Shown: piece by piece, positions 1 through 64,000 of the stretch
How the letters are laid out: each line of letters opens with the position of its first letter
Numbering within the stretch: the stretch's first letter is position 1
Source: Varibaculum cambriense
GTDB taxonomy: Bacteria; Actinomycetota; Actinomycetes; Actinomycetales; Actinomycetaceae
Reading direction: 5' to 3'
Assembly (NCBI RefSeq): GCF_022133705.1
Contig: NZ_JAKNHJ010000006.1
Location: 1-64,000 of the forward strand
DNA: 64,000 bases
Translations under genes and position numbers: made by a program
The notes under the pieces: model-generated
Database searches by the model: none
What the model saw: only the letters and a program-made list of their open reading frames with translations
What the model was told of the DNA's origin: nothing

Positions 1-55
1 AAACAATCCTCTCAAAAAATCAAAAAAACCTAGGAACAAAACCTGGGACGCTTCA
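1..55. mobile_element. Terminal inverted repeat of an IS3-like element cut by the window edge
   Basis: Positions 35-55 match the right terminal repeat (8610-8630) of the complete IS3-family element further along, and match the reverse complement of its left repeat (7330-7350) at 19 of 21 positions. The AT-rich bases 1-34 would be the subterminal part of the element. The hsdR reading frame starts making sense immediately after base 55. This is therefore probably the end of another copy or close relative of that element, lying outside the window to the left. Confidence 0.65.
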
Positions 56-1397
56 GCGGGGGTTTAACTCTATTTTTGCCGCTGCCTCGGTTAAAGCCGC
101 TAAAGCCTACTATGTAGAGTTTGCGCGCCAGCAAAGCGAGCTTGCTGCCGATAAACGTCTCAAAATCGCCACTATTTTTACCTACGCCCCGAACTCGGAT
201 GACTATAGCGACGGGTTGCTGCCGGAAGAAGATTTCGATACCGGGGCTTTAGAACTCCCTGACCGCGAGTTTTTAGAGACTGCGATTGGAGACTATAACC
301 AAATGTTTGGGAGTAGTTTCGATACCTCGGCAGATAGTTTTGGTGCCTACTATGAGGATGTGTCCGAGAAGATGCGTAACCGCCAGCTAGATATGTTGCT
401 GGTAGTTAACATGTTCCTGACCGGTTTTGATGCGAAAACCCTCAACACGTTGTGGGTGGATAAACATATGCATCACCACGGGTTGTTGCAGGCCTATTCG
501 CGTACTAACCGTATTTTGAACTCGGTGAAAGCTTACGGAAATATTGTTTCCTTTAGGAACCTAGAAAAAGAAACTTCCGAGGCTATCGCCCTCTTCGGTA
601 ATAAAGAAGCCGAGGGGATTACGGTACTTAAGCCTTTCGGGGTTTATTTTGATGCCTATTTGGAAAAACTTGACCAGTTGTCGCGCTGGGAGCCGGGTGA
701 GCTAATTATTGGGGAGGCCGAACAAGACCTGTTTATAAAAACTTTCGGGGAACTGTTACGGTTGCGAAATATTCTGTCTGCTTTCGATGAATTTGAGGAA
801 AAAGATCCGCTCAGCCCGCGTGACCTACAAGACTATCAGTCAGAATATATTGAGCTTTACCGGCAGCGGCGTGCCGAATCTGAGGGGGAACGTAAACGGA
901 TCAATGATGATTTGACCTTTGAAATCGAATTAATAAAACAGGTCGAAGTAAATGTTGACTACATTTTGATGCTGGTAGAAAAATACCGTGACCAGCACGC
1001 TGAGCAGAGCCGCCAGGAAGTGCGGGAAGATATTCGCCGCGCAGTTAAGTCCAGTCCTACCTTCCAGAATAAGCTGGATCTGATTGAACGGTTCGTGGAT
1101 TCGGTTTCTGCCACTAGCGGTGAGATTGATGAAGAGTGGAAAGCTTTCCTAACTGATCAAAAAGCTATCGAGCTTGCAGGAATTGTCAAGGAAGAAAATC
1201 TGAAACAACCTGAAACCGAGCGGTTCATTAACGCCATGTTTAGGCGGGGACATCTGGAAACCTCTGGATCCGATATTGACCAGATTTTGCCGCGAGGATC
1301 CCTGTTCGCTACGGGTGCTGATAGCCGGATTGAACGCAAGAAGCGGGTTATCGAAAAGCTGAAAACCTTCTTTGATCGTTTCCACACCCTCGGATAG
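56..1397 (+). pseudogene. hsdR: C-terminal part of type I restriction subunit HsdR, 5' end lost at an IS junction
   Basis: The frame is open from the IS junction to the stop at 1395-1397 and reads like the C-terminal third of HsdR, the ATP-dependent translocase/endonuclease subunit of type I restriction enzymes. It includes the late RecA-like helicase segment (NRQLDMLLVVNMFLTGFD, then HGLLQAYSRTNR, a motif VI-type sequence with conserved arginines) and the helical C-terminus that contacts the methyltransferase core. The Mrr-like nuclease domain and helicase motifs I to III are absent. No hsdM or hsdS is seen in the window. There is no convincing Shine-Dalgarno sequence before the first possible internal start (TTG at 216). 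I infer a non-functional remnant, although genes left of the window cannot be seen. Confidence 0.85.
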
Positions 1398-1444
1398 TTT
1401 TGACCAGGTTCTATGAAGAGCAGCGTCAGGTCGTATAAAAAGAT

Positions 1445-1474
1445 TTCGCCTCCCGGCTAATGCCGGGAGGCGAA
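1445..1474 (-). terminator. Intrinsic terminator of the LPXTG protein gene
   Basis: A perfect 13-bp stem (1445-1457 with 1462-1474) closes a 4-base loop. Read on the minus strand it is followed by a T run (the AAAAA just before 1442 on the plus strand). It sits between the convergent hsdR remnant and the surface protein gene. Confidence 0.8.
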
Positions 1475-1492
1475 ATGTAGGTTGCTAATTGG

Positions 1493-3055
1493 TTACTTGA
1501 ACCTGCGTGCGGTTAGTGCACCACCTGCAAGGAGCAGTAGAGCAGAGATGCTGAGTAGGGTAGCGACCTCAACACCAGTTTTAGGGAGCTTCTTCATAGG
1601 ATGGGAAGCTTGCTTATTATTAGGCTGAGCCGGCTTACAGGCTGGGGCCATTGCAGTATCGTGGCTGTCCCAGGTCCACTCAGTTACCGCGTCTTCAGCA
1701 AAGAAGTAACCGTCCAATGCGGAGGCCTTAACTTCTACCTTCGAGTTGTACGGGTAGATGTACTTGCCATCCTGGTTAGCCTTCAGCTTCACGCCGTTTG
1801 CAGTAACCGTGTAGGAAACGCCTTCGGTCTCTTGAATCGTCACGTAAGGATCGACGGTGCAAGAAGCAGGATCATCAGCGGAAGGATTGATCAGCTTAGG
1901 AGCAACCGGAGTTGCCAACTGTTCAGCTGGATCTAGTGTGCACGGTTTAGCTGCAACATTGAACTCCCACTTGGTGTCGCCCTTAACTTCGATCTTGTCC
2001 TTGAAATCCTGCTTCAATAGGGCGGCTACCGAAACTTTGGTTCCCTTGGTAACGGTTTCATAATCAAAGTACTTGGACTCGGGAAGCTGTACCGTTCCCT
2101 CAACCCCGCACTTATCTGCCTCTACTAGAGTGGGTGCCTCAGGAGTCATTGTGCGGACAGCCGAGCTTACCTTCACGGTCCAGCCATCAATGTCATTACC
2201 TTCAACGCTTTCAACGCGGAAGAGCTTAGCTTGTTCAGGATCGTCAATCGAAGCGGTCAACTGGTACCACCGGTAACGGCCAGTGTAGCCAGAGAACATG
2301 TCCAGGCTATTACCAATCGAAGCACGAGTAATAGGAGTATCCTGACGGTTCTTCGGATTGACTTCGGCAGAAGGCCTATGAGCAGCCTTATCGGCGAAAA
2401 CGTACTTGTTTGCCGCCGGGTCGCCGCCCTTGGTTATAAGGGGCTTGTAAACTTTTTCGCCATCTTCGGTAACCGGGTCTCCGGCTTTATGCTGTGAAAC
2501 TCCGATAGTAATTGTGGGGGCCTTACCCTCGGGAACCTTACCAAGATAGGTTTCCCCATCCCACTCGCCTTTAACCAACTCAAACTTGAAATCGGTGTTG
2601 GCCTGCTGGTTCATGGCGAGCTTTTTAACGCCATTGCTATAGCCGGTTGAAAAAGAGAACTGGCTGTGTCCGTACTTCCCGTCGCGATACTGGTAACAGT
2701 CCTGAACGCCGATCTTGTCAACACCCTTGTACGCGGGCTTGTCGAGTTTTATTTCAAGGGGAATTTTTTCATCTTTGCCAACAGTGAGTTGGAGCGTTGG
2801 CCACTCGTAACCAAGCTGGGAACCTGTTTTCTTGCCATCTTTGAATTCGTAAACCTCACAGTATAGAGGCACGTTAACTTCGGTGCCTTCCAGCTTGGGG
2901 TCATAGCGTTTGACCTTGTCACTCCAAGTAACATCGAAGGTCTTGACGTTGCTACCGTCGTCTACACTGTTTGCTGCTACAGCGGAAACAGCGCCCCCCA
3001 GTGTCAGTGCTGCCGCGCCTGCGAGAGCAGCCGTGGCTCGCAACCAATTCTTCAT
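1493..3055 (-). CDS. LPXTG cell-wall-anchored surface protein
   Basis: A 520-residue secreted protein. The start chosen is the ATG at 3055, because AGGAGGG lies 5 bases upstream; a longer frame would begin inside the ribosome-binding site region. Residues 1-30 form a signal peptide (K, then a hydrophobic alanine/leucine stretch ending VSAVAA). The C-terminus has the complete sortase signal: LPKTG at about residue 490, a hydrophobic segment, and a final ARRFK. The long middle region is rich in Asp, Lys, Gly and aromatic residues, contains a few cysteines, and matches no domain I recognise. It probably functions as an adhesin or exposed wall protein of a host-associated bacterium (inference). 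No sortase gene lies nearby. Confidence 0.85.
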   Translation of the reverse strand: MKNWLRATAALAGAAALTLGGAVSAVAANSVDDGSNVKTFDVTWSDKVKRYDPKLEGTEVNVPLYCEVYEFKDGKKTGSQLGYEWPTLQLTVGKDEKIPLEIKLDKPAYKGVDKIGVQDCYQYRDGKYGHSQFSFSTGYSNGVKKLAMNQQANTDFKFELVKGEWDGETYLGKVPEGKAPTITIGVSQHKAGDPVTEDGEKVYKPLITKGGDPAANKYVFADKAAHRPSAEVNPKNRQDTPITRASIGNSLDMFSGYTGRYRWYQLTASIDDPEQAKLFRVESVEGNDIDGWTVKVSSAVRTMTPEAPTLVEADKCGVEGTVQLPESKYFDYETVTKGTKVSVAALLKQDFKDKIEVKGDTKWEFNVAAKPCTLDPAEQLATPVAPKLINPSADDPASCTVDPYVTIQETEGVSYTVTANGVKLKANQDGKYIYPYNSKVEVKASALDGYFFAEDAVTEWTWDSHDTAMAPACKPAQPNNKQASHPMKKLPKTGVEVATLLSISALLLLAGGALTARRFK

Positions 3056-3223
3056 TATCCCTCCTAAATATGGTGAAAATTCCATAACTATGGTATCAAG
3101 GAAATTTGCCGTCCGGTACTCGTGCTACTTAGGTTCTAATGGTGGTTGCAACACCGAGTTTGAAAGGATGTTTCGACGGTGTTGTATGAGTATGCGGGTG
3201 TTGTTTACCCGTCTCGTTGAAAG

Positions 3224-3565
3224 ATGTGTGCTGCTCGGCGTGAGCATTATGTAGAGCTTTTGCGTCAGGGGCTGAATTTTACGCAAGCAGCCAAAGTAGT
3301 GGGTATTTCCAAACGTACCGGGAAAGTATGGTGTAATGGGCGTACTCGCTCTAGCGGGCGTAACGAAAAGGCTAGCGTTGCCTGGTACTGTGCAAAAATG
3401 CAGACCCCTGGAAATGCTGGACCGTACTATCTAGGCCTGCAAGAACGAATCATTATCGCCGATAGACTTCATGCAGGTAAAAGTATTCGCGAAAAAACCG
3501 TAAAAAACGCGATGAAGAAACCACCCCAGACCAGGCAGATAATCCCACGCAAATCGGCAGGCTAA
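3224..3565 (+). pseudogene. IS30-family transposase, N-terminal remnant
   Basis: The frame encodes an N-terminal helix-turn-helix (QGLNFTQAAKVVGISKRTG) followed by the second, IS30-type HTH beginning GLQERIIIADRLHAGKSIRE. The homology stops there. The remaining residues are low-complexity, and the DDE catalytic domain is missing. An inverted repeat (CAACACCG at 3149-3156 with CGGTGTTG at 3177-3184) precedes it and may belong to the element. I see no intact copy in the window. The segment 3566-3797 holds no gene I can support, except a short basic frame in a different phase (3481-3645) noted in the findings. Confidence 0.6.
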
Positions 3566-3797
3566 CCCGCACGCACAGAGCAAAAAAGTTTAAAGGATCG
3601 ACAAAACGTAAAGGATCACGTCATACAGCGCGACCGCGTAAATAATCGCGCACCCCCAAAACCCCTCAAACCAGCGCAAAAGCCGCCAAGCGTCCCCTCA
3701 AAACATCTCCAAGGATCTGTCTCCGGGATTTGAAAACCGGCAGTGGCAAGGGCTTTTAGTCGCCTCTTCGGTGGCCTGGTCAATTTTCCCGTTTAAA

Positions 3798-3812
3798 TTG
3801 TGATTTTCACAA
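3798..3812. promoter_or_regulatory. Palindromic operator candidate upstream of the XRE regulator
   Basis: TTGTGA and TCACAA are separated by TTT, a perfect 6-bp inverted repeat in an AT-rich stretch about 60 bases before the XRE start codon. This is the expected position for autoregulation by the downstream helix-turn-helix protein. It is an inference from position and symmetry only. Confidence 0.45.
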
Positions 3813-3870
3813 ATTTACCTTCTGTTTTCATTAATCTTCGTTTATGCTGGGGTTATAGGAGGTGTCAGAG

Positions 3871-4206
3871 ATGAAAAATATCGGAGAGCGGATTGGAAGC
3901 GCTTGCAAGGATAGCGGTCTAAGTCAAAAGCAATTAGCGGAGAAGCTGGGTTGGGATCAGGCTAGACTAAGCCGGGTGATTAGCGGTAGCCGCAAAGTTA
4001 GCGCTGGCGAGATTGCCGAAATCGCGACTATTTTGGACGTTTCTTTAGATTGGTTAATTACCGGCTCTGACCCTTATTGGGTATCCAAAAAAGAAGTGGC
4101 TGCTCGTCATGATTGGGATGGGAAAGCCAAAAAATACCACTTTAACCCGGCTGATTTAGATATTTTCCGTTCTGTTGCGTTGGTCTATAAGCAGGCATAT
4201 AGATGA
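3871..4206 (+). CDS. XRE-family transcriptional regulator paired with an ImmA/IrrE protease
   Basis: A 111-residue protein whose residues 5-62 are a typical lambda Cro/C1-type helix-turn-helix (SQKQLAEKLGWDQARLSRVI in the recognition part). The ATG at 3871 is preferred over an in-frame GTG at 3862, because AGGAGG (3857-3862) lies 8 bases before the ATG and would overlap the GTG. The last four bases overlap the next gene (ATGA), indicating translational coupling. In the known ImmR-ImmA and related Xre/COG2856 pairs, the HTH protein is a repressor that the partner protease cleaves or inactivates. That role is inferred here from family and arrangement. Confidence 0.85.
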   Translation: MKNIGERIGSACKDSGLSQKQLAEKLGWDQARLSRVISGSRKVSAGEIAEIATILDVSLDWLITGSDPYWVSKKEVAARHDWDGKAKKYHFNPADLDIFRSVALVYKQAYR

Positions 4207-4952
4207 GTGATTTGCAAGGGAAAACTCCGGAAGAAGTCTGGGAGATGCTTGGGGATAGAATTAAGATTGATTTTTCTTCCCAAATCGAAGAGTATCTACA
4301 CATTGACGTGGTGCAGATTGGGCTAGAGGGTAACGGAACCTGTCTTATACTGGATTATCGCCCGGTCATTGTGGTTCCCAGAACCGATAACTGGTTTAGG
4401 CAAGTATTTGCGATTGCCCATGAAATCGGGCATATAGCTAACGACACTACGATTAAGCGGGACGATGAAATATCAGAGCAGGAACGTGGTGCTAATCGTT
4501 TTGCTGCCGACTTATTGATGCCGAAAGTACAGGTTGAAAGGCTAGTAGAGGACAAAGCTGAACCGGCAAGGTTCGCCAAGTTTTTGTGGGATTGGGGGGT
4601 ATCAGTTGCGGCCTTGGTGAATCGGCTCAATAAGTTTGACTTACCTACCCCAGATTTTCTTTTCGAGGACGAGAAAACAATAGTTACCCAAAAATTCCTA
4701 GGTAAACATCTAAAAGAAATCGGTCTTACCTGGAGTGATGTGCAGCGCCGTGCCAGTTTATCGGGCGCGCAAAGATTTCCTGCGCATCTGCTTGCTAAGC
4801 TCTACGAACAAGTAAATAGCGGGAAAGCACCAGCGCAAACCTATGAGTGGGCTCTTGGGGTGCAAAATACTGCCACAACTGCGGAGGAATCTGCACGGGA
4901 GACACCCGAGATGCTGTCGGCAGACGAGGTTCTTGAACTGCTGGAGCAATAA
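4203..4952 (+). CDS. ImmA/IrrE family zinc metallopeptidase
   Basis: A 249-residue protein with the zinc peptidase motif HEIGH at residues 73-77 and the downstream third-ligand motif around E94 (E-R-G-A-N-R-F-A), followed by LLMP, as in the ImmA/IrrE (COG2856) family. It overlaps the XRE gene by four bases. The family cleaves helix-turn-helix repressors to derepress phage, ICE or stress genes. The C-terminal ~100 residues are an extension without a domain I recognise. No integrase or phage structural genes lie nearby, so this may be a stand-alone regulatory or toxin-antitoxin-like module rather than a prophage switch. The 137 bases after the stop codon hold nothing I can support. Confidence 0.85.
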   Translation: MSDLQGKTPEEVWEMLGDRIKIDFSSQIEEYLHIDVVQIGLEGNGTCLILDYRPVIVVPRTDNWFRQVFAIAHEIGHIANDTTIKRDDEISEQERGANRFAADLLMPKVQVERLVEDKAEPARFAKFLWDWGVSVAALVNRLNKFDLPTPDFLFEDEKTIVTQKFLGKHLKEIGLTWSDVQRRASLSGAQRFPAHLLAKLYEQVNSGKAPAQTYEWALGVQNTATTAEESARETPEMLSADEVLELLEQ

Positions 4953-5089
4953 ATCCATCCTGGCTTTTTGATAGGGAGCTAGTGCCGCTTTGGGGTTGCT
5001 TGCAGTGGTTAATTATTTGTAGGGCGCTGGTGTAAGCGGAATCGCCACCCGGGCTTTAGCCAATCTCAAATAGAAGTTGCCGGTTCGAC

Positions 5090-5371
5090 TTACATGCCGA
5101 AGAGATCGGCGTGTGAGCCAGTTCGGTTTAAGAACAATATGAGGTCTTCGCCGTCTATACGATAGACCAAGAGCCAATCCGGTTTTATATGGCATTCGCG
5201 AAATCCTCGGAAATTACCTCCAAGGTCGTGATCTCGATGTTTAGGGGCAAGAGGTTTTCTTTGGGCGAGACGGTTGATAACCGAGTTCAGCAGTTCCAGA
5301 TCTAAACCGCGTTTTTTCGCAAGTTTCAAGTCCTTCTTGAAACGGTTGGAAAGAATAATATTTAGCCTCAT
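5090..5371 (-). CDS. yafQ: YafQ-family mRNA interferase toxin
   Basis: A 93-residue RelE-superfamily toxin of the YafQ type, a ribosome-dependent endoribonuclease. The key residues line up with the family: H48 in HRDHDLGG, H61 and D65 in ECHIKPDW, and H87 in RTGSHADLF. The length is full for the family (about 92). Its ATG overlaps the antitoxin stop by four bases, so the two genes are translationally coupled and antitoxin is made first. It appears intact. Confidence 0.92.
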   Translation of the reverse strand: MRLNIILSNRFKKDLKLAKKRGLDLELLNSVINRLAQRKPLAPKHRDHDLGGNFRGFRECHIKPDWLLVYRIDGEDLILFLNRTGSHADLFGM

Positions 5372-5643
5372 GCAAGGACGTCTTTCATTGCTTCTTCGAA
5401 GCTGTTATAGCGCGGGTACTTTTCGGGGTGTGCCTTCATATCCTCGTATTCCTGCAAGGCAGCAAGAGTCTGGGCGTTGGGAATGTCGCGCGATATTTGG
5501 AACGGGATTGCCTGATCTCGCACGGTTTGCCGCAAGAATATGGTGACCGCAGTGGTTAGATCCATGCCCAGGTCTTTGAGTAAGAGCTGCGCGGAGCGCT
5601 TGAGATCGGCGTCCAGATTGATGTTGGTACTAACTTTAGCCAT
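5368..5643 (-). CDS. dinJ: RelB/DinJ-family antitoxin
   Basis: A 91-residue antitoxin. The N-terminal ribbon-helix-helix (INLDADLKRSAQLLLKDLGM, then the conserved IPF) binds DNA and the C-terminal helix would wrap the toxin. The start is the ATG at 5643, which has AGGAGGGG 6 bases upstream; an upstream in-frame start would lie before that site. It is co-transcribed with the YafQ toxin. The antitoxin-toxin complex should repress from the palindrome at 5700-5735. Confidence 0.9.
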   Translation of the reverse strand: MAKVSTNINLDADLKRSAQLLLKDLGMDLTTAVTIFLRQTVRDQAIPFQISRDIPNAQTLAALQEYEDMKAHPEKYPRYNSFEEAMKDVLA

Positions 5644-5699
5644 CTGTACCCCTCCTGTTCTGACATAAATAGTAGAAAAATTGGGGCAAAAAATCAATG

Positions 5700-5735
5700 G
5701 TTATATGCGTGCTATATGTGTAATGCGCATATAAC
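5700..5735. promoter_or_regulatory. Operator of the dinJ-yafQ toxin-antitoxin operon
   Basis: GTTATATGCG (5700-5709) and CGCATATAAC (5726-5735) form a perfect 10-bp inverted repeat with a 16-base centre. It lies about 57 bases upstream of the antitoxin start codon on the minus strand. This is the standard arrangement for a RelB/DinJ ribbon-helix-helix binding site, and I read it as the autoregulatory operator. Confidence 0.75.
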
Positions 5736-5749
5736 TATTGTTTTTTGGG

Positions 5750-5917
5750 GTTCACACCCTGGATGCGGAAACTTTAGAATTGGATGAGGACGTCTCGGCG
5801 GCGGCTGCTAACTTCCAGCCCCTGTTTGATTCCCTGGCGTCCGCGGTAACTCGGAAACGCTCCAACCTCGCTAAATTATTCGCGAGTGCTTTAGGTCTCA
5901 AGAAATATCCGAGCTGA
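5750..5917 (+). pseudogene. Fragment of an unrecognised coding sequence
   Basis: An open 55-codon frame reads VHTLDAETLELDEDVS and continues to a natural stop. Its composition is coding-like (Ala/Leu/Glu/Lys rich, no rare codons), but there is no start codon or ribosome-binding site in the right place and a stop lies just upstream. It resembles the C-terminal tail of a gene whose body has been deleted. I cannot assign a family. Confidence 0.3.
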
Positions 5918-5984
5918 TAGCGTGGCTGACGGTGCTATGAAAACTCTAGTAGGTTGGGTTTACGAAACTTTACAATCGATTGGA

Positions 5985-5990
5985 TATAAT
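5985..5990 (+). promoter_or_regulatory. Possible -10 box for the Cap4-like nuclease gene
   Basis: A perfect TATAAT lies 48 bases before the GTG start at 6038. A convincing -35 box at 16-18 bp spacing is not visible. If the box is real, transcription would start near 5997. Confidence 0.35.
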
Positions 5991-6037
5991 TTTGTTGCTC
6001 TTATGAGCTGGCTGTCTGAATAGCTCAACTAGAAAAG

Positions 6038-7255
6038 GTGTGGTTCGCATCGTCCCCCAGCGATTATTTAGATCCCCATTCACGCGGAGGATTTATTGCT
6101 TCGAAAGTTGACCAACAAGACGCTGTTGCTCTTTGGCTTGCAATGGAGCTATTCCATTCACCTGAACGTCTTGGGTTTGACCGGGAAACAGATCTTTACT
6201 TGGATTGTGAGCAAAATGAAGATTTGTGCTTTTCTGGAGCTCAACGCAGAGTGGTGGTGTCAGTAAAGAACACAAATATGACCATCGGAGAGTTTGCGGC
6301 TGAGTTGGAACGGCTTTCAACACTCGTTGCGATGAAGGAAGCTGACCTAGCACTTCTCGCGTTTATAGGCGCAGTAGACAGGAAAATCGTTGAAGCCATT
6401 AAACGTGACGAAGAATATCGGAGTCTTGTACAGGAAAAATCATTCGTGGAGTCCGTCCATATTAAGAAAGAATTCGATGAAAAATACGAAGGGGTGTTCA
6501 GCTCCGATGTGCTTCTGAGGCAATTTCCCGAACTGGACGCAGACGCATTTACTGCCGGTATTTCTCAGCTGCTCAGGCGAGCCCTTCCGATTAGCGATTA
6601 CTCAGACGAAAGGATAGAGAGCCAAATCATATTTCTGTCTGCACGCATTGCTCGTGCGCGTCGTAAACGTGGCACAGTTAGACTATCCGAACTAGCAGAG
6701 GATGTTCTATCGCTCGTATCAAACCCTATGACAAGAGGTATATTAAAAGGGTTGCCTTATAAGTTAGACTCGGCGGGCTACGTTTTGGACAGAGCGCGCG
6801 CGAATGAAATTTTCTTTTTACACAGGAAAACGCAACAGGCTCAGCGATCTACACTAAGAAAATTTCGGAAACGCCATTTTTGGCACGCGTTGGGTTGGTT
6901 AATGTTTGGGGCTCCTGTCTGTCAAAATTGTTCTCACCCGTTACTGGCAAACCTGTGTGGTCTGGGGAAACTTGGGATTGCCTGCCCAGATTGCGGTGCG
7001 ACTCCGTTTGTAACGCTTTATTTAGCGTGCCCATGTGGAGAAGCACTGTTGTTATTGGAGCAACCGCCATTGGATGATTTTTCTGCATTCAACCTTGCCT
7101 TAATAGCTTCAGTATCTGATCTGAAGTGCGGGAAGTGTGGACGCTCTGCGTCTTATGAAGACCTGGATTTGAGAGTATTTCAATTGAATATCCCAGCAGA
7201 TGACACAGTTACTGTCACTGAAGCGTTAAAAAATCTGGTAGAGCCGACCGACTAG
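6038..7255 (+). CDS. Putative Cap4-like (DUF4297-like) nuclease with C-terminal zinc ribbons
   Basis: A 405-residue protein starting at GTG 6038; the preceding GAAAAGG is a weak ribosome-binding site. Residues 16-80 show the layout of the PD-(D/E)xK-like nuclease domain found in Cap4 and DUF4297 proteins: RGGFIAS, a QQDAVALWLAMELF helix, then acidic residues E58, E61 and D62, and VVVSVK ending at K77. Residues 80-290 are mostly helical. Four cysteine pairs lie at 295/298, 316/319, 331/333 and 364/367, consistent with two zinc ribbons. It lies in a defence-type island beside a toxin-antitoxin pair and an IS element. I infer a DNA-degrading defence effector. The nuclease assignment rests on motif resemblance only. 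It could instead be an unrelated hypothetical protein. Confidence 0.5.
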   Translation: MWFASSPSDYLDPHSRGGFIASKVDQQDAVALWLAMELFHSPERLGFDRETDLYLDCEQNEDLCFSGAQRRVVVSVKNTNMTIGEFAAELERLSTLVAMKEADLALLAFIGAVDRKIVEAIKRDEEYRSLVQEKSFVESVHIKKEFDEKYEGVFSSDVLLRQFPELDADAFTAGISQLLRRALPISDYSDERIESQIIFLSARIARARRKRGTVRLSELAEDVLSLVSNPMTRGILKGLPYKLDSAGYVLDRARANEIFFLHRKTQQAQRSTLRKFRKRHFWHALGWLMFGAPVCQNCSHPLLANLCGLGKLGIACPDCGATPFVTLYLACPCGEALLLLEQPPLDDFSAFNLALIASVSDLKCGKCGRSASYEDLDLRVFQLNIPADDTVTVTEALKNLVEPTD

Positions 7256-7378
7256 TTTAGTTTCTGTTCACAAGTATCTAGCCATCGCTAAATATAAAGC
7301 TCAGCACACTATCAGTACCTATCTCGAGGTGAAGCGTCCTGGGTTTTGTTTCTACTCGTTTTTGAGAGGATTAGGGAT

Positions 7379-7696
7379 ATGTCTAAGAGGTATTCTCAGG
7401 AGTTTAAGGATCGGGCGGTGCGTATGCTCGTGGATCGCTTAGCTGGTGATGGCTCGTGTTCTCAGTGGCAGGCAGTCCGTGAGATCGCGCCGAAGCTGGG
7501 GGTTGCAAACGAGTCACTGCGCCGCTGGTATGAGCAGCATCTTGTGAACACGGGTGAACGGCAGGGGTTCACGCGTGAAGAGCATGAGGAAATCAAACGG
7601 CTTAAGCGTGAGAATGCGGAGCTGCGTAGGGCGAATGAGATTTTGAAAACTGCTTCGGCTTTTTTCGCAGCGGAGCTCAACCGACCTGCCCGATGA
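7379..7696 (+). CDS. IS3-family OrfA
   Basis: A 105-residue protein with an N-terminal helix-turn-helix (YSQEFKDRAVRMLVDRL, then the WYEQH region) and a leucine-zipper-like helix (REEHEEIKRLKRENAELRRA) used for multimerisation. The start is the ATG at 7379, following a purine-rich GAGAGGA. Its stop overlaps the first ATG of orfB in the -1 frame, the arrangement that normally gives an OrfAB fusion transposase by programmed frameshifting. Confidence 0.88.
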   Translation: MSKRYSQEFKDRAVRMLVDRLAGDGSCSQWQAVREIAPKLGVANESLRRWYEQHLVNTGERQGFTREEHEEIKRLKRENAELRRANEILKTASAFFAAELNRPAR

Positions 7697-8602
7697 TGGT
7701 TGCTTATATTGACGAATATAGGGGTCGTTTCGGGGTCGAGCCGATTTGCCGGGTACTGGGTGCGAGTCTGGAAGGAGGGTTTATTACCTTTCGCGGCTAC
7801 CGGCTAGCCAAGAGCAGACCAGCAAGTGTCAGAAGCATTCGTGATCGAAAACTTGCTAGGGAGTTGGCAGCTATTCACGCTCATAATTTCGGGGTTTACG
7901 GGATACGCAAGATGTGGCACGCAGCCAGGCGCGCGGGCTGGTATTGTTCGTGACCAGGTCGCCAGAATCATGAGGATCGCTGGGATTGCTGGTGTTCGCC
8001 GGGGACGCACAGCAATAACAACCAGACCCGCTCAAGTACCAGATTCTCGCCCGGATTTGGTTAAGCGTTGTTTTAAAGCTGGCAAACCCAATGAATTATG
8101 GGTCGCTGATATCACGTATGTGCGTACTCTGTCTGGTTTTGTTTATACAGCATTCGTTACTGACGTGTTCTCCAGGAAGATTGAGGGCTGGGCAACCAGA
8201 TTGACCATGCAAACAGAGGCATTGCCACTGGAAGCGTTAGAGCAGGCGATCCTGAACGCTAAAGAGCACCTGTCTGGCTTGGTTCACCACTCAGATCACG
8301 GTTCTCAGTACACGAGTATTATCTATAACGACAAACTCGCTCACTGGGGAATCAAACCTTCCACCGGCAGTGTGGGAGATAGCTACGATAACGCGCTAGC
8401 CGAAGCGGTCAACGACCTATATAAGAGCGAGCTGATCTATTCACAATCAGGGTCTTCTTTGACCGAGGTTGAATTCGCCACCATGAACTGGGTCCACTGG
8501 TGGAACAACCACCGCCTATACCAGGAACTCGGATACAGAAGCCCCAGCGAGATAATCACCAGCTATAATCAAACACGGGTCAACGAATTGACCCCAGTAT
8601 AA
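7693..8602 (+). pseudogene. IS3-family OrfB transposase, frameshifted
   Basis: The integrase-core reading frame is split. Codons from 7693 to about 7945 read the N-terminal part (ending GIRKMWHAARRAGW). The remainder continues in another frame from IVRDQVARIMRIAGIAGV to the stop at 8600-8602. A small net indel near 7940-7947 explains the break. The DDE catalytic core is intact after it: D in WVADITYV, D in HHSDHGSQYTS, and E in NALAEAVNDLYKSE. The intact core with one indel suggests recent inactivation. A sequencing error cannot be excluded. Confidence 0.82.
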
Positions 8603-8799
8603 AAAGCGGAACAAAACCCAGTACGCTTCAGACTTCGAAATTTTGGTGTCAGAAGAATTGTGCCAATCTACAAAGACAACAAGTGGGCTACAAGGACACC
8701 CCGGGTAGCTTGACATGGTATACCAACTGAAAATACGGGTCGCTGGGGTAATATTGAAGAAATTCGGTAACCGAAACCCAAGAATATGGTGGGTAGCAG

Positions 8800-9840
8800 A
8801 TGAACGTAGAAGCAATAGATTTGTTTTGTGGCGTGGGAGGGTTAACTAGGGGTCTAATAGACGCCGGTGTTCCTGTTGTTGCAGGCTACGATAATGACCC
8901 TACTTGTAAATTTGCGTATGAAAAAAATAATTTGGTCAATTTTTACGAAAGAGACATAAAAACGTTACATGGAAAAGAACTTAAAACGCTGTATGATCAA
9001 AACTCAATAAAAGTATTGGTCGGTTGTGCTCCATGTCAACCATTTTCCTCAATGCGCTCAAAATTAGGTATAGAGAATACAATGGATGAGAAGTATGGTC
9101 TGCTTCTTGAATTCGGCAGAGTAATCTCTGAGCTAAAGCCGGATATTATATCTATGGAAAATGTTCCTCAACTAATGAAAACAGACGTCTATCATGAGTT
9201 TATTAAAATAATTGAGGATAATGACTATTTCCATGACGAAGGGGTTGTCTATTGCCCTGATTATGGTATATCTCAGACTAGAAGAAGATTTGTCTTACTG
9301 GCATCAAAACTAAGAAAGATTACACTGAGTTCACCACAGACAACAAAACCTCTAGACCCTCCACTAACAGTAGATGTTATTGGCGCGTTACCCCCTATTG
9401 CAGCTGGCGAGGTTTGTGATAATGATCCATTACACAGAGCATCTAAGCTTTCAGCAACGAATTTAATACGAATTCAGGCATCCAGGCCGGGTGGCTCGTG
9501 GAAAGACTGGCCTGCAGCTTTGCGCTGTAAATGTCATCAAGAGAAATCAGGAAAAACTTATGGTTCTGTATATGGAAGATTGAAGTGGAATCAAATTGGT
9601 CCAACTATCACCACACAGTTTTATTCCTATGGAACCGGAAGATTTGGTCATCCTTCGCAGGATCGAGCTTTGTCGTTAAGAGAGGGTGCTATGTTCCAGA
9701 CCTTCCCCAAAAATTATGACTTCATTGATCCTTCAGTGCCGTTTTCATTTCGCCGTATAGCGAGACATATTGGAAACGCTGTGCCTGTCAGGCTGGGCGA
9801 GGTAATTGGCAACTCAATTTTGAACCACGTGTCAGATTAA
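8800..9840 (+). CDS. DNA cytosine-C5 methyltransferase
   Basis: A 346-residue methyltransferase that transfers a methyl group from S-adenosylmethionine to C5 of cytosine. Motif I is DLFCGVGGLTRG (residues 7-18), motif IV has the catalytic PCQP, motif VI has ENV, motif VIII has QTRRRF, and motif X has GNAVP near the C-terminus. The variable target-recognition region is fairly short, so specificity cannot be read. Codon use is markedly AT-rich compared with the flanking core genes, a sign of transfer. It is followed 29 bases later by a GHKL ATPase gene rather than a recognisable restriction endonuclease, so the two probably form one system. Confidence 0.92.
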   Translation: MNVEAIDLFCGVGGLTRGLIDAGVPVVAGYDNDPTCKFAYEKNNLVNFYERDIKTLHGKELKTLYDQNSIKVLVGCAPCQPFSSMRSKLGIENTMDEKYGLLLEFGRVISELKPDIISMENVPQLMKTDVYHEFIKIIEDNDYFHDEGVVYCPDYGISQTRRRFVLLASKLRKITLSSPQTTKPLDPPLTVDVIGALPPIAAGEVCDNDPLHRASKLSATNLIRIQASRPGGSWKDWPAALRCKCHQEKSGKTYGSVYGRLKWNQIGPTITTQFYSYGTGRFGHPSQDRALSLREGAMFQTFPKNYDFIDPSVPFSFRRIARHIGNAVPVRLGEVIGNSILNHVSD

Positions 9841-9869
9841 TCAAGAGTTCACCGAAAATGGAGGTTGCT

Positions 9870-11516
9870 ATGGATGAGTTTAGTTTTAATATTTCTCTAA
9901 GCGTTCTGAATCATTTAGGTAGGAATCTTTATAGAAATATAATTACGATTCTTGGTGAGGCTATTTCAAATTCTTGGGATGCAGATGCCCATAACGTGCG
10001 AATTGAGATCAACCGGCAGGACCGTACAATGTTAATTGTTGATGATGGTCTAGGGATGACGGCAAAAGATTTTCAAAATAAGTTTCTAAAGATTGGTTAT
10101 AGTAAACGTAAGACCGGCATATATAAATCAAAATTAAATCGAAGGTTTATTGGTAGAAAAGGTATTGGTAAACTAGCATTATTATCTTGTGCACAAAGAA
10201 TTAGTGTACTTACTAAGACTAAAACAACCGATGTTGTCGGCGGGGTAATTGATAATTCTGAATTAGATAAAGCAATTAAAGAAGACGAAGTTTCGGGCGA
10301 TTATCACTTAAGTAAAGTTAATGCAAAGCTATATCGTCTTTTGGATGAGAAGGAACAAGGTACAGCGATTTTTTTTGAAAACATAACAGACGGAATTTAT
10401 AATACAGTTGAGTATATTAGAAAAGCTATATCTCTCTATTTTAAATTTTCCTTGTATGATTCTGATTTTAACATTTTTGTTAATGGTAAAAAGATAGAAA
10501 TTTCTGAATTAAAGGAATTGGCAAATAATACTCAGTTTCGGTGGTCGATAAATAACTTTACTGATCCATTATTTTCTATGATGAATGAATTAGATAATGT
10601 AATCGAGGTATCAACAAAACTTAATATTCGTGGATATATTGCTACTGTAAGAAAACCCTCAAATTTAAAAATTCCTAACACGAACGAGAAGGCTACAGTA
10701 GATTTATTTGTGAATGGTCGTCTAAGGGAGCGAGATGTTGTAAGACATATTCCTACAGCTAGGATTGTTGAAAATTACGTTTATGGACAGATTCATTACG
10801 ATGACCTAGATAATGGCAGTGGAAAAGATATCTTTACGAGCAGTCGTGAAGGTATTGTTCCTAATGATCCTATTTTCAATAATTTCCTTGTTGAGTTCAA
10901 AAAGATTTTTAAGCAAGTGATAAATGAATGGGATGATTATCGACGACAGGCGCTAGATACTGGTGATCCAGATAATTTTAAAATAAAACCGAAAGAGCGA
11001 AAAGCAGAGGAACTTTTTAGTCTCACCATAAAAGATATGCAGGAAAAGGAGAAGTTTATTAGAAAGGGGGGTACTGTTCAGCAGTGGGCACAAACTCTTG
11101 CTTCCGAAGCACGATTTAATATCCCTTCATATACAGAATGTTTCATCTCGGAAAACCTTTTAAGATTTTATATAAAAAATACCGATAAGCCACTTTCTCA
11201 GGAGGCCATTAGGCAAGCCAAAAAATGGAAAAAGAGAGAGAATGAAAGCAAGAATGCTGCTAATATAAGCTATTCCGTTAGAGTGGATGAAGGGGATTTA
11301 TACTATCTTGATATGTCTGATTTAGCAAACCTAATAGATAAAGCCAAAAACCAAAAAAGTGCTAGTCTTAGCCGATCTTCAATCACTTATAAACCACTCA
11401 GAGACGCTATTGGGCACACCTCTATTATTACCGATAACGCCAAGCGTCAGCTCTCTTTGACCTACGAAAATATTAAGAAAAGATTAGGGGAGATATTATC
11501 TCAAGTTAAAGATTGA
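9870..11516 (+). CDS. MORC-like GHKL ATPase with a possible C-terminal HEPN domain, partner of the C5 methyltransferase
   Basis: The start is the ATG at 9870, because GGAGG (9860-9864) lies 5 bases before it; the in-frame ATG at 9858 overlaps that site. This gives 548 residues. The N-terminal Hsp90/MutL-type ATPase motifs are clear: E-A-I-S-N-S-W-D-A-D-A (N box), DDGLGM (G1 box) and GRKGIGKLAL (G2 lid). A second domain of the S5-like type is likely up to about residue 350. The C-terminal 170 residues are helical, with R-D-A-I-G-H at about residues 511-516, matching the R-x4-H catalytic motif of HEPN nucleases. Prokaryotic MORC-type ATPases are known partners of restriction-modification genes. 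The HEPN call is my inference. The gene is strongly AT-rich. Confidence 0.7.
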   Translation: MDEFSFNISLSVLNHLGRNLYRNIITILGEAISNSWDADAHNVRIEINRQDRTMLIVDDGLGMTAKDFQNKFLKIGYSKRKTGIYKSKLNRRFIGRKGIGKLALLSCAQRISVLTKTKTTDVVGGVIDNSELDKAIKEDEVSGDYHLSKVNAKLYRLLDEKEQGTAIFFENITDGIYNTVEYIRKAISLYFKFSLYDSDFNIFVNGKKIEISELKELANNTQFRWSINNFTDPLFSMMNELDNVIEVSTKLNIRGYIATVRKPSNLKIPNTNEKATVDLFVNGRLRERDVVRHIPTARIVENYVYGQIHYDDLDNGSGKDIFTSSREGIVPNDPIFNNFLVEFKKIFKQVINEWDDYRRQALDTGDPDNFKIKPKERKAEELFSLTIKDMQEKEKFIRKGGTVQQWAQTLASEARFNIPSYTECFISENLLRFYIKNTDKPLSQEAIRQAKKWKKRENESKNAANISYSVRVDEGDLYYLDMSDLANLIDKAKNQKSASLSRSSITYKPLRDAIGHTSIITDNAKRQLSLTYENIKKRLGEILSQVKD

Positions 11517-11900
11517 TAGTGCGAAGCTATTGTTCCGTGGGAAACCCCCTACGGTCTTCCGGCAGACCGGCTACTATCTGGGGGTCTACTCTTCGTTCTT
11601 CGGAGTACCTTACTATGCGTAGCCCCAGATTTGGTCCACTGTCCTCGTCCTCTTTTTCGGCCTCGACATACAAGGTAGTCACGTCATACAACACAGGGAC
11701 AAATCCCCTGTTTTAGCGGCATGTCTGAAACAAGCTGCAGCAATCCTGGAAGGGTACTCTTGCCTGGCACAGTGTTGCAGGGTAGTGAACACGGTTCGCA
11801 CACTCGTATTCTCCACCTCGAGCTCTATAAAAACTGTACTGTGTAGGCCTTGGAGGCGGGCTCCGCAGTCCTGGCCGTAACCAGCTGCTCAAACGTCCTA
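11516..11900 (-). pseudogene. IS1634-family transposase remnant
   Basis: On the minus strand, broken pieces of an IS1634/IS1549-type transposase can be read in order. The first is FEQLVTARTAEPASKAY (near 11,900-11,850). The second reads SRIAAACFRHAAKTGDLSL. After a frameshift comes LYDVTTLYVEAEKED, then SEERRVDPQIVAGL, ending in a stop at 11527-11529. Stop codons and frameshifts interrupt it and the C-terminal half of the transposase is missing. It abuts the stop codon of the GHKL gene, so it marks a rearrangement boundary. The remaining bases to 12,044 hold no gene I can support. Confidence 0.75.
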
Positions 11901-12044
11901 TAGCCTATAGCCTAACCGAAACCAAAAACTCAATACGCATCACCTAGGACTCCCGACAACAGTACTTAGCGTTTAGACAAGGTGTTAGCACGTGAGGCGT
12001 CGGCGCAACCAGTATCAAACAAGTCGAATTCCAATTGCCTGGGA

Positions 12045-12437
12045 CTAAGATCCCTGCGGCCTTTTCTCTAGTAATAGCTGGAGTTTAGCCTCATCAAGTG
12101 CCGAGCCTAGATGTTTTATAACCCTGTTTACACGACCCGGTTTCGCCAATATCTGCACATCCGTCGCATCAGAGGCAGTTCTCACTTCACGCAGTGGAGC
12201 CAACCGGGAAAATACAAATTTTACCCAGCTTTGGAAATCTTGCTGCCGTTCAACTAATGCGGATAATCCATCCACCCTAAACGGCGGAGAAATTATTTTA
12301 AGAGTATCCAAGGTAGAAAATTGCTTCGCTAAGGATTCAGCCACCGGAACAAGCGAAGGTGTCGCAAGCGGGCGAACTTTTCCAAATCTCTTCCCCAAAA
12401 GCTTATCGAAGCTATTATTTTGGGATTCTGTACTCAT
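12045..12437 (-). CDS. Hypothetical protein downstream of the type ISP enzyme
   Basis: A 130-residue protein I do not recognise. It is Leu/Val/Lys rich and predicted soluble, with no signal peptide or membrane segment. A central aromatic patch (FQSWVKFVF) and a helical C-terminus (LDEAKLQLLLEK) are the only visible features. It begins 82 bases after the type ISP restriction gene on the same strand, with no terminator between them that I can see, so it may be a co-transcribed accessory gene. No strong ribosome-binding site precedes its ATG. Confidence 0.5.
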   Translation of the reverse strand: MSTESQNNSFDKLLGKRFGKVRPLATPSLVPVAESLAKQFSTLDTLKIISPPFRVDGLSALVERQQDFQSWVKFVFSRLAPLREVRTASDATDVQILAKPGRVNRVIKHLGSALDEAKLQLLLEKRPQGS

Positions 12438-12519
12438 ATCTACTAGCTTTCAGATCTAGAACTAGCATCTCAGTTCATTACAAGCTTGCCGGGTTACCGT
12501 CTGGTTAACCGATCCTTGC

Positions 12520-15500
12520 TCACTGTTCTTCATCGATGATGAATTCTGGGAGTGCGCGCGTTAGCTCTAGGGTGCGCATCGATACCGTGACTAATGCCGG
12601 AATTAGTTTAGCGATATAGGCAGGATCATTAATTTCACGACAATAATCATTGGGGTCATTGACAATGCCACTCTTGGTATCAGTCTTGATACGATAGCGA
12701 TCCACCATCCACTCTAAGGGGCTGCGTCCACCTATCTTGTATTCATTAGCTTGTTCAGGAATCCCCGTGAACGTCAGATACTCGTTATACACCAAGGTAG
12801 TGTAATCCTTGGAACGTTTACCGGGCTTCTTCCCCCAGACCAGTTGTTTTAGGTGATACTTCTGCCAATCATCATCGGGTGCAATCAGACTGGTTTTTGC
12901 GGTAACTCCTGGATAGGGGGCGACTTCTTCATAGTTCACGTGTAGTTCCGCTAGTTCCCGCCCGATATTGGCGTAGCTCCAAAAATCCTGCACCTTCGGA
13001 ATTCGAGGCAGCATCTTCTTCAAATCAGCTTCATAACGTTCCCGGAACTGCGGATGGTGCAGCAGGGCATAGATATAAAAGAAAATATCTTCTTTGCTGA
13101 TCACCTCTTCCCGATAATGATGGCGGTAGGCGCTAAGCGTGGCATCGGTAATGTTGTCTCGGCGGCAGTAGCCGTTAATTTTTGCCGGTACCTGTGAGCT
13201 GATGGGCTTATTAAAATCAAAACTCCCAGAAAATTCCTCCGGCGTATCAAGATCTTCCCAGTTACCCGTAGACGCAAATAATGAATTATCATTCCCGGTT
13301 TTTTCTGTTTTCTCCCAGGTATAAAGGGGGAATACTTGACTAGTGCCGACTAAATGCAAATCAGGTATGTGCGCAACTAGGAAACCTGTTCCTTCTTTTA
13401 TCGCATCGCTATCTATGGATATTCCTAGATTGGGCTGCTTGGGAGTGGGGAAAATCTGTGGTAGCTGATAAATCATGTCATTCATCGTCTGCTTAAAATA
13501 GACAGACTGTTTACAGAAAGGACGATACATTGACAGATTTAAGGCGTTAGATACAAATTTGTGCTGAGCTTGTTTATCTAAGTCTTTTAGTAACTGCCGG
13601 TTCCAAGCAATCTTTGTTTTGTCATTTATAGTATTTTTGCTGGTATGTCCGCAGGATACCTCCTGGTTGTAGTTATCAATCATTCGTTGCATATTTGATT
13701 CCACGGCCTGGCGTGAGAAGTTATAGCACCAAGCATCGCGGTTAGTCTTAAGTCCTCCCGAGTACTGTTGGAAAACCGCAGGTGTATTAACTTTGCCCTT
13801 GGTGCGCTTGTCCCCGATTTCCTGGAACTCCAGGTATCTTTCATCGCGTTGGTTAATCCAATCCCCATGAGCATTAGGGCTAATTAGTTCGAAGTCGGTA
13901 TCTGCTATGGAAGCTTCTCGCGTTAGCAGATCTAATTTTTCCTGTCGTGCCAGATAGTCTCCCACCTCGGCGTAATGAATGCGGCAGGGGCGCGAAAGAG
14001 CATCTTTCTTCTTAACCAGGAGGGTAATCGCCACACCGGTGCGGGATCCTTCTCCAAATACGTTTCCTGCTTCTTGGCGTCTGCGTTCACCTTGGGTGCG
14101 GGCATTACCTCGCAGGTTATATATATAAATATCGCTAAATTCTTCCGCCCAACTGAGGCGAACCCCATCAGCGGTATTGCCATCAATAAAGGAACTATTG
14201 GATACAAAGGCGATAATTCCTTCTTCCCCGACACGGTCACTTGCCCAGCGCAGAGCCCGGAAGTAAGAATCGTAGAGGCTATTTTTATTAGTGGCGCTAG
14301 AACGAGCCACATAAGTATTTTCTATCCGCGCATCCAATTGGGGATACTTTAAATTCTGATTATTATCGTTCGCACTCTTTTGTCCGGCAGAATAGGGTGG
14401 ATTCATCACTACCACCCGGATGGGAGCTTCCCGCTGCCGCTTAACGCGCTCCAGATTGGCCTGAAAATCACCAATACCAGCAAGTTGTCCCTCACCTTCG
14501 CGTAGTTGGAAGGTATCGGTCAAAGTGATGCCCGGAAATTCCAGATACCCTTGGTCTTGTCCGCGGTCCGCTCGAATCTGGTGATAAACCTGCTCGATAT
14601 TAATACTGGCGATATAGTAGCTGAGCAGTACGATTTCATTAGCAAAAATTTCGTGTAGATATTTGTGCTCGAGCTGTTCAGGGGAAATAATCTCGGATTG
14701 CAGCAAGCGACTTACGAAAGTTCCGGTTCCCAAGAAGGGATCAATAATCGATACTCCACTATCACCCAGGCTCTTACCAAAGTGTCGTTGCATGGCGTAC
14801 TCCGCCGATTTTAGGATGTAATCCACCACCGGCACCGGGGTAAACACTATCCCCAGGCGATCCTTAATCGCGGGGAAAGCCTTGGAAAAGAACCGATCGT
14901 AAAGAGTGCGCATGATTTCTTGTTTGCCAGCAAGATTATCGATGCTAGTAATCTTCTCGGCCATAGTGGCATAGAATTTTGCCAGCGGTTCCCTCTCATT
15001 TTCAAAAACTTGATTGGTAGCTAGGCGATCCAAAATAGCTTGCATCGCCTGGCTAACCGGGTTTTGGGCGGTGAAGTCCTGATTTGGGAACATGGCATCA
15101 AATAGCGGCTTAGTAATCAGATGCTGTGCCAGCATCTCCACCGCCTCGGCATTGTCAATAGCCGGATTCAAAGTAGTTTGCAAAGATTCCACAAACTTAG
15201 CGAAGTAATCTTGATTTAGCGGATCTTCGAGAAGATGATCAATCAGGTTAATATAGCGGCTGGCAATATCAGCAATGTCTTGGCTCCAGTCATCCCAGTA
15301 AAGCCGGTTACCAACTTTCTTCACTATTTTGGAATAAACCGCATCTTTCCATTCGGAACTGGGAATGTTTAACATGGCTTGAACTCCGCTGACTGCGTTA
15401 TCCGCAGGAATGCCATCACCAGTTCCAACTTCAGTGCCTTCGATGTAGGTAGTAGAACCAGAGCCACGCTCTTTTGATTGGGCGAGATTTACTACCTCCA

Positions 15501-17628
15501 CCATGATGTTTTCGGGAGGATTTTCGTTGTACTCGATGGCGTTTATCGTGGAATCAAAACGTTCGTCATGAGCGCGAATAGCTTGTAGCACCTGCCAGAC
15601 AACCGCAAAGCGCTTATTATCATCCATTGCCTTTTCCGGTTCAGTGCCAACCGGTACCGCAACCGGCAAAATAATATAGCCAAACTCTTTGCCCTCGGCT
15701 TTGCGCATAAACCTACCGACTGCTTGGATTACATCCACCTGCGACCTGCGAGGATTGAGGAAAAGTACCGCATCCAGGGTAGGAACGTCTACTCCCTCAG
15801 AAAGGCAGCGAGCATTGGTAAGAATGCGGCAAACTGGATGATCATCTGAGGTTTCTGACTTTAACCAATCGAGTGCTTCGCCACGCTCGATAGCATTCAT
15901 GGAACCATCCACGTGCTTACACTGCACTTCCAGGTTATCGCTCTCATCGGTGTTATTGAGGTCTTGTAGGTGAGTGCGTACTAACTCTGGGAACTCAGCA
16001 GTTACCTGTTTCGAGGTCTTGATATCTTTGGCAAAAGCCACAGCTCGGCGCATCGGTGATTTATCTTCGCCGTATTGCACATCAAATAGGTCATTTTTAC
16101 GTTTGGAAAGGGCATTCCAACATCCCACGAGTTTCGCGGCTTCGGGGATCGTTAGTTCGCCTTCGGGGAGATCTTGTTGGAAAAACTGGGTAATCTGATC
16201 TTCCGGTATAGCCAGGACTACCACTTTATAATCGGTGAGTAACCCCAAACTTACAGCTTGACCGAATCCTAGTCGATGAAAAACCTTGCCATAAAGAGAT
16301 TCATCATCCATCGAAGCAAGAATCGCATCGTTTTCTTTCGCTACGTTCTTCACTCGAGGCTGGAAAATGCGCGGGGTAGCAGTCATATAAAGCCGTTTTT
16401 CCGCGCGTAAATAAGTGTTGTCGTGTACCCGAGTAAAAGCAGACTCGTCCTCACCCGAAAGAGTAACGCCTGTGGTCCTATGTGCTTCATCGCAAATAAT
16501 CAGATCGAAGTCACGCCATTGCTTTCCCGCGAGTTCTTGTGCCTGATGCACGATATCAATCGATTGATAGGTACAGAACACTACTTGCAGTCCTTCATCA
16601 TCTTGGTGTTTTAAGAGAGAATCTGCAAGTTTCTTGGCATCGGTAGTGGGGGGAGTTTTCAAATCAACGGTGGCGATATCCACCAGGTCTTCGTGTTTCC
16701 TACGTTTGCGGTTAACTTTGGTGTCCGAGCAAACACTCCAAGCGGAAAAAGGAACCTGCACTTCAGATGCCCATTCGCTGAGAGTCTGACTCATTAGAGA
16801 CAAAGACGGAACCATAAACATGATGCGAGCATTTCCGTCAAGATCATCGGTGAGCTGTTCAGCGATTTTTAGCGAGGTGAAGGTTTTCCCGGTACCGCAG
16901 GCCATCACCAAGGTTCCTCTATCGTGAGACTTGAACCCCTCGAACACATCATTTATTGCATTTACCTGGTGGTCGCGCAAAATTTTAGGTTGCCGATGCT
17001 GAGGAGCATCGTCAGGGGCATTAAAAGAATAAGTAGCCCAGTCAATATTCGAATTGCGCAAATCAGTAAGCCCGATTCGAGTAACTGGCTTACTTTGCCC
17101 TTCGATAGCTGTTTCGGCATTATCGCTCCAAGGCACGCCAGTAGTTTCTACAAAAATGCGACGCTTAAACGGTTCCTTACCAGAATCAGAAAGAAACGAA
17201 TCGAGATTCCCTTTTTGGATCGTGTGACCCTGGCGGTAAAACTTGCATTGAATCGCCACCGCAGGGGTGTCAGCTGTCGGTTCTGAGCCATCGGCAGGCA
17301 TATCTTCGGTCTCAATCGCTACCAGATCAATCCCGGTATCTGGTTTTCCAGCCAAGCCACCACCAGGCCAGTCCCTCCACAGATATACTGCACCGAACTG
17401 CGGCCCCATCTGCGAATCATTGAGCAGATATGAACGAATTAGCTGCTCGAACAAGTTACCTTTATTGCGTTCCGAATCAGCGATTTCGCGATATTCAGTT
17501 AACAGCGCGTCAAAAGCGGCAACGCTACGGGCTGCTTCTTGCTGGGTATCTACCGCATTCAAGGAATCCGAGGCGGAGATACCTTCACCTTTTGGAGCGG
17601 CATGCTCTGAAAAAATATCGGTGTTCAA
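12520..17628 (-). CDS. Type ISP restriction-modification enzyme (single-chain nuclease-helicase-methyltransferase)
   Basis: A 1702-residue protein that fits the LlaGI/LlaBIII class, in which one chain cuts, translocates and methylates DNA. Residues 55-150 form an Mrr-like nuclease (GIDLV with D101, then IQCK with K129). The helicase follows: ACGTGKT (Walker A, 243-249) and DEAH (380-383), plus a later VGRFMRK motif VI. The amino-methyltransferase has DPFLGTGTF from D963 and NPPY at 1076-1079. The last ~400 residues are the coupler and target-recognition part. The start is TTG, with AAGGAGA 6-8 bases upstream; I see no better start. Known enzymes are about 1570 residues, so this one is slightly long. 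It looks intact and is probably an active defence system. Confidence 0.9.
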   Translation of the reverse strand: MNTDIFSEHAAPKGEGISASDSLNAVDTQQEAARSVAAFDALLTEYREIADSERNKGNLFEQLIRSYLLNDSQMGPQFGAVYLWRDWPGGGLAGKPDTGIDLVAIETEDMPADGSEPTADTPAVAIQCKFYRQGHTIQKGNLDSFLSDSGKEPFKRRIFVETTGVPWSDNAETAIEGQSKPVTRIGLTDLRNSNIDWATYSFNAPDDAPQHRQPKILRDHQVNAINDVFEGFKSHDRGTLVMACGTGKTFTSLKIAEQLTDDLDGNARIMFMVPSLSLMSQTLSEWASEVQVPFSAWSVCSDTKVNRKRRKHEDLVDIATVDLKTPPTTDAKKLADSLLKHQDDEGLQVVFCTYQSIDIVHQAQELAGKQWRDFDLIICDEAHRTTGVTLSGEDESAFTRVHDNTYLRAEKRLYMTATPRIFQPRVKNVAKENDAILASMDDESLYGKVFHRLGFGQAVSLGLLTDYKVVVLAIPEDQITQFFQQDLPEGELTIPEAAKLVGCWNALSKRKNDLFDVQYGEDKSPMRRAVAFAKDIKTSKQVTAEFPELVRTHLQDLNNTDESDNLEVQCKHVDGSMNAIERGEALDWLKSETSDDHPVCRILTNARCLSEGVDVPTLDAVLFLNPRRSQVDVIQAVGRFMRKAEGKEFGYIILPVAVPVGTEPEKAMDDNKRFAVVWQVLQAIRAHDERFDSTINAIEYNENPPENIMVEVVNLAQSKERGSGSTTYIEGTEVGTGDGIPADNAVSGVQAMLNIPSSEWKDAVYSKIVKKVGNRLYWDDWSQDIADIASRYINLIDHLLEDPLNQDYFAKFVESLQTTLNPAIDNAEAVEMLAQHLITKPLFDAMFPNQDFTAQNPVSQAMQAILDRLATNQVFENEREPLAKFYATMAEKITSIDNLAGKQEIMRTLYDRFFSKAFPAIKDRLGIVFTPVPVVDYILKSAEYAMQRHFGKSLGDSGVSIIDPFLGTGTFVSRLLQSEIISPEQLEHKYLHEIFANEIVLLSYYIASINIEQVYHQIRADRGQDQGYLEFPGITLTDTFQLREGEGQLAGIGDFQANLERVKRQREAPIRVVVMNPPYSAGQKSANDNNQNLKYPQLDARIENTYVARSSATNKNSLYDSYFRALRWASDRVGEEGIIAFVSNSSFIDGNTADGVRLSWAEEFSDIYIYNLRGNARTQGERRRQEAGNVFGEGSRTGVAITLLVKKKDALSRPCRIHYAEVGDYLARQEKLDLLTREASIADTDFELISPNAHGDWINQRDERYLEFQEIGDKRTKGKVNTPAVFQQYSGGLKTNRDAWCYNFSRQAVESNMQRMIDNYNQEVSCGHTSKNTINDKTKIAWNRQLLKDLDKQAQHKFVSNALNLSMYRPFCKQSVYFKQTMNDMIYQLPQIFPTPKQPNLGISIDSDAIKEGTGFLVAHIPDLHLVGTSQVFPLYTWEKTEKTGNDNSLFASTGNWEDLDTPEEFSGSFDFNKPISSQVPAKINGYCRRDNITDATLSAYRHHYREEVISKEDIFFYIYALLHHPQFRERYEADLKKMLPRIPKVQDFWSYANIGRELAELHVNYEEVAPYPGVTAKTSLIAPDDDWQKYHLKQLVWGKKPGKRSKDYTTLVYNEYLTFTGIPEQANEYKIGGRSPLEWMVDRYRIKTDTKSGIVNDPNDYCREINDPAYIAKLIPALVTVSMRTLELTRALPEFIIDEEQ

Positions 17629-17804
17629 GGTACTTCTCCTTCGATAAATTTAGTTCGCCAAGACCGTTTGTCAGGGGCGGCATCCTCGCGTTATCGCAGA
17701 TTCTTATGGGTGCATAGGTGCCTGTCTATAAATAAGATATCGCTTGGTGAACGCTTACACTTTAAGCCTCGCTGGGTAGTTTCGGTTTTGGTGTGGTTAG
17801 TTAA

Positions 17805-17858
17805 TTTGCCCCTGGTAGCAAGAAAGACTTCTTCGATCGTTTTTACACCCTTGGATAA
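17805..17858 (+). pseudogene. Tiny hsdR C-terminal tail remnant
   Basis: The 30 bases at 17828-17857 match the last coding bases of hsdR at 1367-1396 in 26 of 30 positions. In that frame they encode FFDRFYTLG and a stop, against FFDRFHTLG and a stop in hsdR. Three of the four differences are silent, as expected for diverged coding sequence. The upstream residues (FAPGSKK) loosely resemble the hsdR segment before the tail. I see no other hsdR sequence here. The rest of 17,629-18,025 holds no gene I can support; a 73-codon frame at 17668-17889 on the same strand looks spurious. Confidence 0.5.
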
Positions 17859-18025
17859 ATCTTTAGCTGTAAAGACGGTAAAAACTTAGCCATTCCAAAA
17901 ACTTTCCGCCGCCGCGGGCATGGTGTGTTTTAAGATTCTACCTGCCGGTTCTAAGTCCGGGTGGTTCCCAGAGGTATTAGTGCAAACATCTTCCGGATTG
18001 GTATACCGACTATTAAAGTCGAGTT

Positions 18026-18865
18026 ATGAACGATTTCTTTGACCTCGACTGTTTTTTACTGAACCCCGAACTTCCTAAAGAAGTGAGTAGTGAACACGTC
18101 CGCACGTGGCTTGAGCACAAAGCAGGAGGAGGGGTAGAAGATCCTAATTCCTCTGATGGAGCTCGCTATTTTTATAAAGAGCTGTGGGGAGAGCGTCTAG
18201 GTATTGCTGTTCGTGAATGCCGTAACACATTTAGTCGGAGACCGTCTAAATACGTCCAGGGGGATTGGATGTGTTCGGTGTGGACAACCCTTAAGTATGC
18301 TCTGCAGGAGGTTTACGGAAAAAATAAGAATGGAAATAAGTGGTGGCAAAAGCCTGATATCGAAGATAACTTCGCCGGCTCCAGTGCAACGAAAAAGACT
18401 TTTGATGCAATCTTGAAGCACTTTGACGAATTCAGGGAAGTGTTCGAAGAAAAAACTGTGCAAGAATTTATTCGCTCAGCATACACTTCGGCAAATCTGA
18501 TTATTGTGCCAGATGGATTTAATGTTAAGCGTAACAACCGAGCTACCGAGGATTACTGGGATTTAACTTTAAAGAAGTATTACCAAGATAAAGAGTCTCT
18601 TTTCTATAAACCTCGAAATGATGATGGAAAATATGACGTGGCTACGCCTTTTCGAAAGCTGCTTAAGAAAAATCAGGAAGAGGGCGATCCGTTGTGTCTT
18701 TCTCCTTGGATAGACGAACAAGGTAATCCGATTCTTTTGCCACATTCGCCTAATGATGATAAGGACAACTGGCGTGAGTTGATGGCAGAAATGACTAAGC
18801 GCATTGATCGCCGCCGTGACCAAATGGCTCAACGTATGGAACAAATAGCCGCTAAGAATCGTTAA
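18026..18865 (+). CDS. Hypothetical protein of the defence island
   Basis: A 279-residue soluble protein I do not recognise with confidence. It begins MNDFFDLDCFLLNPEL, has a segment YFYKELWGERL near residue 50, is Lys/Asp/Trp rich, and ends in a charged helix (ELMAEMTKRIDRRRDQMAQR) likely to form a coiled coil. The N-terminal pattern of an acidic stretch followed by Y-x-x-L-W is reminiscent of the DUF6994 family, but I cannot confirm this. It stands alone, between the restriction gene and a convergent regulator pair. No strong ribosome-binding site precedes the ATG. Confidence 0.65.
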   Translation: MNDFFDLDCFLLNPELPKEVSSEHVRTWLEHKAGGGVEDPNSSDGARYFYKELWGERLGIAVRECRNTFSRRPSKYVQGDWMCSVWTTLKYALQEVYGKNKNGNKWWQKPDIEDNFAGSSATKKTFDAILKHFDEFREVFEEKTVQEFIRSAYTSANLIIVPDGFNVKRNNRATEDYWDLTLKKYYQDKESLFYKPRNDDGKYDVATPFRKLLKKNQEEGDPLCLSPWIDEQGNPILLPHSPNDDKDNWRELMAEMTKRIDRRRDQMAQRMEQIAAKNR

Positions 18866-18941
18866 TCGTTTTCTCGCTAGATTGAATACCCCGCCTAGCC
18901 CCGCCCGGTTTAGTACCGCCTAAAACCATATTCTCTGCTTT

Positions 18942-18979
18942 GGATTTTCCCGTTTACCCATTTGAGTAAACGGGAATCC
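18942..18979. terminator. Hairpin between convergent genes
   Basis: TTCCCGTTTAC pairs with GTAAACGGGAA around an 8-base loop, and the stem extends through GGATT and AATCC with a small bulge. It lies between the 279-residue gene and the DUF3021 gene, which converge. There is no long T run on either side, so efficiency as an intrinsic terminator is uncertain. Confidence 0.5.
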
Positions 18980-18990
18980 AGAGGGAGATT

Positions 18991-19434
18991 TTATTGTAGT
19001 TTTTGGTTCATCTTTTTGACTTCAGCGCGAACCACTAGCCAATTAAACAGCCAAATCAGCAGATAGATAAGCAGTATTACGATGATTACGCCGAGCATAT
19101 CGAAGCTAGAGCCCCACCATTTAAGGTAGCTACCAGCAGCAATCCCGCAGATAAGGATGATGCCGAAATGCAGGGCAGTATTGAGAGCAATTGGTCGGGT
19201 TTCGTTACGGTAAAGCAACCCCGCGAAGCTGCTAATGATGCCGTAGGCTGCGTAAATAAGCCGCTCAATTAGTACTGCCACGTTTTCGCTTCCAAAACTG
19301 TTTAAGAATTCTGGAACTCCCGGGTAATAGCTAGAGGAGGAAAGAGAAGAAAAAATAAGTTCAATACTGGTGCCGATAGTAATCCCAATGCAAGCCCCTA
19401 CCAGGGTGAGACCAACTATTTTTTTAGTTTTCAT
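18991..19434 (-). CDS. DUF3021 family membrane protein
   Basis: A 147-residue protein with four hydrophobic segments: near residues 7-30, 52-75, 83-105 and 113-135. It ends in a basic cytoplasmic tail (VVRAEVKKMNQKLQ). This layout and its position directly downstream of a LytTR regulator are characteristic of DUF3021 proteins, which commonly accompany stand-alone LytTR regulators. The membrane protein may modulate the regulator, but the family function is not established. The genes are 41 bases apart and probably co-transcribed. Confidence 0.8.
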   Translation of the reverse strand: MKTKKIVGLTLVGACIGITIGTSIELIFSSLSSSSYYPGVPEFLNSFGSENVAVLIERLIYAAYGIISSFAGLLYRNETRPIALNTALHFGIILICGIAAGSYLKWWGSSFDMLGVIIVILLIYLLIWLFNWLVVRAEVKKMNQKLQ

Positions 19435-19475
19435 GGTTTTTATCCTTTGTGTGATTTAAAGGTTTTCTGCGGAGG

Positions 19476-19949
19476 TTAGATTCCGAGTTTGGATTTAAAA
19501 GCTGGAAGTTGCCGGCGGGAAACGTAATAGCGAGAGCCATCTTTTAGCTGCACACTGATCGTTCCCGAGAAAGAAAGATCAAGTTTTTTGATCGCGACAA
19601 TATTGACAATCTCCGATTGTGAAATGCGTACGAAATCGCCTGCGGGTAGAGATTCTTCGAGTTCATACATTCGGGCTTTAATTCGCCAATCACCGTCTCT
19701 GGTGTGGGCAAACACCGCTTTCTTTTTAGTAAAGAACGCGAGTATCGCGCGCACTTCCAACACCGTGGCATCATTGCCGCTGGTCCCGATGAGGCGGCGA
19801 AGCGGACGTTCAACTGCGGGGGAGGAGGAGCTATCTAGGCTACCGGAGGCGAGCCTTTGGATCGCTTGCACCTCAGCGTCGACCTCCCGCGCCGTTACCG
19901 TTACGATAGTTTCGGTTACGGTGGGATCAATCGTGAGCGTGAATTTCAT
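19476..19949 (-). CDS. LytTR-family DNA-binding regulator
   Basis: A 157-residue stand-alone LytTR regulator with no receiver domain. The C-terminal ~95 residues carry the LytTR fold: EVRAILAFFTKKKAVFAHT, then LPAGDFVRISQSEIVNI, and a final SRYYVSRRQLPAFKSKLG. The start is the ATG at 19949, with GAAAGGAG about 10 bases upstream; a longer GTG start at 19976 would overlap that site. It forms a pair with the DUF3021 gene. Such regulators often control their own operon in response to membrane or envelope signals (family knowledge). Confidence 0.88.
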   Translation of the reverse strand: MKFTLTIDPTVTETIVTVTAREVDAEVQAIQRLASGSLDSSSSPAVERPLRRLIGTSGNDATVLEVRAILAFFTKKKAVFAHTRDGDWRIKARMYELEESLPAGDFVRISQSEIVNIVAIKKLDLSFSGTISVQLKDGSRYYVSRRQLPAFKSKLGI

Positions 19950-20303
19950 TCCGTTCCGACTCCTTTCCTCTCGCACTTACCGGCAATATTGCGCAAAACC
20001 AGGACGTTTGCGTATCTGGTACTTACAGTTAAAAGCCTTAATGTCGGCAGTACAAGTAATCTGAACTAAGCGGTATAAAACCCGCGCCAAGAGGGCAGAT
20101 TTCGAGCCTCACGCACGCCCTCAAAGGTAGATTTTCTTGCCCAGAAAGTGTCCGTGGTTCCTTCCGTCCCACGCGCTTGCGTGCTGTCTTCGTGGCTAAG
20201 ACGATACCGGGTCTATCTGTAATTTCTAAATACTACTTCTGTCATAAAAAGTATTGATTTATTTGTGCAAATACCATACTATGCACCTAAAAGAAGGTGT
20301 TTT
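19950..20303. other. Intergenic region between LytTR and relB
   Basis: This divergent region holds the promoters of both flanking genes. One inverted repeat is visible, GAGGGC at 20091-20096 with GCCCTC at 20117-20122. An AT-rich tract at 20220-20290 is the likely relB promoter. I see no further gene. Confidence 0.4.
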
Positions 20304-20585
20304 ATGGCTACAACAAATATCAGTATTCGTATGGATGCAGCCTTGAAGAAAGAGGCGGATCAGCTGTTTAACGAGATGGGAATGAATATTTCTACCGCGT
20401 TCAATATCTTCGTACGGCAAGCTATCCGCGAGCGTGCCATTCCTTTCCAGATTCAACTAGGCAACCCCAATAGGGAGACGATTGCCGCCATGTTAGAGGC
20501 GGAACAGATTGCCAAAGACCCTCGCGTTCCCGGCTACGCAAGCGCCCGTGAAGCGTTTGCTGCCGCTCTTAGCGAGGATGACTAA
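20304..20585 (+). CDS. RelB/DinJ-family antitoxin, apparently orphaned
   Basis: A 93-residue antitoxin with the family's ribbon-helix-helix start (ISIRMDAALKKEADQLFNEM, then NIFVRQAIRERAIPFQI) and a C-terminal toxin-binding helix. The ATG at 20304 has AGAAGG a few bases upstream. It is a paralogue of the antitoxin at 5368-5643. The following toxin frame, which overlaps its stop (TAATG), has been reduced to 24 codons, so this antitoxin has no working partner. It could still repress its own promoter or act on the YafQ made elsewhere. Confidence 0.88.
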   Translation: MATTNISIRMDAALKKEADQLFNEMGMNISTAFNIFVRQAIRERAIPFQIQLGNPNRETIAAMLEAEQIAKDPRVPGYASAREAFAAALSEDD

Positions 20586-20659
20586 TGGCATGTTATGTCA
20601 TTAAGTACTCCTCGCAGTTTCGCAAACAACTGACCGGAAGTCACGCAGACCTCTTTTAG
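20585..20659 (+). pseudogene. YafQ/RelE toxin with an in-frame internal deletion
   Basis: The 24-residue frame starts MACYVIKYSSQFRKQL, a typical RelE/YafQ N-terminus, and jumps directly to TGSHADLF and a stop. The same eight residues end the intact toxin at 5090-5371. About 60 to 65 central codons, including all of the catalytic region except the last histidine, are missing. The start overlaps the antitoxin stop as in intact operons. Confidence 0.8.
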
Positions 20660-20728
20660 GGGGCATAAGTACTTAACTGCATCTCTTTAAGGTGGATTTT
20701 TACCCCAAAAGCACTCCCGGAAAAAGGG

Positions 20729-20772
20729 GTGACAAATCAGGGGAGGCTCCCTATAATCGAACGTATGTTCGA
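20729..20772 (+). promoter_or_regulatory. SOS-regulated promoter of imuA'-imuB-dnaE2 with a LexA box
   Basis: GTGACA (20729-20734), a 17-bp spacer and TATAAT (20752-20757) form a near-consensus promoter. TCGAACGTATGTTCGA (20757-20772) is a perfect palindromic actinobacterial LexA box that overlaps the -10 box and the ATG at 20765. Seven bases separate the -10 box from the ATG, so transcription should begin at or next to the start codon, giving a leaderless mRNA. LexA bound here would block RNA polymerase directly. Confidence 0.85.
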
Positions 20773-21250
20773 TAAGTTGGCTCAATTGCAGCGCCTAGAA
20801 AGGGCGCGCCGGGTCTTGGCGAACCGTCCTCGCCGGGTAAAGCCGCTGGCTAGCGCCTATCAACAGGTAGTGGGCGGGGCTGGGCTGCTAGAGATGGCCG
20901 CCGAAAAAATGGGGGAGAGCGGCTGGGCAGTGTTCCTAGATTTTCCCGATCTAGGCTGGCAGCGCGCCTGGCAAATCGGCTTGGACTTAAGGCGGGTAAT
21001 CACCATTCCCTATACCGGGGGCAGCGCCCTGGCGTGCGCCCAACTTTTCGTCCCCTGCTCGGCAGTCCTGGCTATCGGGATGGTAGATTATGGCCCGCAG
21101 CAACAACGGATTCTAACTGCGAAGGCACGCCGCTCCGGCTGCGTAATTCTGTCTGCTCCGGCCTGGGCAGGCGCTATCTCCCTAGCAGCCAGTGCCCGGC
21201 ACTCGGCAAGTTCCCCTGGGGTAGCTTCAGCCATAAAGGTGAGTGCCTGA
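20765..21250 (+). CDS. imuA': ImuA'-like mutasome protein
   Basis: A 161-residue RecA/SulA-like protein corresponding to ImuA', the adaptor of the actinobacterial ImuA'-ImuB-DnaE2 translesion mutasome. The start is the ATG at 20765; a GTG at 20729 in the same frame is the -35 box. Residues 20-130 hold the compressed RecA-like core (VVGGAGLLEMAAEKMGE, then ITIPYTGGSALACAQLF), with no Walker A lysine. It is short for the family (mycobacterial proteins are over 200 residues), and a 100-base gap follows before imuB. A C-terminal truncation is possible. Function is inferred from synteny with imuB and dnaE2 and from the SOS box. Confidence 0.7.
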   Translation: MFDKLAQLQRLERARRVLANRPRRVKPLASAYQQVVGGAGLLEMAAEKMGESGWAVFLDFPDLGWQRAWQIGLDLRRVITIPYTGGSALACAQLFVPCSAVLAIGMVDYGPQQQRILTAKARRSGCVILSAPAWAGAISLAASARHSASSPGVASAIKVSA

Positions 21251-21350
21251 TGCATTCTCTGTACTGTTCAACCCCGCCACCGACGTTATTAAGTTTGCCT
21301 CTGGTGTTTCTCTTTCTCCTACCTATCCCGATTAAGGCGAGGAGGGCGCG

Positions 21351-22925
21351 ATGAATGACAGATTACTAGCCCTCTATATCCCCGCCTGGCCAGCCCAAGC
21401 CGCTAAGCTCCCCCTAGATGAAGCGGTGGCGCTATGCAGTGGCGGGCGGGTGCAGGCAGTCACGGCTCCCGCGCGCGCCGCCGGAATCAGGCCGCAGATG
21501 CGGCTAAAGCAAGCGCGCGTCCTCTGCCCCTCCCTGAAAGAAAAACCCTACTCACTGGCAGATGCGGAACTGGCGTTTCAACCAGTTATCGAGGGCGCAA
21601 CCCAGCAACTCTATTCCCCCAAGTGTTGGTTCCCAGGGCTGATAACCGCCGCTTTAAGTCGCAGTCAGCGCCGCGCAGAATCCGCCCTCGTCGCAGAACT
21701 AACTGAAGAGTTAGCGCAGGTAGGGTTCGCGGTGCAGATTGGGATTGCTCGGGGTACTTTAGCGGCGAGCCTAGCTGCCCGCGAACAGCTGCTGATTGCC
21801 GACCCTGGGGTAATGCCGTTTCTTGGTGCGCAACCCCTAAGTAGCCTGGGGTTTTTCTTGCGTCCGGGGATAAAAATAAGCGGATTCGATTTCTCCGACC
21901 AGTACCTAACGAAAATGACAGACAGCCTAACCCATTTGGGAATCACCAGCTTGGGGCAAATGTGCGCCCTGGGACGCCCAGCATTAATCCGGCGTTTCGG
22001 CACTCTGGGGGCGATTAGTTACGACTTAGCGAGTGGGGAAAATCTAGAGGACGCGGCCAAGGTGAAAACCGCGCCCGCTACGCCCGGTCTCTACCAATTC
22101 TTCACCCCGCCCGCCAGCTCCCTCATCCAGCTATTACTGCCCGCTAGGGCATTAGTGGTGGAAATGTATGCCCACCTACGCGCGAGCGGACTGGTATGCA
22201 GCCAGGTGCAGTTTATCTGCCGCTGCGAAAACGGGAAAATGCTTAGCCGCAGCTGGAACCTGGGGGTAGAAGCTAGCAGCAAAGACCTAGTAGAGAGGAT
22301 AAAACACCAGTTAGATACGGTTACAGTCGGAGGCAGCGGCAGCGAAGCCCTGGGGGCAGTTAGCCAGATAGAACTCCACCCCTTACGGGTGGTGGATGCC
22401 CGCCAGGCAATGACCCCGCTTTGGGGACGAAACGCCGATCCTCCCCAGGAAGTCGATCAGGCAGCCTGCAGCGCCAGCTCTTTATTAGGTGAAAGCGGGG
22501 TACGCGTACCTCATTTAACCAGTGGATATGATCCGCGTTCGGTGATTGAACTGAAACCATGGCAAGAGCGGGGGAGCCAAAAGCGGCCGCGCCCTAGAGT
22601 CGGAGCGCTTACCGGGGTAGCCCCGGAAATAGTGTTCATGCATCCCAAACCGGCGGGAATTATCGATAGTCGCGGCCGGAAAATTATGCCCGGACGTGAC
22701 GGACAGATAAAATCCCCGGTCAAATGGGTGCAGGTGGCTGGACGGAAAATCGAGGTGCAGAAAACCGAAGGCCCCTGGCCGATAAACGGACAGTGGTGGC
22801 GCCAGGATGCTCCCAGTCGGCTAGGACCGCGAATCTTTCTGCGGGTTTACGGCGAGCAAGAAACCTTACTGCTGGTGTTCCGCAAATCCTCCTGGTGGCT
22901 AGATGCCTGGGAAGGGCAAAAATGA
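21351..22925 (+). CDS. imuB: ImuB, catalytically inactive Y-family polymerase homologue
   Basis: A 524-residue protein related to DinB-type polymerases and annotated elsewhere as ImuB or DNA polymerase Y family. It begins LLALYIPAWPAQAAKL, where active Y-family enzymes have catalytic aspartates, and the second catalytic D-E pair is also absent. It should therefore bridge the mutasome to the sliding clamp and not synthesise DNA. The palm-like, HhH and little-finger regions follow in order to about residue 330; the long C-terminus would contact ImuA' and DnaE2. The ATG follows GAGGAGGG. Its stop overlaps the dnaE2 start (ATGA), indicating an operon. Confidence 0.88.
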   Translation: MNDRLLALYIPAWPAQAAKLPLDEAVALCSGGRVQAVTAPARAAGIRPQMRLKQARVLCPSLKEKPYSLADAELAFQPVIEGATQQLYSPKCWFPGLITAALSRSQRRAESALVAELTEELAQVGFAVQIGIARGTLAASLAAREQLLIADPGVMPFLGAQPLSSLGFFLRPGIKISGFDFSDQYLTKMTDSLTHLGITSLGQMCALGRPALIRRFGTLGAISYDLASGENLEDAAKVKTAPATPGLYQFFTPPASSLIQLLLPARALVVEMYAHLRASGLVCSQVQFICRCENGKMLSRSWNLGVEASSKDLVERIKHQLDTVTVGGSGSEALGAVSQIELHPLRVVDARQAMTPLWGRNADPPQEVDQAACSASSLLGESGVRVPHLTSGYDPRSVIELKPWQERGSQKRPRPRVGALTGVAPEIVFMHPKPAGIIDSRGRKIMPGRDGQIKSPVKWVQVAGRKIEVQKTEGPWPINGQWWRQDAPSRLGPRIFLRVYGEQETLLLVFRKSSWWLDAWEGQK

Positions 22926-25900
22926 GTGGCTATATCGAGCTGCACGCTCATTCGGCATATTCCTTCGCAGTCGGGGCGTGTTCGCCGCGCGAAATGGTGC
23001 ACGGGGCGAAAAAACTGGGGATATCCGGCCTGGCGCTACTCGATTATGACGGAGTTTACGGGTTAATGGAGGCGCGCGCCGCCGCCCGCAAAGCCGAGCT
23101 GCCTTTCCTGCCGGGGTGCGAATTTACTTTAGAGGACGAAACCCATCTGCCGGTTATCTGCCGCTCTAGCCAAGGATATTCCGCTTTAACCGGGGCAATC
23201 AGCGCTCATCACCTAGCAGCCGGCAAACGCGAAGCAGACCGGCAAAACCTAAGTGAGCTAGCCTCCTGGGCAAAAGGACAGTGGCTAGTATTAACCGGAA
23301 CCCGCGCCGGGCCGCTCCGCCGCGTGCTTTACCGCTTTGGAATCGCGGCGGCTACCCGCTTCCTCAAGCAGCTAAAAGAGCTGTTTGGGGCAGAAAATAT
23401 CGCGGTAGAGGCCGCCTTAGCCGGTTTCGATGGGGAAGAACGCTTAGCGGCACAGCTAGCTTACTTGGCACGCAAAACCAAGTTACCCTTGGTAGCCACC
23501 AGTGCTGCCCGCTGCGCTGACCCCGCCAGTCAGCGCCTGGCAGACGTTATGACCGCCACCCGCCTGGCGCGTCCTCTCGATAAAATCCAAGACGACTTGC
23601 CCGCTTGCCATGCCATGTTGCGTAGCGAAGCTGAGATGCTCCGGATTCATCGGCATTTTCCGGGCGCAGTCGCTAACGCTGCCCAGATAGGTAAAGACCT
23701 GATCTTTGATTTTTCTACCCCGGTGCCGCATCTACCTTTAGCCCGGGTGCCCCCCGGCTATAGCGCCGACTCCTACCTGGAGCAGCTTACCTGGCAGGGG
23801 GCGCGCAGACGCTACGGGGATCCAGTACCCAAAAAAGCCGCCGACACAATTCGGCAAGAATTGAAAGTGATTTTCCAAAAAGGATTCTCCGGGTACTTCC
23901 TAATCGTGAAAGAAATAGTTGACTACTGTTTTTCCTCCGGTATCTATGTGCAAGGACGCGGCTCCGCCGCCAACTCGGCAGTCTGTTACTGCCTGGGAAT
24001 CACCGCGGTAGATGCGGTGCGTCACCAAATGCTATTCGACCGCTTCCTAACCCCGGACCGTAAAGATCTACCCGATATTGACCTAGATATTGAATCTAAC
24101 CAACGCGAAAAAGTACTTCAACACGTCTATAACAAATACGGACGAGAAAACGCTGCTCAAGTAGCTAATGTGATTAGCTATCGCCCGCGAGCCGCCCTAA
24201 AAGACGCCTCCCGCGCCCTCGGATACGATGCTAAAACCGCCGCGAAATGGTCGCGGCTAGACCGGAACTCTTTACCGGAAAACGTACAAAAAATAGCGGG
24301 ACAGCTACAAAAACTTCCCCGTCACCTGGGGATCCACTGTGGAGGCATGGTGCTTTCCGATAAACCGCTTACCGAAGTAGCCGCGATTAACTGGGCAAAT
24401 ATGCCCGGGCGAACCGTGGTGCAATGGGATAAAGACAGCTGCGCCGAAGCCGGGTTAGTGAAAATCGATTTGTTATCCCTGGGAATGATGGGGGCGCTGC
24501 GTACCGCTTTTGAAACTTTAGAGGCGCGGGGCGAAAAATCGCCCTCCGGCAAGCCCTGGCGCCTGCATAACCTACCCCCGGAAGACCCCCGCGTCTACCA
24601 ACTGTTACAGGCAGCCGACACCGTCGGGGTTTTTCAAGTAGAATCCCGCGCCCAAATGTCTACCTTGCCGCGGCTAAAACCAAAATGCTTCTATGACCTG
24701 GTAGTCGAAGTGGCTTTGATTCGTCCCGGCCCGATCCAAGGGCAAGCCGTAAACCCTTATCTGGCGCGCCGCTTAGGGCGCGAAAAGGTAACCTACCTGC
24801 ATCCGCTGCTAAAACCCGCCCTGGAACGCACCTTGGGGGTGCCACTTTTCCAAGAACAACTAATGCGGATAGCCAAAGATGTGGCCGGATTTAACGGCTC
24901 CCAATCGGATAACCTGCGCCGGGCAATGGGACGCAAAAACCCGGGAGAACACCTAGCTGACCTGCGTGCCGAATTCTTCAAAGGCATGGAAAAGAACCAG
25001 ATCCCGCCGCCGGTACAAGAAAAAATCTGGGCACAAATGTCCGGTTTCGCCGAATTTGGTTTCCCGGAATCTCACGCTTTTTCCTTCGCCTATCTGGTGT
25101 ATGCTTCCGCCTGGCTAAAAGCCTATTATCCCGCGGTATTCTATGCCGCAATCCTTGCCAATCAGCCGATGGGTTTTTATTCCCCGCAATCATTAATCTC
25201 CGATGCGCGCCGCCACGGCCTTAAAATTCTGCGCCCAGACGTGAACACTTCTCAGAAGGATTCCATCCCCGGAACCGATTTAGCCTCCCTAAACCTGGGA
25301 CTAGCAGAGATCCGCGGGATACGCCCGCCGTGGATAGAAAGCATCCTATCCGCCCGCACCACCGCTCCTTTTAAAACCCTGGAGGACTTTACTTCCCGCG
25401 TCCACCTGCCCACTGCCGCCCTAGAAGTGCTGGCTGGCGCGGGCGCGCTTTCTTCCCTGGGGGTGACCCGCCGCGAAGGACTCTGGCGCGCGCCCCTGCT
25501 AGCTGCCCCGCAAAAACGCTTTTACCAGCCAGAACTACCCGGGCTCGCCCTCAGCGAGACGACACCTAACTTCGCGCCCTTAAGCACCGGGGAACAGGTA
25601 AAATGGGACAGCTTAGCCCTGGGAATCAGCCTGTGGGGATACCCCACGAAACTGTTCAGACCAGAACTTAACCGGCGCGGAATCCTCCCGGCCGCTAGGC
25701 TGCGCCCGCAACTAGCCGGCAAACGTATCCGGTGCGCAGGGATAGTTACGCACCGCCAGCGCCCCCACACTGCCAAAGGGGTAGTGTTCCTATCTTTAGA
25801 GGACGAAACCGGGATAGTCAACGTGATCTGCCAAGTTGGTTGCTGGCAGCATTACCGCCGCCTCGCCCTCAGCCAAAACGCCCTCATCGTGCGGGGAGTG

Positions 25901-25993
25901 CTGCAAGCCAAAGACGGAGCCCTAGCCCTGCTAGCCGATAAAATCGAGCCGTTAAATCTGCCAGTCCCCACCAAATCCCGAGATTTTCGTTAG
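22922..25993 (+). CDS. dnaE2: Error-prone DNA polymerase DnaE2
   Basis: A 1023-residue C-family polymerase alpha subunit that carries out damage-induced mutagenic synthesis. An N-terminal PHP domain begins IELHAHSAYSFAVGA (residues 4-18). The palm catalytic motif PDIDLDIE lies at residues 384-391, with D385, D387 and D389. The later fingers and OB-fold regions are recognisable. The ATG at 22922 overlaps the imuB stop; longer frames upstream are not needed. Length is typical for DnaE2 (about 1050) rather than the replicative DnaE1. It is SOS-induced with imuA' and imuB. Confidence 0.93.
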   Translation: MSGYIELHAHSAYSFAVGACSPREMVHGAKKLGISGLALLDYDGVYGLMEARAAARKAELPFLPGCEFTLEDETHLPVICRSSQGYSALTGAISAHHLAAGKREADRQNLSELASWAKGQWLVLTGTRAGPLRRVLYRFGIAAATRFLKQLKELFGAENIAVEAALAGFDGEERLAAQLAYLARKTKLPLVATSAARCADPASQRLADVMTATRLARPLDKIQDDLPACHAMLRSEAEMLRIHRHFPGAVANAAQIGKDLIFDFSTPVPHLPLARVPPGYSADSYLEQLTWQGARRRYGDPVPKKAADTIRQELKVIFQKGFSGYFLIVKEIVDYCFSSGIYVQGRGSAANSAVCYCLGITAVDAVRHQMLFDRFLTPDRKDLPDIDLDIESNQREKVLQHVYNKYGRENAAQVANVISYRPRAALKDASRALGYDAKTAAKWSRLDRNSLPENVQKIAGQLQKLPRHLGIHCGGMVLSDKPLTEVAAINWANMPGRTVVQWDKDSCAEAGLVKIDLLSLGMMGALRTAFETLEARGEKSPSGKPWRLHNLPPEDPRVYQLLQAADTVGVFQVESRAQMSTLPRLKPKCFYDLVVEVALIRPGPIQGQAVNPYLARRLGREKVTYLHPLLKPALERTLGVPLFQEQLMRIAKDVAGFNGSQSDNLRRAMGRKNPGEHLADLRAEFFKGMEKNQIPPPVQEKIWAQMSGFAEFGFPESHAFSFAYLVYASAWLKAYYPAVFYAAILANQPMGFYSPQSLISDARRHGLKILRPDVNTSQKDSIPGTDLASLNLGLAEIRGIRPPWIESILSARTTAPFKTLEDFTSRVHLPTAALEVLAGAGALSSLGVTRREGLWRAPLLAAPQKRFYQPELPGLALSETTPNFAPLSTGEQVKWDSLALGISLWGYPTKLFRPELNRRGILPAARLRPQLAGKRIRCAGIVTHRQRPHTAKGVVFLSLEDETGIVNVICQVGCWQHYRRLALSQNALIVRGVLQAKDGALALLADKIEPLNLPVPTKSRDFR

Positions 25994-26049
25994 GCGGCCG
26001 ACCCCTTTAGCTAAACGCTTTGAGCAGCCAGCCGCGCTAAGCGAAAAGC

Positions 26050-28608
26050 TTATTCACCAGTGCGGGCATGGCGTGAACGCCGCGCCCCATCAAGTTCCTC
26101 TAGCACCAGGCGACGCAGCGCCTTATCGGCATCTGGATTCTCTGCCAACCAACGCTCTGTCCGCTCCACCAGGTCAAAACCTTCCCGGCTTTGCACCGCT
26201 AAGGGATAAAGCCCGCCGACTAGGGATTCTGCCATATGCATAGTGCGGGAGGACCAAATATCGTTCAGCGCTGCAAAATAGGGCTCGATCATATCGGCGG
26301 CATCGGCTGGCTGCAGCCAGAGGGAACGCGCAATCCCCACGGTCAAAGCATCAATCTGCCCATTGGTGAGGCTAGTGTCTTCCAGGACCCGCTGCGCCCA
26401 CTGCGTCTTGTTATCTCGACCCGGCAGGGCGGCGCGCGCTAAGAAAGCGTTCTCCCGACCGGTAATCGTATCGTCGCTTTCCTCCATTTTGCGGATCATA
26501 TCTTCGTTGGCCTGCCCATTAGCCGCCAAAGCAAAAAGCATATCCCAACGCAGATCCGTATCTACGCTCACGCCCTCAAGCACTTTGCCTTCCGCAAACC
26601 AACGCTCGATTTCCGGGGCTTCCTTTCCTCCCGCAACCTGCAAGAATGCCCGCACCAATTGCCGTTGGCGATCCGAGGCCGGCTCTGCTTCCTCTGCCAA
26701 AGCGAAAAGCGCCGGAGCCAGCAGGCGATGCGCGCTAGCGGGATCGGCAGCATAGTAAACCAGGGCACCCTGGATGTGCCGTAGAATCCCGTTCAACACC
26801 GAAGAATTAGTTTCGTGTTTGAGCGCCCCCAAAGCCATCTCTAGGTATTTCGAAGCGCTCAGATCTCCGTCGCGCACCATATCCCAGGCAGCACACATAA
26901 TCACTGCTCGCGGCAACGAATCCGCGAAATCGCCAACGCGAGTACGCAGTACTTCCCAGGAATCAGCATCAAAACGGATCTTCGCATACGCTAAATCTTC
27001 ATAGTTAAGTACATAGACGTCATGCCTGGTTCCCACTAACCCGGGAACCGCGGTGACCTCGCCTTTAATGTCCACATCGACGCGGCGCACCAAAACCAGT
27101 TTCCCGCGCGAATCAAAATCGTAGGCGCCGACGCTAGTGGCGTGGGGACGCAGACTAGTGCCTTCCTGCGGCAAAGACTGAACAATGTTGAAGCTGGTAA
27201 CCTTCCCGCTCGCGTCCCTTTCAATCTGTGACTCCAGCTGGGTAATCCCGGCCTCTAGCAGCCAAACCTGACTCCACTGCTTCAAGTTGCGTCCACTGGC
27301 GTTTTCCAGCTCTCCCAAGAAATCAGCCAAAGTCGCATTGGAATATTCGTGGCTAGCAAAATAGCTACGCAGAGCTTTCAAGAAATTACCTTCACCCACA
27401 TAAGCCACCAATTGCCGCAGCACGCAGGCGCCCTTGGAATAGGTAATGCCATCGAAGTTGACTTCTACATCTGCAAGATCACTGATGGGTGCCACAATCG
27501 GGTGAGTGGTAGGCAGCTGATCGCAGTTGACCCCCCATACTTTCCGCATGGTGAACCCGGTCCAGGCATCCTGGAAGCGAGTGCCTTCGGCCATGCACCA
27601 ATACGACATAAACTCGGCAAAAGACTCATTTAGCCACAGGTCATCCCACCATTTCATAGTGACCAGATCCCCGAACCACATGTGAGCCAGCTCGTGCAAA
27701 ATTGTGTTAGTTAGCTGTTCCAGCTGCGCTCCAGACGGCTTAGTGCGGAAAATATATTCATCCCGGAAAGTAATACAGCCCGCGTTTTCCATTGCCCCCG
27801 CGTTATATTCGGGAACAAAAATCTGGTCATACTTGGTGAAGGGATAGGGGCGACCGTAGTGAGATTCGTAAAAACGGAACCCGGCAATGGTTTGCTCGAA
27901 AACAAAATCCGCGTCCAGATATTTGGCTAGCGATTGCCGGCAGTAAACTCCCAAGGGAATGGAGCGCCCATCAATACTGGTAAGCACAGATTTTACGCTA
28001 TGGTAGGGGCCGGCGACCAGGGCAGTGATATAGCTGGATAGTAAAGGCGTGCGTTCAAAATGGAAAACATGTTGCTTAGTATCCCCGGCGCGCTCCACCT
28101 TTAAAGATTGCGGACGCGGGGTATCCATATTCGATAGCACCGTCCAACTTTCCGGTACCGTCACCGAGAACTGGTAGGTCGCTTTCAGGTCGGGCTGTTC
28201 AAAACAGGCAAATACTCGCCGCGCATCCGGTACCTCAAACTGGGTGTAAACATAGGTGAGGCCATCGGCAGGATCAGTAAAGCGATGCGCACCCTCGCCA
28301 GTATGCATATAGGCGCAGTTAGCTACTACTTCCAGGTGATTTTCCGACTGCAAGTCGCTAAGTTCAATCCGCCTGTCGCGGTAACAATCAGTGCCCAAAT
28401 CTTGGCCGTTTAACTCGATAGAGACCACTTCCGGGGCGATTAAATCTACGAAAGTGCTGGCTCCGGCTTTAGCCTCAAAATCAATCACCGTGCGGGAAGA
28501 AAAAGTTTCTCCGCGTTCCGATAGCTCTACTTCGACGGTGTAATCGACTTTCCCGATAACGTTCTTGCGTTCTTGCGCCTCAATCTTGGTCAGATTAGTA
28601 CCCGGCAT
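26050..28608 (-). CDS. pepN: Aminopeptidase N, M1 zinc metallopeptidase
   Basis: An 852-residue cytosolic aminopeptidase of the actinobacterial PepN type (about 850 residues). GAMEN at residues 271-275 is the exopeptidase motif. HELAH at 305-309 with a downstream NESFAE glutamate forms the zinc site. The N-terminal beta-rich domain and C-terminal helical ERAP1-like domain complete the standard architecture. No signal peptide is present. It ends just after the convergent dnaE2, and is followed on its upstream side by an M13 peptidase on the same strand. Confidence 0.93.
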   Translation of the reverse strand: MPGTNLTKIEAQERKNVIGKVDYTVEVELSERGETFSSRTVIDFEAKAGASTFVDLIAPEVVSIELNGQDLGTDCYRDRRIELSDLQSENHLEVVANCAYMHTGEGAHRFTDPADGLTYVYTQFEVPDARRVFACFEQPDLKATYQFSVTVPESWTVLSNMDTPRPQSLKVERAGDTKQHVFHFERTPLLSSYITALVAGPYHSVKSVLTSIDGRSIPLGVYCRQSLAKYLDADFVFEQTIAGFRFYESHYGRPYPFTKYDQIFVPEYNAGAMENAGCITFRDEYIFRTKPSGAQLEQLTNTILHELAHMWFGDLVTMKWWDDLWLNESFAEFMSYWCMAEGTRFQDAWTGFTMRKVWGVNCDQLPTTHPIVAPISDLADVEVNFDGITYSKGACVLRQLVAYVGEGNFLKALRSYFASHEYSNATLADFLGELENASGRNLKQWSQVWLLEAGITQLESQIERDASGKVTSFNIVQSLPQEGTSLRPHATSVGAYDFDSRGKLVLVRRVDVDIKGEVTAVPGLVGTRHDVYVLNYEDLAYAKIRFDADSWEVLRTRVGDFADSLPRAVIMCAAWDMVRDGDLSASKYLEMALGALKHETNSSVLNGILRHIQGALVYYAADPASAHRLLAPALFALAEEAEPASDRQRQLVRAFLQVAGGKEAPEIERWFAEGKVLEGVSVDTDLRWDMLFALAANGQANEDMIRKMEESDDTITGRENAFLARAALPGRDNKTQWAQRVLEDTSLTNGQIDALTVGIARSLWLQPADAADMIEPYFAALNDIWSSRTMHMAESLVGGLYPLAVQSREGFDLVERTERWLAENPDADKALRRLVLEELDGARRSRHARTGE

Positions 28609-28657
28609 GTCCTCTCCTGTTTTTAGACCTATCCTAATGCTTACTTTTGAAGTGTTC

Positions 28658-30637
28658 CTATTCCCAGATTCTTACCCGTTCCTCCGGCTCCATCCAGAGT
28701 TTATCCGCGGGCGTGGTCTGGAAAGTATCGTGGAAAGCATCCAAGTTACGTACTACCCCGTTACAGCGGAACTCGGCAGGGGAGTGGGGGTCGATCACCA
28801 GGCGTTGGCGGGCCGCTTCCGGGCGGATCGCAGTGCGCCACACCCGGGCCCAAGAATAAAAGAACTCGGGAGCCAAGTCGGCCTCTTCTGGATGCGCCTT
28901 CTTCCAAGCTTTAAAAGCAATCGCCAGTCCGCCCAGGTCACCGATATTTTCCCCGATAGTGAGGGCGCCGTTGACGTGCACGTCCTCGCCCGGAAGTTCG
29001 CTGGGGCGGTAGCTATCGTATTGCGCGATTAAGGCTGCGGTGCGTTTAGTAAACTCTTCCCGGTCGTCCTCGGTCCACCATTCGGTAAGCTTGCCGTCAC
29101 CGTCATAGTGGGAGCCTTGATCATCGAAACCATGCCCGATTTCGTGGCCGATCACCGCACCGATACCGCCAAAGTTGGCGGCGTGCGAAGCCTTCGGATC
29201 AAAAAATGGGGGCTGCAGAATGGCGGCCGGAAAGACGATTTCATTGGCCAGCGGAGAATAATAGGCGTTAACCGTTTGCGGGCTCATATGCCATTCTTCC
29301 TTATCTACCGGTTTTAAAATCCGCGCCAGCTGGAAGTCAGTTTCAAAAGCACTGGAAGCGCGAATCATATCTACCAGGGTGTCGCCTTCGTTAAAGCGCA
29401 GAGCGCTATCGTCGCGCCAACGTCGTGGATACCCGATTTTGTAAGTAAATTTGGAAAGTTTTTCGAGGGCGCGCGTGCGGGTTTCTTCTCCCATCCAATC
29501 AAGTTTTTCGATTCCCTCCCGATAGGCATCCAAAAGCGCCCCCACGAGTTTCTCCATCTCGTCGCGGCGCTCCGGCGGGAAATGGTAGGCCACATAGGCG
29601 CGCCCCAGCGCCTCATCTAAAACCGATTCCACGGTTCCCACCGCCCGCTTCCATAGCTTGGGGCGCTGGGGAGTCCCCGAAAGGGTAGTTCCGTAAAAAG
29701 AAAAGCGGAGTTCTTGCAGCTGCGGAGCCAGATACGGCGCGAAGGCTAAAACTACTTTCATCTGAAGATAATGCTTTAAAACGGCTAGATCGGTGTTCGC
29801 CCACAGCTGGGCAAACCCTTCCTGATAGGAAGGCATATACACGTTAATCGGATCCGCACCGGCCGCAAGTTTCACCCTCAAACCGTCCGCCCAAGCAGTG
29901 TAGGCAAACCCGGTATTTTTACGGGTAAACTCCTCGAAAGTAGTGGGGTTATTGGTAGCTTGCGCGTCGCGGCTGCGCACCGCATCCCAGTGGTGACCCG
30001 CTAACGCGGTTTCAAAATCGAAAATCTGCTGAGCGAAGTCGGTTTCCGTTCCCGCGGCAGCAATCCCGCTTTCTAAGGCCATTTGCGCCAAAAAATCTCG
30101 GTATTTTTCCCGGATCTCCCGGTGTTCATCCTGATGGTAATAGGATTCATCAGGCAATCCCAGCCCCGCCTGATAGAACTGTCCGATATACCGCTGCGGA
30201 TTTTCAGCATCGATACTGACCAGGAAAGCAACCGGAGAATCAATGCCTTCCCGCTCCAACTCTCCCAGTACCTGGGCTAACTTCTCCCGGCTTGCGCAGG
30301 AGTCCACTTTTTCTAGCAGAGGCGCAATCGGGGCGGTTCCCTGCGCGGTGAGCGCTTCTTGATCCAGATAAGCCTGAAAGAGCTGTCCAATCCGGGTGGC
30401 ATCAAAATCCCAACGCTCACTGCTGGTTTCCGCCTCCTGCGGGCGCTCCAATTTTCCGGCTGCCGCATTTTCACAAAGGGTACGGCAGTGGAGTAGCGCC
30501 TCCTCTACCAGGTCGCGGAAAGCCCCATCAACCGCGCGGTCAGCTGGGATTTCATAGCTGTCTAGCCAAGTGCCATTGATATGGCGGTAAAGGTCATCTT
30601 GAACACGCGGGGTCTGCCCCCAGGAATTTTCACTCAT
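28658..30637 (-). CDS. pepO: M13-family (PepO/neprilysin-like) endopeptidase
   Basis: A 659-residue zinc endopeptidase. The catalytic motif HEIGH is at residues 498-502, the third ligand E563 is in GENIGDLGG, and the substrate-binding NAYY motif lies about 40 residues before HEIGH. Full length for actinobacterial M13 enzymes (about 650-680). It has no signal peptide or membrane anchor, so it is probably cytosolic, cleaving oligopeptides that the adjacent aminopeptidase then trims. The neighbouring pepN lies 49 bases downstream on the same strand. Confidence 0.92.
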   Translation of the reverse strand: MSENSWGQTPRVQDDLYRHINGTWLDSYEIPADRAVDGAFRDLVEEALLHCRTLCENAAAGKLERPQEAETSSERWDFDATRIGQLFQAYLDQEALTAQGTAPIAPLLEKVDSCASREKLAQVLGELEREGIDSPVAFLVSIDAENPQRYIGQFYQAGLGLPDESYYHQDEHREIREKYRDFLAQMALESGIAAAGTETDFAQQIFDFETALAGHHWDAVRSRDAQATNNPTTFEEFTRKNTGFAYTAWADGLRVKLAAGADPINVYMPSYQEGFAQLWANTDLAVLKHYLQMKVVLAFAPYLAPQLQELRFSFYGTTLSGTPQRPKLWKRAVGTVESVLDEALGRAYVAYHFPPERRDEMEKLVGALLDAYREGIEKLDWMGEETRTRALEKLSKFTYKIGYPRRWRDDSALRFNEGDTLVDMIRASSAFETDFQLARILKPVDKEEWHMSPQTVNAYYSPLANEIVFPAAILQPPFFDPKASHAANFGGIGAVIGHEIGHGFDDQGSHYDGDGKLTEWWTEDDREEFTKRTAALIAQYDSYRPSELPGEDVHVNGALTIGENIGDLGGLAIAFKAWKKAHPEEADLAPEFFYSWARVWRTAIRPEAARQRLVIDPHSPAEFRCNGVVRNLDAFHDTFQTTPADKLWMEPEERVRIWE

Positions 30638-30699
30638 GCTTCAAGCCTAGATATTCCCGGCGGTTTGGCAAACGTAGCGCCCTAGGCAAGAATTGTCCT

Positions 30700-31560
30700 A
30701 TGCCAGAGGGACATTCTATTCACCGTTTAGCCATCGCTTTTACCGAGCTCTCAAAACTCGGTATCGCGCGCGCTTCCTCCCCGCAGGGACGTTTTGCTGA
30801 GGGCGCGGCCGCCCTCGATAACGCAAAAATTACTCGCCCCTGGGCCTGGGGCAAACACCTCTTCCTAGATTTTAATGTTCCGCAGCCAGCGACTTTGCAC
30901 GTACACCTGGGGCTATACGGTTCCTGGAAGTTTCAAGCTGGGGAGGGCATAGCTTTGCCCGGGCATATCGGTGCTCCCCGGATGGCGGGCGAACACCCTG
31001 GCGATACCTATAAACATTTTTCGGGTCAGTTCCAGCCGACTCCTCCCGGGGAAAACGTGCGGCTGCGGCTAGAATTTTCGCGGGCAATAGCTGACCTTTC
31101 TGGTCCGAACCAATGCGAACTGCTCGATAAAGCGGGGGTAGAGAAAATTTTGGATCGCCTGGGACCTGATCCGCTGGTGGATTCTTGCACGGCTGAGGAT
31201 TTTATTGCCCGCGCCCGCAAAACTACCCGCCGGATCGGGGAAGTAGTAATGGATCAATCCTTTATCGCCGGGCCCGGCAATATTTACCGCGCCGAATGCC
31301 TATTTCGCTGCGGGATCAACCCTAACCGGCAGGCCGCTAAAGTCTCGGTAAAACGCTTGCAGGCATTATGGGAAGACCTGCGCTCCCAAATGCGGCGCGG
31401 CCTCAAAGAAGGCCTGATATGCACCACTGATGATCCTTCCCAGGGGCGTTTTTGGGTTTACCAGCGCTCTGGACAGCCTTGTCGGCGTTGCGGAGCAACT
31501 GTCCGCGAACAGATCGTGGCCGGCAGGCGCAGCTACTGGTGTCCTAAGTGCCAAAATTAA
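30700..31560 (+). CDS. nei: Nei/Fpg-family DNA glycosylase (endonuclease VIII-like)
   Basis: A 286-residue base-excision repair glycosylase/AP lyase. It starts MPEGHSIHRLA, the Nei2-type N-terminus in which Pro2 and Glu3 are catalytic. The H2TH region (GPGNIYRAE, residues 190-200) and the C-terminal zinc finger follow, with cysteines in CRRCG and CPKC and the R-x-S-Y-W loop. Its role is removal of oxidised bases. It is divergently oriented from the M13 peptidase and convergent with purU. Confidence 0.92.
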   Translation: MPEGHSIHRLAIAFTELSKLGIARASSPQGRFAEGAAALDNAKITRPWAWGKHLFLDFNVPQPATLHVHLGLYGSWKFQAGEGIALPGHIGAPRMAGEHPGDTYKHFSGQFQPTPPGENVRLRLEFSRAIADLSGPNQCELLDKAGVEKILDRLGPDPLVDSCTAEDFIARARKTTRRIGEVVMDQSFIAGPGNIYRAECLFRCGINPNRQAAKVSVKRLQALWEDLRSQMRRGLKEGLICTTDDPSQGRFWVYQRSGQPCRRCGATVREQIVAGRRSYWCPKCQN

Positions 31561-31620
31561 GGTGCATCTTTAAGGGCGCGCCCGCAAAAACGTGCCGGGC
31601 GGATTCCCTCTACAGACGCC

Positions 31621-32475
31621 CTATTCAAAAACCACAGTGCGGTTACCGTTTAGCAGGATTCGCCGCTGGGAATACCAGGTGACGGCCTGAGCCAGCACCC
31701 TACGCTCAACATCCTGCCCCTTTTGCACCATGGAGGCAGTAGAGTCCCGGTGGGAAACCGGAATCACCTCTTGGGCAATAATCGGGCCTTCGTCCAGATC
31801 GGGCGTTACGAAATGGGCAGTTGCCCCGATTAGTTTCACTCCCCGTTGATGCGCCTGGTGATAGGGACGCGCCCCCTTGAAAGAAGGTAAGAAAGAGTGG
31901 TGGATATTGATTACTTGGCCGTGCAGGCGCTCGCAAACCTTATCGGAGAGAATCTGCATATAGCGGGCAAGCACCACTAGTTCCACATTTTCCGCATCAA
32001 TGAGGGCGAGCAGCTCTGCCTCTGCCTTGGCTTTAGTGTCTTTGGTCACTGGGATACACAGGAAGGGCGCATCATAGAACTGGGCAAGCGGCGCCAAATC
32101 TGGGTGGTTGCCGATTACTGCCACCACTTCGAGCGGTAGATTCAAATTACGGTGGCGATATAGCAGGTCAGACAGGCAATGCCCTTCTTTGGAAACCATA
32201 ATGATAGTGCGGACTTTCTTGCCGACCTCATTGACGCTCCAACGCATCGAGTACTGCTGCGCCAAGGGGGTAAAAGCCTCTCTAACTTCCTGGACGCTGC
32301 GCCGGGTGTGGATCTCTACCCGCATAAAGAAACTTTTAGTTTCAGGATCGTCGAACTGTTGAGAATCGACAATGTTGCCCTCTACCTTGACAATCACTTT
32401 GGTGACGTCATGGACAATTCCAGGACGGTCAGGACAGGACAAGGTTAAGACCAAATGTGATACGGGTTCGTTCAT
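31621..32475 (-). CDS. purU: Formyltetrahydrofolate deformylase
   Basis: A 284-residue enzyme that hydrolyses 10-formyltetrahydrofolate to formate and tetrahydrofolate, balancing one-carbon pools. Residues 8-85 are an ACT domain (LTLSCPDRPGIVHDV), and residues 90-284 are the formyltransferase-like catalytic domain with NIHHSFLPSFKGA and the DEGPII segment. The start is the ATG at 32475; upstream residues in the same frame would cross the promoter. TATAGT lies 7 bases before the ATG and there is no Shine-Dalgarno sequence, so the mRNA may be leaderless. Confidence 0.9.
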   Translation of the reverse strand: MNEPVSHLVLTLSCPDRPGIVHDVTKVIVKVEGNIVDSQQFDDPETKSFFMRVEIHTRRSVQEVREAFTPLAQQYSMRWSVNEVGKKVRTIIMVSKEGHCLSDLLYRHRNLNLPLEVVAVIGNHPDLAPLAQFYDAPFLCIPVTKDTKAKAEAELLALIDAENVELVVLARYMQILSDKVCERLHGQVINIHHSFLPSFKGARPYHQAHQRGVKLIGATAHFVTPDLDEGPIIAQEVIPVSHRDSTASMVQKGQDVERRVLAQAVTWYSQRRILLNGNRTVVFE

Positions 32476-32632
32476 GGCGCAAACTATACCAGTCCTGGCG
32501 CGACCTATATTTTTTGGCTCGGAAAATTTTGTTACCAATATGTGACAAACCGGTGAGTCGGAAAAAGTTTTGCGCTAACATTGAAAAGCCCGCCAGGATA
32601 GGTGGGCAAGGAACTAGCAAGAGGAGGACTCC

Positions 32633-33061
32633 ATGAGCGACAACGACTTGGCAGATCCCATAACTACCGCGGTTATCGGCGCGATTAGGGACGATGATCT
32701 GGTTGCCGGCAGTGCGCTTTCTGAAGATGCTCGCAACACCATTGCGCAGCTTCCGGAGGGGTCAGCTTTGCTGGTAGTCGTACGCGGCCCGAACGTAGGA
32801 GCCCGCTTCTTACTAAACGCGGAAAAAGTCACAGTAGGGCGCAAACCCAAATGCGACATTTTCCTTGATGACGTTACCGTTTCTCGCAAGCACGCCATCT
32901 TTGTAAGCGAAGAGGACGGTTACGTGGTTCGCGATGCCGGTTCCCTTAACGGAACCTATGTAAACCGCGAGCGGGTAGATTCTATCCAGTTGAAAACCGG
33001 CGATAGTGTGCAGATTGGAAAATACCGGATGGTTTACTATGCCTCCCGGAGGGATTCTTAG
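32633..33061 (+). CDS. garA: FHA-domain protein of the GarA/OdhI type
   Basis: A 142-residue protein with a forkhead-associated domain at residues 62-135: VTVGRKPKCDIFLDD, SRKHA and NGTYVN are the phosphothreonine-binding loops. The N-terminal tail has DPITTAVI where GarA proteins carry the kinase-targeted Thr pair, though the canonical ETTS sequence is not seen. GarA/OdhI controls 2-oxoglutarate dehydrogenase and glutamate metabolism downstream of Ser/Thr kinases. A good ribosome-binding site (GAGGAGG) precedes the ATG. The next gene, ftsR, follows almost directly, the conserved actinobacterial order. Confidence 0.88.
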   Translation: MSDNDLADPITTAVIGAIRDDDLVAGSALSEDARNTIAQLPEGSALLVVVRGPNVGARFLLNAEKVTVGRKPKCDIFLDDVTVSRKHAIFVSEEDGYVVRDAGSLNGTYVNRERVDSIQLKTGDSVQIGKYRMVYYASRRDS

Positions 33062-33063
33062 AC

Positions 33064-33831
33064 TTGGTGGCGGCATCAGCAAGACGGAGCGCGCAACTTG
33101 AGACTAAAGCTGCGTCCTGGCCGGCGGGAGTATCCATTAAGCCGGTTTTCTCGATCGGCAAAGTAGTCGAACGCGTAAAAGGTGAATTCCCGACTATTTC
33201 GGTCTCCAAGCTGCGTTTCCTGGAAGATCAGGGGATAGTTTCACCGGCGCGTACTGCCTCGGGATACCGCAAGTATTCGGCTGCCGACATCGAGAGGGTT
33301 CGTTTTTGCCTGTCGAGGCAACGTGATTCTTTTCTGCCCCTGCGGGTTATTCGCGAACAGCTAGCGCAACTAGACGCGGGGCAAACTCTCAGTGAGGTTC
33401 CCCCTCCGCAACAGGCGGCGCGGCTGATTGCCTCCGAAGGGCAATTGGTTACCTCTGCGGCGAGCGATGGAACCCTTACGACCCGTGAGCTTTTGGACTT
33501 AAGTGGGGTTTCCACTGCGGAATTAAACTCTTTTGTGCAGGCAGGGCTGGTTTCCCCGGATCTGGCGGGGCGGTTTCCTCCTCGCAGTCACCAAATCGTT
33601 AAGCTGGCTAGCCTGCTGGTGGAACAGGGGATTCCTCCGCGTCAGTTACGGTTCTTAAAAACTGCTGCCCTGCGTTTACTAGACCTGGTAGAACGGGCGG
33701 CTACTCCTGCGGGCTACCGCGCGAATAGCGTGGCGAAGGCGCGACATCTATCGGAGACGCAAGAACTGTCCGAAGCAGCTGCTCAAATGTTTTTGCAGAT
33801 GGTGCGGGTTTCTGCGGAAAAGCTGAATTAA
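33064..33831 (+). CDS. ftsR: MerR-family regulator FtsR
   Basis: A 255-residue MerR-type regulator with the HTH at residues 28-95: VFSIGKVVERVKGEFPTISVS, then LRFLEDQGIVSPARTASGYR. It is the equivalent of mycobacterial Rv1828 and corynebacterial FtsR, which regulates ftsZ. The TTG start lies 10 bases after GGAGGG; a GTG one codon later is also possible. It starts 2 bases after the garA stop, so the genes are probably translated together. The C-terminal ~160 residues form the family's second, ligand- or self-association region. Confidence 0.85.
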   Translation: MVAASARRSAQLETKAASWPAGVSIKPVFSIGKVVERVKGEFPTISVSKLRFLEDQGIVSPARTASGYRKYSAADIERVRFCLSRQRDSFLPLRVIREQLAQLDAGQTLSEVPPPQQAARLIASEGQLVTSAASDGTLTTRELLDLSGVSTAELNSFVQAGLVSPDLAGRFPPRSHQIVKLASLLVEQGIPPRQLRFLKTAALRLLDLVERAATPAGYRANSVAKARHLSETQELSEAAAQMFLQMVRVSAEKLN

Positions 33832-33868
33832 ACCTCAAGTAAAGCTTGAGACTTTCCGTAAAAGGTTC

Positions 33869-33897
33869 TTGACCGACCAGGGCAAAGAAAATACCGT
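33869..33897 (+). promoter_or_regulatory. Candidate promoter for the second MerR gene
   Basis: TTGACC (33869-33874), a 17-base spacer and TACCGT (33892-33897) lie about 40 bases upstream of the ATG at 33935. The TTG that could extend the coding frame is thus more likely part of the -35 box. Confidence 0.45.
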
Positions 33898-33934
33898 TAA
33901 GACTGTAGTTAAACCGATCGTCAGGGAGTTGTCC

Positions 33935-34486
33935 ATGGATAGGCAGCCGCGCCCACAACGTTCGCAAGGCATGTTATTTGGAGATACCTTAGCGGATCTG
34001 GATACCGAGACCGGCTACCGCGGCCCTATTGCTTGTAAAGCCGCCGGGATAACTTACCGGCAACTGGATTATTGGGCGCGAACCGGATTGGTGGAGCCCA
34101 CCATTCGCTCCGCTAAAGGCTCAGGTTCCCATCGCCTGTATTCTTTCCGCGATATTTTGGTGCTGAAAATTGTAAAACGTCTGCTCGATACCGGAGTATC
34201 CCTGCAACAGATTCGAGTAGCAGTCGACGCCCTCTCAAAACGCGGGGTGGACTCGCTTTCCTCTATTACCCTCATGTCCGATGGAGCCTCCGTTTACGAA
34301 TGTACCTCCACCGACGAGGTAATCGACCTGGTGCAAGGGGGACAAGGAGTATTTGGAATCGCAGTAGGGCGCGTCTGGCGAGAGATTGAAGGCACCCTAG
34401 CGGAACTTCCGGTAGAGTCTGCTAACCAAGAACTGAAAGTTCCCGACGAGCTAGCTGCCGCCCGGGCACGGCGAAATGCCGGATAA
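33935..34486 (+). CDS. Second MerR-family regulator (Rv1830-like)
   Basis: A 183-residue regulator with a MerR HTH at residues 30-100: AAGITYRQLDYWARTGLVEP, then GSHRLYSFRDILVLKIVK. The ATG at 33935 is preferred because AGGGAG lies 7 bases upstream. In mycobacteria and corynebacteria this regulator follows ftsR with a DUF151 nuclease gene between; that gene is absent here. A promoter candidate sits upstream of it, so it may be transcribed both from garA and on its own. Confidence 0.85.
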   Translation: MDRQPRPQRSQGMLFGDTLADLDTETGYRGPIACKAAGITYRQLDYWARTGLVEPTIRSAKGSGSHRLYSFRDILVLKIVKRLLDTGVSLQQIRVAVDALSKRGVDSLSSITLMSDGASVYECTSTDEVIDLVQGGQGVFGIAVGRVWREIEGTLAELPVESANQELKVPDELAAARARRNAG

Positions 34487-34488
34487 CG

Positions 34489-35265
34489 GTGGAAATCCTA
34501 GTTTTCTTAATTGGGCTGGCTGGCGGAATTTTAGGTGGCTACGCCCTACACAAATGGATATGGCATCTGCCACGGCGCAGAGCAAAGCTCCCCAGTGACG
34601 CCACCAACACCGATATTTTGTCCCATGAAATCCGTACCCCTTTGGCGCTGATTTCCGGGGCGGCGGAACTTTTAGAAGATACTTCCCTGGATGAGCGGCA
34701 ACGCCGCCTGTTACACACGGTTACCACTAATTCTGCCCACGCGATTCGCCTCGCGGAAACCTTTCTAACCGGTGCGAAGATTCGCGGCTCGGGATTGCGA
34801 CTAGACAAAGAAGACGTGGATTTGCGCGAGCTAGTACGGCAGGCAGCCTCGCAGGTTCGCGAAATTTTAGCGGTAGATATTTTGTTAACCGATCCCGGCG
34901 CCCCGCTCTATGTATACGGGGATCGGCAGTTACTTTCACAGGTGATTTGGAACCTGATCAATAACGCGGCTCGGCACTGCCGGGAGGGAGTAAAAATCGT
35001 GGTGCGCTCCTTCCAGGACGGAGCACAAGTTATTTTAGAAGTCACCGATAATGGCGGTGGAATCTCTAAGAGTCAGCGGCGTGATTTGTTCACCTACTAC
35101 GGGGGACAAACCAGCCAGGCTGCGACTGCGAACTCGGGGGCGGGACTAGGACTGGGGGTAGTCTCCCAAATCGTTCGCGGCCATGGGGGAGAGGTATTGG
35201 TTGACACTTTAGAGGGAAGAGGAACTACATTTGTAGTGAGTTTGCCCAAGGGAGGAACAAAGTGA
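34489..35265 (+). CDS. Sensor histidine kinase
   Basis: A 258-residue minimal histidine kinase. There is one N-terminal membrane segment (residues 2-20), then a HisKA domain with the phosphorylated H46 in SHEIRTP, and an HATPase_c domain with NLINNAARH (N box), DNGGGIS (G1) and GAGLGLG (G2). There is no extracellular sensing domain, so it senses at or inside the membrane, possibly with a partner. GTG start at 34489, two bases after the merR stop. It overlaps the response regulator gene by four bases. Confidence 0.9.
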   Translation: MEILVFLIGLAGGILGGYALHKWIWHLPRRRAKLPSDATNTDILSHEIRTPLALISGAAELLEDTSLDERQRRLLHTVTTNSAHAIRLAETFLTGAKIRGSGLRLDKEDVDLRELVRQAASQVREILAVDILLTDPGAPLYVYGDRQLLSQVIWNLINNAARHCREGVKIVVRSFQDGAQVILEVTDNGGGISKSQRRDLFTYYGGQTSQAATANSGAGLGLGVVSQIVRGHGGEVLVDTLEGRGTTFVVSLPKGGTK

Positions 35266-35957
35266 AACCACTGGTGCTGGTAGTAGATGACGAAGCGCAA
35301 ATGCGCGAAATTGTTCGCTATACCCTGGAGGAAACCGGTTGCGAAGTATTGGAGGCCTCCGGTGCGGCCTCGGCCTGGAAATTGGTTAAATCTTCCGATT
35401 TAGCGCTGGTGATACTGGATTTAATGCTACCTGACGGCTCGGGGGTAGAACTGGCAAAACGCATTAGATCAGCGCAAAAGCTGCCGATTCTAATGCTTAC
35501 TGCTCTGGGGGACCCTCAGCAGCGCATCGAAGGGTTGCAGGCGGGTGCCGATGACTATTTACCGAAACCCTTTTCTCCCCGGGAACTATCCTTGCGGGTA
35601 GAAGCAATTTTACGGCGTACCCATAAAATGCGGCAGATGGAACCGCGGCGCGAACTAGGGCCGCTTTCGCTGGATACTGCGCGCGGACGCGCCTACTATC
35701 TAGCTAAAGATCTAAAGCTGTCGGAAACCGAATTTAAGTTACTGCGAGTATTAGCTGAGGCCAACGGGGGAGTAGTAACTATTCGGGAACTACTTAACCA
35801 AGTTTGGGAAACCACCTCTACTTCGGGCGGCCGCGATATGGTAAAAACTACTATTTACCGCCTACGTGCCAAACTGCGCTCTGCCGGCAGTGATGAAATG
35901 ATTCATACCCTGCGCGGTGGCGGGTATATTTTAGAGTATCTCGGTCGAGAAAATTGA
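35262..35957 (+). CDS. OmpR-family response regulator
   Basis: A 231-residue regulator. The receiver domain spans residues 1-120, with acidic D9/E11, phospho-acceptor D53 in ILDLMLPDG, and the LPKPF lysine near 103. The winged-helix DNA-binding domain spans residues 130-230 and ends TLRGGGYILEY. The GTG start overlaps the kinase stop (GTGA), so the pair is translationally coupled. Its target is unknown; inverted GTAAC repeats just downstream, before the MFS gene, are candidate sites. Confidence 0.92.
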   Translation: MKPLVLVVDDEAQMREIVRYTLEETGCEVLEASGAASAWKLVKSSDLALVILDLMLPDGSGVELAKRIRSAQKLPILMLTALGDPQQRIEGLQAGADDYLPKPFSPRELSLRVEAILRRTHKMRQMEPRRELGPLSLDTARGRAYYLAKDLKLSETEFKLLRVLAEANGGVVTIRELLNQVWETTSTSGGRDMVKTTIYRLRAKLRSAGSDEMIHTLRGGGYILEYLGREN

Positions 35958-35964
35958 TTTTTGG

Positions 35965-36015
35965 GTAACAGCATCGTTACTGCCTGTCACCGCTTTTGCC
36001 GCTGATTGTTACCAA
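35965..36015. promoter_or_regulatory. GTAAC inverted repeats upstream of the MFS transporter
   Basis: GTAAC (35965-35969) and GTTAC (35976-35980) form an inverted pair, and TTGTTACCAA (36006-36015) repeats the core in reverse. The cluster lies between the response regulator and the MFS transporter start at 36088, suggesting binding sites for a regulator such as the OmpR-type protein just upstream. Inference from position and symmetry. Confidence 0.35.
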
Positions 36016-36087
36016 TAGGAAGGCAGACTAGAGTCTGTAAGTTTCCTTAAGGCGGTCAAAGCCGCCACGAACACAGCGGAGTGAATT

Positions 36088-37470
36088 ATGGCATCCCCTA
36101 AAGGTCTTTCCTGGCTAAAGGCACCCTTGCCGGCGCCACGACTGCCCGAAAATAAAGTCAAACAGCTTTTCCCTCGCCTGCGATTGCAGGTCTTCTTAGG
36201 TATCTTCATTGGTTATGCCGGTTTTTATCTGATTAGAAACAATATCTCCTCCATCGCTCCTTTGCTGATGGATGACACCGGCATCGACAAAGTCGGAGTA
36301 GGAATTATCGCGAACGCGGTTCTGTTTGCCTACGGGCTATCGAAGTTCTTCTCCGCGATGCTCTCTGACCGTTCCAACGCCCGCTATTTCCTGGTGATCG
36401 GCCTGGCACTATCGGCATGTACCAACCTGGTAGTAGCCTTCGTGCCTTGGGTAACCGCCTCAGTCGGAATCTTTGCGACCGTCATGTTTTTGAATGGATG
36501 GTTCCAAGGTATGGGCTGGCCTCCTTGCGGCAGGGTATTAGTACACTGGTTCTCCACTAATGAACGCGGTACCATCACCTCTATTTGGAATACTGCCCAT
36601 AACGTTGGGGGAGCCCTGCTACCCACCCTGGTAGGTATTGGCCTGGCCTGGACCGCTGATGACTGGCGCTCGGCCTTTTGGTTGCCTGCGGTGATCGCCC
36701 TGATAGTAGCGTTTATTGGCTTCCTGTTGATCCGGGATACTCCCGAATCTCTTGGGCTTCCCCCGATCGAGGAATACCGCAACGACCCGGCCAAAGTGGA
36801 AGTAGACGAGGGAGAAAAGATGTCCGCCAAGGATTTGATTTTCAAACACGTCCTCACCAACCGCACGATCGTCATGCTGGCAGTGGCTAACGTATTCGTC
36901 TACGCCCTGCGTTACGGGGTACTGAACTGGATTACCGTCTACATGAACGAAAAGCATCATGCCGAGATTGGTTCCGGCCTGGCGGGTATCTTCGCCTATG
37001 AAATCGCGGGGATCGTGGGTACGCTACTATGTGGCTGGATGTCCGACAAAGTCTTTAAAGGATATCGCTCGGGGGCAGGAATCTTCTTTACTATCTGCAC
37101 TGCCCTAGCAATCCTGGGGTACTGGTTGGCTCCGGTAGGGACTCCCATGTGGGTATTGATCCTGCTAGTAGCGCTAATCGGGGGACTTATTTACGGTCCG
37201 GTGATGCTGATTGGTTTGCAGGCTATTGACCTATCTCCGCGTAACGTAGCGGGTACCGCCGCTGGATTCACTGGTCTATTCGGATATCTGCTGGGAGCTA
37301 CCTTGGCTTCCACTGGAGTCGGGCTGCTAGTTCATAACTTCGGTTGGAACCTGACCTTTATCGTATTTATCGTCTTTTCGGTATTGACAGTCTTAATCTT
37401 TGCGATCGTAGGACGTGACGAACGGCGGATTATGAGCGCCCATAAACAAAAACTGGATGAGCGGGCATAG
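36088..37470 (+). CDS. Organophosphate:phosphate antiporter-type MFS transporter (GlpT/UhpT-like)
   Basis: A 460-residue transporter with twelve hydrophobic segments and a central cytoplasmic loop near residue 230-250. The first segment, LGIFIGYAGFYLIRNNISSI, resembles the GlpT/UhpT/PgtP (OPA) family signature, including the conserved Y-x-x-R. OPA carriers exchange sugar phosphates, glycerol 3-phosphate or phosphoglycerate for inorganic phosphate. Which substrate is used cannot be read. It follows a two-component system and precedes an ABC transporter related to AfuABC. Confidence 0.82.
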   Translation: MASPKGLSWLKAPLPAPRLPENKVKQLFPRLRLQVFLGIFIGYAGFYLIRNNISSIAPLLMDDTGIDKVGVGIIANAVLFAYGLSKFFSAMLSDRSNARYFLVIGLALSACTNLVVAFVPWVTASVGIFATVMFLNGWFQGMGWPPCGRVLVHWFSTNERGTITSIWNTAHNVGGALLPTLVGIGLAWTADDWRSAFWLPAVIALIVAFIGFLLIRDTPESLGLPPIEEYRNDPAKVEVDEGEKMSAKDLIFKHVLTNRTIVMLAVANVFVYALRYGVLNWITVYMNEKHHAEIGSGLAGIFAYEIAGIVGTLLCGWMSDKVFKGYRSGAGIFFTICTALAILGYWLAPVGTPMWVLILLVALIGGLIYGPVMLIGLQAIDLSPRNVAGTAAGFTGLFGYLLGATLASTGVGLLVHNFGWNLTFIVFIVFSVLTVLIFAIVGRDERRIMSAHKQKLDERA

Positions 37471-37519
37471 CGTTACGCCTAAGCGGCGCTAAACGATCCC
37501 AAATAATCAAAATACCCAA

Positions 37520-37559
37520 AGCAGGCTGGCGGAAACCAAAATGTTTCCGCCAGCCTGCT
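37520..37559 (+). terminator. Strong hairpin after the MFS gene
   Basis: A perfect 17-bp stem (37520-37536 with 37543-37559) closes a 6-base loop. No T run follows, so it may serve as an mRNA 3' end barrier rather than a classic intrinsic terminator. It ends 13 bases before the start of the ABC binding-protein gene. Confidence 0.6.
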
Positions 37560-37571
37560 ATCGTTACTGAC

Positions 37572-38576
37572 ATGCGTTCCCGCTTGGTAGTTCTCTTGAC
37601 TTTGCTTTTGAGCATGGTTTTATGCGGTTGTCACCCCGCAGGAAAAGAACAACTAGCTTTTATCTGTTCTAACGAAGAATCCATCTGTAAAAATTGGCGG
37701 GATGCCTATGCCGCCGCCACGGGAAAAAATGTTTCCTACCTGCGCTTGCCGACTGCTCAAGCCTTAACCCGGATTTCCTCGAGCCCCAAAACCCGCGAGT
37801 TTGATGTTTGGGTGGGAGGCCCGGCAGAAAACTATGTGCTAGCGAAGCGGCGCGGCCTGCTGTCTGCCTACCAGCCAGCGGGAATCAGCGATATTCCGGA
37901 AGCTATGCGCGATGGCGAGGGTTACTGGTTCGGGGTTTATGGCTCGTTGCTGGGGTTTTGTTCTGATCAAACAGCTTTAGCCGCCCGGGGCTTACCGGTA
38001 CCTAGATCATGGGCCGAGCTTGCCAACCCGCAATATCGCACCCTGGTGGCTGCTTCTTCTCCGCTTACTTCGGGAACTGCCTTTACCGTGGTGCGGGTTC
38101 TAGATGAAATCTATGCTGACCAGGCGAGCACTGCCATTAGAAACATTTACGACAATGTACCCCGTCTTACGAACTCGGGAACTGCTCCTGTGAAAACGGT
38201 ACTGGCAGGGGAAGCCGCGATTGCGATCACCTTCACCCCCTATTGTGCTGGCAAAAGCGAAGCTACCAAGCCCCTTACTATCTCCTATCCACAAGAGGGC
38301 ACCTCCTATGAGATCGGTTCGGCCGCCCTTTTGAAGAATGCGGGTCGCGTCGGAGAAGCAAAACGGTTTCTGGATTGGCTGTCACAAAAAGCTGGCCAAG
38401 GGGTAGCCGTTAAATCTGCTACCCCGCAACTGGCGATTATTCGGTCTATCCCCGGCTCTCTAGCTTCGCGTTTAGAGCAGGACGACCCCTATATTTTGCC
38501 GGCGCGTCCGCAAAAATCAGCCGCGGATCGTGATCGCTGGTTGACTTGGTTCGCCAGGCAGGAGTGGCGGCAGTGA
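37572..38576 (+). CDS. ABC transporter substrate-binding lipoprotein (Fbp/AfuA-like)
   Basis: A 334-residue lipoprotein. The signal peptide ends in a lipobox-like L-C-G-C with C20 as the lipidated residue. The mature part is a periplasmic-binding-type fold of the iron/sugar-phosphate cluster (FbpA/AfuA): FDVWVGGPAENYVLAKRRG, then a VYGSLLGFCSD segment. The FbpA dityrosine iron site is not evident. It is encoded with a two-domain permease and an ATPase that overlap it. The neighbour carrier for organophosphates makes a phosphorylated ligand plausible, although ferric iron remains possible. Confidence 0.78.
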   Translation: MRSRLVVLLTLLLSMVLCGCHPAGKEQLAFICSNEESICKNWRDAYAAATGKNVSYLRLPTAQALTRISSSPKTREFDVWVGGPAENYVLAKRRGLLSAYQPAGISDIPEAMRDGEGYWFGVYGSLLGFCSDQTALAARGLPVPRSWAELANPQYRTLVAASSPLTSGTAFTVVRVLDEIYADQASTAIRNIYDNVPRLTNSGTAPVKTVLAGEAAIAITFTPYCAGKSEATKPLTISYPQEGTSYEIGSAALLKNAGRVGEAKRFLDWLSQKAGQGVAVKSATPQLAIIRSIPGSLASRLEQDDPYILPARPQKSAADRDRWLTWFARQEWRQ

Positions 38577-40069
38577 ACAAGATATTACTACGCACACTTA
38601 GCTGGTCAATTATTATTGTCTTCTGTATTCTCGCAGCTCTATGGCCGCTGGCTTTCGTAGTTCGCGCGGCGATCGTAAAATCTAGCCCCGGAGAGGAAGC
38701 CATTACTGCTGCCATCCGTCTGTCCCTACTCGAGGCGATTGGTTCGGCAATTCTGGCTACTTTATGGGGCAGTGGTGCCGCCTTAGGAACCCGGTTTTTA
38801 CCCGAGCGTTTTCGGCAACTTGCCACCATGCTATGCCTGTGTCCCATCGCGATCCCGCCCTTTATAGTTGCTAGCGCTTTACGCTCCTTCGCGGGTTCCT
38901 CCGCGAGCGTCCTCGTCGGGCCGCTTCCAGTAATAGCGGTTTTTGCTTTCTCGCTCGCGCCCTTAGCCTATTTTTCTGCCCGCTCTACTTTGCAAACCAT
39001 TCGCCCGGATCAACTAGACCAGGCGCGAATCTTGGGGCTTAGTAACTGGCAGGTTTTCCGCTTGGTGATTGCGCGGCCCCTATTGGTATCGGTTCCTTTA
39101 TCGCTGGGGGTAACTTTCTCGCTAGCTCTTTCCGACCCGCTAGTGCCTGACCTGGTGGGAGGAAAAAATATGAATGTGGCTCACTCTTTATGGCTGCGAT
39201 CCACCGGCAGTTTCGAAACCGCATTTTTAGGACGCGCCTCCCTGGCACTAATCGGTCTTTGCCTATGCGTGGCCGGACTTTTAATCGGCCTATATTTCTC
39301 TAGCTACCGCCGGTTTTTCCCGGCTGCCTCCCTAGGAGAGCGTAGCTTTTCTTTGGGGCCGGCCCGGCCGCTCCCGCTTGTAGCAGTGGGCCTCTATGCC
39401 GTTAGCTCTGCATGCTTGCTCCTATACCTGCTGCTCAACGCCAAGTTCTCTTTCGATAAGTTGGAATCGGTGATCAACACCTGGTTGCTATCGGCCTTAG
39501 CCGCCGGCCTGTGCCTACTGGTGCTAGCAGCTACTAGAGGCGCCGGATCCCAGAGACGAAATCTGGGTGTCGAAGCCTTGTTTATTGTGATCTTGTCCCT
39601 GCCCGCAGCCGCCATTGGTGCTGGCTGGATGCTTAGTCGCCAACAGGGTTTGCCGTGGCCCTTTTCCAGTGGAGGGTTTTTATCACTATGTTCCTTCCTC
39701 TTAATCGGTATGCCGGTTACCTATTTTTTGGCTGCCCGTTTTAGAGTTATCGGCCAAGCCGAATTTGAGTCGGTAAGAGTCTTAGGCGTCGGTAGGGTAG
39801 AGGCAGCCCTAAAAATACTGCTTCCCGCTGTCAGGCGCTACTTCAGTTTGACTTTAGCGACAGTAGTCGCGATTTCCACCACTTTATCGGCGCCACTGGT
39901 GTGGGTGGCGGCTCCCGATACTCCGGTGGTGGTTCCGCAAATGTTTGCCATGGTTGATGAAGCGAACTATCCGCCAGCTTTCGGACTGTCTTTGGCGGTA
40001 TTAATTGTCTCTATTTTGCTATTTATCCTGGTACCGAAGGAGGAGGGAAAATGGAACCGTCCGCGTTAA
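38573..40069 (+). CDS. ABC transporter permease, fused two-half type (FbpB/AfuB-like)
   Basis: A 498-residue permease with about twelve membrane segments, made of two BPD_transp_1 halves. Each half has an EAA-type loop: D-Q-A-R-I-L-G-L-S in the first (residue ~155) and E-S-V-R-V-L-G-V-G in the second (residue ~405). The GTG start at 38573 overlaps the binding-protein stop (GTGA), with GGAG 8 bases upstream. The fused layout is typical of FbpB/AfuB-type systems. Confidence 0.85.
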   Translation: MNKILLRTLSWSIIIVFCILAALWPLAFVVRAAIVKSSPGEEAITAAIRLSLLEAIGSAILATLWGSGAALGTRFLPERFRQLATMLCLCPIAIPPFIVASALRSFAGSSASVLVGPLPVIAVFAFSLAPLAYFSARSTLQTIRPDQLDQARILGLSNWQVFRLVIARPLLVSVPLSLGVTFSLALSDPLVPDLVGGKNMNVAHSLWLRSTGSFETAFLGRASLALIGLCLCVAGLLIGLYFSSYRRFFPAASLGERSFSLGPARPLPLVAVGLYAVSSACLLLYLLLNAKFSFDKLESVINTWLLSALAAGLCLLVLAATRGAGSQRRNLGVEALFIVILSLPAAAIGAGWMLSRQQGLPWPFSSGGFLSLCSFLLIGMPVTYFLAARFRVIGQAEFESVRVLGVGRVEAALKILLPAVRRYFSLTLATVVAISTTLSAPLVWVAAPDTPVVVPQMFAMVDEANYPPAFGLSLAVLIVSILLFILVPKEEGKWNRPR

Positions 40070-41127
40070 CGGTAAAAGAGCTACGGGTTTCGCGTTCTTC
40101 ACATTGGGTGCTCGGTCCCGTGTCCTTTAGCGTTGATCCGGGAGAACTAGTGGTAATTATCGGGCCTTCCGGAGCGGGGAAAACCACATTATTACGAGCC
40201 ATTGCGGGACTGCAACCAAGTAGTGGCCAGATATTTTGTGGGGACGAGGACGTGTCTGACTTTTCTCCCGGTGCCCGCGCCAGTGCGCTGGTAGCTGATC
40301 GGGACGGCCTCTTTCCGCATCTAACGGTTCAGGAAAATGTGGCCTTAGCCGGGGGGAATGCGGAAGACCTGCAGGTAACGCTGACCGATCTGGGGTTAAG
40401 TTCCCTTTCGCGGCAATATCCCGGCTCACTATCTACCGGGCAACGGCAAATGGTGGCTTTGGCGCGAGCACTACTGCGCCGACCCCGTTGGCTACTGTTT
40501 GATGAGCCTTTAGCCCATGTCGACCCCTATTCGCGCCTGCGACTTCGCGGAGAAATCTTGCGGATCCACCGGCGGATTGGGGCTGCTTCCCTGTATGTTA
40601 CCCACGACCTGCCGGAAGCCTTTGCGATTGCCGACCGGATTATTTTGCTGCGCGAAGGAAAAATTATTCAAGATGATTACCCGCAGGATCTGGTATCTCA
40701 CCCGGCGGATCTGCAAACCGCCCTCTACCTGGGAGCCACTACCCAAGTCAGTACTAACGCGGTGATCAACACAGATCGATTCGGGCAAGTTAGTGCGCAT
40801 TTCACCGCTTTTGGACAGCAGCTGGAGGTTCCCGCTGCTGATAGCTTAGCTGGTGCCAATGGACAGAGCCGGAAAATAGTGGCGCTCGGCTCGCCCTATT
40901 CTATAGAAATTAGTAACCTGCCCCCTGAACGTAATAAAGATCCTATCCAAGCAGAAGTGGGGCAGGTAGTGGGGTCGCTTTTCGAAGGCGATACCTATCT
41001 TCTGCAGGTGGAAACCGAGTTTGGGCTACTGGCCAGTCGTCGCCAAAGCGGGGATGAACCATTTATTGTGGGGGACCGGGTAAAAGTGAAGGCGCTTGCG
41101 ACCCATCTGTGGGCAGTGCCGGCTTAA
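40051..41127 (+). CDS. ABC transporter ATP-binding protein (FbpC/AfuC-like)
   Basis: A 358-residue ATPase. Walker A is GPSGAGKTT (about residues 36-44), the signature is LSTGQRQ, Walker B is LLFDEP, and the switch histidine is in VTHD. A C-terminal TOBE-like domain occupies the last ~110 residues, as in FbpC/PotA-type ATPases. Its ATG lies inside the permease gene (19-base overlap), so all three genes are co-translated. A weak hairpin with a T run follows at 41119-41146. Confidence 0.9.
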   Translation: MEPSALTVKELRVSRSSHWVLGPVSFSVDPGELVVIIGPSGAGKTTLLRAIAGLQPSSGQIFCGDEDVSDFSPGARASALVADRDGLFPHLTVQENVALAGGNAEDLQVTLTDLGLSSLSRQYPGSLSTGQRQMVALARALLRRPRWLLFDEPLAHVDPYSRLRLRGEILRIHRRIGAASLYVTHDLPEAFAIADRIILLREGKIIQDDYPQDLVSHPADLQTALYLGATTQVSTNAVINTDRFGQVSAHFTAFGQQLEVPAADSLAGANGQSRKIVALGSPYSIEISNLPPERNKDPIQAEVGQVVGSLFEGDTYLLQVETEFGLLASRRQSGDEPFIVGDRVKVKALATHLWAVPA

Positions 41128-41146
41128 CTTAAATGCCGGGGCTTTT
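41119..41146 (+). terminator. Weak terminator after the ABC operon
   Basis: CCGGC (41119-41123) pairs with GCCGG (41135-41139) and a run of five T follows at 41142-41146. The stem is short, so the call is tentative. It overlaps the stop codon of the ATPase gene. Confidence 0.35.
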
Positions 41147-41279
41147 TCTGCAAATTTAAGAAATATACAAATTTTTTAGCTACCCGCTACAGCGAGTATA
41201 TTTAAACAGGTTTCGGGAGTATCTTCCCCTCACCTAGTCAAAGCTAATTGCTAAGCCGCCCATCATGAAGGAGTAACCT

Positions 41280-42848
41280 ATGCCGATTTCGGTCTCTAAA
41301 GAATCTCTAACTGCCTTTGAACAGTGGAATGAGACAATCTCCGGCCTCCTCGATACTGCCTATAACAATTCGGTGGTGTGGTTGCTGATGATAACCCTGC
41401 TAGGGGTGGGCATCTGGCTCACCATACGTACCTCAGGTATGCAGGTGCGCATGTTCACCCACATGCTGAAAGTAATTACGCGTTCTCGTGGCGGCTCCGA
41501 AGGTGGGGTTTCTTCCTTCCAAGCGTTTGCGATCGGGCTGGCAGATAGGGTAGGGACGGGCTCAATTACCGGGGTTGCGCTGGCGGTAGTTGCCGGCGGA
41601 CCGGGCTCGGTATTTTGGATGTGGGTAGTGGCGTTAGTCGGTATGGCTACCGCTTTTGTGGAAGCTACTTTGGCACAGCTATTTAAAGTTCGCAACGGAG
41701 ACGGCACCTTCCGGGGCGGCCCGGCCTTTTATATTCAACGCGGCCTTGGCTCGCGTACCTGGGGGATTGTGTTTGCGGTGCTGCTAATCTTTGCCTACGG
41801 ATTTAGTTTCGAAATGATCCAGGCAAACTCGATTTCTCAGCTAGCCAACTCCGACTATCTAGGTTTCCCGGTCTGGGCAACCGCACTGATCCTAGTCCTT
41901 TTAACTTTGCCGCTAGTAGTAGGTGGGGTACGCAAAATTGCTCAGTTTTCGGAATATCTGGCTCCGGCGATGGCGCTGCTGTATGTTGCCATGGGGATCT
42001 TGGTGATTATTCTTAACTATGATCGGATTCCCTTTGTGTTCCGGGAGATCTTTATGGGAGCGTTCGGGCAGTCCAACACCTATATGCCGCCGGCAGTTGC
42101 GGGAGCTGGGGGAGCGTTCATTGCCGCGATTACTACCGGTACTAAGCGGGGTCTGTTTACTAACGAGGCCGGCATGGGGTCGGCTCCTAATGCGGCTGCT
42201 ATTGCTACGGTGCGTCACCCCGCCACCCAGGGAATGATTCAAGCGCTGGGAGTTTTCGTGGACACCATGCTGGTGTGCACCTCCACCGCCTTCATTATTT
42301 TGATGTCAGTTCCCTTCTGGGATAAGCAAAACCATGTCGATGGGGCAGTGCTGACTATGGATTCCATAGTTACGTCATTGGGGTCAAATAGCACCACCCA
42401 AACTGTGGTGTTCGTGTTCGTAATGGTAATGATGGTTTGTTTTGGTTATTCCACTATCCTGGGGAACTACACCTACGCGGAAACCAATTACAAGTTTATT
42501 GTGGGTGTAGATCGCTCCGCTTTGCCTTTGAAATTGCTGGTAATCGCGTCTACGGCTATCGGGGCGATTCTGCCTTTGAAATCAGTGTGGTCGATAGCTG
42601 ACTGGGCGACCGCCCTAATGGCATTGGTTAATCTGGTAGCCCTGATTTTCTTGGGGAAATGGGCAGTGGGAGCCTTGCGCGACTACCGCGCGCAGATGAA
42701 AACTGATGATCCTGCTGGACCGATCTTCTGTTCGCAAAATAATCAGTATTTGCCAGGGGAGCTACCCACCCGGGTATGGACAACCCCGGGTGGGTTCGAT
42801 CCCGCATGGGAAACCTCTTCTGGTACGTCAGAAAAGGAAAATAGCTAA
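41280..42848 (+). CDS. Alanine/glycine:cation symporter, AGCS family
   Basis: A 522-residue sodium (or proton)-coupled amino-acid symporter with about eleven membrane segments. Family signatures are visible: SFQAFAIGLADRVGTGSITG near residue 75 and KRGLFTNEAGMGSAPNAAA near residue 285. It takes up alanine or glycine. The ATG follows GAAGGAG. It stands as a single gene between an ABC operon and a convergent NCS2 permease, with only six bases separating the two stop codons. Confidence 0.92.
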   Translation: MPISVSKESLTAFEQWNETISGLLDTAYNNSVVWLLMITLLGVGIWLTIRTSGMQVRMFTHMLKVITRSRGGSEGGVSSFQAFAIGLADRVGTGSITGVALAVVAGGPGSVFWMWVVALVGMATAFVEATLAQLFKVRNGDGTFRGGPAFYIQRGLGSRTWGIVFAVLLIFAYGFSFEMIQANSISQLANSDYLGFPVWATALILVLLTLPLVVGGVRKIAQFSEYLAPAMALLYVAMGILVIILNYDRIPFVFREIFMGAFGQSNTYMPPAVAGAGGAFIAAITTGTKRGLFTNEAGMGSAPNAAAIATVRHPATQGMIQALGVFVDTMLVCTSTAFIILMSVPFWDKQNHVDGAVLTMDSIVTSLGSNSTTQTVVFVFVMVMMVCFGYSTILGNYTYAETNYKFIVGVDRSALPLKLLVIASTAIGAILPLKSVWSIADWATALMALVNLVALIFLGKWAVGALRDYRAQMKTDDPAGPIFCSQNNQYLPGELPTRVWTTPGGFDPAWETSSGTSEKENS

Positions 42849-42854
42849 TCGCTA

Positions 42855-44849
42855 TTAGTCGAGTTGTTCAAACTTGCGACTCCAAGCCGAACGGATGGGG
42901 TTGGCGTCCGCCATCATGATCTCTAAGCGATCATTGGCCACTTCTACCACCTGACCCAGGGCGACTACCCGTTCATGGCGCGGGGAGTTCTCTAGGCGGT
43001 GTAGTCCGTCCTTAATGATCTCCTCTACGCTGTCCATTCGGGAAAGCAAGGCCACTAAAGGCAGATTGAACTTCTCATGATAGGAGCTTTCCAAGGTGTG
43101 CAGCTGAGCTTTTTGTTCTTCCGTGAGCGTACCTAAGGCTAAAGAACCCACGTCTTGGGAAATTTCTTTGGCTTCACTCTCGCTGGCAGTCAACATCTGG
43201 GTTACATCAGGATAGGCAGCAATCAGCTGATTCTGAGCGTCTTTATCCGCCACCATTACCGCGTCCTGGAGTGCTTCTTTAAGTTCTCCTACATCCTGGA
43301 AGGGACGCATCCCAGCTGCTGCCTGCAGCGGCCAAGTTACCCCATTAAACAAGCGGGAGAAGGTATTTACAAACTCTTCTTCACTCATTTTGTTAACTGC
43401 CCGCAAAGAACGTCGCTTGCCGGTGGCACCTAGCGCCACGTCCTCGCCTTTTGCGCGCGGGCCCACGTGGAAGAACAACAAGTTGAGCAAGATGGCGGTA
43501 ATCGAGCCAAGGGTTACTCCCGAAGCGAAGAAAATCTGTGCCCAGGCAGGGAAGGCGTCTGCAATTGCTGGTTTGAAGGAAACTAGCATGGCTAGCGCGA
43601 TCGAAGTAGTCAGAATAATCCCGTTGCGGGTATCTGAAAGGTCTACGCGAGATAGGGTCTGAATCCCCACTAAGGTTAAGTTGGCAAACAAAGCCATGGA
43701 GGCTCCGCCCAGAACCGGGGAGGGGATTGAGGCTACAATCGCCCCCGCCTTGGGAATAACTCCCAAAATGATCATAATTCCGCCGGCACAGGCTACTACC
43801 CAGCGAGAATGTACCTTAGTTAGGCGAACCAAACCAATATTTTGCGCGAAGCAGGTGTAGGGGAAAGAGTTCAAGATTCCCCCTAAAGTAGTAGAGAGGC
43901 CATCGGCGCGCAAAGCTGCCGTGATCTCTTTCTTTCCGATACGTTTGCCCACGATTTCACCGGTGGCAAAGACGTCGCCGGTAGTTTCTACCATGGTCAG
44001 CAGCATGACTACGATCATAGAAATACAGGCAGTTAGGGAGAATTGGGGCCAGCCGAAATAGAACGGGGTAGTGACTGCTACCCAGGACGATTTGCCTACC
44101 TGGCTGAAGGAAGCATCACCGAGAGCCACCGCGACTCCGGTGCCAATTATGAGGCCGGCGAGTACCGCCAAGGTGCCCATAAAACCTTTAAAGAAACGTT
44201 GAATGAGGACGATTATGGCTAAGGTTCCCAGGCCATAGGCTAAAGAGCGCAAAGTGATCGGCATGGGCGGTACCTGTTCGTCGACGCGTCCGATCACGTC
44301 CGCAGCGGATACTCCCAGCAATGTGGTGCCCATAGTGGTTAGCACAATCCCGATAACCAGCGGAGGGAAGAAACGAATCAGCTTGGCAAAAACTGGAGCC
44401 GCGAAGAAAGTAAATAGTCCGGCTACAATGACTGCGCCGTAAATCGTGGGGAGCACTCCCACGCCGCCGTCTTGGTTAACCGCCAGACCAATGGCAATCA
44501 TAGGCGAAATCGCCATGGTGGTTACGCCCTGGATAATCGGCAGGCGCACCCCGACACGCCAAAATCCAATCGACTGAATCAGCGTTGCGATTCCACAAGT
44601 AAAAAGGTCAGCATTAATTAGGTGCACGGTAGTAGTGGGATCGAGCTTAAGGCCGCCCGCAACTACCAAGGGAACAACTACCGCGCCCGCGTAAAACGCT
44701 AAAACGTGCTGTACTGATAGCAGCAGCGTCCGAGGAGCCGAAGGTACTTGGTCTACCGGATGCTTATGGGTTTTTCTGTCTTTAATTTCTGCCTCTAGGC
44801 TGTCACCTAGAGCTTTCAGTGGTGGATTTAGTGGCTCGTCAGCGGCCAT
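42855..44849 (-). CDS. NCS2 nucleobase permease fused to a degenerate OHCU-decarboxylase-like domain
   Basis: A 664-residue protein. Residues 40-470 are an NCS2 (uracil/xanthine/urate permease) transporter with about twelve to fourteen membrane segments, including SIGFWRVGVRLPIIQGVTTM and the later NSFPYTCFAQNIG. Residues 490-655 resemble OHCU decarboxylase (UraD), the enzyme after urate oxidase: FVNTFSRLFNG, RPFQDVGEL, TLESSYHEKFNLPL and a late R-L-E. Tyr546 stands where the enzyme has its catalytic His (A-H-P-D becomes A-Y-P-D), and the usual S-x-x-E-Q motif is not conserved. The domain is therefore probably regulatory or vestigial. A urate or xanthine substrate is a reasonable guess. Confidence 0.75.
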   Translation of the reverse strand: MAADEPLNPPLKALGDSLEAEIKDRKTHKHPVDQVPSAPRTLLLSVQHVLAFYAGAVVVPLVVAGGLKLDPTTTVHLINADLFTCGIATLIQSIGFWRVGVRLPIIQGVTTMAISPMIAIGLAVNQDGGVGVLPTIYGAVIVAGLFTFFAAPVFAKLIRFFPPLVIGIVLTTMGTTLLGVSAADVIGRVDEQVPPMPITLRSLAYGLGTLAIIVLIQRFFKGFMGTLAVLAGLIIGTGVAVALGDASFSQVGKSSWVAVTTPFYFGWPQFSLTACISMIVVMLLTMVETTGDVFATGEIVGKRIGKKEITAALRADGLSTTLGGILNSFPYTCFAQNIGLVRLTKVHSRWVVACAGGIMIILGVIPKAGAIVASIPSPVLGGASMALFANLTLVGIQTLSRVDLSDTRNGIILTTSIALAMLVSFKPAIADAFPAWAQIFFASGVTLGSITAILLNLLFFHVGPRAKGEDVALGATGKRRSLRAVNKMSEEEFVNTFSRLFNGVTWPLQAAAGMRPFQDVGELKEALQDAVMVADKDAQNQLIAAYPDVTQMLTASESEAKEISQDVGSLALGTLTEEQKAQLHTLESSYHEKFNLPLVALLSRMDSVEEIIKDGLHRLENSPRHERVVALGQVVEVANDRLEIMMADANPIRSAWSRKFEQLD

Positions 44850-45013
44850 CGTGGATATTCTCCTTTGTGCTTTGCCGGAAATACTTCCAGTGTTAATTCA
44901 AGCGCTTGGCAACCCATAACTCAAAACGACCACGAAGATGTTGTCCGGAAGACAGGAGAGAGGTCGTCCGGTAGGTAGAGAGCAGAGAATGTTCCCTAAA
45001 CCGTTTAGTTTAC

Positions 45014-45027
45014 ATAATGTACATTAT
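45014..45027. promoter_or_regulatory. Perfect palindrome between the NCS2 and transketolase genes
   Basis: ATAATGTACATTAT is a perfect 14-bp palindrome about 165 bases upstream of the NCS2 start codon and about 145 bases upstream of the transketolase start. It is an operator candidate for a dimeric regulator and may serve either gene. A shorter symmetric site, TTTTGTGAGCAAAA at 45071-45084, lies nearer transketolase. The rest of 44,850-45,172 holds no gene. Confidence 0.4.
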
Positions 45028-45172
45028 CGGATCTAGGTTTGGAGTTTCGCGTCAGAGTACGCGCGTGCACTTTTGTGAGCAAAACTCGCTAGACCCGACT
45101 TTCTGACGAGCCAACTGTTAGTATCGGCAACAGAGTAAGTGCCTAATCAATCCAATGATGGAAGGGAAAAAT

Positions 45173-47272
45173 ATGACCACTCAGTGGAATGAACTTGATC
45201 AACGCGCAGTTAAAACGGCAAAGCTCTTAGCTGCCGATGCAGTAGAAAAAGCCGGCAGCGGACACCCGGGAACCCCAATTTCGCTAGCAGCCGCTGCCTA
45301 TTTGCTTTACCAACGTCACCTGCGTTTTGATCCTAAGGATTCAGATTGGTTAGGACGCGACCGCTTCGTACTTTCAGCCGGACACGCCTCGCTGCTGCAA
45401 TACATTCAGTTGTATCTGGCTGGTCAAGACATGGAGCTCGATGATTTAAAGAGTTTCCGTATCTTTAATTCTTATACTCCCGGTCACCCCGAATACGGTC
45501 ATACTAAGGGCGTGGAGGTTACTACTGGGCCGCTGGGATCTGGCTTTGCCGCCGCGGTTGGTTTTGCGATGGCTTCCCGGCGGGCACACGGTATGCTCGA
45601 CTCTTCCACTCCCCTCGGCGAAAGCCCCTTTGACCACAATGTTTACGTGATCGCTGGTGATGGTTGCCTGCAAGAAGGAATCTCCGGAGAAGCGTCCTCC
45701 CTGGCTGGGGTACAAGATCTGGGTAACCTCATTGTGATCTGGGATGATAACCATATCTCCATTGAGGACGATACCGATGTATCTTTCCAAGAAGACGTAC
45801 TCAAGCGCTACGAATCTTACGGCTGGCACACCCAGCGGGTTGATTGGCTGGCTAAGGACGGAAAATACGACGAAGATGTAAATGCTCTTGACCAGGCAAT
45901 AAATGCTGCTAAAGCTGAAAAGCATCGGCCTTCAATCATTGCCTTGCGCACAATTATCGGTTGGCCTTCGCCTACCAAGCAAAACACCGGCGCGATTCAT
46001 GGCGCAAAACTGGGGGAAGAAGAACTCAAGGGCTTGAAGAAAGCTCTGGGAGCTGACCCGGAGAAAATGTTTGCTATCGACGAAGAAGCCGTCAAACACT
46101 CCCGGGACAATGCCGCCGCGCGTGCCCAGGAAGCTCATTCCGATTGGGAGCCCCGCTTTGAGGCCTGGAAGAAAGCAAATCCGGATAAAAATGAGCTACT
46201 AGAGCGGATCCTAGCCGGCAAGCTCCCCGAGGGTATCGAGGACGCACTCCCGGTATTTACTGCCGGAGGCTCACTAGCTACTCGCGCGGCCTCGGGAAAG
46301 GTTATTTCTGCAATCGGAGCCGTAATGCCAGAATTTTGGGGTGGATCCGCTGACCTGGCCGGTTCGAATAATACAACTATCGCCGATGCTGACAGCTTCA
46401 TCCCCGAATCGGCGCAAACCGATATGTGGAAAGGTAACCCCTTCGGGCGGGTACTACACTTTGGAGTGCGCGAACACGCTATGGGCGCCATTATGAACGG
46501 TATTGCTATCGATGGTCTCACCCGGGTTTTCGGGGGCACTTTCTTCGTCTTTAGCGACTACATGCGCGGTGCAGTCCGCCTAGCTGCGCTAATGAATATC
46601 CCGGTAACCTATGTTTGGACTCATGACTCTATTGGAGTTGGCGAGGACGGGCCTACCCACCAGCCGGTCGAACATTTGACTGCCTATCGGGCAATCCCCA
46701 ATCTGTCGATTGTTCGTCCTATGGATGCCAATGAAACCGCGGCCTGCTGGCTGCAGATTTTGCGTCAAAGCGGGCCGGCAGGTTTGGTTTTAACCCGCCA
46801 GGGACTTCCCATCGTCGAGCGGGAAGATATGGAGGACGCAAGCGGCGAAGCGTTCGCTAGCGCCAAGAATGCAGATAAAGGCGCCTATATTTTGGCCGAC
46901 ACCGCAGGGCAGCCGGACGTGATCTTGCTTGCCTCCGGATCCGAGGTGCAATATGCTTTGCAGGCTCGCGAAACTCTAGCTCAGGAATCCATTGCTGCCC
47001 GGGTGGTTTCAGTTCCCTGTATGGAATGGTTTAAAGCTCAAGGCGCTGACTACCGTGAACAGGTACTCCCGGCAGCGGTAAAAGCCCGAGTATCGATCGA
47101 GGCCGGTCTAGTCGATCCTTGGCGCGACCTCGTAGGAGATAACGGCGAGAGTATAGGTATTGAAGGATTTGGTCTGCCCGGTGCCGCCGGCGAGCTGTTT
47201 AAGCATTACGGACTAGACAGTGAGCATGTGGTGGCGGCCGCCAAGCGCTCTTTGGAGCGCGTTCGCTCATAA
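45173..47272 (+). CDS. tkt: Transketolase
   Basis: A 699-residue thiamine-diphosphate enzyme that moves two-carbon units between sugar phosphates (xylulose 5-phosphate, ribose 5-phosphate, sedoheptulose 7-phosphate). N-terminal residues SGHPGTP and LSAGHASLL, the ThDP motif GDGCLQEGISGEASSLAG through DDNHISIEDDTD, and the central HDSIGVGEDGPTHQP are all present. The ATG at 45173 is preferred, with GGAAGGG 6 bases before it. It heads a probable operon with rpiB and a membrane protein, apart from the usual tkt-tal-zwf cluster, suggesting a catabolic isoform. Confidence 0.92.
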   Translation: MTTQWNELDQRAVKTAKLLAADAVEKAGSGHPGTPISLAAAAYLLYQRHLRFDPKDSDWLGRDRFVLSAGHASLLQYIQLYLAGQDMELDDLKSFRIFNSYTPGHPEYGHTKGVEVTTGPLGSGFAAAVGFAMASRRAHGMLDSSTPLGESPFDHNVYVIAGDGCLQEGISGEASSLAGVQDLGNLIVIWDDNHISIEDDTDVSFQEDVLKRYESYGWHTQRVDWLAKDGKYDEDVNALDQAINAAKAEKHRPSIIALRTIIGWPSPTKQNTGAIHGAKLGEEELKGLKKALGADPEKMFAIDEEAVKHSRDNAAARAQEAHSDWEPRFEAWKKANPDKNELLERILAGKLPEGIEDALPVFTAGGSLATRAASGKVISAIGAVMPEFWGGSADLAGSNNTTIADADSFIPESAQTDMWKGNPFGRVLHFGVREHAMGAIMNGIAIDGLTRVFGGTFFVFSDYMRGAVRLAALMNIPVTYVWTHDSIGVGEDGPTHQPVEHLTAYRAIPNLSIVRPMDANETAACWLQILRQSGPAGLVLTRQGLPIVEREDMEDASGEAFASAKNADKGAYILADTAGQPDVILLASGSEVQYALQARETLAQESIAARVVSVPCMEWFKAQGADYREQVLPAAVKARVSIEAGLVDPWRDLVGDNGESIGIEGFGLPGAAGELFKHYGLDSEHVVAAAKRSLERVRS

Positions 47273-47279
47273 GTGCAGT

Positions 47280-47322
47280 TTTCTATAACTAGTGGGGACA
47301 ACATCCCTAGGTGTTATAGAAA
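47280..47322. repeat. Long inverted repeat between tkt and rpiB
   Basis: TTTCTATAAC (47280-47289) and GTTATAGAAA (47313-47322) are a perfect 10-bp inverted repeat with a 23-base interior. As RNA it would form a stem-loop in the tkt-rpiB intercistronic region; as DNA it could be a bipartite operator. There is no T run after it. Confidence 0.6.
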
Positions 47323-47363
47323 GAACTTAGGTCGTCAACGCTGATGATGAGAGGAGAAAAATA

Positions 47364-47855
47364 ATGGGACTTCGAATAGTAATCGGAGCGGATTCCGCTG
47401 CTGTCGACTATAAAGAGATAATCAAAAAAGATTTAGAGGCAGACGAGCGAGTTGCAGAAGTAATTGATATCGGACTAAAAGCCGGCGAGGACGTGGACTA
47501 CCCCCATGTGGGTATCAAAGGAGCGCGTATGGTTGCTGCCGGAGAAGCGGACCGTGCCCTCCTGCTGTGCGGCACCGGGATTGGCATGGCGATCACCGCC
47601 AACAAAGTTCCCGGGATTCGCGCAAGCGTGGGACATGATTCCTTCAGTGTAGAGCGCTTAATCAAATCCAATAACGCACAAGTTCTAACCATGGGACAAC
47701 GCGTAATTGGTATTGAACTAGCGCGGCGCCTCGTCAACGAATGGCTAGGTTACGAGTTTGATCCCCAGTCGAATTCGGCGCGGAAAGTCCAGTTAATCTG
47801 TGACTACGAAGTACCGGAGACCGACGGGGAGACTACTCCCGGCAGCTGCTGCTAG
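47364..47855 (+). CDS. rpiB: RpiB/LacAB-family sugar-phosphate isomerase
   Basis: A 163-residue isomerase. The family fold is shown by RIVIGADSAAVDYKEI at the start, the catalytic-cysteine loop LLCGTGIGMAITANKVPGIRAS, and a C-terminal active-site region near RVIGIELA. Standard activity interconverts ribose 5-phosphate and ribulose 5-phosphate, but the family also isomerises other aldose/ketose phosphates. The cysteine form (CGTGIG) resembles the E. coli-type enzyme. The genomic setting with AraB, AraD and an FGGY kinase suggests a role in pentose or pentitol breakdown. The ATG follows GAGAGGAG. Confidence 0.88.
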   Translation: MGLRIVIGADSAAVDYKEIIKKDLEADERVAEVIDIGLKAGEDVDYPHVGIKGARMVAAGEADRALLLCGTGIGMAITANKVPGIRASVGHDSFSVERLIKSNNAQVLTMGQRVIGIELARRLVNEWLGYEFDPQSNSARKVQLICDYEVPETDGETTPGSCC

Positions 47856-47950
47856 CAAACACTCCCCTAACTTCCCGGCTCGGATAGGCCAAGCCGGGCT
47901 ACTAAAAGCTTGGCAATTTTGCCAATCCCTATCTAACTAAAGGTATAAAC

Positions 47951-48952
47951 ATGATCGAAACTATACAAATGGCGGCGCAAGCCAGCGACTTTGTAAACTC
48001 ATTTGGCGCTTCGACCGGATTTTCGCTGTTCTGGGCAATCTGTGCCATTGGCGGAGGCATGCTCGGGGCCGGAATCGGCGGTAACTGGGCCTTTGTAATG
48101 ACCGGTTTCTCCGTCTTCCTCGGTTTTGGAATAGCTGCTACTACCGGTAGCGATATTGGGCTAACCTATCTGGCATTTGGCCCGGTATTTGGCCCTCACG
48201 TCTGCTTTGCATCGGCTGTGGCAGCTCATGCCTATGCGGGACGGAAAGGTCTTTTGGGAGACAAGAAGGGCAAGGATATCGACACCTCCCCTGCCGGATT
48301 CGGGGATCCGACCATGTTGTGGATCGGTGCTGCCTTCGGCCTGGGTGGATACTTAGTTGAACGTTGTATCCGACTGATCCCCTGGTTCGGATCTAACACT
48401 GATACCGTGGCGTTGACCGTTTTCCTCTCCGCTTTCGTAACCCGGCTAGTCTTCGGTAAGACCCCGATCTTTAATTGGACCTCAAAGCTTACCGATAAAG
48501 AATCCTGGCTGCGTTGGCAGGAAAAGCCTTCCCAGTGGATCACCATTGGGGTTATGGCTTCGCTAATGGCAGGCGGTTTGTCCTTAACCGTTGCCTATCT
48601 GCTTCCTGCGGTCAACCCGGAGACAGCAAAGGTACTAGAACTTAACGCGCAAGCCCTACCCTTCGGGATTTCCGCGATCACCATTTTGATGTTGATTCTA
48701 GGCTTCAAGATTCCCGTTACCCACCACATCACCATCACAGCTGGTCTTGCCGCCATGGTCTGGTTCCCGGTCGTGGGACACAACCTGATCCTGGCGCTGG
48801 TAGCGGCAGTAGTATTTGGCGTGATGGCGGCAGGTCTGGCCGAGGTTGCGCAACGGCTAATGTATGCCCGTGGCGACACCCATATTGACCCGCCGGCAGC
48901 CTCCATCTGGCTGTCTCACACCATTGTTTGTGCTCTGGCGCTACTGTTCTAA
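47951..48952 (+). CDS. Unrecognised polytopic membrane protein, candidate sugar or pentitol transporter
   Basis: A 333-residue integral membrane protein with about nine or ten hydrophobic segments and short loops, rich in Gly and Ala. It begins MIETIQMAAQASDFV, has a charged cytoplasmic loop (GRKGLLGDKKGKD, residues 96-108), and carries a conserved-looking KIPVTHHITITAGLAAM late in the protein. I do not recognise the family. It follows rpiB by 95 bases and is closed off by a strong terminator at 48967-49004, so tkt, rpiB and this gene form one unit. No other sugar transporter is found in the catabolic cluster, so a transport role is the simplest idea (inference). Confidence 0.7.
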   Translation: MIETIQMAAQASDFVNSFGASTGFSLFWAICAIGGGMLGAGIGGNWAFVMTGFSVFLGFGIAATTGSDIGLTYLAFGPVFGPHVCFASAVAAHAYAGRKGLLGDKKGKDIDTSPAGFGDPTMLWIGAAFGLGGYLVERCIRLIPWFGSNTDTVALTVFLSAFVTRLVFGKTPIFNWTSKLTDKESWLRWQEKPSQWITIGVMASLMAGGLSLTVAYLLPAVNPETAKVLELNAQALPFGISAITILMLILGFKIPVTHHITITAGLAAMVWFPVVGHNLILALVAAVVFGVMAAGLAEVAQRLMYARGDTHIDPPAASIWLSHTIVCALALLF

Positions 48953-48966
48953 CCCCAGTCGATTAT

Positions 48967-49004
48967 CGGGGGTGGAAAGCCCGCCGGCTTTCCACCCCCG
49001 CTTT
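48967..49004 (+). terminator. Strong intrinsic terminator after the membrane protein gene
   Basis: A perfect 15-bp stem (48967-48981 with 48986-49000) closes a 4-base loop and is followed by CTTTT. It separates the tkt-rpiB-membrane protein unit from the AraL/AraM/AraB/AraD genes. Confidence 0.85.
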
Positions 49005-49032
49005 TAAGAAATACTAGTTGAGAGGAAAACCG

Positions 49033-49893
49033 TTGTACGCCGAAGAGAATCTTAAGTTCCCCACCGAGTTCTATGATGCCTATATTTTTGATATGGATGG
49101 CACCATTTATTTGGGAGACCACCTATTGCCCGGGGCGAAGAGACTAATTGAGGAGCTGCGGCGCCGCGACATCCCGGTACGTTTCCTCTCTAATAATCCC
49201 ACTAAAGATCCCCATCTTTATGTGGACAAACTTGAGAGGCTGGATATTCCCACCCCCTTAGAAGACATTGCCAACACCGTGGTCACTATGACCCGTTGGC
49301 TAAAAGAGCACCATCCTGACAAGACGGTTTTCCCGATTGCGGAGCAGCCGTTGATTGATGCTCTACAGGATGCGGGAATAAAAATCAGTGATGATCCGGA
49401 AAAAATAGATATTGTAATCGCGTCTTATGACCGCACCTTTGACTATCACAAACTGCAAATAGCTTTCGATGCCATCTGGTTCCACAAGCGAGCAATTTTG
49501 GTGGCCACCAACCCCGACCGTTACTGCCCCTTCCCGGGAGGGCGAGGCGAACCGGACTGTGCCGCGATTATTGCCGCGATCGAAGCCTGCACCCAGACCA
49601 AGTGCCAGGTTATTACCGGCAAACCGGAGCCGGTGATGCTCGAGGTCGCCATTGAAGGCCTAGATGTTAACCCTCGTAACTGCATGATGGTTGGTGATCG
49701 TCTCTATACCGATATTGAGATGGCCAAAAAAACCGGGATGTTCTCGGCGATGCCGCTGACCGGAGACTCCACTATGGAAGAAGCACTAGCTCTGCCGAAA
49801 GCACATCAACCAGACTTTTTACTCGATCGTGTTGACCGCCTGATCCCCGCTGCCGTATGGGAAGAAAACGGTTGGACCGAAAACGATAACTAA
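49033..49893 (+). CDS. HAD-IIA phosphatase, AraL/NagD-like
   Basis: A 286-residue HAD-superfamily hydrolase of subfamily IIA. D20 and D22 in FDMDGTIYL are the nucleophile and acid/base, SNNP follows near residue 55, and GDRLYTDIEMA with the catalytic aspartate is near residue 220. Close relatives include NagD, phosphoglycolate phosphatase and B. subtilis AraL, a promiscuous sugar phosphatase of the ara operon. The chosen TTG at 49033 has AGAGGAAAA before it; an upstream TTG at 49018 is an alternative. Its position ahead of AraM-, AraB- and AraD-like genes supports an AraL-type role. Confidence 0.82.
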   Translation: MYAEENLKFPTEFYDAYIFDMDGTIYLGDHLLPGAKRLIEELRRRDIPVRFLSNNPTKDPHLYVDKLERLDIPTPLEDIANTVVTMTRWLKEHHPDKTVFPIAEQPLIDALQDAGIKISDDPEKIDIVIASYDRTFDYHKLQIAFDAIWFHKRAILVATNPDRYCPFPGGRGEPDCAAIIAAIEACTQTKCQVITGKPEPVMLEVAIEGLDVNPRNCMMVGDRLYTDIEMAKKTGMFSAMPLTGDSTMEEALALPKAHQPDFLLDRVDRLIPAAVWEENGWTENDN

Positions 49894-49995
49894 ATAGCAA
49901 CACTTAGTACCACCCTAACAACCACAAAATGCGCTACCACTGCGCACAAAAAGTCGCCGACAATGATGCCGGCGCAAAGTTTAAGGAGAAGACAA

Positions 49996-51567
49996 ATGGT
50001 AGCACCGGGTTATGAAGGTCCCTACCTACTGGGAATCGACTATGGCACGGAATCTTGCCGTGCCGCGATTTTTGACTTACGAGGCACCCCGATTGGCTTT
50101 GCTGCCACCGGTTACCCCACCTATCACCCGCATCCGGGATGGGCTGAACAAGACCCCTCCGACTGGTGGGAAGCTCTAGTCGCTTCAGTTCGCAAAGTGC
50201 TAGACCAAACCGGTATTCCTGCTCGGCATATTGCGGGTATTAGCTATGATGCCACCACTATGACCGTGGTTCCCATCAATAAAGCAGGCAAAGAACTCCG
50301 CCGTGCCATTATGTGGATGGATGTGCGTGCCACTAAGCAAATGGAACGGGTAATGGATATGGATCACTGGGCGCGCCTATACAACGGGGGTAAGACTACT
50401 CCCCCAACCGCTGAATGGTATCCCTTCAAAGTGGCTTGGCTACAGGAAAATGAGCCCGAAATATTTAAAGAAGCCTACCGGATTGTTGACGCTCCTGACT
50501 GGCTAACCTATCGCCTAACCGGCGAATGGACGATTAACATTAACTCTGCCTCTATGCGGATGAACTATAACCGTGACTATGGCGGGTGGCCGGTTGACTA
50601 TTACGAGAAAATCGGGGCCGGCGATGCTTTTGAAAAGATGCCGGAAAGGGTGGAAGACCTGGGCGTTCCGCTGGGCGGCTTGCTCCCCTCGGTAGCGCAA
50701 GAACTAGGACTGCTCCCGGGTACTCCGGTAGCTCAGGGCTGCGCTGACGCCTGGGCTGGACAGATCGGTTTGGGGGCGGTAAACCCGGGGCAAGTATCGC
50801 TAACTACCGGATCTTCTCACGTTATTGCTGGTCAATCTGATAAACCGGTTTATGGCAATGGTTTCATGGGCTCCTATACCGATGGAGTTATTAAAGGGCA
50901 GTACACCTTGGAAGGCTCGCTAGTATCTTCCGGTTCTGTTCTCAAATGGTTCAAGGAAGGTTTTTGTGAGCACCTGGTAAGGAGTGCTGAAACCGTAGGA
51001 GTTAACCCCTATGAGATCCTGGATCGTAAATGCGCCGATATCGCACCAGGCTCCGACGGGTTAATTATTAACGAATATTTCCAAGGCAACCGTACTCCCT
51101 ATACCGATTCCAAAGCCCGGGGAATCATGTGGGGACTGTCCCTATCGCACACTCCCCTGCATGTTTACCATGCAATTATGGAGGCAGTTGCCTTCGGCAC
51201 CGCCTTTAACTTTAAGAAGATGGAAGATGCTGGATTTAACTTTGACCGGGTAACCGTTTGTGGTGGCGCCACTAAGTCGCCGCTATGGATGCAGATGCAT
51301 GCCGATGTTTCCGGAAAGCCCCTGGTAAAGACCGAAGTTGGGGACGCGGTCGTGCTTGGTACCTGTATTTTAGCGGCAGTGGGATCTGGGCAATACGCCA
51401 CTATCCAAGAGGCTGCTTCCAATATGGTGCACGAAACCGAGCGGATCGAACCCAACCCGGAAACCCATGAGGAATACCAGTTCTACCTACAAAAATACAT
51501 GGAAAGCTACCCGGCGATGCAAGAGCTGACCCATGAGGTAGTCGACCATGTGGCCGCCGGTGAATAA
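49996..51567 (+). CDS. FGGY-family carbohydrate kinase
   Basis: A 523-residue kinase of the actin/hexokinase-like FGGY fold. It has the N-terminal phosphate 1 motif (LLGIDYGTESCRAAIFDLRG), a central sugar-binding region with GCADAWAGQIGLGA, and the C-terminal adenosine-binding CGGATKSPLWMQMHAD. The ATG at 49996 is preferred because AAGGAGAAG lies 5 bases upstream. Substrate is not readable; the family includes ribulokinase, xylulokinase, erythritol kinase and pentitol kinases. A second, clearly AraB-type kinase lies downstream, so this one probably acts on a different substrate such as a pentitol. Confidence 0.85.
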   Translation: MVAPGYEGPYLLGIDYGTESCRAAIFDLRGTPIGFAATGYPTYHPHPGWAEQDPSDWWEALVASVRKVLDQTGIPARHIAGISYDATTMTVVPINKAGKELRRAIMWMDVRATKQMERVMDMDHWARLYNGGKTTPPTAEWYPFKVAWLQENEPEIFKEAYRIVDAPDWLTYRLTGEWTININSASMRMNYNRDYGGWPVDYYEKIGAGDAFEKMPERVEDLGVPLGGLLPSVAQELGLLPGTPVAQGCADAWAGQIGLGAVNPGQVSLTTGSSHVIAGQSDKPVYGNGFMGSYTDGVIKGQYTLEGSLVSSGSVLKWFKEGFCEHLVRSAETVGVNPYEILDRKCADIAPGSDGLIINEYFQGNRTPYTDSKARGIMWGLSLSHTPLHVYHAIMEAVAFGTAFNFKKMEDAGFNFDRVTVCGGATKSPLWMQMHADVSGKPLVKTEVGDAVVLGTCILAAVGSGQYATIQEAASNMVHETERIEPNPETHEEYQFYLQKYMESYPAMQELTHEVVDHVAAGE

Positions 51568-51593
51568 TCCTAAAAATAGAGAAAGAAGTATCA

Positions 51594-52955
51594 ATGACAA
51601 ACGAATTGATCGCAACCGCACTAGAAACTGCTAGCGACACTAAAGATATCGAGTTCGGCGTTGGGGTATTGAAGGAAACTGGCTCGCTGTTCGCCCGCCT
51701 CTTTCCCGGTAAAACCGCCCTGGTAGTCGCGGATGAGAACACCTTTGGCGCCGCTGGAAAGGGAGTAGTAGACTCCCTCAAAGCTGCAGGCGTACCGATG
51801 CATGAACCCTACGTTTTCCCCGGTAAACCTACTTTGTATGCCGGTTACGAGAACGTCATTAAAGTTCGGGAAGTACTGGAAGCTCTCGATGACACGGTGA
51901 TCTGTTCCATTGCCTCCGGAACCCTCAATGACCTTTGCAAATTGGCTAGCGGAGAACTTCGGCGTCCCTATATGAACGTGTGCACCGCGGCCTCGGTAGA
52001 TGGTTATGCGGCTTTTGGGGCGTCTATCACCAAAGATGGCTTCAAAATTACCCGCGAGTGCCCTGCTCCTGCCGGTTTAGTGGCTGATCTGGATGTAATC
52101 GCCGCTGCCCCGCAGCGCCTGACCGCTACCGGTTACGGGGATCTGATTGAAAAGATTCCCGCCGGAGCCGACTGGCTACTGGCCGATCGCCTCGGCGTGG
52201 AAGCAGTAGATGACTATACCTGGTCTTTGGTGCAAGGCCCCTTGCGGGGAGCCCTTTCTGATCCGGAAGGCGCCTGCAGGGGTGATCGCGACGCGATTGA
52301 AGGGCTAGCCGAAGGCAATATCATGTCCGGGCTGGCTATGCAGGCTCTGTCTTCCTCTCGCCCTGCCTCGGGTGCTGGCCACCAGTTCTCCCACACTTGG
52401 GAAATGGAAGGACACGGCCTCGACTGGGAACCCCCGCTATCGCACGGTTTCAAAGTGGGAGTCGGCACGGTCGCCTCTCTGGCGATTTGGGAAGAGTTCT
52501 TGGCAATGGATATTCCTAACCTGGATATTGAGGAAGTAGTTGCCAATGCCCCCGGTGAAGAAGAGGTCTTAGCCAAGGTAGAAGAACTAATCATTCCCAG
52601 TATCCAGGGTGAAGCGAAGAAACACACCCTTAATAAGCATTTAGAGGGCGAAGAACTTCGTAAACGCTTAGAACTGCTGAAAGAAAAATGGAGTGAGATT
52701 AAAGAGATTTGCTCCAAGCAGCTGATCTCGCCGGAGGAAGCGCAAGAAAACTTGCGTAAAGCTGGTGCGCCCTATCACCCCGAAATGATCAAGATCGATT
52801 GGGATCGTTTCCGCAAGACGCATCGTCAGGCGCAAATGATTCGTTCTCGCTACACAGTGCTGGATATTCTGATGGATCTCAATGCTCTCGACCAGGTAAT
52901 CGAGCACCTGTTTAGCCCAGAAGGTTTCTGGGGTAAACATCGCCACGCTAACTAG
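51594..52955 (+). CDS. araM: AraM-like (sn-glycerol-1-phosphate dehydrogenase family) dehydrogenase
   Basis: A 453-residue metal-dependent alcohol dehydrogenase of the AraM/EgsA family. The nucleotide-binding core has SIASGTLNDLCKLAS (residues ~101-115); the metal-binding part includes PASGAGHQFSHTWEMEGH (residues ~259-276), with the conserved histidines. The C-terminal ~100 residues are an added helical region. In B. subtilis AraM makes sn-glycerol 1-phosphate. In this context it may oxidise a phosphorylated pentitol to a ketopentose phosphate. The start ATG follows GAGAAAGAAG. It lies 26 bases after the FGGY kinase and 62 bases before araB. Confidence 0.82.
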   Translation: MTNELIATALETASDTKDIEFGVGVLKETGSLFARLFPGKTALVVADENTFGAAGKGVVDSLKAAGVPMHEPYVFPGKPTLYAGYENVIKVREVLEALDDTVICSIASGTLNDLCKLASGELRRPYMNVCTAASVDGYAAFGASITKDGFKITRECPAPAGLVADLDVIAAAPQRLTATGYGDLIEKIPAGADWLLADRLGVEAVDDYTWSLVQGPLRGALSDPEGACRGDRDAIEGLAEGNIMSGLAMQALSSSRPASGAGHQFSHTWEMEGHGLDWEPPLSHGFKVGVGTVASLAIWEEFLAMDIPNLDIEEVVANAPGEEEVLAKVEELIIPSIQGEAKKHTLNKHLEGEELRKRLELLKEKWSEIKEICSKQLISPEEAQENLRKAGAPYHPEMIKIDWDRFRKTHRQAQMIRSRYTVLDILMDLNALDQVIEHLFSPEGFWGKHRHAN

Positions 52956-53017
52956 GCGACTAGCTAGCTAATCAAGAATCAAGACTCTAGAAGAATCGCA
53001 ATGCAACGGAGCCTGCA

Positions 53018-54682
53018 ATGGAAAATAAATATGTAATCGGAATTGATTTCGGTACCCTGTCCGGTCGAGCGGTAGTGGTGCGGGTAAGTGATGGCGAAGT
53101 TTTAGCTTCTGCTGTTACCGAGTACGCGCACGCAGTTATGGATACCACTCTTAGTGCCGGTGATGGGCAGGCACTACCTCCCGAGTTCGCCCTGGAGGTA
53201 CCCGCTGATTATATTGAGGTGCTGGCCAGTGCGGTTCCTCAGGCGGTTAAGGATTCCGGAGTGGATCCTAAGGACGTGGTGGCTATCGGTTTGGACACTA
53301 CCTCTGCTTCCCTGGTGGTTACCGATAAGGAAGGTATCCCGCTTTGCGAAAAAGAAGAGTTTAAGAATAACCCGCATGCTTATATTAAGCTGTGGAAACA
53401 CCACGGCGGCCAAGACCAGGCAGACCGGATCGTAGCGCTGGCAAAAGAGCGCAACGAACCCTGGCTTGGCCGCTATGGCGGGGTGCTTTCTTCGGAGCTG
53501 GCACTACCCAAGATGCTGGAGGTATATGAAAAAGCCCCGGAGGTATATCAGGCAGCCGAAGCGATTACCGATGTGATGGATTGGCTGATCTGGCAAATGA
53601 CCGGAGTTCAGACCCAAACTGCTGGTGCCAGCGGATATAAGCGGATGTACCAGGACGGAAAGTATCCGGATAAAGAGTATTTAGAGGCGCTAGCTCCCGG
53701 ATTCGGTGAGGTCTTCGAGCAAAAAATGTCCGCGCCGATCGCCCCTTTGGGCTCCAAGGTCGGAGAGCTGACCGAAAAGATGGCCTCTCTTATGGGACTG
53801 GAAGCAGGCATCACCGTCTGTTCGGGCAATATTGATGCCCACGTACATGCGGCTGGGGTGGGTGCCACTGAAAATGGGGTACTCACTGCTATTGCTGGTA
53901 CCTCTACTTGTTTTGTGGTTTCTGCCCATGACTACGCGGATGTACCGGGAATCTTCGGAGTAGTCGATGGCGGTATCGTCGACGGTGAATGGGGTTTTGA
54001 GGCCGGTCAAACCGCGGTCGGAGATATTTTCTCTTGGTTTACTAACCAGTGCGTGCCCGCCAGCATTCGCGAAGAAGCTGAGCAGCGCGGTAAGAATGTC
54101 CATGAACTACTCACCGAACAGGCGGCGGAGCAACAAATCGGCGAACATGGCCTGCTGGCCTTGGATTGGTGGAACGGTAACCGGTCTGTCCTGGCCGATG
54201 CGCGTTTGTCAGGAATGATGTTGGGGATGACCCTGACCACTACTCCTGCTGACATGTATCGCGCGTTGCTAGAATCCACGATTTTTGGAGCCAAGATTAT
54301 TATCGACAACTTCATTGAACATGGGGTCGATATTAAAGAGATCGTGGTTGCGGGCGGCCTGTTAAAGAACCAGTTGTATATGCAGATGTACGCGGATATT
54401 ACCGGTCTGCCGATCTCTATTTCCGCTACTGACCAAGCGGGTGCCTTGGGCTCGGCGGTATTTGCGGCGGTTGCCGATGGACAATACCCCGATATTTTCG
54501 CGGCTTCCGCGGCTATGGGCAAGAAGATTTCTCACGCCTACCAGCCGATCCCTGAAAATGTGGAAGCTTATCGCGAACTCTATGCTGCCTTTAAAGAAAT
54601 GCATGACTTCTTCGGCCGGGGCGGCACTACAGTTATGCGCAACTTGAAAGCGATTAAAGCGCAGGTACACCGCTCAAATTAA
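53018..54682 (+). CDS. araB: Ribulokinase
   Basis: A 554-residue FGGY kinase of the AraB type (typical length about 560). It phosphorylates L-ribulose to L-ribulose 5-phosphate. The N-terminus reads VIGIDFGTLSGRAVVVRVSDG; the family-typical YAHAVMD, GLDTTSASLV, KLWKHHGGQDQAD and GNIDAHVHAAGVG follow; the C-terminal ATP part is VVAGGLLKNQLYMQMYAD. The ATG at 53018 is fixed by the conserved N-terminus. It precedes araD by ten bases. Confidence 0.92.
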   Translation: MENKYVIGIDFGTLSGRAVVVRVSDGEVLASAVTEYAHAVMDTTLSAGDGQALPPEFALEVPADYIEVLASAVPQAVKDSGVDPKDVVAIGLDTTSASLVVTDKEGIPLCEKEEFKNNPHAYIKLWKHHGGQDQADRIVALAKERNEPWLGRYGGVLSSELALPKMLEVYEKAPEVYQAAEAITDVMDWLIWQMTGVQTQTAGASGYKRMYQDGKYPDKEYLEALAPGFGEVFEQKMSAPIAPLGSKVGELTEKMASLMGLEAGITVCSGNIDAHVHAAGVGATENGVLTAIAGTSTCFVVSAHDYADVPGIFGVVDGGIVDGEWGFEAGQTAVGDIFSWFTNQCVPASIREEAEQRGKNVHELLTEQAAEQQIGEHGLLALDWWNGNRSVLADARLSGMMLGMTLTTTPADMYRALLESTIFGAKIIIDNFIEHGVDIKEIVVAGGLLKNQLYMQMYADITGLPISISATDQAGALGSAVFAAVADGQYPDIFAASAAMGKKISHAYQPIPENVEAYRELYAAFKEMHDFFGRGGTTVMRNLKAIKAQVHRSN

Positions 54683-54692
54683 AGGGGGAAGT

Positions 54693-55403
54693 ATGCCTCA
54701 TGTAAATGAACTGCCCGCTAAGATCCGCAAGCAGGTTGCAGCCACTCGGGAAGTGGTTGCATCATTGCATGCGGAACTGCCGGCTAACGACCTGGTAGTT
54801 TGGACTGCCGGGAATGTTTCGCAGAGGGTGGAGGGCGCGGATCTATTCGTGATTAAACCTTCCGGGGTACGTTACGATGAGTTGTCAGCAGACGCTATGG
54901 TGGTTTGCGATCTAGATGGTAACAAACTGGATGATGATACCTCCGGAGATTTGCAGCCTTCTTCAGATACTGCGGCTCACGCCTATGTTTACCGGCACAT
55001 GAGTGCAGTCGGGGGCGTGGTTCATACCCACTCCCCCTATGCCACCGCTTTTGCGGCGGTGCAACAGCCCATTCCCTGCGTGTTGACCATGATGGGTGAC
55101 GAGTTTGGCGGCGAAGTTCCGGTAGGTCCTTTCGCGATCATCGGGGATGATTCCATCGGACGCGGGATTGTAGAAACCTTAAAAGATTCCCGCTCCCCCG
55201 CAGTATTGATGGCCAACCACGGGCCGTTCACTATTGGTAAGGATGCTAAAGCCGCAGTTAAAGCGGCAGTCATGGTCGAGGAAGTAGCTAAGACAGTAGC
55301 GATTGCCCGGTCTCTGGGTGAGCTATGTCCGATTGAATCACGTCATATCGATTCTTTGTACGAGCGCTACCAAAACGTCTACGGTCAGCCTCCCGTTAAA
55401 TAG
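54693..55403 (+). CDS. araD: L-ribulose-5-phosphate 4-epimerase
   Basis: A 236-residue class II aldolase-like epimerase that converts L-ribulose 5-phosphate to D-xylulose 5-phosphate. Metal ligands are in VVHTHSPYATAFA (two His) and a later HGPFTIG. The family-specific TAGNVSQRV and IKPSGVRYDEL occur in the first half, and DLQPSSDTAAHAYVYR precedes the histidine motif. The ATG follows GGGGGAAG. Its product feeds transketolase, encoded in the neighbouring unit. There is no araA, so L-ribulose must come from another route. Confidence 0.93.
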   Translation: MPHVNELPAKIRKQVAATREVVASLHAELPANDLVVWTAGNVSQRVEGADLFVIKPSGVRYDELSADAMVVCDLDGNKLDDDTSGDLQPSSDTAAHAYVYRHMSAVGGVVHTHSPYATAFAAVQQPIPCVLTMMGDEFGGEVPVGPFAIIGDDSIGRGIVETLKDSRSPAVLMANHGPFTIGKDAKAAVKAAVMVEEVAKTVAIARSLGELCPIESRHIDSLYERYQNVYGQPPVK

Positions 55404-55412
55404 TTTTAGTTT

Positions 55413-55456
55413 CGCCGGTGGGCAAAAGAGCAGGTTAGCTTTTTTGCGCACCGGCG
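55413..55456 (+). terminator. Long hairpin between araD and rbpA
   Basis: CGCCGGTG (55413-55420) pairs with CACCGGCG (55449-55456), and inside it a second run pairs GCAAAAGAGC with GCTTTTTTGC. This gives a stem of about 18 bp with one internal mismatch. It probably ends the araM-araB-araD transcript. A TAGAAT box at 55464-55469 may then be the rbpA -10 element. Confidence 0.7.
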
Positions 55457-55521
55457 CAGCTGTTAGAATAGGGCGGTATTTGCTGGGTTGCTAGGACGGG
55501 AAGCAAGGAGAAGTTATTACT

Positions 55522-55884
55522 ATGGCAGAGCGGGCACTACGCGGAACAAGTATCGGTTCGAAAAGCCTAGAGACAGAAGATGGCGTAGTATTCGCAGAAC
55601 GCCGCGAAAGTCTCTACATTTGCCCTAATGGGCACCGTTTCCACATGACTTTTGCCGCCGAGGTTGCCGCGCCCGCCGAGTGGGAGTGTAAATGCGGGGA
55701 AACCGGCGAACTGCAATACGAAGAACCCGCAGAAGAAGAAGATTCTAAGCCTTTACGTCCCCAGCGTACCCACTGGGATATGCTCATGGAGCGTCGCAGT
55801 GAGGAAGAATTGCAGCAGCTGTTAAAAGAACAGCTGGAGGTACTGCATTCAGGGGCGCTAATGGACGGAGTGCATTACCGCTAG
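55522..55884 (+). CDS. rbpA: RNA polymerase-binding protein RbpA
   Basis: A 120-residue actinobacterial transcription factor that stabilises the sigma factor-RNA polymerase open complex. The N-terminal tail MAERALRGTSIGSKSLET is conserved, followed by a zinc-ribbon-like core with ICPNGHRF and WECKCGE, and a C-terminal sigma-interaction helix (THWDMLMERRSEEELQQLL). The ribosome-binding site AAGGAG lies before the ATG. It is essential in many relatives and a good marker for the phylum. Confidence 0.95.
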   Translation: MAERALRGTSIGSKSLETEDGVVFAERRESLYICPNGHRFHMTFAAEVAAPAEWECKCGETGELQYEEPAEEEDSKPLRPQRTHWDMLMERRSEEELQQLLKEQLEVLHSGALMDGVHYR

Positions 55885-55973
55885 TAATTCCCCAGATTAA
55901 CTGCCATTTGCGGGGTTTAATCACCGCGTCCCAGCGAGGCTTTCTAAGGGTGCCTGGGGATAGCAGTTAGGCT

Positions 55974-56711
55974 TTAGCTTTGCGCAGCGGGCGCCTTAAA
56001 TAGGTCAGCTAGCCCCCAGCGGGTAACTTTTACCAGGGCTTCCAAGATAATAGCGCTGGACATTTTGGAGGCTCCGGCGGCGCGTTCTTGGAAAGTGATC
56101 GGTACTTCCACAATATTTCCTCCGGCTTTTACCGCCCGCCGGGTCATATCTATTTGGAAGCAATATCCGCGGGAATCTAGATCTGCTAATCCCAGGCGAC
56201 TAAGAAAATCTAGCCGATAAACCCGAAAACCGGCGGTAGCATCCCCGATCCCCAGGCGCAGCAGCGCCCCGATATAGGCGTTTCCACCTCGCGAGAGCGC
56301 CTCCCGTAACTTTGACCAACCCTCTAGGCGGCCTCCCCTTATCCAACGCGAACCAATCACCAGATCCGGCTCACTCGGCCATAGCCGGCGAGCCAATAGT
56401 TTTTTCAGGTCACGCACCCGGTGAGAACCATCTGCATCCATCTGCACTATCCAGGTGTATCCTGCCTGCTGGGCCCAAGAAAATGCTTCCAAATAGGCCG
56501 GGCCAAGTCCGGCTTTCTCCGATCGGTGTACTACCTTCACTCCCCTATCTTTGCTTGCCAGTTCCTCGGCAAGCTCGCCAGTACCATCGGGAGAATTATC
56601 GTCAACAATCACCAAGTCTGCCTGGGGAATTTCACGACGCAGTTTTGCCACCTGCCGAGGTAGCGTTTCTAGTTCGTTGTAGGTAGGAATCGCGATTACG
56701 ATATCTTTCAT
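55974..56711 (-). CDS. ppm1: Polyprenol monophosphomannose synthase (GT2)
   Basis: A 245-residue GT-A glycosyltransferase. The N-terminus carries AIPTYNELETLPRQVAKL, the nucleotide-binding VDDNSPDGTGEL, and the D-x-D motif in QMDADGSH. It transfers mannose from GDP-mannose to polyprenyl phosphate. In actinobacteria the gene sits beside or is fused to lnt, as here: the start overlaps the lnt stop by four bases. The mannose donor would serve protein or glycolipid mannosylation. Confidence 0.9.
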   Translation of the reverse strand: MKDIVIAIPTYNELETLPRQVAKLRREIPQADLVIVDDNSPDGTGELAEELASKDRGVKVVHRSEKAGLGPAYLEAFSWAQQAGYTWIVQMDADGSHRVRDLKKLLARRLWPSEPDLVIGSRWIRGGRLEGWSKLREALSRGGNAYIGALLRLGIGDATAGFRVYRLDFLSRLGLADLDSRGYCFQIDMTRRAVKAGGNIVEVPITFQERAAGASKMSSAIILEALVKVTRWGLADLFKAPAAQS

Positions 56712-58315
56712 TTCTTTCTTTTTCCTTTCGAGCCGTTATTTCCGCTTCCTCTGCTCTTATTCACCGCTGGTTTACGTCCTGTTCGAGGGGAAAACTCGGT
56801 TCTTTGAAAGCTGCGTTTTTGTATTTTCAAGAAAACTAGGATTGCTCCCACCAGCGCCAGTCCAATTAGGGTTCCGAAACGGAAGCTGGCGTTCATCGCC
56901 TCCCCAAAACGTGCCTGCCAGGTGAGAGTGTCGCGCAAAGGCAGAGCCGCTTTTAAAGTATCTGCCCGAAAGAGCCCGGATTGGGAGACAACCTGACCTT
57001 CTGGATCGATCAGGGCGCTTACTCCCCCTACTGCCACTTGGACAGTGGAGCGATCATATTCGAGGGCGCGAAAGCGGGCAATCTGCAGCTGCTGTCGGGA
57101 CTGATAGGAGTATCCAAAAGAAGAATTATTAGTGGGGAAATAAAGTAGGTTCGCCCCCGCGTGCACCGTATCGCGCACCAGCTGGTCAATCGCCACTTCG
57201 AAACAGATATTTGTCCCTATCTGCGCATTACCAACTGGGGTAACTCCGGGGGCTTTGCCCGGTATCATATCGCGCGGGAGCATTTTTACCTGTTCGGGGA
57301 AGATCTTAGAGATAGTAGGGCGAGCCGGTAAGAATTCCCCAAAAGGCACCGGTTCCCGCTTGCTATAGATCTGCGAGAACTTGCTATCCTCCAGTTTTAC
57401 TACCTGGTTAGAGGTAGTTTTATTCCCATAAACCAAGGTGCCAAAAATGATGGGAATTTGCAGGTTTTCCTGCCAGGAGCGTAGTTCCTCCGCCCACTGC
57501 GCATTAGCACGCAGATCGATATCTGCTGCCTGTTCCCCCCATAAAACTACTTCGCTTCCGCGCAAATCACTACTACGTGCTTGTTCCATATGACCAGACA
57601 AGATGGTGCCAGGATGGGAATAGGTAGACCCAATTGGCCAGGAAACACCCCCCTGCATAGCCGCCACTTTTAGCTGGGAAGAATCTTGCGTATCCGGTAG
57701 CGACGGTAAGCCCACCCCCGAAAAAATCACTACTATCAAGGCCAAAGCCGCAGTAGCTAGATTCGGCATCGAGATTTTCCAAGTCACGCTAACTAGCGCA
57801 GCAACGATCCCAACCATTAGAAAGGCCATCCCGTTTTCACCCAAAAGCGGAATCCATCCCTTCATAGGGCTATCTACCTGGGAAAATCCCAACATTCCCC
57901 AAGGCATTCCCGTCCAGGGAAAACACGCTCGCCACGCTTCGATCCCGGCAAAAGAAAAGGCCGTCCAAAATGTCCAAAGCGGGCTGGTCAGTTTGCGGGT
58001 AGCCAAAACTGCCCCTGCCCACAAGGTGGGAAATAAGGTTTCAAACAGCGCCAGCGCAATCCAAGGAGTAGAAAAGGTCAGGGAGATAGCCACCCAGCGA
58101 AATAGCACCACGAAAAATAGCAGAGAGGTCAGAATGGAGATCACTAGGGCGTAGCTGCGGCGCGCCCGGCGCAGAATTAGTAGCCATAGTCCGAGAGATA
58201 ACCAGGCGCCTAGCCAGTGTGACCCCCAGGTAGAGGGGAAAGCCAAAAGTAGACCTGCTGCAATGGCGATGGCAGCAACTAGAGCCCAAAAACCATTTAT
58301 TAAATATCTGACCAT
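56708..58315 (-). CDS. lnt: Apolipoprotein N-acyltransferase
   Basis: A 535-residue membrane enzyme that adds the third acyl chain to lipoproteins. Six to eight membrane segments occupy residues 1-200 and a carbon-nitrogen hydrolase domain follows. Its catalytic triad is visible as E in WGEQAADIDL, K in YSKREPVPFGEF and C in NICFEVAID. A last hydrophobic segment lies near residue 490, with a basic tail after it. Start ATG at 58315 overlaps the helicase gene by 16 bases. The window encodes at least one lipoprotein substrate (at 37572). Confidence 0.9.
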   Translation of the reverse strand: MVRYLINGFWALVAAIAIAAGLLLAFPSTWGSHWLGAWLSLGLWLLILRRARRSYALVISILTSLLFFVVLFRWVAISLTFSTPWIALALFETLFPTLWAGAVLATRKLTSPLWTFWTAFSFAGIEAWRACFPWTGMPWGMLGFSQVDSPMKGWIPLLGENGMAFLMVGIVAALVSVTWKISMPNLATAALALIVVIFSGVGLPSLPDTQDSSQLKVAAMQGGVSWPIGSTYSHPGTILSGHMEQARSSDLRGSEVVLWGEQAADIDLRANAQWAEELRSWQENLQIPIIFGTLVYGNKTTSNQVVKLEDSKFSQIYSKREPVPFGEFLPARPTISKIFPEQVKMLPRDMIPGKAPGVTPVGNAQIGTNICFEVAIDQLVRDTVHAGANLLYFPTNNSSFGYSYQSRQQLQIARFRALEYDRSTVQVAVGGVSALIDPEGQVVSQSGLFRADTLKAALPLRDTLTWQARFGEAMNASFRFGTLIGLALVGAILVFLKIQKRSFQRTEFSPRTGRKPAVNKSRGSGNNGSKGKRKK

Positions 58316-61098
58316 GCCACCACTCCGCGCAAAATTAGTTTTTGGGCTTTACGCGCGGTAGCCGAGGTTTCCACACTGCCCACCATTTCTAGTTGCCGCA
58401 GCACATCGAGCAGCTGTTTCATCGCTCGCACGAAATCCCCGGCCTCCAAGGGCGCGGTCTCTAAAGCTACCGCGAGCGGTTTCCCCTTAGCCCAAGCGTA
58501 GGTCGCTGCCACCAGCGCCGAAGATGACTGCGGAAGTTCTGGTGCTTGCAGCTCGCTTTGTAGCTGGCGCAGATCAGCCGCCAAAGTTTCGATTTGATTG
58601 ACCACAGATTTCAAAGAAGCAGGCACCGGGGCTCCCGTTTCTTCCCGCCGCGCCTCATAACTAGCCGCCGAACAGGCTGCCGCTAGTTGCGCCGGGGAAA
58701 GCCCCGCAAAAACATTTTCTAGGGCGCATTGCGCGATGAGTAAATCGTATTCACTATATATCCGGCAAAGCACCGCCCCGGATTCGGTTACTTGCCCCCT
58801 GGGATCTAGATACCCTAACTGGATTAGAACCTTAACGACCCGGTCAAAGGTATCAACCAGTGCGCCCTCCGAAATATCGACTTGGCGCCGCAAGCGGGCA
58901 GCCTGCCGCTCGAGACGCGCCCAGCGAGAGGCCTTCTTTATATGGCTCGCTAACTGGGGACAACTGGACGCGGGATGGTGCGCCAGTAGCTCGGTAAGTT
59001 CCAGTTCGGTCAGTTCTGCCAGTTCACGGCCATTAGTTTCCAGTACCGGAGAGGATCTCTGCGAGCTTGATACCGCAGGTTTTGCGGGGGTAGCCGCCTC
59101 TTCCTCACTAGGTTTGGCAGGTTCCGGATCGGTAAAAATCCCTTCGCGCACCGCGGTACGTAACTTAGAGGCTAGGCGTTGTCGGTCGCGCGGTTTGCGT
59201 TCCGAGTAATCTTTCACCCACATCTGCCCCACCAAGGCTAAGGGGCCAGCAAAGCCATTAGTGGAAAACTCCCGTAGCTTGGCGTTATCGGCCAAGATAG
59301 TTAAAGTGGTTTCCCCGGTGCGAGTGCCCGATTTTTTCATCACAATCCCGTGACGAGGGCGGCGAGCATCTTTATAAGCCACCACATCACCGCGTTTTAG
59401 GGAACTAAAAATCTCTAAGCGCCGCCGCGCTTGCTCGCGGGCAAGCAGTTGGGCATGGCGGGCATCACGTGCCTCCAGCTCACTCTTAATCCTTACATAC
59501 TCGTAAATATCCCCCAAAGAGCATTCCAAAGACTTAGCCGCGACAATTTCATCGGCTGCCCTTTGCTTTTCAGCGGCTTGCTGCGCCTTCCCCACTACTG
59601 CCCGGTCTGCCTGAAATTGCGCAAAAGAGCGTCGCAAAACGTCCCGAGTACCCTCCAAGGATCCTCGCTCCAGCAGGTTAACCGCCATATTGTAGGTGGG
59701 ACTAAAAGCTGATTTCAGCGGATAGGTACGTTTTGAGGCCAGCGCGGCTACCGTAGCTGGATCCATGCCGGGGCGAAACATTACGATGCCGTGACCCAAA
59801 GTATCGATCCCGCGCCTGCCAGCTCTCCCGGTAAGCTGGGTATATTGCCCGGCCGAGAGCATTACGAACTCGTGACCATCCCATTTGCGTAGTGATTCAA
59901 TAACTACCGAACGCGCTGGCATATTGATCCCCAGCGCCAAAGTTTCGGTTGCCAGCACCACTTTTAGTAATCCGGCAGCGAACATTTTCTCTACTGCTTC
60001 TTTAAGTACCGGAAGCAGGCCAGCATGGTGCACGGCGATTCCGCGCCTGAGTCCCTCGAACAGCGTATCCAATCCCAAAGCGAGGGCATCACCAGGAGGA
60101 AGATTTTCACTGATGGCATCTAGCCACGCCGAGATTTGGCGTTTTTCCTCGGGACTAGTTAGATCTATGCCCGCTGCTACCAGCTGATTTTGACCCTGCT
60201 GACAGCGGGCGCGCGAAAAAATAAAAATAATTGCTGGCAGTAGCCCTTTCGCGTTTAACTCCCCTACCGCTGCGGCCAGTGACGTATGGTGACCGCGTCG
60301 GGACTCCCCCAAGCCGCGGCGAGTCCTAGCTAGCAACGCCGGATTAAGTTTAGTTTTACCACCGGAAGACTTTACTTCTAAATCAAAAAGTTGCCCTCCT
60401 ACCAGCATATGTTGGTAAAGCGGCACCGGACGTTTTTCCGAAACCACAATCTCAACATCTCCGCGCACTTGGCGTAGCCACTGACCGAATTCTTCGGCAT
60501 TAGACACTGTGGCCGACAAGGCGATTACTTTTACCTGCGCATCCAGATGTAAAATTACTTCTTCCCATACGGGACCGCGATAGCGGTCAGCCAGGTAATG
60601 CACTTCATCAAGAACTACAAACCCTAAATCATTGAGGCGCCCATCGGTCCGGTAAAGCATATTGCGCAGAACTTCGGTGGTCATCACCACCAGGGGAGCT
60701 GAGGGGTTAACGGATATATCCCCGGTCAGTAGCCCCACATTTTCACTGCCGTAGGTGGCAGAAAAATCTCGAAATTTTTGGTTAGAAAGCGCCTTGATTG
60801 GGGTGGTATAAAAGGCTTTCACCCCGCGTTTTAACGCCAAGAATAGGGCGAACTCCCCCACTAAAGTCTTACCGGAACCGGTAGGGGCAGCAACTAATAC
60901 AGATTTATGGTTCTCGAGGGCGCGAAGGGCTTGATCTTGGAAATCATCAAAGGGAAAATCAAAACCAGCCGCGAAACTAGCCACCTCGCCCTTAATCTGG
61001 GTGCGTTTAAAAGTGGCTAACTTTTCCGCCGCACTTAGGGAATCCCAGTCCCCCGCACCTGGAGTAGGAGGTTTTTTTCGTTTACGCCTACGCGGCAC
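58300..61098 (-). CDS. helY: Ski2-like DExH helicase (HelY-type)
   Basis: A 932-residue superfamily 2 RNA helicase. Walker A is AAPTGSGKT (about residues 70-78), the DExH box is DEVH, and QLTGRAGRRG is motif VI. The long C-terminal part contains a DUF-type (DSHCT) domain as in Mtr4 and Ski2. It is widespread in actinobacteria and thought to act in RNA processing or decay. The start ATG follows directly on the upstream small gene, so they are co-transcribed, and the 3' end overlaps lnt. Confidence 0.9.
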   Translation of the reverse strand: MPRRRKRKKPPTPGAGDWDSLSAAEKLATFKRTQIKGEVASFAAGFDFPFDDFQDQALRALENHKSVLVAAPTGSGKTLVGEFALFLALKRGVKAFYTTPIKALSNQKFRDFSATYGSENVGLLTGDISVNPSAPLVVMTTEVLRNMLYRTDGRLNDLGFVVLDEVHYLADRYRGPVWEEVILHLDAQVKVIALSATVSNAEEFGQWLRQVRGDVEIVVSEKRPVPLYQHMLVGGQLFDLEVKSSGGKTKLNPALLARTRRGLGESRRGHHTSLAAAVGELNAKGLLPAIIFIFSRARCQQGQNQLVAAGIDLTSPEEKRQISAWLDAISENLPPGDALALGLDTLFEGLRRGIAVHHAGLLPVLKEAVEKMFAAGLLKVVLATETLALGINMPARSVVIESLRKWDGHEFVMLSAGQYTQLTGRAGRRGIDTLGHGIVMFRPGMDPATVAALASKRTYPLKSAFSPTYNMAVNLLERGSLEGTRDVLRRSFAQFQADRAVVGKAQQAAEKQRAADEIVAAKSLECSLGDIYEYVRIKSELEARDARHAQLLAREQARRRLEIFSSLKRGDVVAYKDARRPRHGIVMKKSGTRTGETTLTILADNAKLREFSTNGFAGPLALVGQMWVKDYSERKPRDRQRLASKLRTAVREGIFTDPEPAKPSEEEAATPAKPAVSSSQRSSPVLETNGRELAELTELELTELLAHHPASSCPQLASHIKKASRWARLERQAARLRRQVDISEGALVDTFDRVVKVLIQLGYLDPRGQVTESGAVLCRIYSEYDLLIAQCALENVFAGLSPAQLAAACSAASYEARREETGAPVPASLKSVVNQIETLAADLRQLQSELQAPELPQSSSALVAATYAWAKGKPLAVALETAPLEAGDFVRAMKQLLDVLRQLEMVGSVETSATARKAQKLILRGVVAWSDI

Positions 61099-61425
61099 CT
61101 ACATCAGCCCCAGTTTCTCCCAGCGCGCTTTAGCGGCTGATAAGCGCGCGTAGCGGCGAGTACGCCGAGTGGCTGCCACTTCGGCGCGCACCTGGCGAGC
61201 CGCAGCTAACACCTGGGGATCACCGCTGGCTCCGGCGGGGCGCAGAGCCGGAAGCTCTGAGGCTTCCTGCAAATTCTCGAGCGGAGAGGTTACCTGCTGA
61301 ACTTGTTCCCCGAAAACATTTAAAGTGGCATTGGCTTTGCGGAATAGCCAGACAAACATGACAATCGGACAAATTATTGCCGCGAGAATCCCCAGCGTCC
61401 AAAGCACAACTAAAAACCCATGCAT
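61099..61425 (-). CDS. Small membrane-anchored protein of unknown function
   Basis: A 108-residue protein with one N-terminal membrane segment (VVLWTLGILAAIICPIVMFV, residues 6-25) and a basic, alanine-rich cytoplasmic tail (REVAATRRTRRYARLSAAKA-like). Its stop codon touches the helY start codon, so the genes are coupled. I do not recognise a family; a helY partner role is only a guess from position. Confidence 0.6.
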   Translation of the reverse strand: MHGFLVVLWTLGILAAIICPIVMFVWLFRKANATLNVFGEQVQQVTSPLENLQEASELPALRPAGASGDPQVLAAARQVRAEVAATRRTRRYARLSAAKARWEKLGLM

Positions 61426-61476
61426 ACCTTAAGCCTACCTGTTTCCGACCCTGGCGGTCACCCCGACAAAGACCGC

Positions 61477-61482
61477 TAGAAT
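61477..61482 (+). promoter_or_regulatory. -10 box of a probable leaderless promoter for the DUF3866 gene
   Basis: TAGAAT lies 7 bases before the ATG at 61490, and no Shine-Dalgarno sequence is present. The same 7-base distance separates the -10 box and ATG of imuA' and purU. Transcription would begin at or beside the start codon. Confidence 0.5.
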
Positions 61483-61489
61483 ATAAAAC

Positions 61490-62620
61490 ATGATGTTACG
61501 GGAAGGACAGGTGGCAGCGGTTCGCAACTTCAAAGCCACGCAAGAACTCACGCTCAAGATTTCCGCTCATCCTAGTGGAGCCGAGCAGTTTTTAACCGGG
61601 GAAACCATGCGCGCCTTAAACTATCCGGCCTTAAACGGGGAAGTTAAAGCGGGAGACACGGTACGCGTTGATTGTTCTGCCCTCCAGAAGAACTTAGGAA
61701 CCGGCGGGTTCGCACTGGTGACCGCACTTTGTGGACGTCTGCCAGAAGACTCGTTGCCGGCTAATGAGGGTCACATTATGAAGGCGCGCTATACCCCCAG
61801 CCAGTACATGGTTTCCTCTGTGGAAGAACAAGAATCCCCTTATCACCAGCAGATGCGACAGGCAGAAAACTTGCAGGGAATGCCGGTAGTAGGGATCGAT
61901 CTGCATTCCCAGCTTCCCGCGGTGATCGCCGGGGTGCGGGCGGAAAATCCCGCGGCGAAAATCGTTTATGTTTACACCGATGGCGGGGCGCTTCCGGCGT
62001 TTTTCTCCCGCAACATTACCGCGCTGCGCGAAAATGGCTGGCTATCGGCGGTAATTACCGCTGGTCAAGCCTTCGGGGGTGACTTGGAAGCGATCAATAC
62101 TTTTTCGGCGCTGCTGGCAGCCCGGCAGGTGTTAGCCGCCGATATCGCGATTGTGGGACAAGGCCCAGGCAATGCGGGTAGCGGCACCCCCTACGGTTAC
62201 TCCGGTTTTGATCTTTCCTCGTTCCTAACCCAGGCGGCTGCAGGAGGCGGGAAAGCAATTTGTGCCCTGCGGATGTCAGCAGCTGACCCTCGGCCGCGCC
62301 ACCGGGGAATCTCCCATCATAGTTTGCGAATTCTCTCTGATTTTACGCCTGTTCCCCTGACCGTAGCGCTGCCGGAATTTACCGACGAGGGCGAAGGGCA
62401 AAAACCTCTCCTAAACAGTGAGTTCACTAAATTGGTAGACTCCCAACTGGCACAGATTAGTTCCCGGCACCGGGTGCAAAAATGTGCAACTACCGGACTC
62501 TACCAGGCCTTAAGCGACTGCCCGGTGAAGCTGTCAACCATGCGACGGGGACTGGAGGAAGATGCTGCTCCCTTCCTGGCAGCTGCGGTAGCCGGACGCC
62601 TCGCCGCGCAGGTTGCCTAG
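61490..62620 (+). CDS. DUF3866 family protein
   Basis: A 376-residue protein matching the actinobacterial DUF3866 family. Characteristic parts are GIDLHSQLPAVIAGVRAENP, the VYTDGGALPAF loop, and DIAIVGQGPGNAGSGTPYGYS in the middle. It is predicted soluble. Function is unknown. The start is one of two adjacent ATGs (61490 or 61493). It stands alone, convergent with hisG. Confidence 0.85.
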   Translation: MMLREGQVAAVRNFKATQELTLKISAHPSGAEQFLTGETMRALNYPALNGEVKAGDTVRVDCSALQKNLGTGGFALVTALCGRLPEDSLPANEGHIMKARYTPSQYMVSSVEEQESPYHQQMRQAENLQGMPVVGIDLHSQLPAVIAGVRAENPAAKIVYVYTDGGALPAFFSRNITALRENGWLSAVITAGQAFGGDLEAINTFSALLAARQVLAADIAIVGQGPGNAGSGTPYGYSGFDLSSFLTQAAAGGGKAICALRMSAADPRPRHRGISHHSLRILSDFTPVPLTVALPEFTDEGEGQKPLLNSEFTKLVDSQLAQISSRHRVQKCATTGLYQALSDCPVKLSTMRRGLEEDAAPFLAAAVAGRLAAQVA

Positions 62621-62711
62621 CCTAAAGCTTCCGGCGAAATCCTTCGGGATTTTACCTCCGAGGCGACAAAGTACCAGTTAGGGTGCCGGCCTGCGCCTGG
62701 CGCAGCTCCAG

Positions 62712-63557
62712 CTAGATCCGAGCCGATAGCAGCTGAGTAACCAGAATTCCTTCCGCCCCTAGGGCGTGGAGTTGATCAACCACCGCGTGAACTTCGGAGC
62801 GTTTGCACATCGCCCTAACCGCTAGCCAGTGGCTATCTTGGAGGGAAGATATGGTGGGGGACGAAATTCCCGGAGTGTAATTGACTGCTTTAGCTAGCAG
62901 ATCTCGGTGAACGTTGTAGTCCACCAACACATAGTTACGCGCATTGAGCACGCCCTGGAGGCGCTGCTGAAGAACTTGCAGACCCGCACTGCCGGCTGCC
63001 TGCGGATTAGCGATAAGCACAGCCTCTGATTGCATCAAAGGTGCGCCAAATACTTCCAACCCGGCTGCCCGCAAAGTGTTGCCCGTTTCCACTACATCAG
63101 CGATTGCATCTGCCACCCCGAGGCGAACCGAGGACTCGACGGCCCCATCTAGGTGTACGGTATCCGCTTTGACCTGCTGCGAAGCCAGAAAGTCTTGCAC
63201 AATCCGGTCAAAGGAAGTGGCAATACGTTTACCCCTTAGATCCTGAACCGAACTCATGGTACCTTGAGGCGCCGCAAAGCGGAAAGTAGAGGAGCCAAAT
63301 CCCAGTGCTAATACTTCTTCGGCATTGACTCCCGAATCCGCTAGTAGATCGCGTCCGGTAATCCCGGCTTGGATAAAACCGGCACCTACGTATTGGGCAA
63401 TATCGCGCGGACGGAGAAAAAATACTTCCACCTGGTTGGTTTGATCGGTGATATGTAGCTCTCGACCCCGGCGCCGGGTGCGATATCCAGCTTCTGAAAG
63501 AATCCTGATGGCTGGCTCTGACAGGCCACCTTTATTGGGAACAGCTATTCTTAACAT
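62712..63557 (-). CDS. hisG: ATP phosphoribosyltransferase, long form
   Basis: A 281-residue HisG, the first enzyme of histidine synthesis, which joins ATP and PRPP. The N-terminus MLRIAVPNKGGLSEPAI is conserved; a PRPP-binding segment DIVETGNTLRAAG-like is seen as ADVVETGNTLRAAG. The last ~75 residues form the ACT-like regulatory domain for histidine feedback, as in actinobacterial long-form enzymes. It lies 8 bases downstream of hisE on the same strand. Confidence 0.93.
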   Translation of the reverse strand: MLRIAVPNKGGLSEPAIRILSEAGYRTRRRGRELHITDQTNQVEVFFLRPRDIAQYVGAGFIQAGITGRDLLADSGVNAEEVLALGFGSSTFRFAAPQGTMSSVQDLRGKRIATSFDRIVQDFLASQQVKADTVHLDGAVESSVRLGVADAIADVVETGNTLRAAGLEVFGAPLMQSEAVLIANPQAAGSAGLQVLQQRLQGVLNARNYVLVDYNVHRDLLAKAVNYTPGISSPTISSLQDSHWLAVRAMCKRSEVHAVVDQLHALGAEGILVTQLLSARI

Positions 63558-63565
63558 TTGTATCC

Positions 63566-63829
63566 TTAGAGTTTTCGGTAGACGTCTTCGAGGCTAACCC
63601 CTTTAGCGATCATCATCACTTGAGCGTGATAAAGCAGCTGGGAGACCTCTAAACAAAAATCATCGTGACTTTCGTATTCGGCAGCCATCCAGGTTTCGGC
63701 TGCCTCTTCTACGATTTTCTTCCCGATAGCGTGCACCCCGGCATCTAGCTCTTTTACGGTGCCCGACCCTTCCGGACGTTCGCTGGCTTTCGCCTGCAAC
63801 TCTGTAAATAACTCTTCAAAACTCTTCAT
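63566..63829 (-). CDS. hisE: Phosphoribosyl-ATP pyrophosphatase
   Basis: An 87-residue MazG-like enzyme that removes pyrophosphate from PR-ATP, step two of histidine synthesis. Signature residues are in [21 protein letters not shown], the E-E-x-x-E metal site. The ATG at 63829 (MKSFEELF) is chosen because the longer frame to 63901 adds non-conserved residues and actinobacterial HisE is about 87-93 residues. It is followed by hisG, and the next upstream gene lies beyond the window. Confidence 0.9.
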
Positions 63830-64000
63830 AGCTTTAAGGTTAGTGGGTTTTGAAAAATCTTGCCTTCCGGCTCCAGTTGGCAGGAATCCAGTTAGCTCCA
63901 ACCTGCCCCTGGGGCGCGCGAATAAGCTTTTCGAGGACGCCGCTGCTTCCTCGCCGAAAACCTCGCTAAATACTAGCAGTGGGACTGGGCGATGCGCCGC

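Follow-up and report, generated by a model that had tools for sequence, protein, structure and literature searches.

Two adjacent genes probably encode a methylation-guarded, type II restriction–modification (R-M)-like system in which a predicted HEPN RNase serves as effector instead of a DNA nuclease. They lie at positions 8800–11516 of the window, i.e. the whole stretch of 64,000 nucleotides of Varibaculum cambriense DNA that was analysed. The direct observations behind this reading are the linkage of a C5 methylase to a GHKL ATPase, the GHKL + S5 module of the latter, the missing nuclease half, and an invariant R-x4-H motif. The features concerned are the following.

7330..8630, + strand: IS3-like insertion element with HTH_Tnp_1 and rve ORFs, outside the system
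8800..9840, + strand: C5 cytosine DNA methyltransferase gene, 346 aa
9858..11516, + strand: GHKL ATPase gene with C-terminal HEPN-like domain, 552 aa (PF13589, NF050001)
9879..10952, + strand: GHKL + S5 ATPase module, residues 8–365 (NF050001, PHROG 6203)
11076..11513, + strand: HEPN-like C-terminal domain, approximately residues 407–552, standing where the nuclease half would be
11400..11417, + strand: R515-x4-H520, predicted HEPN catalytic pair, kept in 7/7 loci

Locus layout and base composition

Both ORFs were recovered where a sequence-only reading of the stretch had placed a methylase and an ATPase gene, with matches to PF00145 and PF13589, respectively. The two ORFs are separated by 17 bases. 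An alternative start of the ATPase at 9870 would yield a protein of 548 aa; R511 and H516 of the sequence-only reading were numbered from this internal ATG and are identical to R515 and H520 as counted from the first ATG at 9858. Immediately next to the pair, no endonuclease gene was recognised among the window ORFs (ORF list, Pfam and PADLOC), in agreement with the earlier statement that a separate endonuclease is lacking. The nearest recognised endonuclease is a type ISP enzyme at 12520–17628, encoded on the other strand about 1 kb off. Directly upstream of the pair lies the IS3-like element, with inverted repeats at 7330–7350 and 8610–8630.

The base composition had been described as unlike that of the core genes, and this is borne out by GC values of 40.6% (methylase) and 34.1% (ATPase). 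The 29 ORFs located past 21 kb average 54.1% (sd 1.7), and none of them falls below 50.8%. The underlying list comprises 39 of the 47 ORFs in the window, the eight overlapping or embedded ones being left out. Positions 1–20000 are GC-poor as well (46.2%), and the lowest two values of this tract are those of the methylase and the ATPase. As the GC content of both the pair and the first 20 kb falls below that of the core ORFs, the pair is considered part of a foreign-looking tract. That a relative of full length occurs in a second genus of the window's family (genome G1176) makes contamination of the assembly less likely.

Relatives and linkage

The same C-terminal domain was found in six further loci, located on two alphaproteobacterial plasmids, three viral contigs and one genome of the window's family.

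L004: Paracoccus tegillarcae plasmid pBM153; ATPase 49.5% over 98%
L005: Celeribacter indicus plasmid pP73D; ATPase gene interrupted by an IS1380 transposase
L024: viral contig 2693429856 (IMG/VR)
L068: viral contig 2899009680 (IMG/VR)
L116: viral contig 3300006033 (IMG/VR); L117 (3300027851) encodes the same protein
L104: genome G1176, from the window's family but a different genus

With the window, these amount to seven loci. Six of the sequences are distinct, since the Celeribacter piece is almost identical to its Paracoccus counterpart. The sequence-only reading had made its proposal dependent on linkage of the ATPase gene to methylases in other genomes. Such linkage is seen throughout: in 7/7 HEPN-type loci, window included, the ATPase gene is immediately preceded, on its own strand, by a C5 methylase gene of the same subfamily, which overlaps the ATPase frame in the six relatives (annotated or longest ORFs). 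In each of the four relatives measured, the GC content of the pair is lower than that of the whole fetched locus, with 54.5 versus 58.9% in L004, 53.2 versus 64.8% in L024, 44.2 versus 50.2% in L068, and 51.1 versus 64.5% in L104. In L004, a Vsr gene is annotated beside another Dcm.

HEPN-type ATPases are rare. In the phylum of the window (396 genomes) and in its class (394 genomes), the window genome is the only one with such an ATPase. None was found in 395 genomes in the class of G263, and two of 149 relatives were positive, namely the window genome and G1176, the five other genomes listed for the same genus having none (the genome sets searched overlap in part). The ATPase was matched by 34 records of PLSDB, in two of which the C-terminus is present. 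A single-sequence search of genome contigs returned one distant locus only. One search of viral contigs gave no match at all, and later ones gave L024, L068 and L116/L117. No DNA match of the methylase–ATPase pair was obtained in E. coli genomes.

The ATPase module

Residues 32–126 of the ATPase match PF13589 (HATPase_c_3, E = 1.7e-18), and residues 8–365 match positions 1–364 of 659 in the profile NF050001, which describes the BbrUII/HgiDII restriction enzymes (E = 1.7e-85). A further match of the GHKL + S5 module is to PHROG 6203 (1.3e-64). The NF050001 score of 288 bits lies under the curated cut-off of 550 bits because profile positions 365–659 are unmatched; accordingly, the restriction-endonuclease-type C-terminal half of paraMORC3 is absent from the window ATPase. 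The same boundary recurs in the relatives. The NF050001 match ends at position 364–373 of 659 in 5/5 HEPN-type proteins scanned, a set without L116 and the split Celeribacter protein, and reaches position 658–659 in 9/9 nuclease-type proteins scanned, including the "ParaMORC3" of phage PhiR44_1 that adjoins a Dcm gene. The tail following residue 365 is 187 aa long in the window and 180–194 aa in four relatives, and the C-terminal part of 17 nuclease-type proteins spans 287–310 aa. The window protein thus joins the ATPase half of a paraMORC3-type enzyme to a different effector half. Judged by these profile matches, the ATPase is the GHKL + S5 half of the BbrUII/HgiDII family. The original designation as a MORC-like GHKL ATPase is thereby refined, this family corresponding to paraMORC3 rather than to MORC.

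E34/N38, D62-x-G-x-G and G99..G104-K105, which we take to be the ATP-binding motifs of GHKL ATPases, are invariant in the five-sequence ATPase alignment. A PDB sequence search with the N-terminus of the ATPase returned HSP90, and Pfam gave no match to DUF4263 (Shedu nuclease) in the ATPase or its C-terminus.

The C-terminal domain

The motif R-x4-H occurs twice in the ATPase, at R292 and R515, and of the two sites only the one at R515 is kept in 5/5 sequences of the ATPase alignment. It is also present in L116, the sixth distinct sequence, and in the Celeribacter piece. The R-x4-H motif that the sequence-only reading had noticed in the last domain is therefore there (R515/H520), and conservation across homologues, proposed at the time as a check, extends to 7/7 loci for both R and H, in keeping with the R-x4-6-H signature of the HEPN superfamily. 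C-terminal identity to the window amounts to 39.6, 35.3, 36.8 and 20.8% in the four relatives aligned, and the five-sequence alignment has 17 invariant columns among the 153 of the C-terminus. R515 and H520 are included, as are E432, N433, R436, R475, Y483, T521 and N538. By simple arithmetic from 17/153, the chance of two named columns both being invariant is about 1%.

Profile comparisons lend indirect support to HEPN. The C-terminal piece of L104 matches the PADLOC profile PDC-M34B with E = 1.1e-5 (1.1e-4 for the whole protein), and the window C-terminus shows weak matches to PDC-M34B (0.0018–0.0025) and to the end of the CARF_HEPN profile (E = 0.001–0.0013). In an alignment of four members, PDC-M34B matches two and CARF_HEPN one; neither profile matches the C-terminus of L068. 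An indirect link to a Pfam HEPN family runs via locus L066, where PDC-M34B matches at 2.6e-13 and HEPN_Swt1 (PF18731) at 7.6e-4, below the Swt1 cut-off. HHalign related PDC-M34B to HEPN_Swt1 with a probability of 93%, L066 being placed inside the PDC-M34B set and outside the Swt1 set. The sets comprised 4 domains of 6 places for Ymh, 8 of 9 for Swt1 and 11 of 12 for PDC-M34B; it should be noted that 7 of the 11 PDC-M34B domains, near-copies from one genus, read R-x4-R and not R-x4-H. When compared to PDC-M34B, the six-sequence C-terminal profile aligned over 117 columns with P = 1.5e-4 and a probability of 51%. The five-sequence profile gave 42%, with the E..LR, L.Y..L and R-x4-H blocks in register. 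Reversed controls resulted in 0.1% in 11/11 comparisons and 0.1–0.2% in two further ones. Direct HHalign comparison of the C-terminus gave no significant match to HEPN_Swt1 (0.4%) or Ymh (0.8%), and the positive control, Ymh to Swt1, likewise failed (1.1%).

None of the Pfam HEPN families matched the C-terminal domain directly, and Ymh (PF09509) had no match at E ≤ 10 in the window, Paracoccus, L024, L068 and L104 proteins. Searches of the domain against Pfam, NCBIfam and PHROG stayed at chance level (best Pfam E 0.027, window piece), and those against PDB sequences gave chance matches to a spike glycoprotein, a ribokinase and a DEP-domain protein (best E 0.046). Based on the motif conservation, the weak-to-moderate HMM matches and the link between the PDC-M34B and HEPN_Swt1 profiles, the C-terminal domain is very probably of the HEPN type.

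The methylase and its exchange between effector types

The methylase matches PF00145 over residues 5–341 (E = 2.1e-52) and the dcm model TIGR00675 (7e-33), and its PCQ, ENV and RRR residues are invariant in 5/5 aligned rows. The PF00145 match together with the catalytic PC and ENV motifs identifies it as a C5 DNA methyltransferase. It aligns over its full length with 16 methylases of nuclease-type systems, including the RRR-to-PTITT region, in which many residues are common to 21 aligned methylase rows. On this alignment, it belongs to the methylase subfamily found as partner of BbrUII/HgiDII-type enzymes. That the RRR-to-PTITT region can be aligned across the family suggests a single recognition class. 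For M.HgiDII, which gave the family its name, methylation of GTCGAC is reported (PMC5867850); the site of the window methylase may be of this class (GTCGAC), a guess from relatives that were compared within the family and not with M.HgiDII itself. Among PADLOC profiles, DrmMII of DISARM fits the methylase best. Membership in DISARM was rejected, as the companions DrmA, DrmB and DrmC are absent among the neighbouring ORFs scanned (sets of 9, 5 and 8 ORFs).

A subfamily methylase is found within the fetched stretch in 16 of the 17 nuclease-type loci used for the trees (not L093) and in six of eight weaker relatives (not L083 and L085). The tree of the ATPase module contains 23 rows, 6 of the HEPN type and 17 of the nuclease type, and leaves out the eight weaker relatives (L082–L089), the split L005 and the duplicates L070, L117, L118 and L069. 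All HEPN-type ATPases fall on one side of a long branch with a support of 100/100. A recent domain swap is rejected because of this long branch between HEPN-type and nuclease-type ATPases, and the change of effector appears to be old. The methylase tree has 22 rows, L093 being without a methylase in its stretch. Here, the methylase of L104 falls among those of nuclease-type systems, and a single clade for all six HEPN-type methylases is rejected (p-AU 6.8e-5); with L104 removed, p-AU is 0.143 and a single clade is no longer rejected. Unlike the HEPN-type ATPases, their methylases thus do not form one group, which argues for exchange with nuclease-type systems and for a common pool from which both types draw their methylases. 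Under this tree model, a methylase has passed from one effector type to the other at least once.

Relation to known systems

The BbrUII/HgiDII systems (NF050001; paraMORC3) share with the pair the GHKL + S5 module, the methylase subfamily and, mostly, the two-gene layout. In the account of paraMORC3 given by Iyer et al. 2008, GHKL + S5 is followed by an E-D-ExK nuclease domain, i.e. a C-terminal part of the restriction-endonuclease type (PMC2292703), whereas the window protein has a shorter HEPN-like domain. Moreover, the HEPN-type ATPase modules stand apart from those of BbrUII/HgiDII on the long branch described above.

Fusions of Ymh-HEPN to paraMORC ATPases in R-M neighbourhoods were reported by Anantharaman et al. 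2013, whose survey proposed such paraMORC–HEPN fusions as RNase effectors analogous to PrrC and RloC (PMC3710099). As presented in that source, they represent the same architecture class, GHKL–HEPN beside R-M genes. The window domain differs from them in being without a PF09509 match and nearer to PDC-M34B/HEPN_Swt1, the 2013 fusions being compared by description only. In PrrC/EcoprrI and RloC, a HEPN RNase is likewise coupled to an R-M context, the partner of PrrC being a type I R-M enzyme. Both differ from the window protein by their ABC-type ATPase (PMC3710099). VcSduA of V. cholerae consists of a GHKL ATPase and a DUF4263 Shedu nuclease, both needed for phage defence; like the window ATPase, it is a GHKL module with a C-terminal effector domain, but this effector is a PD-(D/E)xK nuclease, and the accessible part of the paper mentions no methylase partner (PMC12137116). 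HEPN is not mentioned in the accessible parts of the paraMORC papers PMC8011034 and PMC12137116. A description of this pair of methylase and HEPN-type ATPase was not found in the literature searched, subscription papers and most preprints lying outside it. Thus, the architecture class of HEPN on paraMORC in R-M loci is known since 2013 (PMC3710099). To this class, the profile and tree comparisons given here add a different predicted HEPN family, HgiDII-like methylases in a defined layout of two genes, and evidence that methylases were exchanged with R-M systems of the nuclease type.

Proposed function and alternatives

In the proposed R-M-like system, the methylase would mark, and thereby protect, the host sites. 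A dimer of the GHKL ATPase would recognise the same site when unmethylated, either on incoming phage or plasmid DNA or on host DNA after loss of the methylase. ATP-driven closure would then bring two HEPN domains together, and the paired R-x4-H sites would cut RNA (tRNA or mRNA). Abortive infection would be the expected outcome, together with addiction to the element where the pair sits on a plasmid or prophage. We further suggest, tentatively and at slightly less than an even chance, that a sensor which reads a specific DNA site in a methylation-sensitive manner has come to drive RNA cutting in place of DNA cutting, so that an unmethylated site directly triggers the putative HEPN RNase. For such direct triggering, the DNA-recognising part must lie in the GHKL + S5 module, and a site common to the DNA-cutting and RNA-cutting versions would allow methylases to be exchanged between them. 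If true, RNA damage would follow directly from recognition of an unmarked DNA site by a two-gene system, and a single small module would unite classical restriction–modification and abortive infection. It would also place a methylation-guarded toxin on plasmids and prophages. The biochemistry of bacterial MORC proteins has been called poorly understood (PMC8011034). As about 365 residues are common to nuclease-type and HEPN-type proteins, their comparison would show the DNA-reading site of GHKL restriction enzymes and the ATP control of the effector.

Three alternatives were weighed against this R-M-like reading. The pair might be mainly a toxin–antitoxin-like addiction module, in which the methylase acts as antitoxin via DNA marking, the ATPase–HEPN protein kills cells that lose the methylase, and phage defence is secondary. 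Location on plasmids in 2/7 loci is consistent with this, as are the 3/7 found in IMG/VR viral contigs (visual inspection of these showed ORFs resembling integrase, recombinase or phage genes), and the position of the window copy next to an IS element in a low-GC tract. However, the L104 copy lies among ORFs that resemble, by eye, chromosomal cell-wall and ABC-transporter genes. Because the same anatomy fits defence, sequence does not separate the two functions, and a role mainly in addiction is regarded as unlikely.

More doubtful is a guard of the PrrC/RloC kind. Here, the HEPN ATPase would not itself read DNA methylation and would be silenced by a separate event, namely action of a phage anti-restriction factor on the methylase or on a neighbouring R-M enzyme. 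The 2013 proposal likens paraMORC–HEPN fusions to PrrC and RloC (PMC3710099), and in the window a type ISP enzyme is 1 kb away. Conversely, the ATPase module belongs to a family of restriction enzymes, and no ORF of type ISP size occurs in the stretches of the six other loci, which are short (that of L024 begins at the methylase).

Finally, a degenerate or non-catalytic helical C-terminal domain with a structural, DNA-binding or dimerisation role, which would make the pair an R-M remnant or an accessory recruiting another nuclease such as Vsr, would agree with the missing direct Pfam HEPN match and with the Vsr gene adjoining the pair in L104, but is highly improbable given that R and H are invariant even as C-terminal identity drops to 20.8%, and that Vsr beside the pair was noted in L104 only.

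Genes surrounding the pair in the window

The methylase/ATPase-HEPN pair is accompanied by a further restriction gene, which encodes a single-chain type ISP enzyme and lies 1 kb downstream on the opposite strand. The tract holding both looks like a defence island. The neighbouring genes are as follows.

Restriction, toxin-antitoxin, polymerase and other genes of the window
216–1397 (+), type I restriction R subunit, C-terminal part (EcoR124_C, 1e-59)
4203–4952 (+), IrrE/ImmA-like peptidase M78 protein (2.8e-13)
5090–5697 (-), YafQ toxin and RelB-type antitoxin pair (YafQ, 3.7e-33; RelB-type, 3.4e-8)
6038–7255 (+), 405-aa protein with a Cys-pair (zinc-ribbon-like) C-terminus
12520–17628 (-), single-chain type ISP restriction-modification enzyme (PF18135, 3e-102; PADLOC, 2320 bits)
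21351–25993 (+), impB/mucB/samB-family polymerase protein (PF00817), with overlapping polymerase III gene

The R-subunit fragment sits close to position 1, where both window and contig begin, and this boundary probably truncates the gene. Peptidase M78 proteins of the IrrE/ImmA-like kind are frequently associated with mobile elements. The 405-aa protein, encoded between the YafQ/RelB-type pair and the IS3-like insertion element, was without a convincing family match in profile searches. Further downstream, the impB/mucB/samB-family gene overlaps a DNA polymerase III alpha-type gene, an arrangement that resembles the ImuB–DnaE2 mutagenesis pair.

Relatives of the pair in other genomes

In the Celeribacter indicus plasmid pP73D (L005, 1645–6092), an IS1380 transposase splits the ATPase-HEPN gene while the methylase ORF is intact. 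A broken effector beside a whole methylase is what one might expect if the effector were the costlier partner, albeit from one case. The nuclease-type relative on the E. coli phage PhiR44_1 (L003) is a BbrUII-type restriction enzyme, apparently full-length (751 bits), whose gene is convergent with a Dcm gene of the phage (5001–8049 for the two genes).

Two other loci with the pair carry additional genes close by.

Genes near the pair in relatives
Viral contig 2899009680 (L068), 7573–8373 (+), standalone Ymh-HEPN protein (PADLOC PD-Lambda-3_B, 7.7e-77)
G1176, another genus of the same family (L104), 9261–9704 (-), Vsr mismatch endonuclease (PF03852, 1.1e-20)

On the phage-like contig of L068, the Ymh-HEPN gene lies downstream of the pair by approximately 1 kb, placing two HEPN-type genes in close vicinity. 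The Vsr gene immediately follows the ATPase-HEPN gene; among the pair loci, the profile search for Vsr covered L104.
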